A DNA stretch of 38,173 nucleotides, taken from contig JACNJU010000094.1 of the NCBI GenBank assembly GCA_014382375.1, positions 1 to 38,173 on the forward strand, written 5' to 3'. Below the pieces are notes generated by a model. The model ran no database searches and had not been told where the DNA came from. It worked only from the letters and a program-made list of their open reading frames with translations. Positions 1-38,173 of the stretch are shown one piece after another. This stretch comes from Rhodospirillaceae bacterium. Lineage in GTDB: Bacteria > Pseudomonadota > Alphaproteobacteria > Rhodospirillales > JABHCV01. The translations under genes were made by a program, and so were the position numbers. Position 1 is the first letter of the stretch. Each line of letters opens with the position of its first letter.

Positions 1-1784
1 CACTTCATTTGGCGACACAGTAGTGTATTGTGTCAATTTTCAGCCTGTGTGATGACGATCCTTCAGCTGCGCCATTATGGCAAGTCAAGGCCATTAAGGT
101 CATTCATGACAAACAACGCCAAACAATTGAATATCGCGATGCCTGGCTTGAATTTGCCGGCGTCCCGGTTTTTTACACCCCTTATCTTTCCCACCCGGAC
201 CCAACGGTGAAAAGAAAAAGTGGTTTTCTGACGCCATCTTTTGGCACGTCGAACTCGGTGGGTTCGTTTATTACGACACCGTATTACTTTAACATTGCCG
301 CCAATGCAGACGCCACACTAAGCCCGTCATTTACCGATGATGAAGGTGTTATTATGGCAGGCGAATATCGTCATAAATTCACCGAGGGTGATTTCAATAT
401 CCGCGGCAGTGTCATGGATAATACGTCGTCTTCTGAACTGACCTACTCCACTGAAAACGGAATTTCAGGAATTCGGGGGCACCTCGCCGCCAAAGGCCGT
501 TTCGATTATGACCAGACATGGCGTTGGGGTTTCGATGTAAATCGACAATCCGATCGAGCCTACATATCGAGATTTGGCTATACTTCCGACAATACTCTTC
601 CAGAAATCAGCAATGCCCTGGCGTCCCAGGGTTTTGTAGAAGGTTTCCGCGGCCGCAATTTCATCCAGGCCCGCGGCCTTCATTTTCAGAACACCCTGAC
701 AAATCAGGAGGAAAACTCCTCCCCCCTGATACTGCCGCTTATTGACTTCAACCATGTCAGTGAACCTGACCGTTACGGCGGTTATTCAACGCTTGATGTA
801 AACGCACTGGCCTTAAGCAGGGCGGAAGGCTCCGATACACGCCGACTGTCCATTCGCGGTGGCTGGAATCTTCCCTATGTCGCCCCGGCGGGGGATGTTT
901 ATACCTTGTCGACAAAATTGATTGGCGATTTTTACAACACCAGTAGCCTTTCAGTCAGCGGACAGAACGACACCTCCAATTTTGCTCACCGCCTTCTTCC
1001 GCAAGTCGCCCTGGATTGGCGTTATCCTTTTGTTAGTGGCCGTGGCAATGTCTATCAGATGTTCGAACCGATCGCTTCTGTCGTTGTTAGCCCCTACGGT
1101 GGAAATTCTCCTGACATCCCCAATGAGGACTCCCGGAACCTCGAATTTGACGATACCAATTTGTTTAGCAACAACCGCTTTACCGGTCTGGATCGTGTTG
1201 AGGGGGGGCCCAGACTTAACTATGGTTTAAAATGGGGCGTGTTCGGCAAAAATGGCGGCTCGACAAGTTTGCTTCTTGGCCAAAGTTACCGTTACAAAAC
1301 CGATGACAGCTTTGCTGTTGGTTCAGGACTTGAAGGTGACCTGTCCGATATTGTAGGCCGTGTGCATGTATCGCCAAATTCAAAGCTTGATATCTATTAC
1401 CGAACACGGCTGGACCAATCGAATCTTGAATCCAGACGTAACGAAGTTGACGTCAATGCTGGTGTTCCGGCACTACGGTTGCATACCCGTTATGTCTACT
1501 TCGACCGACAGCAAGGTAGTGAATTTGCCGGCCGCGAGGAAATCAATGGCTCCCTTTCATCGCAAATTAATAAAACCTGGCGCACCAGCATCAGTGCCAC
1601 GCGAGATTTGGTTGAAGGTGAATTACGCACGATGAGTATGAACCTGACGTACGAAGACGAGTGTTTTCTTTTTTCCACCAACTTCAATCGTCAATTCTAC
1701 AAAAACAATGAATTACAGCCTGATAACTCTGTAATTTTCCGTATCCTCTTCAAAACGCTGGGTGAGGTTTCTCCAGGTGTTTAA
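1..1784 (+). CDS. lptD: LPS-assembly protein LptD, 5'-truncated (3' part of gene)
   Basis: LptD is the outer-membrane beta-barrel that, with LptE, inserts lipopolysaccharide into the outer leaflet. The visible part carries the family signature SHPDPTVKRKSGFLTP near the N-terminal side, then alternating beta-barrel sequence, and the typical C-terminal stretch with the conserved DECF cysteine about 40 residues from the end. It leads directly into surA, which chaperones barrel proteins, followed by pdxA and rsmA, the usual order. The gene should continue upstream of the window. However, the reading frame is not open to the edge: a TAG lies in frame at 21-23, and the sequence before about position 48 resembles LptD better in another frame (VVYCVNFQP). 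This could be a sequencing or contig-end frameshift or a real break. Identity is certain; integrity of the 5' end is not. Confidence 0.93.
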
Positions 1785-3099
1785 ATCTTCAATTTCCCTC
1801 AAGCGAGCCCGGTTGGCCAGTTCTGTCAGGAAAAACACATGGCGGCATGTTGTTTTGTCAACGTTGATGGCATTGGCCATAACTCTTCTCCCTTTACCCA
1901 CAGCAGCCCAGACCCTTGGCATTGCTGCTGTTGTCAATGACGACGTCATCTCGCTCTATGACCTGCAAGCCAGGATGCTGATGCTTATTGTCACATCCAA
2001 TCAGAAGGATACGCCGGAATTGCGCCGTCGCCTTACCCAACAAGTTCTCAATAGCCTGATCGATGAAAAACTGAAAATGCAGGAAGCCAAACGCCTTGAT
2101 ATCAGAGTTCCAACCGAGGAACTGGAACGCACTTTCGCGGATATGGAAGCCGGCAACAATTTGCCCAAAGGCGGACTGACGGAATTCCTGGCCAAGAACG
2201 GTGTCGATCGACTTGTCTTGCTAGACCAGATAGAAGCCACCATTGCCTGGGCCGACAGCATTAATATGTTGTTTCGTGGTCAAACCACCATCAGTGAGGA
2301 AGAAATTGATGAGGTTGTGAACGCCATAAATGAAGGCAAGGGTAAACCCGAATATCTGACAGCGGAAATTTTTCTTCCCGTCAACAACCCGGCTAAAGCC
2401 AATGAAGTTCTCAACAACGCGAGACGTCTGGTAGATCAACTTAAGAACGGTGCCGGTTTTAGTGTCCTGGCTAGGAACTATTCTCAGAGTGCCTCTGCTG
2501 CCGTAGGGGGTGACCTGGGTTGGGTTCGTCAGGGGCAATTGCCACAGGAACTTGACAAAACCCTGATCTCTTTGAGAAAGGGTGAAATATCGGAACCCCT
2601 GCGCAGTGTGTCCGGATATCATATTATTTTTAAAAGAGACGACCGCATTGGTCAGGGCATACCGTTATCACAGGAAAAAATTGACCTTAGACAGGTGTTT
2701 TTACCCCTTGGCGCGACAACTAATGAAAGCGACCAGGCAAGCCTGATGGAAAAAGCCAAAACCATGGCCGCTGGTGCTTCTGGTTGCTCCGATATGGAAA
2801 AACTGGAAGCTGAAAGTGACTCACCTTTATCGGGAAGTCTTGGGGTTGTCGAAACGTCCTCATTGCCAGAGCCCATTCAAAAGGTCGTAAAGGGCCTGCC
2901 CGTTGGCACAGCAAGTGAACCGATCCCTAGCGATGGGGGAATTATATTCCTGATGATTTGCAAGCGCACCGGCACGTCGGCGCTGGAAATTCTGCGACCA
3001 CAAATCAAACAGCGCCTGATGACGGAACGACTCGACAATGCGGCCAGGGGGCACTTACGCGATCTGCGCCAGGCAGCCTTTCTGGACATCAGGATATGA
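1762..3099 (+). CDS. surA: Periplasmic chaperone / peptidyl-prolyl isomerase SurA
   Basis: SurA is a periplasmic chaperone for outer-membrane proteins, here presumably including LptD encoded just upstream. The protein (445 aa from this start) has a basic then hydrophobic N-terminus ending in LPTAAQ, a likely signal peptide cut near residue 50. A SurA_N chaperone domain follows (about 50-190, beginning with AAVVNDDVISLYDL), then a parvulin-type PPIC domain (about 196-292, with GGDLGWVRQGQLP and SGYHII), and a second degenerate parvulin-like segment. The start is uncertain: GTG at 1762 and GTG at 1777 both overlap the end of lptD and there is no in-frame ATG before 1867, which would cut away the charged part of the signal peptide. 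The stop overlaps the pdxA start by 4 bp (ATGA), indicating translational coupling. Confidence 0.92.
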   Translation: MRFLQVFKSSISLKRARLASSVRKNTWRHVVLSTLMALAITLLPLPTAAQTLGIAAVVNDDVISLYDLQARMLMLIVTSNQKDTPELRRRLTQQVLNSLIDEKLKMQEAKRLDIRVPTEELERTFADMEAGNNLPKGGLTEFLAKNGVDRLVLLDQIEATIAWADSINMLFRGQTTISEEEIDEVVNAINEGKGKPEYLTAEIFLPVNNPAKANEVLNNARRLVDQLKNGAGFSVLARNYSQSASAAVGGDLGWVRQGQLPQELDKTLISLRKGEISEPLRSVSGYHIIFKRDDRIGQGIPLSQEKIDLRQVFLPLGATTNESDQASLMEKAKTMAAGASGCSDMEKLEAESDSPLSGSLGVVETSSLPEPIQKVVKGLPVGTASEPIPSDGGIIFLMICKRTGTSALEILRPQIKQRLMTERLDNAARGHLRDLRQAAFLDIRI

Positions 3100-4121
3100 G
3101 CAACGCCGCGTCGCCGGTTAGCGGCAGCGGCCATCCCCACCCCTTGGCCTTGACCATGGGTGACCCTGCCGGTATTGGCGGCGACATTACCCTTAAAGCC
3201 TGGTTGGCAAATCCAGACAGTGCGTTTTTCATTATCGATGATCTACAGCGCCTTAAACGACTTGCCGAAGAACTGGGGTTTGATGTTCCCCTGGCCGAAA
3301 TCCGTGATCCGGCCGAAACAAATGATGTTTTTGCCAAAGCCCTGCCCGTTCTGCATCGAGCTTTGAAAGTCGAACCCGTCCCAGGACACCCGGACCCCGA
3401 AAATACCGGAGCAATTATTGATAGCATCACGTTGGCCGTCGAGATGGTAATGGCCGGTCAGGCAGCGGCCGTCGTTACCAATCCCATTCACAAGAAGTCG
3501 CTTTATGACGCCGGATTCCAGTTTCCCGGACATACGGAATTTTTGGCTAAGCTGGCGGGCATCGATACGCCGCCGGTAATGATGTTGGCCTCGTCGGACC
3601 TTAAAGTCGTGCCGGTCAGCGTTCACGTCAGCATGGCCCAGGCCATTGCCGATTTGAGTATCGACACCATCGTCGCCTTAAGCACCATAACCGCCAGGGC
3701 ACTGGAAAAAGATTTCGCCATTTCTGCGCCCAGACTGGCCGTCGCCGGGCTTAACCCCCACGCCGGTGAAGGTGGTGGGATGGGAATGGAAGAAAGCCGG
3801 ATCATCGCCCCGGCCATTGCCAAATTGCAGGAACTGGGGATTGACGCCCGCGGCCCGTGGCCACCTGATACGCTGTTCCACGCGGCCGCCCGTGAAACCT
3901 ATGATACTGCCATTTGCATGTATCATGATCAGGCCCTGATCCCGATCAAGACCATCGATTTCGATGGTGCTGTCAATGTCACCCTGGGCTTGCCCTTTGT
4001 TCGCACCTCCCCAGATCACGGCACCGCCTATGACATTGCCGGAACCGGCAAAGCCCGTGAAACGAGCCTGCTTGCGGCCCTGCAAATGGCTTCCGATATC
4101 GCAGCCCGACGATCCCAATGA
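3096..4121 (+). CDS. pdxA: 4-hydroxythreonine-4-phosphate dehydrogenase PdxA
   Basis: PdxA oxidises 4-phosphohydroxy-L-threonine in the DXP-dependent pyridoxal 5'-phosphate pathway, working with PdxJ in the cytoplasm. The 341-residue product has the family landmarks in order: [10 protein letters not shown] near the N-terminus, TNPIHK, the metal-binding [17 protein letters not shown], and [12 protein letters not shown] with a metal-ligand histidine. Length is normal for the family. ATG at 3096 is chosen because it forms an ATGA overlap with the surA stop; longer upstream readings run inside surA. The stop likewise overlaps rsmA by 4 bp. The surA-pdxA-rsmA arrangement is common in proteobacteria and supports the call. 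Confidence 0.97.
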
Positions 4122-4927
4122 CGAAGGATCTACCGCCGCTTCGCGACATCATCAGTCGTTTTGGCCTGGACGCCCGCAAGAAATTCGGCCAGCACTTCCT
4201 GCTTGACCTGAACCTGACCGCCCGCATTGCCCGCAGTGCCGGTAATTTATCAGACTGCACGGTTATAGAAGTTGGCCCCGGCCCTGGTGGCTTGACGCGG
4301 GCGCTTCTCGAAGCCGAGGCAAAACAGGTGATCGCCATTGAGCGTGATCCGCGCTGCGTGGAAGCAATGGAAGACCTGGCCCGGCATTTTGATGGTAGGC
4401 TCAAGGTCATCGACGCCGACGCGCTGGAACTCGATATCAGCAGCCTTGCCGAGGGGCCAAAGAAGATCGTCGCCAATCTGCCATACAACGTGGCGACGCC
4501 GCTGCTGATTGGCTGGCTGCACCAGATTTCGAGTTATGAAAGCTTGACCCTGATGTTCCAGAAGGAAGTCGCTGACAGACTGACCGCCAGTCCCGGCAAC
4601 AAAACTTACGGCCGTTTGTCCGTTCTGACACAGTGGCTGTGCCATACCAATCACGACTTTAATGTCGCCCGAACTGCCTTCACCCCGCCGCCCAAGGTGG
4701 AAAGCAGCGTCGTTACCTTGACCCCGCGCCCGACTCCCCTTGCCGAATGCAATTGGCAGGTGTTGGAAAAAGTGACTGCCGCCGCCTTCGGTCAGCGTCG
4801 CAAGATGCTACGCGCCAGTCTGAAATCCCTGCATGTTGATCTGGAAAAAATAGGCATCGACCCGACAGCCAGGGCCGAGACCCTGAGCCCTGAACAGTTT
4901 TGCGCAATCGCCCGGTTAATCGAATAA
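4118..4927 (+). CDS. rsmA: 16S rRNA (adenine1518-N6/adenine1519-N6)-dimethyltransferase RsmA (KsgA)
   Basis: RsmA dimethylates two adjacent adenines in the loop of helix 45 near the 3' end of 16S rRNA, a late step in 30S maturation. The 269-residue protein has the N-terminal [10 protein letters not shown] motif, the SAM-binding [12 protein letters not shown] motif at about residue 47, the catalytic NLPYNVATP motif, and a C-terminal domain with FGQRRKMLR. The start ATG overlaps the pdxA stop by 4 bp. The 3' end overlaps the convergent hydratase gene by 12 bp (4916-4927), so no terminator fits between the two. Family and pathway assignment are secure. Confidence 0.97.
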
Positions 4928-5695
4928 AGCCTGCACGTCGCCAAGTCCGTCGATGGAAATAACCGCCCGGGCGGGCCCGGTATCCAGCCATTGCACAGGG
5001 GTCAGCGATCCCGTCAGGATAAACTCACCGGCCTTCAAACCCCGACCCAGCGATGACAGGCGATTGGCCAGCCACAGGACCGCCTGCAGGGGATGGCCAA
5101 GAACCTCGACACCCAGGCCGCTGCCTTGCTGGCTGCCATCAATGTAGACCCGCCCTTCCGTATCGGCCAGATCAAGCCCGTGCCAGTCAGTAACCTCTGC
5201 CCCCAAAACACAAGCCGACTGGAAGAAATCATCGGCAATCAGGACGGTGGCTGGAAGAGACAAAAAATCTCCGTAGCGATTGTCGACGACCTCAATTGCC
5301 GCCATGCAGGAACCGATGGCCGCCTCGATCCTGGCCAGGTCGTATGGGGTATCGCTTGCCGGAAGGTCTGATGAAAGCCTGACGGCGATTTCACACTCGA
5401 TACCGACCCGCTGGAAGTCCTTGAAAGAAAAATCGGCGCTTCCGTGATGCACCCTGGATTTCAGAACGCCGCCGAAACACGGGTTTGGAACACCGACAAT
5501 TTCCTGCATGACCGCCGTCGTACAACCGATCTTGTAGCCATGGACAGGCCCCTGCCCTTGCGAGCGTTGCCAGTCATGCAAGGCGGCCTGAACCTTGTAG
5601 GCGTCATCCTCATTTGCCGGAACAAGACCTGCGGGAAGCGAAACGTTGGTGTTGCCAAGGCGGGCTCGGCCAAGAATGTCTGCTGCCTCACTCAC
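4916..5695 (-). CDS. FAH-family hydratase, 2-keto-4-pentenoate hydratase-like
   Basis: The 259-residue protein resembles MhpD/2-oxopent-4-enoate hydratases of the fumarylacetoacetate hydrolase superfamily. Visible features are an N-terminal helical part, [13 protein letters not shown], the acidic metal-binding stretch with [23 protein letters not shown], and a C-terminal [14 protein letters not shown] that is characteristic of the family. Such enzymes hydrate 2-oxo-4-enoates from aromatic meta-cleavage or act on related oxo-acids. No meta-cleavage genes are nearby, so the substrate is open. Translation probably starts at GTG 5695, overlapping the gmk stop by 8 bp, which suggests it is read as the last gene of the yicC-gmk operon. 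Its 3' end overlaps rsmA by 12 bp on the opposite strand. Family is clear, exact reaction is not. Confidence 0.85.
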
Positions 5696-6326
5696 CGCTG
5701 ATGTCGCTTACGAATTCATGCAAGCCGATCAGCCGCGCCTTCTTCTGGCGTTCGGCGATAAGGATGGCTTCGACCCTGCTGACACTGTCATCAATATCCG
5801 TATTAACGACGATGTAATCATATTCGGGATAGTGGCTCATTTCCGATGCCGCTTCGGCCATGCGCTTTTTGACCACATCCTCACTATCCTGGGCACGCGC
5901 ATAGAGACGCCGTTCCAGTTCTTCCATGCTCGGCGGAAGAATGAACACGCGGACCAGATCCTTGGACGCATTTTCAGCCAACTGCTGGGTGCCTTGCCAG
6001 TCCACATCGAACATCACGTCACGGCCTTCTATAAGGGCTGCTTCGACCGGCTCTTTTGGGGTGCCATAAAAATGATCGAAGACCTGGGCGTGTTCCAGCA
6101 TTTTGCCCTCGGCGACCATGGTGTCGAAGGCCGCCTTATCGACAAAATAGTAATCCTTGCCATCGACTTCGCCGGGCCGGGCTGTGCGAGTCGTCGCCGA
6201 CACCGACATCGTCAGGTTGTCATCGCGTTCCATCAGGGCGCGGGAAATCGTCGATTTACCGGCGCCGGAAGGCGATGACAAAACGATCATCAGGCCGCGA
6301 CGCTTAAGGGTGGGGTCAGTATTCAT
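5688..6326 (-). CDS. gmk: Guanylate kinase
   Basis: Guanylate kinase phosphorylates GMP to GDP with ATP, an essential nucleotide step. The 212-residue protein has the P-loop SSPSGAGKST near the N-terminus, the GMP-binding region with TTRTARPGEVDGKDYYFV, FYGTPKEPVE and DVDWQGTQQL, and the lid region with IFILPPS-like sequence, all in family order. The frame is open to 6368, but that would overlap yicC; ATG at 6326 lies four bases after the yicC stop and is preceded by a GAG-containing ribosome-binding site, giving the usual N-terminus. It sits in the yicC-gmk pair typical of alphaproteobacteria and its stop overlaps the downstream hydratase start. Confidence 0.97.
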   Translation of the reverse strand: MNTDPTLKRRGLMIVLSSPSGAGKSTISRALMERDDNLTMSVSATTRTARPGEVDGKDYYFVDKAAFDTMVAEGKMLEHAQVFDHFYGTPKEPVEAALIEGRDVMFDVDWQGTQQLAENASKDLVRVFILPPSMEELERRLYARAQDSEDVVKKRMAEAASEMSHYPEYDYIVVNTDIDDSVSRVEAILIAERQKKARLIGLHEFVSDISGE

Positions 6327-6330
6327 TTTT

Positions 6331-7221
6331 CTACTCGATATTTTGCACTTGCTCGCGGAACTGTTCAATCATCGCCTTCATATCAAGTCCAATACGGGTC
6401 AGTTCCACATCGCCGGATTTTGAGCACAAGGTATTGGCCTCGCGGTTGAATTCCTGACACAGGAAATCCAGCTTGCGGCCAATCGCACCGTCCTCATTCA
6501 AAAGAACGCGGGCGGCCCCGACGTGGGCGCTCAACCTGTCCAGTTCCTCGTTGATATCGGCCTTCGTCATCAACAGTGCCGCTTCCTGCTCAAGGCGCTC
6601 CGCCGATAGGGTGGGAACGTCTTCCAGTAAGGCCTCAACCTGTTGTTTGAGGCGCTGACGGATGGCTTCGGGCCGGGTCGCGGCGGTTTTTGAGGCGGCG
6701 GCGCAGAGCTCTTCGATTGTGCCGATCTGTTGGCCAAGAACGTCGGCCAGTCGCGCCCCTTCATCGGTGCGCATGACAAGCAGGGCGTCCAGTGCTTGTT
6801 CAAGGCTTTCCAGCAGAACCACCTGCAAGTCCTCGCGGGCGTCTTCCGAGATACTCTCATCGCGCTGTTCGATGACGCCTTTTAAGGCGAGCAGCCCATT
6901 GAGGCTGGCCGGTCTGGTATCGGGTACCCGCCCCGCCAGTTCGGGCAACAGGGCAAGATAGCCGTCAAGCACCTCCTTGTTGATGACGTAAGGGCTGTCC
7001 TGGCCTTGCCAGTCGAGGTTCAGTGACAGCGAGATATTACCCCGGCCAAGCCGTTTCTTGACCCGTTCGCGAACCTCCGGCTCCATGGAATCAAAACCAC
7101 CGGGCAGACGACAGCGCACGTCCAGCCCCTTGCCATTAACGCCGCGCACCTCCCAGACCCAGGAGCACTGATCGTCAGAGCCTTCGGTTCGGGCATAGCC
7201 GGTCATCGAATGTATAGGCAA
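6331..7221 (-). CDS. yicC: YicC family endoribonuclease
   Basis: YicC-family proteins are conserved bacterial stress-associated proteins recently described as endoribonucleases. This 296-residue member begins SMTGYARTEG, the family N-terminal signature, and ends with the conserved DUF1732 segment (EFNREANTLCSKSGD, then IEQFREQVQNIE). The central part is helical and rich in Glu and Arg. The start codon appears to be TTG at 7221: it has a GGAGA ribosome-binding site six bases upstream and gives the usual few residues before SMTGYAR, whereas the ATG at 7206 has no visible ribosome-binding site. It is followed four bases later by gmk, the common arrangement. Targets cannot be inferred from sequence. 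Confidence 0.93.
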   Translation of the reverse strand: MPIHSMTGYARTEGSDDQCSWVWEVRGVNGKGLDVRCRLPGGFDSMEPEVRERVKKRLGRGNISLSLNLDWQGQDSPYVINKEVLDGYLALLPELAGRVPDTRPASLNGLLALKGVIEQRDESISEDAREDLQVVLLESLEQALDALLVMRTDEGARLADVLGQQIGTIEELCAAASKTAATRPEAIRQRLKQQVEALLEDVPTLSAERLEQEAALLMTKADINEELDRLSAHVGAARVLLNEDGAIGRKLDFLCQEFNREANTLCSKSGDVELTRIGLDMKAMIEQFREQVQNIE

Positions 7222-7283
7222 GCGGGTTCTCCATTTGGGTTATCGCAGGTGCAACTTATATCAAGATTGACTATAACAGAGCC

Positions 7284-8051
7284 ATGAAAAACCCCCGCTG
7301 CATTTTGATTACCGGCGCTTCGAGTGGTATTGGCGAGGCATTGGCCCACTTTTATGCTGGGCCCGGCGTCTTTTTGGCCGTAAGCGGTCGTGACCAGGCC
7401 CGCCTTGAAGATGTCGCGCAGGCTTGTCGTGACAAGGGGGCAGAGGTCAGCGCCACCGTTGTCGATGTTTGCGACCGGGACGCCATGGCGGACTGGATCA
7501 ACCACGCCGATCAGGCCCACCCCCTTGATCTGGTTATCGCCAACGCCGGTATCTCGGGCGATAGTGGCGGCAACAGCATTGATTTGAATGAAAGCACGAC
7601 CCGCGACATCTTCGCCGTCAATTTTGCCGGTGTCCTGAACACCATCTTCCCGGCCTTGACGCCGATGCGCCAACGTGGACGTGGTCAGCTGGCGCTTGTC
7701 AGTTCCATGGCTGGGTTTCGGGGTTTGCCCAGCGCCCCCGCCTATTCCACATCAAAAGTTATGGTCAAGGCCTACGGGGAGGCTCTGCGCGGGGTGCTCG
7801 CGCCGGAAGGCATCGGGGTCAGTGTTATCTGTCCGGGCTTTGTTGAAAGCCGGATCACAGCGAAGAATAAATTTCCCATGCCACTGCTGATGAAAGCCCC
7901 AAAGGCGGCTCGGATTATTGCCAAAGGCCTGGCCAAAAACCGCCTGTTGATAGCCTTCCCCTGGCCTTTTGTCGCCTTCATGTGGTGCCTCAACCTGTTG
8001 CCCCCGTGCTGGGCCAACAAACTGCTCAGCCGTATGCCGAGGAAGGGGTGA
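7284..8051 (+). CDS. SDR family NAD(P)-dependent oxidoreductase
   Basis: The 255-residue protein is a classical short-chain dehydrogenase with a Rossmann fold. It shows the cofactor motif TGASSGIG at about residues 10-17, NAG at VIANAGIS, the catalytic Ser in ALVSSMAG, and the YxxxK motif in AYSTSK, followed by ICPGFVESRIT. After the Rossmann core there is a hydrophobic segment (IAFPWPFVAFMWCLNLLPP), suggesting membrane association. It lies on the opposite strand to yicC (divergent, 62 bp apart) and mltG (convergent, 43 bp apart), interrupting an otherwise one-directional block. The substrate is not recognisable. Confidence 0.88.
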   Translation: MKNPRCILITGASSGIGEALAHFYAGPGVFLAVSGRDQARLEDVAQACRDKGAEVSATVVDVCDRDAMADWINHADQAHPLDLVIANAGISGDSGGNSIDLNESTTRDIFAVNFAGVLNTIFPALTPMRQRGRGQLALVSSMAGFRGLPSAPAYSTSKVMVKAYGEALRGVLAPEGIGVSVICPGFVESRITAKNKFPMPLLMKAPKAARIIAKGLAKNRLLIAFPWPFVAFMWCLNLLPPCWANKLLSRMPRKG

Positions 8052-8094
8052 TGATATTTCTCAATGACGCGCTGGCGCTTGAGGGGCTTGAACC

Positions 8095-9078
8095 TTACCC
8101 GCCGTCCCTGATTTTACGCCACTTGGCGGCGTTGCGGTTATGCTCTTCTAGGGTTTTGGCGAAGACGTGGCCGCCGTTGCCATCGGCGACAAAGTAAAGC
8201 TCGTCCGTTGGGGTCGGGTTAAGCACCGCCTTGATGGCAGCCAGTCCCGGGTTGCAAATGGGGCCCGGTGGCAATCCCTTGATCAGATAAGTGTTGTAGG
8301 AATTATTAACTTTAAGATCGGCGCGGCTCAGGGCCCGTCCCAGCGGCCCTTCCCCTTCATTCAGGCCGTAAACAACCGTTGGGTCGGATTGCAGGCGCAT
8401 GTCCTTGCTCAATCGATTGATAAAAACACCGGCAACCCGTCCCCGCTCGTCCTTGACGCCGGTTTCCTTCTCGACAATAGAGGCCAGTATCAGTGCCTCG
8501 GCCGGGCTTTTCAGTGGTAGTCCATCCGCCCGCTGGGCCCACAGCCCGGTCAGGCGTTTGTCCATCGCCTTGACCATTCGTTCGACCAGATCAGCGCGAC
8601 TGTCACCGTATGAGTAATGATAGGTTTCAGGCAGGATTGAGCCTTCCAGCGGCACGTCGAAAGATCCCTCCAACCTGCCAGCGGCGACCAGTAGATCGAA
8701 GACCTCGACGGAGGTCAGCCCTTCAGCAACGGTCAGGCGGTGAACCACGGTCTTGCCACTGATCAGAACTTCCGCTGCGACCTTGGCGCTGGCGCCGTAA
8801 GGAAAGGCATACTCGCCAGCCTTCAACGCCTTGTCGACGCCGGACAGGCGAACCCCCAGACGAAAGATCAGCGGATCGGCGATAACCCCCGCCTGGGTCA
8901 GGGTGTCGGCAATGGACTCAACCCCCGAGCCTTGTGGAATATAGACCGTCGTCTCGGCAATGGTCGGGCCGGGTTTGGTGTATTGCAGATATCCCCACGC
9001 AATAAAACCGCCAGCGACCAGGGCCAGAAGAACAAAAAAGGTAAGGATAGGTAATATAAAGCGACGCATGTCGCTCAC
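8095..9078 (-). CDS. mltG: Endolytic murein transglycosylase MltG
   Basis: MltG cleaves nascent glycan strands at the inner membrane and is thought to terminate peptidoglycan elongation. The 327-residue protein has one N-terminal membrane anchor (about residues 6-28, ILPILTFFVLLALVAGGFI), a LysM-like segment with IPQGSGVESIADTL, then the YceG/MltG domain with the catalytic glutamate in LASIVEKETG, and the motifs RLQSDPTVVYG and YNTYLIKGLPPGPI. GTG at 9078 opens the frame; ATG at 9069, three codons in, is an equally reasonable start because GTG has a poor ribosome-binding site. It follows fabF by six bases, the usual alphaproteobacterial order fabD-fabG-acpP-fabF-mltG. Confidence 0.95.
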   Translation of the reverse strand: MSDMRRFILPILTFFVLLALVAGGFIAWGYLQYTKPGPTIAETTVYIPQGSGVESIADTLTQAGVIADPLIFRLGVRLSGVDKALKAGEYAFPYGASAKVAAEVLISGKTVVHRLTVAEGLTSVEVFDLLVAAGRLEGSFDVPLEGSILPETYHYSYGDSRADLVERMVKAMDKRLTGLWAQRADGLPLKSPAEALILASIVEKETGVKDERGRVAGVFINRLSKDMRLQSDPTVVYGLNEGEGPLGRALSRADLKVNNSYNTYLIKGLPPGPICNPGLAAIKAVLNPTPTDELYFVADGNGGHVFAKTLEEHNRNAAKWRKIRDGG

Positions 9079-9084
9079 TCTAAA

Positions 9085-10350
9085 CTAATCGCAGGCCTTG
9101 AACACCAGCGTTGCATTGGTGCCGCCAAAGCCGAATGAATTTGTCAACGCCGCCCTGACGGTGCGCTCCTTGGCCTGATGAGGAACCAGATCAATATTGC
9201 AGCCCTCGTCAGGATTATCAAGATTGAGGGTCGGCGGGACGACGCCGTTTTGAATCGCCAATATTGAGAATATCGATTCGACCGCGCCCGCGGCACCCAA
9301 CAAATGGCCAATCGCTGATTTCGTCGAGGACATGGATATATCATCCACCGCATTGCCAAAGGCCCGCTTGACCGCCGCCAGTTCAATAACGTCGGCCATG
9401 GTCGATGTGCCGTGGGCGTTGACGTAATCGATATCTTCCGGATTCAGTCCTGCACGCTTGATCGCCGCAGTCATGCAGCGGAACGCGCCGTTGCCGTCAG
9501 GTGTCGGTGCGGTAATGTGATGAGCATCGCCGGTCAACCCGTAACCAACAATTTCGGCGTAAATCTTCGCGCCACGGGCCTTGGCGTGTTCAAGTTCTTC
9601 CAGCACAACGACACCGGCACCTTCACCCATAACGAAACCATCACGATCCTTGTCCCAGGGCCGAGAAGCTTGCTCAGGGGTGTCATTAAACAATGTCGAA
9701 AGTGCCTTGGATTGCGAGAAACCGGCCATGCCAACGCGGCAACAGGCGGCTTCGGCACCACCGGCAATCATCACATCAGCGTCTTCCCACATGATCAGGC
9801 GGGCTGCGTCACCAATAGCATGCGCACCGGTTGAACAGGCCGTAACGACAGCGTGGTTGGGGCCTTTGAATCCGTACTTGATGGAGACATGACCGGAAAT
9901 CAGATTGATCAGGCTGGCCGGGATAAAGAACGGACTTAAACGCCGAACGCCACCACCGCTTTCGCAATCGACGGTCAGCGAGCCCTTTGATATTTCAGGA
10001 AGGCCGCCAATGCCGGAGCCAATCAGAACACCGGTGCGAAACTGGTCTTCTTCACCCTCGGGAGTCCAGCCGGAATCCTCAACAGCTTCCATTGCCGCGG
10101 CCATGCCATAAACAATAAAGTCATCGACCCGGCGGCGTTCCTTGGGGCTGAAATAATTGTCGACGTTGAACTGGCCTTCGCCCTCGCCTTCTTCGATCTG
10201 GCCAGCAATCTTGGCCGGCAGATCAGACACATCGAACGAGGTAATTGCGGCAATGCCGGACTGGGCATTAATCAAGCGCTTCCACGAATGATCAACACCG
10301 TTCGCAAGCGGTGAGACCATACCCATACCGGTAACGACTACACGTCTCAT
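9085..10350 (-). CDS. fabF: Beta-ketoacyl-ACP synthase II (FabF)
   Basis: FabF condenses malonyl-ACP with a growing acyl-ACP in type II fatty-acid elongation. The 421-residue protein has the thiolase-fold signatures in order: VVTGMGMVSP at the N-terminus, the nucleophile cysteine in VVTACSTGAHAIG, the first catalytic histidine in NAHGTSTMAD, KSAIGHLLGAAG with the second histidine, and the C-terminal NSFGFGGTN. It is downstream of acpP with a 44-base gap and just upstream of mltG. Length and motifs are those of KAS II rather than KAS III; FabB-type activity cannot be excluded on motif alone, but the context favours FabF. Confidence 0.97.
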   Translation of the reverse strand: MRRVVVTGMGMVSPLANGVDHSWKRLINAQSGIAAITSFDVSDLPAKIAGQIEEGEGEGQFNVDNYFSPKERRRVDDFIVYGMAAAMEAVEDSGWTPEGEEDQFRTGVLIGSGIGGLPEISKGSLTVDCESGGGVRRLSPFFIPASLINLISGHVSIKYGFKGPNHAVVTACSTGAHAIGDAARLIMWEDADVMIAGGAEAACCRVGMAGFSQSKALSTLFNDTPEQASRPWDKDRDGFVMGEGAGVVVLEELEHAKARGAKIYAEIVGYGLTGDAHHITAPTPDGNGAFRCMTAAIKRAGLNPEDIDYVNAHGTSTMADVIELAAVKRAFGNAVDDISMSSTKSAIGHLLGAAGAVESIFSILAIQNGVVPPTLNLDNPDEGCNIDLVPHQAKERTVRAALTNSFGFGGTNATLVFKACD

Positions 10351-10394
10351 GATGAACGAGCCCTCATTTGATCGCTAAAGGTAGTCCTTAACGT

Positions 10395-10628
10395 TCAGGT
10401 ATTCGCTTCAATAAAAGTAATGGCATCTTTGATCGTCAGAATCTTCTCGGCGGCATCGTCGGGAATTTCACAACCAAATTCTTCTTCAAAAGCCATCACC
10501 AGTTCAACCGTATCCAGGCTGTCAGCGCCCAGATCATCAATGAAACTGGCATTTTCGGCGACTTTTGCCTCGTCAACACCCAAGTGTTCGAGAACGATCT
10601 TCTTTACGCGATCTGCGACATCACTCAT
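10395..10628 (-). CDS. acpP: Acyl carrier protein
   Basis: This 77-residue acidic protein carries acyl chains on a 4'-phosphopantetheine arm for fatty-acid and lipid A synthesis. The attachment serine is in the canonical [13 protein letters not shown] motif, followed by the conserved [12 protein letters not shown] helix and an acidic C-terminal part. Length matches family AcpP. It lies between fabG and fabF; the gap to fabG (184 bp) is wider than elsewhere in the cluster, so acpP may also have its own promoter, in keeping with the high expression usual for this gene. An AAGGA ribosome-binding site precedes the ATG. Confidence 0.98.
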
Positions 10629-10812
10629 ATCAACTTATTCCTTGAAAACTATCTGTTGAGAAAACTGCTTTAATTCCATTTTGTTGTTGCGATTCGCTCA
10701 GTTTCAAAGCAGGGCCAACAAGGCCGAAACACATGGCAAAACCGCAAAAGCTTCCGTTACCTAACATACTTTATTTAACGATACCAGAGGCCAATCCTGA
10801 CCCGGTCTTCGA
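10629..10812 (-). other. fabG-acpP intergenic region
   Basis: This 184-bp interval holds no coding sequence that I can support. It is AT-richer than its surroundings and is the likely site of an acpP promoter on the minus strand, but I cannot pick a convincing -35/-10 pair by eye. There is no hairpin with a T-tract to end fabG transcription. Confidence 0.3.
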
Positions 10813-11550
10813 TCATATCATGGCCATGCCGCCATTGATATGCAGGGTCTGTCCGGTTACGTAGGCGGCTTCATCACTGGCCAGGTAAACAACGCCTGCG
10901 GCGATGTCATCAACACAGCCCAATCGGCCACTGGGAATACCTACCAAAAGCTTTTCCTTTTGCTCATCGCCAAGGGCGTCCGTCATTGGTGTCTCAATGA
11001 AACCCGGGGCCAGACAATTGATGGTAATGGAACGACTTGCGACTTCCTGGGCCATGGATTTCGACATCCCGATAAGCCCGGCTTTTGAGGCTGCATAATT
11101 GGCCTGCCCCGGATTTCCGGTGACCCCGACAATGGATGTGATCGAGACGATTCGTCCCCAGCGGTTTTTCATCATCCCGCGAAGACACGCCTTGGACAAC
11201 CTGAAGGCGGCAGTTAAATTAACATCCAGCACCTGCTCCCATTCTTCGTCCTGCATACGCATGGACAGATTATCGCGGGTCAAACCGGCATTATTGACAA
11301 GAATATCAACGCCGCCCATGGACTCTGCCGCGTCGGCAAACAGCGCCGCAGCACCGTCAGGTGAGCCAAGATCCGCTGGCGTTGCATGAGCACGCGAACC
11401 CAGTTCCACCTTTAACGCCTCCAGGGCTTCGGTTCGGGTTCCCGACAGGGCGACTTCAGCACCTTGAGCGTGCAGGGCTTTGGCAATCGCTCCGCCAATG
11501 CCGCCAGACGCGCCGGTGACCAGCGCCCGCTTCCCGGTTAGATCAAACAT
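10813..11550 (-). CDS. fabG: 3-oxoacyl-ACP reductase FabG
   Basis: FabG reduces 3-oxoacyl-ACP to 3-hydroxyacyl-ACP with NADPH in each fatty-acid elongation cycle. The 245-residue SDR protein has TGASGGIGGAIA near the N-terminus, NNAGLTRDNL (typical of FabG), catalytic Ser in SITSIVG, the YAASK catalytic motif, and a C-terminal VTGQTLHINGGMAM. It follows fabD by 15 bases with a good GAAGGAG ribosome-binding site. Position between fabD and acpP separates it from the two other SDR genes in this window, which are not in a fab context. Confidence 0.97.
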   Translation of the reverse strand: MFDLTGKRALVTGASGGIGGAIAKALHAQGAEVALSGTRTEALEALKVELGSRAHATPADLGSPDGAAALFADAAESMGGVDILVNNAGLTRDNLSMRMQDEEWEQVLDVNLTAAFRLSKACLRGMMKNRWGRIVSITSIVGVTGNPGQANYAASKAGLIGMSKSMAQEVASRSITINCLAPGFIETPMTDALGDEQKEKLLVGIPSGRLGCVDDIAAGVVYLASDEAAYVTGQTLHINGGMAMI

Positions 11551-11565
11551 GCGGTGTCTCCTTCG

Positions 11566-12516
11566 TCAAATGCTTTCAAGAAAAGACGCGACATCTTCAG
11601 GCGTCCCGACATTCACGGCGCTCAGGTCGCGGTCGATGCGTCGGGCAAGGCCGCTCAATACTTTGCCAACGCCAATCTCGACCAGACCTTCAACATCTTT
11701 TTCCTTCATATAAAGGACACTCTCGCGCCAGCGCACCATACCGGTCACCTGTTCAACCAGCAGCCGACGGATTTCAGCGGCGTCATTGACATCACTGGCT
11801 GTCACATTGGCGATCAGGGGAACGGCGGGTGGCTGCATCCGCACACCGGCAAGGGCTTCGGCCATAATTTCTGCTGCCGGTGCCATCAGCGCGCAATGAA
11901 AAGGGGCGCTAACCGGCAATAGAACGCAACGCTTGGCACCTTGCTCCTTGGCGATGTCGATAGCCCGTTCGACCGCGGCGCGGGTGCCGCTGATGACCAC
12001 TTGACCGCTGGCGTTGTCGTTGGCAGCGGTGCAGATATCACCCTGACTGGCTTGATTGGCAACAGCGGAGGCGGCTTCCAGTTCAAGGCCCAGAAGTGCC
12101 GCCATGGCACCTTCACCAACGGGAACGGCTTCCTGCATGGCCCGACCACGGGTCTTCAATAATTTCGCCGCGTCGCTGATCGAAAACGTTCCGGCGGCAG
12201 CAAGCGCCGAATATTCACCAAGGGAATGACCAGCCACAAATTTGACCTTGGACTTTGCAGACCCAAGATCAAGGCCACCTTCACTTTCAAGCACCCGCAT
12301 CACCGCCAGCGAGACCGCCATCAACGCCGGTTGTGCGTTTTCGGTCAGGGTCAGGGTGTCTTCCGGGCCTTCGAACATCAATTTGGAGAGATTTTCTCCA
12401 AGCGCTTCGTCAACTTCCTCGAACACCTGGGCGGCGGCAGGATAAGCGGCGGCCAGCTCCTGGCCCATGCCAACACTCTGTGAGCCCTGGCCTGGAAAAA
12501 TGAAAGCAAGCGTCAT
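11566..12516 (-). CDS. fabD: Malonyl-CoA:ACP transacylase FabD
   Basis: FabD moves the malonyl group from CoA to ACP, supplying extender units for fatty-acid synthesis. The 316-residue protein begins LAFIFPGQGSQSVGMG, the family signature, has the nucleophile elbow GHSLGEYSALAAAG with the active serine, the oxyanion/substrate arginine region further on, and the catalytic histidine in APFHCALM. Length is normal. It is the first recognised enzyme of the fabD-fabG-acpP-fabF block; the DUF6460 gene lies 55 bp upstream on the same strand. Confidence 0.97.
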   Translation of the reverse strand: MTLAFIFPGQGSQSVGMGQELAAAYPAAAQVFEEVDEALGENLSKLMFEGPEDTLTLTENAQPALMAVSLAVMRVLESEGGLDLGSAKSKVKFVAGHSLGEYSALAAAGTFSISDAAKLLKTRGRAMQEAVPVGEGAMAALLGLELEAASAVANQASQGDICTAANDNASGQVVISGTRAAVERAIDIAKEQGAKRCVLLPVSAPFHCALMAPAAEIMAEALAGVRMQPPAVPLIANVTASDVNDAAEIRRLLVEQVTGMVRWRESVLYMKEKDVEGLVEIGVGKVLSGLARRIDRDLSAVNVGTPEDVASFLESI

Positions 12517-12571
12517 AGAAAATACATCCTGTCAGTGTCTATTGATAATAATGAGAAGCCTTAAGGGGCAC

Positions 12572-12820
12572 TTACTTGCCCCGAAATTTGCCCCAGGCAT
12601 AAATAACAAGCCAGATCGGCACGATGACGATGGCCCCGATCAAAATGTATTCGACGGCCCAGGCCAGTATCCCGGCGAGGGTATCAAAAATTGCAAGCGC
12701 CGTGTCGCCCAACCCTTCAAGAAGATTGCGCGGGTTAACCGCAAAGAACCGCAATAACAGACCCAACAGGAGGGAGCCGATGGCAAGTTTGATAACAGTA
12801 GAGGCGAAATTCTTGGGCAT
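12572..12820 (-). CDS. DUF6460-like small membrane protein
   Basis: An 82-residue protein with two hydrophobic stretches (about residues 10-27 and 52-76) separated by an amphipathic segment with FFAVNPRNLLEGL, ending in a short basic tail (WGKFRGK). The pattern, especially the VNPRN-like turn and the IGAIVIVPIWLVIY final helix, resembles the alphaproteobacterial DUF6460 family as I remember it; function unknown. It lies just upstream of fabD on the same strand, but no functional link is evident. The ribosome-binding site is weak. Codon pattern and conserved look make it likely to be real. Confidence 0.7.
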   Translation of the reverse strand: MPKNFASTVIKLAIGSLLLGLLLRFFAVNPRNLLEGLGDTALAIFDTLAGILAWAVEYILIGAIVIVPIWLVIYAWGKFRGK

Positions 12821-13001
12821 GGCGCTGGTGCTAACCTGTCAAAAGTTCCTGAACAACCAAAAACGACGGCCCCTGTATAGTGTTACCCTTGGCAATTGTC
12901 ATGAGGTTTCGTGCCAAGACATAAAACAGCAATCCGCAAAGCTTCCTGGAGGGCCCATTCAAAGCCAAAAATAAATGCCTGACGACAGTCTTTATAACCC
13001 C

Positions 13002-13029
13002 TTGCGCACCTAAGCTTTTCGTGTATATT
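13002..13029 (+). promoter_or_regulatory. Candidate sigma-70-type promoter of the rpsF operon
   Basis: TTGCGC (13002-13007) and TATATT (13024-13029) are spaced by 16 bases, a good fit to housekeeping promoter elements. Transcription would begin near 13036, giving a leader of about 90 bases before rpsF. It is the best pair in the interval, but judged by eye only. Confidence 0.5.
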
Positions 13030-13048
13030 GCGCGCCTTCAACTCCTTG

Positions 13049-13120
13049 CCGAGTCACACGACTTGGCTATGTCCTTGTTCAGCATGATGCTGGCCGGGAA
13101 TGAGAAAAGCCAGAGGGAGA
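13049..13120 (+). promoter_or_regulatory. Structured rpsF leader, candidate S6:S18 autoregulatory element
   Basis: Two hairpins can be drawn. CCGAGTC (13049-13055) pairs with GACTTGG (13060-13066) around an ACAC loop. CTGGC (13090-13094) pairs with GCCAG (13109-13113), directly next to the ribosome-binding site AGGGAGA (13114-13120); its loop side contains CCG at 13094-13096. In many bacteria the S6:S18 complex binds a CCG-containing hairpin in the rpsF leader to repress translation. The placement fits, but I have not matched the published consensus. Confidence 0.4.
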
Positions 13121-13126
13121 TATAAA

Positions 13127-13570
13127 TTGGCTTATTACGAATGCGTGTTTATTGCACGTCAGGATATTTCCGCTACCCAGGTCGAAGGCCTGTGTGAGAC
13201 CTTCTCCAAGGTCATCAGCGACAATGGCGGTTCTGTCGTTACCACCGAAAACTGGGGTCTGCGTACCCTTTCCTACCGGATCAACAAGAACCGTAAGGCC
13301 CACTATGTTCTTTTCAACATAGATGCCCCTGCCCCGGCCATCCACGAGATGGAACGCCAGATGCGGATCAACGAAGACATTCTTCGTTACTTGACCATCA
13401 AGCTCGATGCTTTTGAAGAAGGCCCGTCGGTGATGATGCAGTCACGTCAACGCGACGAGCGTCCGCGCAGCTATGACAATAATGACGACAGCAATACGCC
13501 CGTAGCAGTCGTAGCTGAAGCAGCAACCGTGGAAGCCGCAGAAACCGCAAGTGATGGAGCAGAGGCATGA
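13127..13570 (+). CDS. rpsF: 30S ribosomal protein S6
   Basis: S6 binds with S18 to the central platform of the 30S subunit. The protein (147 aa) begins [19 protein letters not shown], the standard alphaproteobacterial N-terminus, and contains [11 protein letters not shown] and [28 protein letters not shown]. The start is TTG at 13127, with AGGGAGA six bases upstream; the ATG at 13100 would add nine non-conserved residues and overlap the leader hairpin. The C-terminus beyond about residue 110 is a low-complexity Ala/Glu/Val tail, common in alphaproteobacterial S6. The stop overlaps rpsR by 4 bp, matching the need for equal S6 and S18. Confidence 0.97.
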
Positions 13571-13833
13571 GTATGACCCCCTCGGATCAGGGCAGTGGCG
13601 GTGGCGGCGAGCGTCGTCCATTTTTCAAACGCCGTAAAAGTTGCCCGTTCTCTAACGCCAAGTCGCAAAAGATCGATTACAAGGATATCCGTCTGCTGCA
13701 ACGTTACACGTCCGAACGTGGCAAAATTATACCGAGCAGGATTTCCGCCGTTTCGGCCAAGAAACAGCGTGAAATGGCCAAGGCGATCAAGCGTGCGCGC
13801 TTCCTCGCTTTGATCCCTTACGTCGTTAAATAA
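13567..13833 (+). CDS. rpsR: 30S ribosomal protein S18
   Basis: S18 is the S6 partner on the 30S platform. The 88-residue basic protein shows the family core: [14 protein letters not shown], then [33 protein letters not shown] and the C-terminal [14 protein letters not shown]. It has a Gly/Ser-rich N-terminal extension of about 14 residues. Only one cysteine is present in the region where zinc-type S18 proteins carry several, so this is the zinc-free form. Start ATG overlaps the rpsF stop (ATGA). Confidence 0.98.
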
Positions 13834-13879
13834 AACGGCTTATAGGCGCGCTCAACAGCTTGCGCCGCAGGAGAGTCGG

Positions 13880-14824
13880 ATGTCCAAGGACATGCTGATA
13901 GCCATAGGCGGCGGAACCTTAAGCGCCTTTGCTTCGCTGGCCTTTATGTCGGGAATGCCTGGCGCCTTGCTGGCGGTTTATCTGGCGCCATTGCCATTGC
14001 TACTGGTCGGTCTCGATCATGGCATCAAGGCGGCAACGGTAGCAGGGCTTACCGGCATCATCGTCACCGGCCTTATCGGTGGTGCGATGTCGGGAGTGTT
14101 ATTTTCAGTGGTTCACGCACTGCCAGCGTGGATTATCGTCCGCCAGGGTTTGTTAAAGGTACCCGCGGCGGATGGAAAAACCGAAGAATGGTACCCGGTT
14201 GGATCCATTCTTTGCATTCTGTCGGTGTTTTGCACCGGCTTGCTGACGGTGGCGATGTTTTGGTCACTGGGTGAAGACGGTGGATTGCACGAAATGGTGC
14301 GGTCCTATTTGGGTCAGGTCTTCGCTTATATGATGCCGACCATGGACGAGGTAGTGCGCGATGATCTTGTCCAGGCGATATCGCCCTTGTTCCCGGGATA
14401 TATGGGAACATCCTGGGTGGTGATGGCGGCGGTTAATGCCTCCATCGCAGCGGCGATACTGACCCGCGCCAAGCGTTTTGATCGGCCAAAGTCAAAATTG
14501 GCCGACCTCGTGCTGCCGGACTGGATGTCCTGGCTTTTGATTTCAGCCGCTGCGGTGGCGTTGTTGGGCCAGGGGGAGTTGGAGTTTTTTGGCCGGAATC
14601 TGGCGTTGATTCTTGCTGTGCCGTTTTTCTTTCTCGGCCTTGGTGTGGTCCACTATTTGGCTCGCCAGGTACAATTTCCGGGAACGTTACTGACGGTGTT
14701 TTATTTGGTTATGTTCCTTTCGGGCTGGATTGCCATGGCGGTCATCCTGGCCGGGTTACTGGAGCAATGGGTCGGCTTACGCCGACGTTTTATGAACCCC
14801 GGTCCCGACCGGAACGACGACTAG
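13880..14824 (+). CDS. DUF2232 family multipass membrane protein
   Basis: A 314-residue protein with about eight hydrophobic segments starting at residue 5 (for example AFASLAFMSGMPGALLAVYLAPLP split over the first two), a region of low hydrophobicity around residues 95-110, and a short polar C-terminus. This is the DUF2232/YybS-like family, whose function is unknown; B. subtilis YybS and alphaproteobacterial members share the location next to rplI and dnaB. It has a good AGGAG ribosome-binding site. Position between rpsR and rplI is the usual one in alphaproteobacteria and suggests co-transcription with ribosomal protein genes. Confidence 0.85.
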   Translation: MSKDMLIAIGGGTLSAFASLAFMSGMPGALLAVYLAPLPLLLVGLDHGIKAATVAGLTGIIVTGLIGGAMSGVLFSVVHALPAWIIVRQGLLKVPAADGKTEEWYPVGSILCILSVFCTGLLTVAMFWSLGEDGGLHEMVRSYLGQVFAYMMPTMDEVVRDDLVQAISPLFPGYMGTSWVVMAAVNASIAAAILTRAKRFDRPKSKLADLVLPDWMSWLLISAAAVALLGQGELEFFGRNLALILAVPFFFLGLGVVHYLARQVQFPGTLLTVFYLVMFLSGWIAMAVILAGLLEQWVGLRRRFMNPGPDRNDD

Positions 14825-14828
14825 ATCA

Positions 14829-14969
14829 ACCTTCATTAAAGCGGTTTCACTTTTAATGAAGGTAATTTGATCGCGATTTATGAATTGAGCAACATATCTG
14901 CGTTTGATTAAGCGCAGGTTGCTCTAAAGACGAAAACTGATACTTTTTTTAAGCGCCCGATTTTCGGGC
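14829..14969 (+). promoter_or_regulatory. Tandem hairpins in the rplI leader
   Basis: Three inverted repeats follow each other between the DUF2232 gene and rplI. (1) ACCTTCATTAAA (14829-14840) with its exact complement at 14852-14863, loop 11. (2) GAGCAAC plus CTGCG (14887-14893, 14898-14902) with CGCAG-GTTGCTC (14913-14924), a 12-bp stem with an ATAT bulge. (3) GCCCGA (14955-14960) with TCGGGC (14964-14969), ending one base before the AGGAG ribosome-binding site at 14971-14975. The first has no T-tract. Roles could be partial termination, processing or regulation of L9; not known to me. Confidence 0.5.
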
Positions 14970-14981
14970 TAGGAGTGCAAT

Positions 14982-15683
14982 ATGGAAGTCATTCTTTTGG
15001 AACGCATCGAGAAACTCGGCCAGATGGGCGATGTGGTCTCGGTTAAATCCGGATACGCCCGCAACTTTTTGCTGCCAAAAAGCAAAGCCCTGCGCGCCAC
15101 CGAAGACAATCGCAAACATTTTGAAACGCAGCGCGCCCAGCTGGAAGCCGATAACCTGAAGCTTCGGGGTGAAGCCGAAAAGGTTGGCGAAAAGCTTGAT
15201 GGCCTCAGTGTCATTCTGGTTCGTCAGGCTGGTGAATCCGGACAGCTTTATGGTTCGGTCAACGCCCGCGACATTGCCGAACAAGTGGTCAACGGTGGTT
15301 TCACCATTAGCCGCCAGCAAGTCGAACTGGCCCATCCGATCAAGGCGCTTGGTCTGTACACTGTTCAGGTTCGCCTGCACCCGGAACTGTCGGTGAGCGT
15401 TATCGCCAACATCGCCCGTTCGGAAGAAGAAGCCAAGATCCAGGCGAAGACCGGCCAGGCTGTCCTCACCATCGATCAGGAAGAAGCCGCCCAGGCCAAG
15501 ATTGAAGCTGAAAAAATATTCGAGAAGGCTGAAGACGCTGAAGAAGCGGAAGCCATCGAAGCCGCTGCCGTCGAGGAAGCTGCCGAAGAGGAAGCCGCTG
15601 CTGAAGCCGCTAGCGAAGAAGCCGCTGCCGAAGCCGAGGAGCCTGAAACGGAGGCTGAGGAAGAGGAAAAGACCGACGTCTAG
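14982..15683 (+). CDS. rplI: 50S ribosomal protein L9, with long acidic C-terminal tail
   Basis: L9 binds 23S rRNA near the L1 stalk and influences reading-frame fidelity. The N-terminal domain ([36 protein letters not shown], shown here in two parts: [14 protein letters not shown] and [13 protein letters not shown]) and the C-terminal domain ([20 protein letters not shown], ending near residue 150) are intact. About 80 extra residues follow, almost only Ala and Glu, making 233 aa against about 150 in E. coli. Such tails occur in other alphaproteobacteria; role unknown. AGGAG lies six bases before the ATG. The gene ends at a strong terminator. Confidence 0.97.
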
Positions 15684-15707
15684 TCTTTTTCCCATCATAA
15701 GAATGAT

Positions 15708-15745
15708 AAACGGCGCTCTGGAAATTCCGGGGCGCCGTTTTTTTT
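15708..15745 (+). terminator. Rho-independent terminator after rplI
   Basis: AAACGGCGC (15708-15716) pairs with GCGCCGTTT (15732-15740), and a run of eight T follows from the stem end (15738-15745). It is 24 bp after the rplI stop and separates the ribosomal-protein operon from dnaB. Confidence 0.88.
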
Positions 15746-15747
15746 GA

Positions 15748-15753
15748 TATAAT
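15748..15753 (+). promoter_or_regulatory. Candidate -10 box for dnaB
   Basis: A perfect TATAAT lies just after the rplI terminator, 72 bp before the dnaB start. A matching -35 is poor (TTCCGG at 15725-15730, 17-base spacer, inside the terminator loop), so this is only a candidate. Confidence 0.3.
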
Positions 15754-15825
15754 GCGAATCAGTCCCCGCTATCCACATGATTAACACGCGACGCAGGAGG
15801 GCCTTCATTGTAGTTTCTTGAAATC

Positions 15826-17337
15826 ATGTCAACCACAGCAATGCCCCCGCCCCTAACTGACCCCATAAACGAAAATGGCGAGCAGTTCAGCTCTGCCTTT
15901 CGCACCCTTCCGCACAATATCGAAGCGGAAAAATCCCTGATTGGTGCCATTTTTGCCAATAACAAGGCCTATGAGAAAGTTTCGGAATTCCTGTTTCCTG
16001 AACATTTCGTCATTGCCCAGCATGGTGTCATTTACGATGCCTGCTCGAAACTGATCGAAAAGGGACAGATCGCCGATCCGGTAACCTTGAAGCGATACTT
16101 CGAGCAGGATGAAAGCCTCGCCGAAATTGGCGGCCCGGCTTACCTGGTTGAACTGGCTGGAAGTGTCGTTTCAATCATCAACGCCGGTGAGTATGGACGA
16201 ATCATCTACGATCTGCACCTGAAGCGCGAACTGATCGGCCTTGGCGAGGACGTTGTCAACCGGGCTTACGGCGGTGATGTCGAAGACGAGGCAACCAGAC
16301 AAATCGAGGCCGCTGAACAAACTCTTTACGATCTGGCGACCACTGGAAATTACGAAGGCGGCTTCCAGTCCTTCAGGGAATCCGTCGTTGCCGCCCTGAA
16401 CATGGCCGAAGCCGCCCATAAACGTGACGGCGCACTGGCCGGTGTGACCACGGGGTTGCTTGATGTGGACACCATGCTTGGTGGCTTGCATCCATCGGAC
16501 CTGCTCATTCTGGCAGGGCGTCCATCGATGGGCAAAACTGCCCTGGCCACCAACATCGCCTACAACGCCGCCTATACCCATCATCAAACAGGTGGTGAAC
16601 AAGGTGCTGTGGTTGGCTTCTTCTCGCTGGAAATGTCTGCCGAACAATTGGCCACACGTATCATATCCGAACAGACCCAAACCTCGTCAGACAGCATCCG
16701 CAAAGGCAAGATCACGACCCCGGAATTCGACCGGCTGGTCGCCATCAGCCAGACACTGCATGACATGCCGATCTTCATTGACGACACCCCGGCCTTGACT
16801 GTCAGTGCCCTTAGAACGCGCGCCCGCCGCCTTAAGCGGCAACATAATCTTGGCCTGATCGTGGTCGATTATTTGCAACTGATTTCAGGTTCCAGTTCAT
16901 CGCGCAATGATGGTCGGGTTCAGGAGGTCTCTGAAATTACCCGTGGCCTCAAGACCCTGGCCAAGGAACTTGAGGTGCCGGTGATCGCCCTGTCGCAGTT
17001 GTCGCGCGCCGTCGAGCAGCGTGAAGACAAACGTCCCATGTTGTCGGATTTGCGCGAGTCAGGCTCCATTGAACAAGACGCCGACGTGGTCATGTTCATC
17101 TTCCGCGAAGAATATTACCTTGAGCGCAAGGGCGCATCCCAGCACGAGAATGAAAGCGACGACAAATTCTTCCTGCGTCAGCAGCGTAACGAGGAGCGGC
17201 TCGAAAAAGTCCGCAACATCGCCGAGTTGATCATCGCCAAACAACGTCATGGTCCCGTCGGCACCGTCAACCTGCAGTTCACCGGCGAGTTCACCCGTTT
17301 CAGTGACCTTGAAACCATCCACCAACCCAATTATTAA
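15826..17337 (+). CDS. dnaB: Replicative DNA helicase DnaB
   Basis: DnaB is the hexameric 5'-3' helicase of the replication fork. The 503-residue protein has the N-terminal DnaB domain starting LPHNIEAEKSLIGAI (about residue 28), a linker, and the C-terminal RecA-like ATPase with Walker A GRPSMGKTALAT (about residue 228), SLEMSAEQL, Walker B-type IVVDYLQLI, and SQLSRAVEQREDKRPMLSDLRESGSIEQDAD-type motifs (LSRAVEQR, LRESGSIEQDAD). No intein or insertion is seen; length is normal. The ribosome-binding site is weak. alr follows after only seven bases. Confidence 0.97.
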   Translation: MSTTAMPPPLTDPINENGEQFSSAFRTLPHNIEAEKSLIGAIFANNKAYEKVSEFLFPEHFVIAQHGVIYDACSKLIEKGQIADPVTLKRYFEQDESLAEIGGPAYLVELAGSVVSIINAGEYGRIIYDLHLKRELIGLGEDVVNRAYGGDVEDEATRQIEAAEQTLYDLATTGNYEGGFQSFRESVVAALNMAEAAHKRDGALAGVTTGLLDVDTMLGGLHPSDLLILAGRPSMGKTALATNIAYNAAYTHHQTGGEQGAVVGFFSLEMSAEQLATRIISEQTQTSSDSIRKGKITTPEFDRLVAISQTLHDMPIFIDDTPALTVSALRTRARRLKRQHNLGLIVVDYLQLISGSSSSRNDGRVQEVSEITRGLKTLAKELEVPVIALSQLSRAVEQREDKRPMLSDLRESGSIEQDADVVMFIFREEYYLERKGASQHENESDDKFFLRQQRNEERLEKVRNIAELIIAKQRHGPVGTVNLQFTGEFTRFSDLETIHQPNY

Positions 17338-17344
17338 TTTTCAT

Positions 17345-18445
17345 ATGAGCAGCCCGGACACCAGCGGTGGCATCCTGAGCATCGACCTTGCGGCCCTCGT
17401 CAGCAACTGGCAGATGCTCAAAAGCCAGCTTGAAAGCGCCGACTGCGCGGTCGCGCTGAAGGCCGACGCCTATGGCATCGGGGCATCGCGCGCCGTTGTT
17501 GAACTGGCCCGGGCCGGATGCCGGGAATTCTTTGTCGCTCTCATCGATGAAGGCATTTCGCTGCGCCGGGTATTGGGTGAGGCCGGGCTGGATGGCCACA
17601 TCCATATTCTCAGTGGAGCCATGGCACCGGCGACCATGACCCGGCACCGCCTGATCCCGGTGCTTAATTCCTTAAACGATATTGAGACCTGGAAAAATGC
17701 AGCACCCGGACTTGCCGCCGACATCCATATTGATACGGGCATGTCGCGCCTGGGTCTGCCGCCCGAAGAACTGCAAATCCTGGCCAACGACCGGGCAATC
17801 CTCAAGGGTTTGAATATTTCTTACGTCATGAGCCATCTGGCCTGCGCCGAAGACCGCGATACCGCCATGAACGACCAACAACTGCAACGTTTCAAACAGG
17901 CCCTGAAACTTTTTCCCGGATGCAGGGCTTCCCTCGCCAACTCGTCAGGAATCTTTTTAGGCCCCGAGTATCATTTTGATCTGGCCCGCCCCGGTGTCTC
18001 CCTGTACGGCGTCAATCCGACACCCGGCAAACCCAACCCAATGGCGCAAGTCATTAGGTTACAAGGAAAAATCCTCCAGATTCGTGACGTTGATAGCCCC
18101 CAGAGCGTTGGCTATGGTGCCACTTACCGGGTCGAACGCAAAGGCCGGATCGCAACCGTTGGCGTCGGTTACGCCGATGGTTATCTCAGGTCACTGAGCA
18201 ACTGCGGCTTCGGCTACCTGGGGCAACAACGGCTGCCGCTGGTCGGGCGGGTATCCATGGATTTGATAACTTTTGATGTCAGCGAGGTGCCCCAAAGTGA
18301 GGTCCATCCCGGTGCCATGATTGATCTGATCGGGCCGCATAACCCGATTGACGATATTGCCGATGCCGCGTCAATTATCGGTTACGAAATCCTGACCGCG
18401 CTTGGCAGCCGCCTTCACCGGGTCTATGAGAACGGCACGGCTTAA
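17345..18445 (+). CDS. alr: Alanine racemase
   Basis: Alr is a PLP enzyme that makes D-alanine for peptidoglycan. The 366-residue protein has the PLP-lysine motif ALKADAYGIG at about residue 36, the TGMSRLGL motif, YVMSHLACAED, LANSSGIF, RPGVSLYGVNP, and the second catalytic tyrosine region in SVGYGATY followed by VGVGYADGYLRSL, all in normal order. The frame extends upstream into dnaB, but ATG at 17345 gives the family-typical N-terminus (ILSIDLAALVSNW). It is seven bases after the dnaB stop, as in many alphaproteobacteria, so translation is probably coupled. Confidence 0.96.
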   Translation: MSSPDTSGGILSIDLAALVSNWQMLKSQLESADCAVALKADAYGIGASRAVVELARAGCREFFVALIDEGISLRRVLGEAGLDGHIHILSGAMAPATMTRHRLIPVLNSLNDIETWKNAAPGLAADIHIDTGMSRLGLPPEELQILANDRAILKGLNISYVMSHLACAEDRDTAMNDQQLQRFKQALKLFPGCRASLANSSGIFLGPEYHFDLARPGVSLYGVNPTPGKPNPMAQVIRLQGKILQIRDVDSPQSVGYGATYRVERKGRIATVGVGYADGYLRSLSNCGFGYLGQQRLPLVGRVSMDLITFDVSEVPQSEVHPGAMIDLIGPHNPIDDIADAASIIGYEILTALGSRLHRVYENGTA

Positions 18446-18461
18446 AAAGCGTATTACCTCG

Positions 18462-20975
18462 TCAGCCGAATGGCTTCCAAAGTAAAATCAGCTTTGGCAG
18501 CACCGTAAGGGCTGCCAAAAGAGCGATGAACATTGCCGCCCCGGTCAGGACGCCAAAATAGATCGTCGGGATGAAGTTGGACATCATCAAGATGGAGAAA
18601 CCGAAGATAATGCTCATGGTCGTGTAGAACACCGCTTTGCCGATATTGGAATGGCAAATGTGCAGGGTCTCCACATAACTGTTGGTAAGGGCATACTCTT
18701 CCCTGAAGCGGTAGATATAGTGAATTCCATTGTCGACGGCGATGCCGATGGTGATGGCGGCAATCGTGATGGTCATCATGTCCATGGGAATTTTCGACCA
18801 TCCCATAACCCCCAAAACAACCAAGGCACCCAACAAGTTTGGCAGAATGCCGATAACCGACAAGGTGACGGAACGGAACAACACCATGAACATGACCGCA
18901 ATACCCAGCATGACGACGCCGATAGACTTGATCTGCGATGCGAACAAGCTTTGCAGCATGTTGTTGTAGAGCACGAGCAACCCGCTGACGGTCACGTCAT
19001 TGATCAGAAACTTATAATCGGTGAGCTCCTTGAATTCGTTATCCTTCTCCAGGTCACCACGAATCTTCTCCAGCAACTCCTTGCGACGCAGATCCGGTAT
19101 TGAATCCAGCACACGCGCCACCAGTCGCACCTCGTTGTTCTCGATTGAGACATAGGGCTCGATGAGACTGTTTTTGACCATGGCGGGAACCTTGTTGTAG
19201 AGGATTGCCAAATCCATTCCTTCCAGTTCCTTTTCGGCAATCTCTTCGACAACCCGGACCGACGATGCGAGCGAGAGCACCTTGCCTATTTCGGGCAATC
19301 CGTCGAGGTAGTCGTGGGCTTTTTTGATGAGTTGGATCTTGGTCGGTGTAAACCACAACTCCGGTTGGGTTCTCATCGCTTTCATGTACGCACGCTCTTC
19401 GCGTATCTCTTCGGGAGTCATCTCAGCAAGATCCTCGGGTGTCAACTCTTCAATTGTTTCATCTTCCAGTTTTATCAGTATTTCCACAGGCGTCGTACCG
19501 CCAAGTTCTTCATCAATGAGCTTCAGGCCCTGATAAATTTCGGTGTCGTCACTGAAATAGTTAATGAAGCTGTTCTCGACACGCAGCATGGATATTCCCG
19601 CTATGCTGATGACGCTCAACATGATCGCCAAGACAAGGATCTTGTTGCCCTGGAACTCGGTAAGGCGGGCCAGATATTCAGGTAACAAGAACTGGATACT
19701 TTCAACGGGGGGGGCGGATTCTGTTTTTCCCAGAACCAACAGCAATGAGGGGAACAGCAGAAACGAGGTCGCAAACGTCACCGTCAAACCGGCGCTCATC
19801 ATCAACCCGAAGTCTATGACCGGTTTGATATCGCTGACGACCAGGGAGCCAAATCCCATGATGGTGGTCAGCGCGGTGTACAGACAGGGTTTCACCATCT
19901 TGTGAATGGTGGTTCTAACCAGTGTCAACTGATCGTCACCAGGATGGTCCCGATGCAGTTGCAAGTAGCGCACGATCAAATGAATGTTCATCGAAATGGT
20001 GATGATCAGCATGAGGGCGAGAAAATTGGATGAGATGACGGTGACCATCCAACCGAACAATCCAAGCACGCCGATCATGATCAGTCCGGCGTAAAAGCAA
20101 CTGAACAAGGGGAGTACGATCCAGCGCATTTTCCGAAAGATAGCGGTGAGAATGATGATCAGGAAGGCGAGAACACCGCCCCCGAAGACGGTCAGATCAT
20201 TGCGCACGAATGTCACCATATCATCGGTAATCATCGGCAAACCGCCGAGATATAGAACGCCGTGCTGGCGGTATGGCTTGATGATGTCCCTGATTTGGGC
20301 GATGTCAAGATGGCGTTGCTCGTTTACCGCTTCATGAACCTGGTCATATTCGGCGGAGATGCGTTTCAGGGTTTGCGCCTCATCGGCCGAGAGACCGCTT
20401 TGCCGCCTTTTCGTCCGCAATACGCTTCGAGACTTAAGTAAGCGGCTGAACTGTTCATTTTCAGCCATTTCCAACACCAGGGCAGCGGTTCGGCCATTAG
20501 CGCTGACGATAAGATCACGGTAAATGGGGCTATTGACCAGTTCGTCCCTGGCCTTGGCCCGGTCGATATCGGGTTTCTCCAGACTCGGCATATCCTTGAG
20601 CATTTCCTGAATATCTTGATCAGAGCTATCGAACAGGGGGGCATCAAGGATCGAAAGAACCGTGTTGACGCTGGTGACTTTACTGAGTTCATCGCGCAGT
20701 TGCTTCAAAGGCTCCAATGCCTGGTCCGAGAAGAGATCATTGTCGGGTGTATACGTGACAATGAATAATTCGTTACCTGGATATCGTTCCTGGATTTGCC
20801 GGAACACATTGAGGTCCACGTCTTCTTCCAGCAGCAAGGTATCGGCCGATGCGTCCAGCCTGAAATCTTTGGTGTGATAGCCGAAGAAAACCAGAATTGA
20901 CAGCAATACGACGAGAACAAACTTAGGCTTGTGGAGCACCAGAGCGTCATAGGCCTGCGCTGTACGAGATGTCAT
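18462..20975 (-). CDS. RND/MMPL-superfamily exporter
   Basis: An 837-residue inner-membrane protein of the MMPL/SSD-containing RND class. One membrane segment near residues 17-35 (FVLVVLLSILVFFGY) is followed by a large periplasmic domain with helical, charged sequence, then a cluster of five hydrophobic segments; the whole pattern is then repeated (second-half anchor ILVLAIMLSVISIAGISM, periplasmic domain, final five segments). This duplicated layout is diagnostic. Relatives include hopanoid/lipid transporters (HpnN type) and predicted exporters of unknown cargo. No membrane-fusion or outer-membrane partner gene is adjacent. Start ATG 20975 is preferred over an upstream extension because AGGAAA lies before it and the product starts with a short cytoplasmic tail. 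Cargo unknown; a lipid is a reasonable guess. Confidence 0.85.
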   Translation of the reverse strand: MTSRTAQAYDALVLHKPKFVLVVLLSILVFFGYHTKDFRLDASADTLLLEEDVDLNVFRQIQERYPGNELFIVTYTPDNDLFSDQALEPLKQLRDELSKVTSVNTVLSILDAPLFDSSDQDIQEMLKDMPSLEKPDIDRAKARDELVNSPIYRDLIVSANGRTAALVLEMAENEQFSRLLKSRSVLRTKRRQSGLSADEAQTLKRISAEYDQVHEAVNEQRHLDIAQIRDIIKPYRQHGVLYLGGLPMITDDMVTFVRNDLTVFGGGVLAFLIIILTAIFRKMRWIVLPLFSCFYAGLIMIGVLGLFGWMVTVISSNFLALMLIITISMNIHLIVRYLQLHRDHPGDDQLTLVRTTIHKMVKPCLYTALTTIMGFGSLVVSDIKPVIDFGLMMSAGLTVTFATSFLLFPSLLLVLGKTESAPPVESIQFLLPEYLARLTEFQGNKILVLAIMLSVISIAGISMLRVENSFINYFSDDTEIYQGLKLIDEELGGTTPVEILIKLEDETIEELTPEDLAEMTPEEIREERAYMKAMRTQPELWFTPTKIQLIKKAHDYLDGLPEIGKVLSLASSVRVVEEIAEKELEGMDLAILYNKVPAMVKNSLIEPYVSIENNEVRLVARVLDSIPDLRRKELLEKIRGDLEKDNEFKELTDYKFLINDVTVSGLLVLYNNMLQSLFASQIKSIGVVMLGIAVMFMVLFRSVTLSVIGILPNLLGALVVLGVMGWSKIPMDMMTITIAAITIGIAVDNGIHYIYRFREEYALTNSYVETLHICHSNIGKAVFYTTMSIIFGFSILMMSNFIPTIYFGVLTGAAMFIALLAALTVLPKLILLWKPFG

Positions 20976-21141
20976 GAAGTTTCCTCTGCGAGCTATCCGA
21001 TTCGCGAAAATCGTACCATCAATCCACCGCCATCGGAAAGGCAGGAGTGGGGTCAAGGTCAACACCGACGTTCCAAAGGACCGCCCCAAATGGTCATGCA
21101 GACCTAGACTTACTTGTTCCGGTTATGCTTTTCTTTTTGAT
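20976..21141. other. Divergent intergenic region between exporter and M23 gene
   Basis: This 166-bp interval must hold the promoters of both divergent genes. The exporter has a good ribosome-binding site (AGGAAA); the M23 gene has none that is clear. I could not identify convincing promoter boxes or an operator. Confidence 0.35.
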
Positions 21142-22167
21142 ATGAAAAGCACCCACATCTATCTTTTAACTGCTTTCGCCCTGTTCGTGATACTGGGTCT
21201 GCCTGCTCTCGCCAACGCTGGCAAAGCCGAGATATCGCTTGATAACAATGACCGTAACGGCGACGGCAAAATCAGCATCAAGGAGTGGAAAAAGAAGAAA
21301 AAAATTTTCGAGGGCATTGATGCTAACGAAGACGGCTACCTTTCCTTAAAAGAACTGCGCGCCCGCTTCGGCGAAACAGCGGATGAAACCCCTACGGCCA
21401 CGCCCCTGACTACCAAAATGGACGCTGTGGTACCGATTTCGACAATTGATGACGAAACCCTTTGCGGTATCGGACGATCGAAGACGTGCTCGATCAAGGT
21501 CGCCATCAAGCTCGGCATGTTTGAAACGGGTTTAAGGCCTAAATTCCCCAAGGGCCTTAACTGTCGTGATATCGACGAACAATGGGCGATTTCCTACACC
21601 CACAAACGCAACCGCGAAAATTATCACGGTGGCATCGACATGCCTGCCCCATACGGAACGCCAATGATCGCGGCGGCGGACGGCACGGTGGTCAGTGTCG
21701 AGCGCGGTGAGAAGAGTTACCGCGGCAAAGAGATCATCCTTCGCCACACCCCCGAACAAACCGGTATTCCCGGCTACTGGATTTACACCCAATACGCCCA
21801 TTTCAACGTCATGCCTGAATACATGGTCGGTGATAAGGTAAAAATTGGCGAGAACCTTGGCCCGACGGGAAATTCCGGCATCGGCCGAAGCGGCATGCAA
21901 AGCGGCAAACGCCGCCCCGCCATTCACTTCGCCGTTTGGTTCACGAAAAGCCCCAACTACGCCCTGACCCATGGCAAGCTGATCCCGGTAAAAGGCCAGT
22001 GGATGGACCCCAACGCCCTCTATCGGGCAAAGCCGCCGTTTGACTCCTATAGCCTGCGCGACCTGCCCAAAAGCCAGAAGAAAATTCCGATCCCGGTAAT
22101 GACCGAAGATGGCAAGTTCATCCCGGCCAACACCAAACTGATCTGGCCGTACGCGTGCAAGGGATAA
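21142..22167 (+). CDS. Secreted EF-hand plus M23 (LytM-type) peptidase-like protein
   Basis: A 341-residue exported protein. Signal peptide at residues 1-26 (ending ALANA). Two canonical EF-hand calcium loops follow, at 37-48 (DRNGDGKISIKE) and 60-71 (DANEDGYLSLKE). A linker leads to an M23 domain with the zinc motif H162-GGI-D166, YAH at H220, and IH262FAVW. In active LytM-type enzymes the last motif is HxH; here the first position is Ala260, so one catalytic histidine is missing while the zinc ligands remain. It may be a divergent hydrolase or a non-catalytic regulator of cell-wall amidases, as EnvC/NlpD are. ATG 21142 is chosen because it begins the signal peptide; longer reading upstream is not plausible. 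Confidence 0.85.
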   Translation: MKSTHIYLLTAFALFVILGLPALANAGKAEISLDNNDRNGDGKISIKEWKKKKKIFEGIDANEDGYLSLKELRARFGETADETPTATPLTTKMDAVVPISTIDDETLCGIGRSKTCSIKVAIKLGMFETGLRPKFPKGLNCRDIDEQWAISYTHKRNRENYHGGIDMPAPYGTPMIAAADGTVVSVERGEKSYRGKEIILRHTPEQTGIPGYWIYTQYAHFNVMPEYMVGDKVKIGENLGPTGNSGIGRSGMQSGKRRPAIHFAVWFTKSPNYALTHGKLIPVKGQWMDPNALYRAKPPFDSYSLRDLPKSQKKIPIPVMTEDGKFIPANTKLIWPYACKG

Positions 22168-22311
22168 AGCCGCCTGCGCAGGAATGACGCTATTTTAGCT
22201 GTGGGAAATCCCCTTCCCGCCTTGTCTTTAGGTCTCGAATCCCGTACATCAGATAGGTCTTATAGACCGACTCGTGGAGGTCCTGTCCGTTCTGTCCCGT
22301 AAGGACTTTTA

Positions 22312-23718
22312 TTGGCTAAAAATTCGACCCAGTATGTTTGCCAGGATTGTGCTGCCGTCAGCTCGAAATGGAGCGGACGCTGCGACAATTGCGGTGCCTG
22401 GAATACGCTGGTCGAGGAAGCCGGGTCCGAGCAGGCGCCCAAGGGACTGGGCTCAAAACGCGGTCGCCATGTTGAATTTGTCGGCCTTGAAGGCGACAGT
22501 CCCCCACCGATGCGTATGGTCACCGGCATTGCCGAGTTTGACCGGGTTTGTGGCGGTGGGCTGGTTCCCGGTTCGGCCCTGCTGGTCGGCGGCGACCCCG
22601 GCATCGGTAAATCGACGGTGTTGTTACAAGCCGCGGCCTCATTGGCCAAAAACGCTTCTATCGCCTACATCAGCGGCGAAGAATCCATTGAACAATTGCG
22701 AATGCGGGCCGACCGGCTGGGCTTTCGCAAGGCCACCGTCAAGCTGGCCGCAGCGACGTCCGTACGCGACATCGTCACCACCTTGAACAGTGGCGAGCCC
22801 CCTAAAGTGGTGATTGTTGATTCCATTCAGACCATGTTCGTCGATAGCCTGGATTCGGCACCGGGCACGGTCAGTCAGGTGCGGACTTCGGCCCAGGAAC
22901 TGATCCGGCTAGCCAAGCGCCGCGGCTTTTGCGTCATTCTGGTCGGTCATGTCACCAAGGACGGCCAGATCGCAGGCCCCCGGGTGATGGAACACATGGT
23001 CGATACGGTGCTCTATTTCGAGGGTGAGCGCAGTCACCAGTTCAGAATCTTAAGGGCCGTCAAAAACCGCTTCGGGCCGACCGATGAAATCGGCGTCTTT
23101 GAAATGACCGGCACCGGACTTATGGAAGTCAGCAACCCGTCGGCCCTGTTCCTGTCCGATCACGACAGCGAAATCAACGGCGCTTCGGTGCTGGCCGCCA
23201 TGGAAGGCACCCGGCCGATGCTGGTCGAATTGCAGAGCCTGATTGCGCCAAGTCCCCTTGGCACCCCCAGGCGGGCCGTCGTCGGCTGGGATTCCGGTCG
23301 CCTGGCCATGGTCCTGGCGGTCCTTGAATCACGATGCGGACTTGCCATTGGGGCCAACGACGTATACCTAAACGTCGCAGGTGGACTCAGGGTCTCTGAG
23401 CCCGCCGCTGATCTGGCGGTTGCGGCGGCTTTGGCGTCTTCTTTAAGCGGCATCGCGGTGCCACCCCAGACAGTTGTTTTCGGCGAAATCGGCCTGTCCG
23501 GCGAAGTGCGCGCCGTGTCCCATACGGACGCACGACTGAAGGAAGCCGATAAACTGGGGTTCACCCGCGCCATCGTGCCCAAGGGCCGTGGCAAGGGCAA
23601 AGGCATAAAAGGACCGAGCGGGATGGAAATCCGCGAAATTGAACATCTGGCCGACCTGCTGGCGCTGTTCCATGCACCTGCCAAGGGCACGGTACTGAAA
23701 GAGCAGGCGAATGGATAA
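22312..23718 (+). CDS. radA: DNA repair protein RadA
   Basis: RadA is a hexameric helicase that drives branch migration in RecA-mediated recombination. The 468-residue protein starts with the C4 zinc finger (C10, C13, C24, C27), has Walker A GGDPGIGKST, the RadA-specific KNRFG motif (KNRFGPTDEIG), and a C-terminal Lon-protease-like domain (GLSGEVRAVSHTDARLKEADKLGF in part: GEVRAVSHTDARL). Length is normal. The start is TTG at 22312, with AAGGA (22301-22305) six bases upstream; this gives MAKNSTQYVCQDC, matching the family N-terminus. The 3' end overlaps cvpA by 8 bp. radA-cvpA-purF is a common alphaproteobacterial order. Confidence 0.97.
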   Translation: MAKNSTQYVCQDCAAVSSKWSGRCDNCGAWNTLVEEAGSEQAPKGLGSKRGRHVEFVGLEGDSPPPMRMVTGIAEFDRVCGGGLVPGSALLVGGDPGIGKSTVLLQAAASLAKNASIAYISGEESIEQLRMRADRLGFRKATVKLAAATSVRDIVTTLNSGEPPKVVIVDSIQTMFVDSLDSAPGTVSQVRTSAQELIRLAKRRGFCVILVGHVTKDGQIAGPRVMEHMVDTVLYFEGERSHQFRILRAVKNRFGPTDEIGVFEMTGTGLMEVSNPSALFLSDHDSEINGASVLAAMEGTRPMLVELQSLIAPSPLGTPRRAVVGWDSGRLAMVLAVLESRCGLAIGANDVYLNVAGGLRVSEPAADLAVAAALASSLSGIAVPPQTVVFGEIGLSGEVRAVSHTDARLKEADKLGFTRAIVPKGRGKGKGIKGPSGMEIREIEHLADLLALFHAPAKGTVLKEQANG

Positions 23719-24373
23719 TCTGCCCGTCAATATTACCGATATCGCGGTTATCGTTGTCGTCCTGATATCGGCCTTCCTGGCTTACGCGCGCGGCTTCGTT
23801 CATGAAGTATTGTCGGTAGCCGGTTGGATTGGTGCCGCCTTTATCACCATCTACGCCTTCCCCTTTGTGCAGCCCTATGCCCGTGATCTGATCCCCATCG
23901 AACTGGCCGCCGATTTGGCAGCCGGGGTCGTCGTCTTTATCGTTTCACTGACGGTTTTATCAATTTTGACCCGGGCCATTTCCAAACGCGTCCAGGACAG
24001 CACACTCAACGCGCTTGATCGCTCGCTCGGCTTTCTGTTCGGCATGGTCCGCGGGGCCGTTCTGGTCTGTCTTGTATACATCGCCATCGAATGGATGATG
24101 CCCGTCGCCGATCAACCGGCCTGGCTCAGAGATGCCCGCACCATGCCCATCATCGAGCTTGGCGCCGACTGGCTTCGTATGTTGATCCCGGAAGAAGCCG
24201 GAGCATCGGGCGGCATCGCCGAACAGGCCAACCAGTTACTGGAAAGCCAGAAAGTTATTGAAGGCCTGATCGCCCCCGAACCAAAGGGCGGCGATATTAA
24301 AACCCTTGAAGGCTACGGTGAAAAAATCCGTAGTGAAATGGAACGTCTGATCGACAGTCGTTCTCAACCATAA
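23711..24373 (+). CDS. cvpA: CvpA family membrane protein
   Basis: CvpA-family proteins are small inner-membrane proteins; in E. coli CvpA is needed for colicin V production and envelope stress tolerance. The 220-residue product has four hydrophobic segments in the first 130 residues, with the family pattern AYARGFVHEVLSVAGWI after the first helix and GFLFGMVRGAVLVCL before the fourth. The C-terminal 90 residues are soluble and charged, longer than in E. coli but usual in alphaproteobacteria. It starts inside the end of radA and lies 18 bp before purF, a linkage to purF seen across many proteobacteria. Confidence 0.9.
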   Translation: MDNLPVNITDIAVIVVVLISAFLAYARGFVHEVLSVAGWIGAAFITIYAFPFVQPYARDLIPIELAADLAAGVVVFIVSLTVLSILTRAISKRVQDSTLNALDRSLGFLFGMVRGAVLVCLVYIAIEWMMPVADQPAWLRDARTMPIIELGADWLRMLIPEEAGASGGIAEQANQLLESQKVIEGLIAPEPKGGDIKTLEGYGEKIRSEMERLIDSRSQP

Positions 24374-24391
24374 ACTAGGCACCTTAACCTT

Positions 24392-25867
24392 ATGTCGAAC
24401 CCCGCCAGCCTCCATTCACCAACAACCTTTGACGGTGACGATCATTTTCACGACGAATGCGGTGTCTTTGGCATATATCGCCACCCCGACGCCGCCGCCC
24501 ATACCGCCCTTGGCCTACACGCCCTGCAACACCGCGGCCAGGAAGCCGCCGGGGTTGTATCCTTCGACGGCGAGCAGTTTCATTCCCACCGGGCGCTCGG
24601 CCATGTCGGTGATAACTTCAATTCAGCACAGATCATCCGCACCCTGCCCGGTGAAATGGCCATTGGCCATGTTCGCTATGCAACAACCGGTGGCACGGTA
24701 CTTCGGAACGTGCAGCCCCTGTTCGCCGACTTCAAGTTTGGTGGCCTGGCCATCGCCCACAACGGCAACCTGACCAACGCTTACGGGCTGCGCACGGCAC
24801 TGGTTGAACGTGGCTGCATCTTTCAGTCAACCAGCGACACCGAAACCTTTATTCATCTGATCGCCGTCTCGCGGGGAACCAACGTGGTCGAACGGGTGAC
24901 CGATGCGCTCAGGCAAGTCGAAGGGGCTTATTCACTGGTCGCCATAACCCGCGAAAAACTGATCGGGGTGCGCGACCCCAGGGGTGTGCGGCCACTGGTC
25001 CTTGGCAAAATTGGTGATTCGTGGATTTTATCATCGGAGACCTGCGCACTGGATATCATTGGCGCCGAGTATGTCCGTGATGTGGAGCCCGGCGAGTTGG
25101 TCGTCATCGACAAGACCGGCTTGCACAGCTTTAAGCCGTTCGTTCCGACGGACAGTAAATTCTGCATCTTCGAATACATTTACTTCGCCCGGCCCGACAG
25201 CAACGTCGAGGGTCGCAATGTCTATCAGATCCGCAAGAACATTGGCGCCGAACTGGCCCGCGAATGCGGTATCGAAGCAGATGTGGTCGTACCGGTGCCG
25301 GACTCGGGCGTTCCCGCCGCCATTGGCTACGCCGAACAATCGGGCATTCCCTTTGAGCTTGGAATTATCCGCAATCACTATGTCGGGCGTACCTTTATTG
25401 AACCGACACAGCAAATCCGCAATCTGGGTGTCAAGCTTAAGCACAACGCCAACGGCCAGTACCTGAAGGACAAGCGAGTGATTCTGATTGATGATTCCAT
25501 CGTCCGCGGCACCACATCGGTGAAGATCGTCGACATGGTCCGCCAGGCCGGGGCCAAAGAAGTCCACATGTGTGTTTCCAGCCCGCCAATCACTCATTCC
25601 TGTTTCTATGGCATTGACACACCGGACCAGGAAGAACTGATGGCGTCCCAACATGAACTTGAAGCCATGCGCAAGATCATCGGCGTTGATAGCTTGACCT
25701 TTGTTTCCTTCGATGGCCTGTACCGGGCCGTCCGCGACGAGGACCGCAATACGGAAAATCCGCAATTCTGCGACGCCTGTTTCAGCGGCAACTATCCGAT
25801 CCGCCTTGTCGATAAGGATTCCGGCGAGGCACCCAAACAGCTTTCCCTGCTGACTACGCAGGAATAA
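24392..25867 (+). CDS. purF: Amidophosphoribosyltransferase PurF
   Basis: PurF makes 5-phosphoribosylamine from PRPP and glutamine, the first step of de novo purine synthesis. The 491-residue protein has a 22-residue propeptide before the catalytic Cys23 (DE-CGVFGIY), the class II glutaminase domain (LQHRGQEAAG, HNGNLTN), and the PRTase domain with the PRPP loop VILIDDSIVRGTTS. Cysteines in KFCIFEY, THSCFYG and FCDACFSGNYP match the ligands of the 4Fe-4S, propeptide-containing (Bacillus-type) form rather than the E. coli form. It is flanked closely by cvpA and an SDR gene. Confidence 0.97.
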   Translation: MSNPASLHSPTTFDGDDHFHDECGVFGIYRHPDAAAHTALGLHALQHRGQEAAGVVSFDGEQFHSHRALGHVGDNFNSAQIIRTLPGEMAIGHVRYATTGGTVLRNVQPLFADFKFGGLAIAHNGNLTNAYGLRTALVERGCIFQSTSDTETFIHLIAVSRGTNVVERVTDALRQVEGAYSLVAITREKLIGVRDPRGVRPLVLGKIGDSWILSSETCALDIIGAEYVRDVEPGELVVIDKTGLHSFKPFVPTDSKFCIFEYIYFARPDSNVEGRNVYQIRKNIGAELARECGIEADVVVPVPDSGVPAAIGYAEQSGIPFELGIIRNHYVGRTFIEPTQQIRNLGVKLKHNANGQYLKDKRVILIDDSIVRGTTSVKIVDMVRQAGAKEVHMCVSSPPITHSCFYGIDTPDQEELMASQHELEAMRKIIGVDSLTFVSFDGLYRAVRDEDRNTENPQFCDACFSGNYPIRLVDKDSGEAPKQLSLLTTQE

Positions 25868-25871
25868 CAGG

Positions 25872-26612
25872 ATGGCCGAAGGACGATTACAAGGACGTAT
25901 CGCGCTGGTCACCGGCGCCTCGCGCGGCATCGGACGAGCCGTCGCAAAGGCTTTCGCCAAAGAAGGCGCACACCTGATCCTGACTGCCCGCACACAAGGC
26001 GCGCTTGAGGAACTGGATGACGAAATCCTCGACATCAGTGGCCAGAACGCCACCCTGGTCCCCATGGACCTGGGCGATTTCGACGCCATCGACCACATGG
26101 GTGCAGCCGTCTTCGACCGCTTCAAGCGTCTCGACGTTCTGGTTGGAAATGCCGCCCTTTTGACCCCGCTAACCCCCATGGCGCAAGTCAAGCCGAAGGA
26201 CTGGGACCGGGTGATGACGCTGAACCTGACCGCCAATTTCAGGCTGCTCAGAAGCTTCGATCCTCTACTGAGAATGTCTGACGCCGGCCGGGCGATCTTT
26301 GTCTCTTCGACCGTAACCCAGGGTGTCTGGCCCTATTGGGGTGCCTACAGTGTTTCCAAGGCGGGGCTTGAAACCATGGTCAAGACCTACGCCTCGGAAA
26401 ATGAGAAGACAAAGGTCAAGGCCAATATTATCAATCCGGGGCCGACCCGCACGACCATGCGGCCCGTCGCCTATCCCGGTGAAGACCCCGAAACTGTCAA
26501 GCCGCCGGAGGATGTTACCGAAGCGTTCCTTAAGCTGGCTGAGGCGTCGTGTGAACTTAACGGCGAGATCGTGCAGGTAGAAGCGCCGCGTCAACCAGAC
26601 ACGGTTGATTAA
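25872..26612 (+). CDS. SDR family oxidoreductase downstream of purF
   Basis: A 246-residue classical short-chain dehydrogenase. It has TGASRGIGRAVA at about residues 15-26, LVGNAALL in place of the usual NNAG, the catalytic Ser in FVSSTVT, and the YxxxK motif in AYSVSKAGLE. The purF-SDR neighbourhood occurs in other alphaproteobacteria. It starts four bases after purF with a CAGG ribosome-binding site and is surely co-transcribed. Its end overlaps the convergent RpiR-type regulator gene by 4 bp. Substrate unknown. Confidence 0.9.
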   Translation: MAEGRLQGRIALVTGASRGIGRAVAKAFAKEGAHLILTARTQGALEELDDEILDISGQNATLVPMDLGDFDAIDHMGAAVFDRFKRLDVLVGNAALLTPLTPMAQVKPKDWDRVMTLNLTANFRLLRSFDPLLRMSDAGRAIFVSSTVTQGVWPYWGAYSVSKAGLETMVKTYASENEKTKVKANIINPGPTRTTMRPVAYPGEDPETVKPPEDVTEAFLKLAEASCELNGEIVQVEAPRQPDTVD

Positions 26613-27487
26613 TTTTCGAGGCGTGATTTTTCGGCCAGTTTTTCGCGCGCCTTGACCCGGGCCTCAACCCGTGACCAATCCCTATTTGACAATGCAGCGA
26701 TCATCGCCTCGACAACCATCAGGGTCGAAACAGCAGAATCCCAACTTGAAGGAACATCAATTCGAACCGGAATCACGTGATTGGCGATGCCGGATACCGG
26801 GGACAACCATTGATCCGTAAACAAAACAACCCTGGCCCCGCATTGTGACGACAAACGCGCCAGTTCCAAAAGTTCGGGCTGGTAACGGCGGACATCAAAA
26901 ATAATGACAACATCACGGCGGTCCATGTCGATCAGATGTTCCGACCACGCATAAGAATCGTTTTCAATCCGCCTGACATTTGGCCTGACCATGATCAGAT
27001 GACGGTAAAAATAATCGGCAATGGTGCTGGTCAATTTACCGCCAGCAAGATGAACCGGGCGCTTTACATCGGAAAGTAATTTGAGAACCGCTTCGAATTC
27101 AGCGCGCGGCAAGGCCTTCAACGTGCGCGACAAATTGCGCTCAACGGAATTTGAATATTTTGCCAGGAAATCATCATCTTCCAGGGCTGACTGTGGCTCT
27201 TCGTGTTTGGTCAGTGGCGTTTGCAGACGCTCTTCCAGTTCCTCTCGCAGCCGTTGTTGAAATTCCGGATAACCTGAAAATCCCAACTTTCCAACGAGCC
27301 GGAGGATGGTCGGCGCGCTGACTTCGGCCCGCTTGGCGAACGAGGCGACTTTTTCCAGCCCGATAAAGGGGTAATTGGAAAGCAAAACCCGCGCGCACTG
27401 GCGTTCCGTTCTGGTCAGGTAATCGATATTGCGATTGATATCCTCTGCAATCGATAGCCTGGGTCTGTTTTTGATGGCTTGTGGCAT
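26609..27487 (-). CDS. MurR/RpiR family transcriptional regulator
   Basis: A 292-residue regulator with an N-terminal HTH_6 (RpiR) DNA-binding domain (residues about 5-80, with LTRTERQCARVLL, VASFAKRAEVSAPTILRLVGKLGF) and a C-terminal SIS domain (about 120-270, with PVHLAGGKLTSTIADYF, VVIIFDVRRYQPELLELA, VVLFTDQWLSPVSGIA). RpiR regulators usually sense phosphosugars through SIS, but the SIS may bind other ligands. It is divergent from the catabolic operon that starts 80 bp away and likely controls it. ATG 27487 is chosen; the longer frame starting near 27553 uses TTG and runs over the probable operator. The 3' end overlaps the upstream SDR gene by 4 bp. Confidence 0.92.
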   Translation of the reverse strand: MPQAIKNRPRLSIAEDINRNIDYLTRTERQCARVLLSNYPFIGLEKVASFAKRAEVSAPTILRLVGKLGFSGYPEFQQRLREELEERLQTPLTKHEEPQSALEDDDFLAKYSNSVERNLSRTLKALPRAEFEAVLKLLSDVKRPVHLAGGKLTSTIADYFYRHLIMVRPNVRRIENDSYAWSEHLIDMDRRDVVIIFDVRRYQPELLELARLSSQCGARVVLFTDQWLSPVSGIANHVIPVRIDVPSSWDSAVSTLMVVEAMIAALSNRDWSRVEARVKAREKLAEKSRLEN

Positions 27488-27525
27488 TAGTAATAAATAT
27501 TCCAAAACTAATTCATTTGCAAATT

Positions 27526-27543
27526 TTGTAACTGTAATTACAA
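27526..27543. promoter_or_regulatory. Candidate operator for the RpiR-type regulator
   Basis: TTGTAA (27526-27531) and TTACAA (27538-27543) form an inverted repeat with a six-base spacer; nested inside is the perfect 10-bp palindrome TGTAATTACA (27533-27542). Half-sites TGTAA/TTACA are like those known for HexR, an RpiR-family member. It sits 24 bp before the amidohydrolase start in the only gap between regulator and operon. Confidence 0.5.
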
Positions 27544-27566
27544 TATCTGCCAACTAAGAAACGGGG

Positions 27567-28409
27567 ATGGAAAGGGACTCAAAAGTGGTTCCGGTTAATG
27601 CGGGAAATGTGGCCGAAAGAGCTTCCCTGTCCGGGGGACCGCTGCTTGCGGAATCTGAACCCTCGCCATTTAGAATTGTTCGCCCTGATGGATCATCCCC
27701 ATTTGTTTTTATCTGCGATCACGCAAGCAGGCGCATCCCACAATCCCTTGGCTCACTCGGGCTTTCAGAAACGGAGCTTTCCCGTCACATCGCCTGGGAT
27801 ATTGGCGCTGCTGCGGTCACAGAACGGCTTTCGGAAAACTTTAACGCGACGGCAGCCTTTCAGAACTATTCCCGCCTGGTTATTGACTGTAACCGGTGCC
27901 TGGAAGTTTTCAATTCCATCCCGTCGATCAGCGAGGACACACTGGTCCCCGGCAATAATGACTTAGGCGAGGCAGAGCGTCAGGTGAGAGTTGATGAAAT
28001 TTTCACCCCCTATCACAATGCCATAAGCCAAATCCTGGACGACAGGGCTGCGCAAAACCGGGACACCATTCTGGTTTCGGTTCACAGCTTTACGCCACTG
28101 TTCAAGGGGTTCCAAAGGCCGTGGGATTTTGCCGTCGTCTATAATCGTGATCCACGGCTTTCTCATATTGTTCTGGATTTGTTAGGTGCGGACGGTGATT
28201 TAAATCTTGGCGACAACGAGCCATATTATTTAAGCGATGAAACCGATTATACCCTGCCGGTTCATGGCGAGCAGCGGCACCTGCCACACACGCAGTTTGA
28301 AATAAGGCAAGACCTGATCGAAACGCCGAAGCAACAATCGATGTGGGCAGACCGATTGACTGACACCCTTAAGCGAGCGCTGGAAAAACTTAACAAGGGC
28401 AATATCTGA
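27567..28409 (+). CDS. N-formylglutamate amidohydrolase family protein
   Basis: A 280-residue protein of the FGase family, whose known members hydrolyse N-formylglutamate in histidine breakdown or cleave other N-acyl amino acids. Family landmarks: FICDHASRRIP (about residue 49), HIAWDIGAA, NYSRLVIDCNR, VSVHSFTPLF, FAVVYNRD, and the C-terminal LPHTQFEIRQDLI. No histidine-degradation (hut) gene is nearby. It is the first gene of an operon with a TRAP transporter, glutamine-synthetase-like ligase, ALDH and iron ADH, so I infer it removes a glutamyl group from a pathway intermediate. That is inference; the family call is firm. It is three bases from the next gene. Confidence 0.9.
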   Translation: MERDSKVVPVNAGNVAERASLSGGPLLAESEPSPFRIVRPDGSSPFVFICDHASRRIPQSLGSLGLSETELSRHIAWDIGAAAVTERLSENFNATAAFQNYSRLVIDCNRCLEVFNSIPSISEDTLVPGNNDLGEAERQVRVDEIFTPYHNAISQILDDRAAQNRDTILVSVHSFTPLFKGFQRPWDFAVVYNRDPRLSHIVLDLLGADGDLNLGDNEPYYLSDETDYTLPVHGEQRHLPHTQFEIRQDLIETPKQQSMWADRLTDTLKRALEKLNKGNI

Positions 28410-28412
28410 AAA

Positions 28413-28958
28413 ATGCCAAACGCAGTCGTTTTATATGTTCGATATGTGGAAGCCGTGACCTATCGGGTCGGACGGTTCGCCATGTATCTGATCTTCGCCA
28501 TGCTGGGGGTGCTGCTGTATTCGTCGATCATGAAGACGTTCTTTCTTCCCGTTCTGTGGACGCTGGAAACGGCCCAGTTCCTGATGGCGGCCTATTATAT
28601 GCTCGGCGGGGGCTATTCCATGCAGTTAGGCGACCATGTGCGCATGGATCTTCTCTATACACCCCTGTCATCAAAGAAAAAGGGCTTCACCGATTCCTTA
28701 ACGTCTATTTGCCTGATTGTATATCTTGTCATGCTGCTGTACGGCGGCTTGTCGAGCACCCAGTACGCGCTGCTCTATGGCGAAAAAAGCTATTCGTCGT
28801 GGGCCCCTTACATGGGGCCGATCAAGGTTGTCATGAGCTTCGGCATCCTGCTGATGGTGCTACAGGCGATCGCCACCTTCTTCAGGGACTGGGCACGGGC
28901 CAGGGGGCTTGATGTGTTTGACGCCAGCCCGGCGGATGCCAATGGGGCGTCCGTATGA
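28413..28958 (+). CDS. TRAP transporter small permease (DctQ type)
   Basis: The 181-residue protein has four hydrophobic segments (about residues 22-42, 52-72, 95-115, 135-157) with the DctQ pattern, including GGGYSMQLGDHVRMDLLYTPLS after the second, where GDHVRMD is the conserved family motif. It is the small membrane subunit of a tripartite ATP-independent periplasmic importer, driven by an ion gradient. The stop overlaps the large permease start (ATGA). C-terminal 25 residues are polar. Confidence 0.93.
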   Translation: MPNAVVLYVRYVEAVTYRVGRFAMYLIFAMLGVLLYSSIMKTFFLPVLWTLETAQFLMAAYYMLGGGYSMQLGDHVRMDLLYTPLSSKKKGFTDSLTSICLIVYLVMLLYGGLSSTQYALLYGEKSYSSWAPYMGPIKVVMSFGILLMVLQAIATFFRDWARARGLDVFDASPADANGASV

Positions 28959-30277
28959 GCTACGAACTAATCGCCCTTCTGATGTTCTCCTCGATGATGC
29001 TGATGCTGCTGACCGGACAACGTGTGTTCGGGGCCATCGGTTTTGTCGCCGTCGTCGCGGCCTTGTTGTTGTGGGGCACCGGTGGATCGCAACTGGCCTT
29101 CAGTTCCGCCATGAAGTTGATGAAATGGTATCCGCTGCTGACCCTGCCGCTGTTTATCTATATGGGATATATCCTGTCGGAATCGAAAATTGCCGACGAC
29201 CTTTATAAAATGTTCCATGTCTGGATGGGGCCGCTCAATGGTGGCCTGGCCATCGGCACCATCATCCTGATGGTGGTAATTTCAGCCATGAATGGCCTTA
29301 GCGTCGCCGGCATGGCCATTGGTGCGACCATCGCCCTGCCCGAACTTTTAAAGCGCGGTTACGACAAGGTCATGGTGACCGGCGTTATCCAGGCCGGCAG
29401 CTCGCTTGGCATTCTGGTGCCGCCAAGCGTCGTCCTTGTGCTTTACGGCATGATCGCCCGCCAGCCGATCAGCCAGCTTTGGATGGCCGGTGTGTTCCCC
29501 GGCCTGATGATGGCCAGCCTGTTCATCATTTACATCATCGTACGCTGTAAAATCCAGCCAGAGCTTGGCCCCGCTCTGCCCATGGAAGAGCGTCAGGTTA
29601 GCTGGTTGGAAAAATTTCGCCTGCTCAAGGCCGGCATTATTCCGCTGGCGATCTTCTTTTCCATGACCGGACTGTTCCTGATGGGCGTTACCAGCCTGGT
29701 CGAAAGTTCCGCCGTCGGGGCAACGGCAGCCACCATCGCGGCCCTGCTAAAGGGGAGGCTTAATCGTAAGGTGATGGAGGACACCATCCGCAAGACCCTG
29801 GGCATCAGTTGCATGTTCATGTGGATCATCCTTGCCGCCCTTTGTTTTGGTGCTGTATTCGACGGTCTAGGCGCGGTCAAGGCTATCGAGAGCTTCTTCA
29901 TCGGAAAAATGGGGCTCGGCCCATGGGAAGTGCTTATCATGATGCAGCTTTCGTACCTGATCATGGGTATGTTTCTGGATGACACGGCCATGCTGGTTAT
30001 TGTTGCACCGCTTTATGTGCCGCTGGTGGGTATGCTGGGCTTTGATCTTGTCTGGTACGGCGTGCTCTACACCATTACCTGTCAAATCGCCTATATGACC
30101 CCGCCGTTTGGTTATAACCTGTTTTTGATGCGGGCAATGGCACCCCCGGAAGTAACTCTTTCAGACATTTACAGGTCAATTATCCCGTTCGTGGCTGTCA
30201 TGGTATTGGGCTTGATTCTGGTTATGATTTATCCCGAAATCGCCATGTGGCTGCCCAATCAAATTTACGGGAAATAA
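28955..30277 (+). CDS. TRAP transporter large permease (DctM type)
   Basis: The 440-residue, highly hydrophobic protein has about 12 membrane segments and DctM motifs: LTLPLFIYMGYILSES, SAMNGLSVAGMAIGATIALPEL, GSSLGILVPPSVVLVLYG, GMFLDDTAMLVIVAPLY and YMTPPFGYNLFLM. It forms the transport channel with the small permease and accepts substrate from the binding protein encoded downstream. The motif with PPSV.L.LYG is the conserved DctM signature. Starts by ATGA overlap with the small permease. Confidence 0.95.
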   Translation: MSYELIALLMFSSMMLMLLTGQRVFGAIGFVAVVAALLLWGTGGSQLAFSSAMKLMKWYPLLTLPLFIYMGYILSESKIADDLYKMFHVWMGPLNGGLAIGTIILMVVISAMNGLSVAGMAIGATIALPELLKRGYDKVMVTGVIQAGSSLGILVPPSVVLVLYGMIARQPISQLWMAGVFPGLMMASLFIIYIIVRCKIQPELGPALPMEERQVSWLEKFRLLKAGIIPLAIFFSMTGLFLMGVTSLVESSAVGATAATIAALLKGRLNRKVMEDTIRKTLGISCMFMWIILAALCFGAVFDGLGAVKAIESFFIGKMGLGPWEVLIMMQLSYLIMGMFLDDTAMLVIVAPLYVPLVGMLGFDLVWYGVLYTITCQIAYMTPPFGYNLFLMRAMAPPEVTLSDIYRSIIPFVAVMVLGLILVMIYPEIAMWLPNQIYGK

Positions 30278-30280
30278 TGT

Positions 30281-30403
30281 ATGAATGCAGGCAAATCAAA
30301 GAAAGTGAAGAAGGCGGCAGATACAAAAAAGATTCACAGGTGGGCCGCCGCTGTTTGTTCCAGATTGTTATGTTACCCCGGAACCGGCATCAAGTTAATG
30401 TGA
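30281..30403 (+). CDS. Possible small basic ORF between TRAP permease and binding protein
   Basis: A 40-codon frame starts three bases after the large permease stop. A GGGA about eight bases before its ATG could serve as ribosome-binding site. The product is very lysine-rich at the N-terminus (GKSKKVKKAADTKKIHRW) and then moderately hydrophobic with two cysteines. I do not recognise it. It may be a real small protein or just untranslated linker; the 162-bp gap also contains a weak GGCGGC/GCCGCC inverted repeat (30313-30318, 30344-30349). Confidence 0.25.
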   Translation: MNAGKSKKVKKAADTKKIHRWAAAVCSRLLCYPGTGIKLM

Positions 30404-30439
30404 ATCACCGTCAACAGTACTAACCAAGGGAGACTAAAA

Positions 30440-31486
30440 ATGACGAAAAGAAGAGAGTTTCTAAAAAAGGCGGGGGCAGCGTCAGTCGGCGCAGTAGCCG
30501 CGACAACACTCAGCGCACCCAATGTTCACGCTGCCTCAACAATTAAATGGCGCTTGCAGACCTATGCCGGTCCTGCACTTGCCGAACATGTGATCAAACC
30601 TGCCATTGACGCCTTCAACAAGGCGGCCAATGGCGAAATGGTCATTGAGCTTTATCATGGTGATCAGTTGGTTCCCACCGGTGAACTTTTCCGGGCAATG
30701 CAAAACGGCACTATTGACGCGGTGCAAAGCGATGATGATTCCATGGCTTCGCCGACTGCCGTAACCCAGTTCGGCGGCTACTTCCCGTTTGCGACCCGCT
30801 ATTCGCTCGACGTGCCGGTACTTTTCCACCAGTACGGCCTGAACAAAATTTGGGACGATGAGTACAGCAAGGTCGGCGTCAAGCATATTAGCGCCGGCTC
30901 GTGGGATCCTTGCCACTTCAACACCAAGACCCCTATCCGCAGTCTCGACGATCTTAAAGGCAAGCGGGTGTTCACCTTCCCGACTGCCGGTAAGTTCCTG
31001 TCGCGCTTTGGTGTGGTTCCTGTAACCCTTCCCTGGGAAGACATTGAAGTCGCCGTGCAAACCGGTGAGCTTGATGGTATTGCCTGGTCGGGCATCACCG
31101 AGGATTACACCGTTGGCTGGGCTGACGTCACCGACTACTTCCTGACCAACAACATCTCTGGAGCATGGTGTGGTTCTTTCTTCGCCAATCAGGGTCGCTG
31201 GAACGACTTGCCTGACCACTTGAAGACCATGGTCCAGCTCGCCTTTGACAGTTCGCACTACTATCGCCAGCACTGGTACTGGGGCGGCGAGGCGGAACTG
31301 CGCGTCAGAGGCACCAAATTGAAGCTGACCTCTATCCCCGATGAAGAATGGGCAACGGTGGAAGCCGAAGCCCTCAAATTCTGGGATGAGATTGCCGCCT
31401 CTGGCCCGGTTGCCGAAAAGGTGGTCAACATCTTCAAGGAATACAACGCAACGATGGCCGCCGCCGGTCGTCCGTATCGTTACTGA
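30440..31486 (+). CDS. TRAP transporter substrate-binding protein (DctP family), Tat-exported
   Basis: A 348-residue periplasmic binding protein. The N-terminus has a twin-arginine signal (KRREFLKKAGAA) and a cleavage region ending APNVHAA near residue 31, so it is exported folded. The mature part has the DctP fold with FNTKTPIRSLDDLKGKRVFT and LPWEDIEVAVQTGELDGIAW, where the family arginine and following loop form the substrate carboxylate or amino-group site. Good GGAGA ribosome-binding site at about 30429-30433. It delivers the ligand to the permeases encoded just upstream. Ligand unknown; the neighbours suggest an amine or amino alcohol. Confidence 0.94.
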   Translation: MTKRREFLKKAGAASVGAVAATTLSAPNVHAASTIKWRLQTYAGPALAEHVIKPAIDAFNKAANGEMVIELYHGDQLVPTGELFRAMQNGTIDAVQSDDDSMASPTAVTQFGGYFPFATRYSLDVPVLFHQYGLNKIWDDEYSKVGVKHISAGSWDPCHFNTKTPIRSLDDLKGKRVFTFPTAGKFLSRFGVVPVTLPWEDIEVAVQTGELDGIAWSGITEDYTVGWADVTDYFLTNNISGAWCGSFFANQGRWNDLPDHLKTMVQLAFDSSHYYRQHWYWGGEAELRVRGTKLKLTSIPDEEWATVEAEALKFWDEIAASGPVAEKVVNIFKEYNATMAAAGRPYRY

Positions 31487-31517
31487 TGATTTAAAAATAA
31501 GAAACTTGGCTATAGAC

Positions 31518-31548
31518 TTTCCCCGGGGGAAAAGTTCCTCCGGGGAAA
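31518..31548 (+). promoter_or_regulatory. Hairpin after the binding-protein gene, probable mRNA stabiliser
   Basis: TTTCCCCGG (31518-31526) pairs perfectly with CCGGGGAAA (31540-31548) around a 13-base loop. A shorter alternative pairs TTTCCC with GGGAAA immediately. No T-tract follows, so this is more likely a 3'-end stabiliser or partial attenuator that lets the binding protein be made in excess, as is common for periplasmic binding protein genes. Confidence 0.6.
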
Positions 31549-31582
31549 TACCTTCTAAATAAAACTTTTAAGGAATTCCGTC

Positions 31583-32950
31583 ATGGACCCGAGAAAAGTC
31601 AAAACCGCCGCCGACGCCCGAAAAATCGTCAATGAACGTAAACTTGATTATGTTAAAGTTGGGGTCTTTGATGCCGACGGCATCATGCGCGGCAAGTACA
31701 TGTCGAAGGCTAAATTCTTTTCCGCCCTTGATGGTGGTTTCGGTTTTTGCGACGTGGTTCTGGGCTGGGATTCAAAGGACCAACTATACGACAACGTCAC
31801 CTATACGGGTTGGCATACGGGATACCCCGACGCCCCGGCCCGTATCGTTCCCGAGAGCTGTCGCGAAATACCCTGGGAAGACGGCATGTTACTGTTTATT
31901 GGCGAATTTTCTGACCGGGCCGAGGAAATTTGCCCTCGTGGCATCTTGCGCAGGGTTCTCAAAAAAGCCGACAAGATGGGCTTTAAGGTCTTTTCCGGAA
32001 TGGAGTTTGAGTTCTTTGTTTTTGAAGAAACACCTCATTCTGTGCGCGAAAAAAATTATCGCGATATGAAACCGTTAACTGAAGGCTTCTTCGGTTACTC
32101 GATGATCCGCAATTCCGTTCAATCGGACCTTTACACCGACATTCTCGAGACCGCCAAAATTATGGATTTTGAAATCGAAGGCCTACACGAAGAAACCGGG
32201 GCCGGTTGCATGGAGGCCGCCATTGGTGTGTCCGAAGGTATCGCATCGGCCGACAAGGCGGCGCTGTTTAAAACAATGACAAAGGTTTTGTGTCAGAAGG
32301 TCGACCTGATGGCGACCTTTATGGCCAAGTGGTCATCCGACTGGCCCGGCCAAAGCGGCCATATCCATATGTCCCTGCAGGACAAGAAGGGCAAGTCTGT
32401 ATTTTATGACGCCAAAAAACCCGACAACATGAGTGACAGGATGCGCTATTTCGTCGGTGGCCAGCAACAACTGACGCCGGAACTGTTGGCAATGATTGCC
32501 CCGACAGTGAATTCCTATACCCGTCTGATCCCCGGATTCTGGGCTCCGACGGAAGCAAGCTGGGGTATCGACAACCGTACCTGCGCCCTGCGTGTTATAC
32601 CGGGCAGCGCCAAGTCGCAACGGGTCGAATACCGCCTCGCCGCGGCCGATATCAATCCTTACCTGGCATTGGCGGCGTCCATTGGCGCCGGACTGTGGGG
32701 CATTGAAAACAAGGTTGAGCCCGGCAAACCGGTCGTTGGCAATGCTTACGAGCAAACCTTCCCGCAAAAACTACGGCTTCCGACGACCCTTTATGAAGCG
32801 GCAGGACGCCTGAAAGCCTCCAAACCGGCCCGCCAGTTGTTTGGTGATGCCTTCGTTGACCATTTTGCCGCCACCCGTGAATGGGAGGAACGTGAGTTCC
32901 GCAAGCACATCACCGATTGGGAAATGGATCGCTACTTCGAAATTATTTAA
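31583..32950 (+). CDS. Glutamine synthetase-like protein, probable gamma-glutamyl-amide ligase
   Basis: A 455-residue member of the glutamine synthetase fold. Beta-grasp N-terminal domain (YVKVGVFDADGIMRGKYM) precedes the catalytic domain with the metal/ATP motifs FSGMEFEFFVFEE, HEETGAGCMEAAIG, GQSGHIHMSLQD and the substrate-site region NSYTRLIPGFWAP and IDNRTCALRVIPG. These match PuuA/GMAS/IpuC-type ligases, which join glutamate gamma-carboxyl to an amine (putrescine, methylamine, isopropylamine, ethanolamine). Primary nitrogen assimilation is unlikely given the operon. The exact amine cannot be read off. GGAA precedes the ATG; 97 bp separate it from the binding-protein gene. Confidence 0.88.
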   Translation: MDPRKVKTAADARKIVNERKLDYVKVGVFDADGIMRGKYMSKAKFFSALDGGFGFCDVVLGWDSKDQLYDNVTYTGWHTGYPDAPARIVPESCREIPWEDGMLLFIGEFSDRAEEICPRGILRRVLKKADKMGFKVFSGMEFEFFVFEETPHSVREKNYRDMKPLTEGFFGYSMIRNSVQSDLYTDILETAKIMDFEIEGLHEETGAGCMEAAIGVSEGIASADKAALFKTMTKVLCQKVDLMATFMAKWSSDWPGQSGHIHMSLQDKKGKSVFYDAKKPDNMSDRMRYFVGGQQQLTPELLAMIAPTVNSYTRLIPGFWAPTEASWGIDNRTCALRVIPGSAKSQRVEYRLAAADINPYLALAASIGAGLWGIENKVEPGKPVVGNAYEQTFPQKLRLPTTLYEAAGRLKASKPARQLFGDAFVDHFAATREWEEREFRKHITDWEMDRYFEII

Positions 32951-32970
32951 GCAAAAATGGAATCCGGACA

Positions 32971-34362
32971 ATGGCATCAACATTACGCACCATCACCCCT
33001 GTAGACGGCTCACTTTATGTGGAGCGCGACTACGCTGATGACAAAATGATCACAGACGCCCTAAGGGCTGCCAAAAACGCCCAGATCGAGTGGGCAAAAA
33101 CACCGGTGGGTGAGCGCGCTAAAATTTGCGAGAAGGCCGTCGATGCCTTCGTCGCTGAAAAAGAAGGCATCGCCGAGGAAATTTGCTGGCAGATGGGCCG
33201 TCCCATTGCTTTTGCCGCAGGTGAAGTCGGCGGTTTTGAGGAACGGGCCCGCCATATGATCGCCATTGCTGCGGACGCACTTGCCGATATCCCTGTCGAA
33301 GAAAAACAGGGCTTTACCCGTTACATCCGCCGCCAGCCCTTAGGCGTCGTCTTCGTCATCGCACCGTGGAACTTCCCTTACCTGACAGCAGTCAATGCCT
33401 TCATGCCGGCGATCATGGCTGGCAACGCCGTGATCTTGAAACATTCCGCCCAAACGCCGCTGTGCGCCGAACGCATCGCCGCCGCTTTCAAGGCCGCAGG
33501 CTTGCCCAGCGGGATATTCCAGTACCTGCACCTGAACCATGCCGACACAGAAGTCGTCATCAAGGCCGATGAAGTTAATTTCGTCGCCTTTACAGGTTCC
33601 GTTCCCGGTGGCCAGATGGTCGAGGAAGCCGCCGCCGGCCGCTTTATCGGTGTTGGTCTTGAATTGGGAGGCAAAGATCCGGGCTACGTTCGCCCCGACG
33701 CCGACCTGGGTCACGCCATCGAAACCCTTGTTGATGGGGCTTTTTTTAATTCCGGCCAGTCATGTTGCGGTATTGAGCGCATCTATGTTCACGAGGATGT
33801 TTATGACGCCTTCGTCGAAGGCGCGGTCGCGTTGGTCAAGGCGTACAAATTGGGCAACCCGCTTGATCCTGAAACCACCATCGGTCCCATGGTCCGCACC
33901 GGCGCCGCCGAATATGTGCGCGGCCAGATCAGGGACGCCGTTGCTGCTGGCGCCAAGGCCCTGATCGATCCGGCATTATTTCCCGCCAACGCCGAGGAAA
34001 GCCCCTATCTCGCCCCACAGGTATTGGTCGATGTCGATCATTCCATGGAGGTGATGATGGAAGAAAGTTTCGGCCCGGTGGTCGGCATTATGAAGGTCTC
34101 TTCCGACGAACAAGCCATCGACCTTATGAACGACAGTCCTTATGGTCTAACGGCTTGCGTCTTCACGAGTGATGCCCGGGCAGCAGCGGCGATTGGCGAT
34201 CAGGTCAACACCGGCACCTGGTTTATGAACCGCTGTGATTATCTGGACCCGGCACTGGCCTGGACCGGGGTCAAGAATTCCGGTCGCGGCTGCACCCTTT
34301 CGGCTCTTGGATACGATCATCTGACCCGACCCAAATCTTTCCATTTGAAAACTGCTCTTTAG
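32971..34362 (+). CDS. Aldehyde dehydrogenase family protein
   Basis: A 463-residue NAD(P)-dependent aldehyde dehydrogenase. Motifs in order: FVIAPWNFPY, the cofactor loop FTGSVPGG, the general-base glutamate in LELGGKDPGYV, the nucleophile cysteine in NSGQSCCGIERIYV, and ESFGPVVGIM. ATG 32971 is preferred over the upstream frame extension, which lies inside the ligase gene. In the operon it would oxidise the aldehyde produced by the downstream alcohol dehydrogenase. Relatives include gamma-glutamyl-aminobutyraldehyde dehydrogenase (PuuC) and many others, so substrate is inferred from context only. Confidence 0.92.
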   Translation: MASTLRTITPVDGSLYVERDYADDKMITDALRAAKNAQIEWAKTPVGERAKICEKAVDAFVAEKEGIAEEICWQMGRPIAFAAGEVGGFEERARHMIAIAADALADIPVEEKQGFTRYIRRQPLGVVFVIAPWNFPYLTAVNAFMPAIMAGNAVILKHSAQTPLCAERIAAAFKAAGLPSGIFQYLHLNHADTEVVIKADEVNFVAFTGSVPGGQMVEEAAAGRFIGVGLELGGKDPGYVRPDADLGHAIETLVDGAFFNSGQSCCGIERIYVHEDVYDAFVEGAVALVKAYKLGNPLDPETTIGPMVRTGAAEYVRGQIRDAVAAGAKALIDPALFPANAEESPYLAPQVLVDVDHSMEVMMEESFGPVVGIMKVSSDEQAIDLMNDSPYGLTACVFTSDARAAAAIGDQVNTGTWFMNRCDYLDPALAWTGVKNSGRGCTLSALGYDHLTRPKSFHLKTAL

Positions 34363-34372
34363 GATACCTTAA

Positions 34373-35551
34373 ATGACAAATGATGCCTCTGCCTTAACGG
34401 GCAACTGGAACTTCCCGACCGCCGTGCGCTTCGGCGTTGGCCGTATTGCCGAATTGGCCGATGCCTGCAAGGCGCTTGGTATGAAACGGCCCTTGCTGAT
34501 CACCGACCCCGGCCTTGCCGCCCTGCCCATGGTCGCAGAGGCGATCAAGGCCAACGAAACCGCCGCAATGCCAACCGGCCTGTTCAGCAACGTTCAGCCG
34601 AACCCGGTCAGCCAGAACGTTGAAGATGGCATCAAGGCCTTTCGTGACGGCGACCATGACGGCGTTATCGCCTTTGGTGGCGGCAGTGCCCTGGACGCCG
34701 CCAAGGTCGTCGCCTTCATGGCCGGACAAACACGCCCCATGTGGGATTTTGAGGATATTGGCGACAACTGGACCCGCGCCGACGAGACCAGCATCGCCCC
34801 TATCGTTGCCGTGCCGACCACATCGGGCACCGGTTCGGAAGTCGGTCGGGCTGGCGTTATCACCAATGAGGAAACCCATACCAAGAAGGTGATCTTCCAC
34901 CCCATGATGATGCCGGGTATCGTTATTTCCGACCCGGCCCTGACGGTAGGACTGCCGCCCCACATCACCGCGGCGACCGGCATGGACGCCTTTATCCACT
35001 GCTTTGAAGCCCTCTGTGCGCCGGGCTATCACCCCATGGCCGAAGGTGTTGCCGTCGAAGGTATGCGGCTGGTCAAGGACTGGCTGCCTGTCGCGGTCGA
35101 GGATGGATCAAACCTGATCGCCCGCGCCAACATGTTGTGTGCGGCTTCCATGGGCGCAACAGCCTTCCAGAAGGGTCTGGGCGCCATTCATTCCCTGGCC
35201 CACCCGGTCGGGGCCGTCTACGACACCCACCATGGATTGGCCAACGCCGTCTTCATGCCCTATGTCATGGATTTCAACCGCGACGCCATATCAAAGCGCA
35301 TGAAGCGTCTGGCCCGTTATCTGGGTTTGAAAAATTCATCCTTCGATGGGGTTATGGAATGGACACTGGAATTCAGAAAGTCACTGGATATTCCCCACAC
35401 GGCGCGAGAAATTGGTGTCGAGGAAAGCCGCCTTGATGAATTGGCGGAAATGGCAGCCCTTGATCCAACAGCCAGTGGCAACCCGATCAAGGTCGGCCCG
35501 GCAGATATGAAGAAGATGTATGAGGCGGCAATGGAAGGACGCATCGGTTGA
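34373..35551 (+). CDS. Iron-containing alcohol dehydrogenase
   Basis: A 392-residue group III alcohol dehydrogenase. It shows the NAD-binding GGGSALDAAK, PTTSGTGSEV, and the metal-ligand regions GMDAFIHCFEA and the long histidine-rich motif (GAIHSLAHPVGAVYDTHHG in two pieces: GAIHSLAHPV and YDTHHGLANAV). These carry the Asp and three His of iron-type enzymes. Length is typical. It follows the aldehyde dehydrogenase by ten bases, pointing to alcohol-to-aldehyde-to-acid oxidation of one substrate. Substrate not determinable by motif. Confidence 0.94.
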   Translation: MTNDASALTGNWNFPTAVRFGVGRIAELADACKALGMKRPLLITDPGLAALPMVAEAIKANETAAMPTGLFSNVQPNPVSQNVEDGIKAFRDGDHDGVIAFGGGSALDAAKVVAFMAGQTRPMWDFEDIGDNWTRADETSIAPIVAVPTTSGTGSEVGRAGVITNEETHTKKVIFHPMMMPGIVISDPALTVGLPPHITAATGMDAFIHCFEALCAPGYHPMAEGVAVEGMRLVKDWLPVAVEDGSNLIARANMLCAASMGATAFQKGLGAIHSLAHPVGAVYDTHHGLANAVFMPYVMDFNRDAISKRMKRLARYLGLKNSSFDGVMEWTLEFRKSLDIPHTAREIGVEESRLDELAEMAALDPTASGNPIKVGPADMKKMYEAAMEGRIG

Positions 35552-36180
35552 ACCTGGAAACGGCGCTGCTTGCCTTTACCACTTTATTTGCGACCATCAG
35601 CCCGGTTGACGTAGCCGCACTGTTTGCAGCCCTGACGCCGGGGACGACCCCCAGACAGCGCCGGGTTATGGCGATTAAAGGGACCCTGATCGCCGCCGCG
35701 ATTCTTCTTGTCTTCGCCATTTTCGGCAATGCCGTCCTGAGCAGCCTTGGCATCGGTTTGCCCGCCCTGCGAACCGCAGGCGGTATCCTGCTGTTGCTGA
35801 TTTCCATCGACATGGTGTTTGCAAGAACATCGGGCGGCACATCAACCACCGATGACGAAACCGAAGAAGCCGGGCACAAGAACGACATTTCCGTTTTCCC
35901 GCTGGCAACACCACTGATTGCCGGACCGGGAACCATGGGGGCGGTCATTCTGTTGATGGCCCAGGTCGCTGGTGACTGGCACCGGGAAATCATTGTCGTC
36001 GGGGCGATCATCGCCGTTCTAATCGTCACCCTTGCCATGTTGTTGATGGCCGGGCGCATCCAGAAACTTCTCGGCGTCACCGGCCTAAACGTCATCACCC
36101 GTGTCGTCGGGGTGCTTCTTGCCGCCCTGGCGGTGCAATTTATCTTCGACGGCATTGCCTCGAGCGGACTCTTGGGCTAA
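35548..36180 (+). CDS. MarC family inner-membrane protein (UPF0056)
   Basis: A 210-residue protein with six hydrophobic segments and the MarC/UPF0056 pattern: ATISPVDVAALFAALTPG near the N-terminus, FPLATPLIAGPGTMGAVILL in the middle (the family signature is FPL..P...GPG), and a TRVVGVLLAALAVQFIFDGI C-terminal helix. Function of the family is not settled despite the name. Start is TTG at 35548, overlapping the ADH stop by TTGA, with GGAC about seven bases upstream; no ATG fits until residue 42. It may be read from the catabolic operon but no functional link is evident. Confidence 0.85.
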   Translation: MNLETALLAFTTLFATISPVDVAALFAALTPGTTPRQRRVMAIKGTLIAAAILLVFAIFGNAVLSSLGIGLPALRTAGGILLLLISIDMVFARTSGGTSTTDDETEEAGHKNDISVFPLATPLIAGPGTMGAVILLMAQVAGDWHREIIVVGAIIAVLIVTLAMLLMAGRIQKLLGVTGLNVITRVVGVLLAALAVQFIFDGIASSGLLG

Positions 36181-36190
36181 ACATCCGCCC

Positions 36191-36496
36191 ATGAATGATC
36201 TTCGCGAAGAAATTGAAGAGACCGAAGAGGTCAAGGCCGACGATCCTGTCGTCACCGCCATTCTGGATGCCCTTGCCGGTGGTGCCAATCCGACGTTTCA
36301 GGATGTCGCCCGCAGCATCGCCAAAGAACGGGCAAAACCGAAAGACGGGCCCAACCTGTGGCGGCGCTATTTGCAGGCGGTCAAGCAACAATCCGTGCAT
36401 CTGGCCAAAGCCGGGCGCATCGAGATCGTGCGCAAGGGGGAAGCCGTCGATCCAAAGGACTTCAAGGGCATCGTCAGGTTGCGCCTGCCGCAATAA
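36191..36496 (+). CDS. DUF3253 domain protein
   Basis: A 101-residue cytoplasmic protein. After an acidic N-terminus of about 20 residues it contains a small winged-helix-like DUF3253 region ending RRYLQAVKQQSVHLAKAG-RIEIVRKGEAVDP-GIVRLRLP (conserved pieces are LAKAGRIEIVRKGEAVDP and IVRLRLP). Function unknown. ATG 36191 is chosen, 10 bases after the marC-like gene stop; a longer frame exists upstream but runs inside that gene. A terminator follows immediately. Confidence 0.8.
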   Translation: MNDLREEIEETEEVKADDPVVTAILDALAGGANPTFQDVARSIAKERAKPKDGPNLWRRYLQAVKQQSVHLAKAGRIEIVRKGEAVDPKDFKGIVRLRLPQ

Positions 36497-36501
36497 AAAA
36501 C

Positions 36502-36533
36502 GACGGCCCCGATTTGGGACCGCCGTCTTTTTT
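36502..36533. terminator. Bidirectional Rho-independent terminator
   Basis: GACGGC (36502-36507) pairs with GCCGTC (36522-36527), with extra CCC/GGG pairing inside the loop. A run of A precedes the stem (36495-36500) and a run of T follows (36528-36533), so it can stop both the rightward DUF3253 transcript and the leftward OmpA-family transcript. The OmpA-family gene ends 17 bp further on. Confidence 0.85.
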
Positions 36534-36549
36534 ACAATCGTCTGAACGA

Positions 36550-37431
36550 TTAGTACTTCAATTTTATCTCTACCCGGCGATTGCCACGATTATTGACATT
36601 ATCACCAGTTTTGACGGCTGTGAAATCTTCACCGAACATCGACATTTTGACCAGTTTCTTGTCCGTCAGGCCACCATCTTTAAGAACCTTGGCGACGGCC
36701 TTGGCGCGACGGTCGGACAGGGCATTGTTATAAACCTGATCACCGGTCGTATCGGCATGACCACCAACCTGCACAAGTTTTGGCTTCGTGCTTTTGGCCA
36801 CATCAATGGCCTTGCTGATTGAAACCATCGCCATATCATCAAGGACTGAGCTGTCATGATCAAAATAGACCACATAGGTGACCGTCTCAGGCTTCATGAC
36901 TTTCGGGGCTGGGGCTGGGGCTGGAGCCGGAGCCGGGGCGGGCATTGCCTTGACCATAATTGAGCCCATCGCTTCTTCAAAATCCGAACGGCATTTTGCA
37001 ATATCTTCGGGCTGGGTGTTTTCTTCCTGCTCCTGCAACCAGCAATCAAACTTGGCCTGGGCCCGCGCCACATGGCCCGCGTTGGGGCCATTTTTTTCCG
37101 TTGCAAGGGCATTAATAACGCTGGAACGGGCGAAACTCATTTCCTTGATATTGGCGGCCGGGATTTGCCTTTCTGAAATCATCTGCGGAGGAAAATCGGC
37201 CCCGCCAGCAGCCTGGCTAGCCCGGTCAGCAAAGAAGCCGGCATCTTCCCAGTCATCTTCCTTGTCCTCTTCACGGGCAAGCATCAGGTATTCCTTGTGC
37301 AGGGCATCCTTGAAGGCATCCCCTGATGTTGCCTGGCTTTCAACCATAGCCAGGTCATAATCGAAAGCTGCACAGGCCGATAGCAGACCGGCGACGGATA
37401 AAGCTGTTAAAAATTTGATCGATTTTTTCAT
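36550..37431 (-). CDS. OmpA-family peptidoglycan-binding lipoprotein
   Basis: A 293-residue envelope protein. It starts with a lipoprotein signal (basic MKKSIKF, hydrophobic stretch, lipobox LLSAC giving Cys20 or so), then an alpha-helical region of about 150 residues, an Ala-Pro repeat linker (PAPAPAPAPAPAP), and a C-terminal OmpA domain with GGHADTTGDQVYN, LSDRRAKAV and NRRVEIKLKY, where the Asp and Arg bind diaminopimelate in peptidoglycan. It therefore tethers the outer membrane to the cell wall. ATG 37431 has a GAGGGAAG ribosome-binding site. It is not Pal (no tol genes nearby) and lacks a beta-barrel. Convergent with the DUF3253 gene. Confidence 0.88.
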   Translation of the reverse strand: MKKSIKFLTALSVAGLLSACAAFDYDLAMVESQATSGDAFKDALHKEYLMLAREEDKEDDWEDAGFFADRASQAAGGADFPPQMISERQIPAANIKEMSFARSSVINALATEKNGPNAGHVARAQAKFDCWLQEQEENTQPEDIAKCRSDFEEAMGSIMVKAMPAPAPAPAPAPAPKVMKPETVTYVVYFDHDSSVLDDMAMVSISKAIDVAKSTKPKLVQVGGHADTTGDQVYNNALSDRRAKAVAKVLKDGGLTDKKLVKMSMFGEDFTAVKTGDNVNNRGNRRVEIKLKY

Positions 37432-37550
37432 GAAGCTTCCCTCGGGTTGGTATTGATTTTTGAAAGTCATGGAGGGCGATGCTTAATGCGCTTCCATGTC
37501 TTTATTCATTGTGGGGAGAGTTGATAACTTTTTCAATGTTAATGGGAATC

Positions 37551-38173
37551 TTATCGGGGATTTTTGCGCCATTCCCTTGCATATTGCTGGCCCCTGCCGA
37601 TTTGAAACTTGTTCATTTTTTCAATCAGGTACTTGCGCGCCCGCACCGGATCATAAATGCGGTTAACAGCCATAGCCTGTTCACGTCCCGGTATCGCCAA
37701 GGTGTACCATTTATAGGCTTCGATATAATCCCGCTCGACGGCCCATCCTTCTTCATACATAGCACCAAGAACATGTTGGGCGACGTGGTGGCCCTGACGG
37801 GCCGCTTTTTCATACCAGCTGAAAGCTTCGGCATAGTCCTGGGGGACACCTTTGCCCAAAAAAGACAACTGCCCCATGGCAAACTGGGCTTCCGGTAAGC
37901 GCCCAAGATTTGCCGCCAATCGGTACCATTCGGCAGCCCGCCCCATATTCTGTTTGATACCCTCGCCGGTCTGGTAAATCAATCCCAGTTTATACTGGGC
38001 CCCGCTGTGGCCCTTTTCGGCGGCTCTGGCGTACCATTTGAATGCCTGGGGAATATCTTTCTCGAACCCCTCGCCCAATCGATAGGCTTCAGCAAGCTTG
38101 TATTCGGCGTTAACGTCCCCGGCACCCGCCCGGGACAATAAGGCGCGGCGTTCAACCGGCAGCTGGGCACCGG
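37551..38173 (-). CDS. Sel1-repeat (TPR-like) protein, 5'-truncated at window edge
   Basis: The frame is open to the right edge of the window, so the gene begins outside it. The visible 207 residues contain about four Sel1 repeats of roughly 36 residues, each with the A..WY..AA..G..A...LG pattern (for example FKWYARAAEKGHSGAQYKLG and FSWYEKAARQGHHVAQHVLG). The last segment is less regular and ends in a basic tail (REWRKNPR). Sel1 proteins are solenoids that mediate protein-protein contacts, often in the envelope. The TTG at 38138 is not taken as the start because the sequence before it continues in frame. The OmpA-family gene lies 120 bp downstream on the same strand. Confidence 0.85.
   Translation of the reverse strand, partial: GAQLPVERRALLSRAGAGDVNAEYKLAEAYRLGEGFEKDIPQAFKWYARAAEKGHSGAQYKLGLIYQTGEGIKQNMGRAAEWYRLAANLGRLPEAQFAMGQLSFLGKGVPQDYAEAFSWYEKAARQGHHVAQHVLGAMYEEGWAVERDYIEAYKWYTLAIPGREQAMAVNRIYDPVRARKYLIEKMNKFQIGRGQQYAREWRKNPR

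Follow-up and report, generated by a model that had tools for sequence, protein, structure and literature searches.

A predicted Eto-type operon for ethanolamine utilisation in a Rhodospirillaceae bacterium carries a second type of glutamine synthetase-like ligase

The window analysed here is a contig of 38,173 nucleotides from a Rhodospirillaceae bacterium. Eight genes lie within positions 26609-35551 of it, seven of them on the plus strand and one divergent. The Pfam domain scores of all eight proteins (in brackets below) exceed the curated cut-offs. Ligases are called type A if they resemble that of locus L099 and PDB 5dm3, and type B if they resemble that of the window.

26609..27487, minus strand: divergent RpiR-family regulator (HTH_6 44 bits, SIS 64 bits)
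27516..27553, no strand assigned: imperfect inverted repeat, candidate operator (arms 27516-27531 and 27538-27553, 81% complementary)
27567..28409, plus strand: FGase-family hydrolase, predicted gamma-glutamylglycine amidohydrolase (PF05013 148 bits)
28413..28958, plus strand: TRAP small permease DctQ (EtoV) (PF04290 69 bits)
28955..30277, plus strand: TRAP large permease DctM (EtoW) (PF06808 221 bits)
30440..31486, plus strand: TRAP binding protein DctP (EtoX), ethanolamine-binding by homology (DctP 74 bits)
31583..32950, plus strand: glutamine synthetase (GS)-like ligase of type B, predicted gamma-glutamylethanolamide synthetase (PF00120, Gln-synt_C, 332 bits)
32971..34362, plus strand: aldehyde dehydrogenase (ALDH), predicted to form gamma-glutamylglycine (PF00171, Aldedh, 414 bits)
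34373..35551, plus strand: iron alcohol dehydrogenase (Fe-ADH), predicted oxidiser of gamma-glutamylethanolamide (PF00465 162 bits; PF25137, ADH_Fe_C, 146 bits)

The original prediction had listed the same genes and families at the same coordinates, and this list proved to be correct. For the ALDH gene, the ATG at 32971 is most likely the start and is preferred over an upstream TTG at 32917. From the FGase gene to the Fe-ADH gene, the plus-strand genes are separated by 3, -4, 162, 96, 20 and 10 bp, a spacing that is compatible with a single transcript. The named genome of Ruegeria sp. B32 carries the same eight genes in the identical order, so that their grouping goes beyond chance. Gene set and order are those of the EtoVWX operon, as judged against Phaeobacter MED193 and Ruegeria sp. 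B32. A search of other genomes for the gene set, which the original prediction had suggested, showed that it recurs at EtoX loci, and its order is kept in other families as well as in Ruegeria sp. B32.

A major membrane lipid has ethanolamine as its headgroup. We consider it very probable that the locus is an Eto-type operon for the utilisation of ethanolamine by gamma-glutamylation to glycine, with its enzyme steps predicted from sequence. EtoX would capture periplasmic ethanolamine, which EtoVW would import. The GS-like ligase would then use ATP to join ethanolamine to the gamma-carboxyl group of glutamate. Fe-ADH and subsequently ALDH would oxidise the alcohol to gamma-glutamylglycine, from which the FGase-type hydrolase would release glycine and glutamate, the latter being recycled. 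The released glycine could enter the glycine cleavage system; the genome encodes a glycine decarboxylase. We infer each of these enzymatic steps, above all the substrate of the type-B ligase.

The RpiR-family protein, which takes an equivalent position in Phaeobacter and Ruegeria sp. B32, most likely controls the operon in response to a presumed signal. Its open frame extends to 27553 from a TTG codon; by a hand count on the translation, the ATG at 27487 is the likelier start, which leaves about 79 bp ahead of the FGase gene. The inverted repeat between the two genes might serve as the operator. A congeneric genome has the repeat too; given that the entire region is similar there, this adds little evidence. 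Promoter-like sites were seen at chance level (7 versus 6.9 expected), and terminator-like sites were little above chance (18 versus 12.0 expected, standard deviation 4.3).

The best solved match of the window DctP is the protein of PDB entries 4uab and 4xf5, which share the same protein sequence, with 566 bits over 318 ungapped residues; the next structure scored 62 bits. According to the published accounts, 4uab is Csal_0678 of Chromohalobacter salexigens with ethanolamine at 1.40 Å, with Glu220 and aromatic side chains binding the ligand (PMC12410723), and Csal_0678 lacks the arginine that binds the carboxylate in most TRAP binding proteins (PMC4646407). In the alignments to these structures, the position of this arginine is occupied by Phe178 in the window DctP. 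The comparison of homologues covered 77 rows, which remained from 98 loci after filtering by coverage and identity (L096, L097 and L100 are outside the 98). Among them, position 178 is occupied by Phe (64 rows) or Tyr (13 rows) and never by Arg, and Glu221 is conserved in 77 of 77. Judging from the numbering offset, Glu221 probably corresponds to Glu220 of Csal_0678. The window protein is thus a Csal_0678/EtoX-type binding protein that lacks the carboxylate arginine and carries the ethanolamine glutamate. A dicarboxylate or sugar acid as TRAP substrate was rejected, since the carboxylate arginine is replaced in all 77 homologues and the best structural match is ethanolamine-bound. An unrelated ligand of the binding protein had been named at the outset as a result that would speak against the pathway; by its sequence, the protein groups with the ethanolamine-bound structure and not with dicarboxylate binders.

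The ligase scored below the curated cut-offs of the models for GlnA (231 of 429 bits needed), type III GS (215 of 470) and PuuA-type gamma-glutamylputrescine synthetase (191 of 650), and these three identities were rejected. Four further GS-family genes are present in the genome. One of them scores above the cut-off for GlnA, so that a true GlnA is encoded elsewhere, and another above that for type III. The separate GlnA bears on a further contrary result named at the outset, a ligase acting only as a true glutamine synthetase. These results also bear on the reading of the locus as unrelated neighbours, that is, a dicarboxylate TRAP transporter next to an ordinary glutamine synthetase and dehydrogenases of housekeeping function. 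Every family is common by itself, but the recurrence of the gene order in other families and in Ruegeria sp. B32, the missing carboxylate arginine and the separate GlnA make this reading extremely improbable.

An alignment of nine GS-family proteins contains 35 invariant columns, including charged residues that presumably bind ATP, metal and glutamate. The glutamate of the GFEAP motif of GlnA is a tryptophan in the window ligase. This change is not diagnostic, because three of the four paralogues in the same genome are also without that glutamate, and one of the three passes the type III glutamate-ammonia ligase model. Conversely, a Streptomyces gamma-glutamylpolyamine synthetase retains a glutamate at this position (PMC8998196). 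Loss of the ammonium-site glutamate was therefore dropped as proof of an amine ligase.

The window ligase shares 31% identity with the type-A ligase of L099. It scored 208 bits against 5dm3, compared with 768 bits for the L099 ligase, and it falls outside the clade of 5dm3, whose source organism is presumably C. salexigens. In a tree of 65 rows, types A and B separate into two clades, each with an SH-aLRT support of 99%. This tree and those of ALDH and Fe-ADH were built by a quick method, SH-aLRT being their sole branch support, and placements near the root are unsure owing to long branches (L147 and the window genome's own paralogues). The ligase of G050, a genome of the window's order, was observed to be nearly identical to that of Thalassospira lohafexi. 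In the literature covered, we found no tested member of the type-B clade; the neighbouring genes suggest ethanolamine as its substrate.

A pathway of the same shape might instead act on a different small amino alcohol, for example alaninol or 1-amino-2-propanol, and yield another product. The placement of the window ligase in a clade other than the usual one would fit this, as would two precedents: 4xf5 was reportedly solved with 2-amino-1-propanol, and isopropylamine degradation by the Ipu enzymes passes through gamma-glutamyl-alaninol. On the other hand, the window EtoX is close to Csal_0678 and the nearest studied operon takes ethanolamine, so that we regard a different amino alcohol as unlikely and ethanolamine as the more probable substrate.

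To describe how the two ligase types are distributed, we collected 72 EtoX loci, comprising the window, 7 from relatives, 46 from the class and 18 more from the phylum. EtoX matches were found in 8 of 60 relatives' genomes and 47 of 385 class genomes (the window's own genome included in both) and in 27 of 398 genomes of the phylum. At the EtoX locus the ligase is of type A in 26 cases and of type B in 6, and 40 loci have neither type nearby at the cut-off used. At one of the 26 type-A loci, L160, the ligase is encoded on the opposite strand at a distance of about 6 kb. The 40 genomes without either ligase at the EtoX locus carry elsewhere type A (11), type B (15) or neither (14), and never both (E 1e-100). 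An FGase gene accompanies EtoX at 22 of the 26 loci with type A and at 3 of the 6 with type B, the latter three being the window and loci in two congeneric genomes. When counting was restricted to the 62 loci whose flanks extend 5 kb or more upstream and 5.5 kb or more downstream, the 22 type-A loci carried ALDH in 22, Fe-ADH in 22 and FGase in 20 cases. The corresponding numbers were 6, 5 and 3 for the 6 type-B loci, and 5, 2 and 5 for the 34 loci without type A or B nearby. Type A being usual, and FGase being common with it, the window can be read as the usual FGase/EtoVWX operon carrying the other ligase. Among EtoX records on named plasmids, 12 of 17 have an adjacent type-A ligase (4 of the 12 in Paracoccus denitrificans), and there is no overlap between the 17 and the 10 records with type B. 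Relatives from actinobacteria on large replicons match type A with 44-48% identity.

Among the 385 genomes of the window's class, type B was found in 66 and type A in 42 (E 1e-100 or better). No genome contained both, compared with 7.2 expected if the types were independent (Fisher p 3e-4, kinship ignored). The exclusion is also seen within the six families in which both types occur, with few genomes in each family. A ligase of either type is present in 36 of 47 genomes with EtoX and in 72 of 338 without; for type A the numbers are 22 of 47 and 20 of 338, and for type B 14 of 47 and 52 of 338 (p 0.02), all with kinship ignored. The link of EtoX with type B alone is weak. At the thresholds used, 52 of the 66 type-B genomes are without EtoX. 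If type B does the same job as type A, surveys that rely on the type-A ligase or EtoX alone would miss carriers, given 66 genomes with type B compared with 42 with type A and 47 with EtoX, and the large share of type-B genomes without EtoX.

The neighbourhoods of type-B ligases were examined in the best 80 of at least 590 relatives, 47 of which have at least 5 kb on both sides. Within these 47, ALDH is present in 39 and Fe-ADH in 42. As importers, EtoX was found at 8 loci and an amino-acid-permease-family protein at 15, with both at none and neither at 24. As hydrolases, a class I amidotransferase-like protein was found at 20 loci and an FGase at 5, with both at 1; 23 loci showed no hydrolase of either kind, some of which the cut-offs may have missed. 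Across the 80 loci, 22 of 30 amidotransferase matches lie 3.6-4.1 kb downstream on the strand of the ligase, mostly right after the Fe-ADH gene. The four amidotransferase queries were taken from four of the same loci and thus include self-matches, and the positions are given without a chance control. The placement might reflect an exchange of the last enzyme. A limited literature search, which is not proof of absence, returned no publication on an exchange of importer or hydrolase.

The FGase-family protein was rejected as a HutG N-formylglutamate deformylase, since it reached 29 of the 279 bits needed for that model. Of the 45 NCBIfam models that ALDH matched, 25 were listed, and it falls short of the cut-off in every one of these; Fe-ADH likewise falls short in all 17 listed for it. 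The trees of the two dehydrogenases agree with the ligase type apart from some exceptions. The ligase type changes 4 times in each, where 1 would be a perfect agreement; the exceptions include L045, L084 and L168 for ALDH and L123 and L045 for Fe-ADH. The idea that ligase, ALDH and Fe-ADH move as one block therefore holds only roughly. The exceptions suggest that the dehydrogenases can serve either ligase.

Some type-B relatives with 53-55% identity, in Rhodobacteraceae bacterium M382 and Pseudorhizobium flavum, lie beside a class III aminotransferase and a spermidine/putrescine-type ABC importer, which indicates that the clade as a whole is not restricted to amino alcohols. This setting is what might be expected if the window ligase acted on a diamine such as putrescine in a Puu-like route. 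The window, however, has an Fe-ADH and an EtoX-type importer and contains neither an aminotransferase nor a PuuB-type oxidase, and its ligase is far below the cut-off of the gamma-glutamylputrescine synthetase model. A diamine substrate is hence very unlikely. The original prediction had taken an alcohol dehydrogenase as a sign of an amino alcohol substrate, and this argument fits the pattern, with the aminotransferase beside the type-B relatives and the Fe-ADH in the window.

The ethanolamine pathway as such is already known and published. What is new is the type-B ligase in place of the usual type A, together with a putative exchange of importer and hydrolase. We lean, with somewhat better than even confidence, towards type B being a second, separately specialised gamma-glutamylethanolamide synthetase that replaces type A in the same operon and never shares a genome with it. 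The route would then be modular, with a frequent core of ligase, ALDH and Fe-ADH, to which the importer (EtoVWX or amino-acid-permease-family) and the last enzyme (FGase or class I amidotransferase-like) are joined in exchangeable form. If type B does the same job, the two ligases would form a natural enzyme pair for studying how the glutamine synthetase fold selects a new amine.

Several known systems can be compared with the window. The Eut route, with its EutBC ammonia-lyase, uses the same substrate by other chemistry. It was rejected for this organism, since EutB gave 0 matches in the window's genome in a search whose control found E. coli EutB. The Puu pathway and the Ipu pathway for isopropylamine follow the same logic of glutamylation, oxidation and hydrolysis. 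They differ from the window in the amine and are not known to have a TRAP importer, and in Puu the amine oxidation is carried out by an oxidase. For Streptomyces coelicolor GlnA4 (SCO1613), the same steps of glutamylation, two oxidations and FGase-type hydrolysis have been proposed. The original prediction had cited GlnA4 as a precedent, and a like route is indeed proposed for both Streptomyces and C. salexigens. In one article, the C. salexigens route is called predicted in silico, and the same steps with an FGase-family hydrolase are proposed for Streptomyces (PMC6529630); in a review, the families of the C. salexigens route are given as PF00120, PF00465, PF00171 and PF05013 (PMC9397018). 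Csal_0678 of C. salexigens is closely alike to the window DctP, but the GS-family protein 5dm3 matches the window ligase with only 208 bits.

The closest system is the operon of Phaeobacter MED193, for which the order RpiR-GGAH-EtoVWX-ETAGA-GAADDH-GETADH is published (PMC10132767), with GGAH as gamma-glutamylglycine amidohydrolase, ETAGA as ethanolamine gamma-glutamylase, GAADDH as the aldehyde dehydrogenase and GETADH as the alcohol dehydrogenase. According to the same study, five operon proteins are increased with phosphorylethanolamine as phosphorus source, purified EtoX binds ethanolamine with a Kd of 7.9 uM, and the route is widespread and expressed in the ocean (PMC10132767). The original pathway starts from an amine, glutamate and ATP, continues through ADH and ALDH and ends in hydrolysis, its simplest case being the conversion of ethanolamine to glycine; it matches this published assignment. 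Both operons contain the same eight families in the same order. The Phaeobacter ligase is probably of type A, since the annotated Roseobacter locus of Ruegeria sp. B32 has type A, whereas the window carries type B.

Relatives of EtoX, the binding protein of the predicted ethanolamine TRAP importer EtoVWX, were also found in other gene settings. In five collected loci (L100, L136, L138, L139 and L144), relatives with 62-65% identity to EtoX have neighbours that by eye resemble FAD-dependent oxidoreductases or FGGY-type kinases, and these neighbours suggest that the importer serves a different purpose in some lineages. Glu221, the residue predicted to contact ethanolamine, was retained in all 36 compared EtoX rows that lack a nearby ligase (L100 lies outside these 36).

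At two further EtoX loci, L129 (genome G419) and L130 (G342), genes for the predicted final amidohydrolase (FGase), EtoVWX, ALDH and Fe-ADH adjoin one another. A genome-wide search of G419 and G342 at a cut-off of E 1e-100 found no GS-like ligase of type A, which resembles PDB 5dm3, or of type B, the clade of the window's ligase. Their ligase may be of a third kind or be hidden in an assembly gap.

Among the best 80 of at least 590 type-B ligase relatives, loci without FGase often carry a class I amidotransferase-like gene next after Fe-ADH:
L036, 14090-14944, GATase and Peptidase_C26 matches
L085, 14025-14744, GATase match
L029, 14288-15055, GATase and Peptidase_C26 matches

The window's own genome holds three GS-family genes beyond GlnA and the window's ligase, on contigs C88, C134 and C161 (L002, L003 and L005), one of which passes the type III model; for two of the three, the neighbours include FAD oxidoreductase-like proteins, judged by eye. 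The window itself also encodes:
36550-37470, minus strand, lipoprotein-like protein, OmpA-like by eye, with a mid-protein Pro-Ala repeat

Two plasmids carry type-B ligase relatives:
L170, Rhodobacteraceae bacterium M382, locus 3786-8802, ligase identity 55%
L171, Pseudorhizobium flavum, locus 4525-7356, ligase identity 53%
In both, the ligase relative is flanked by genes for an aminotransferase of class III and for an ABC importer of the spermidine/putrescine type, and the M382 locus additionally has FGase and ALDH. This arrangement is perhaps a diamine variant of the gamma-glutamylation scheme, with the aminotransferase replacing the alcohol dehydrogenase.
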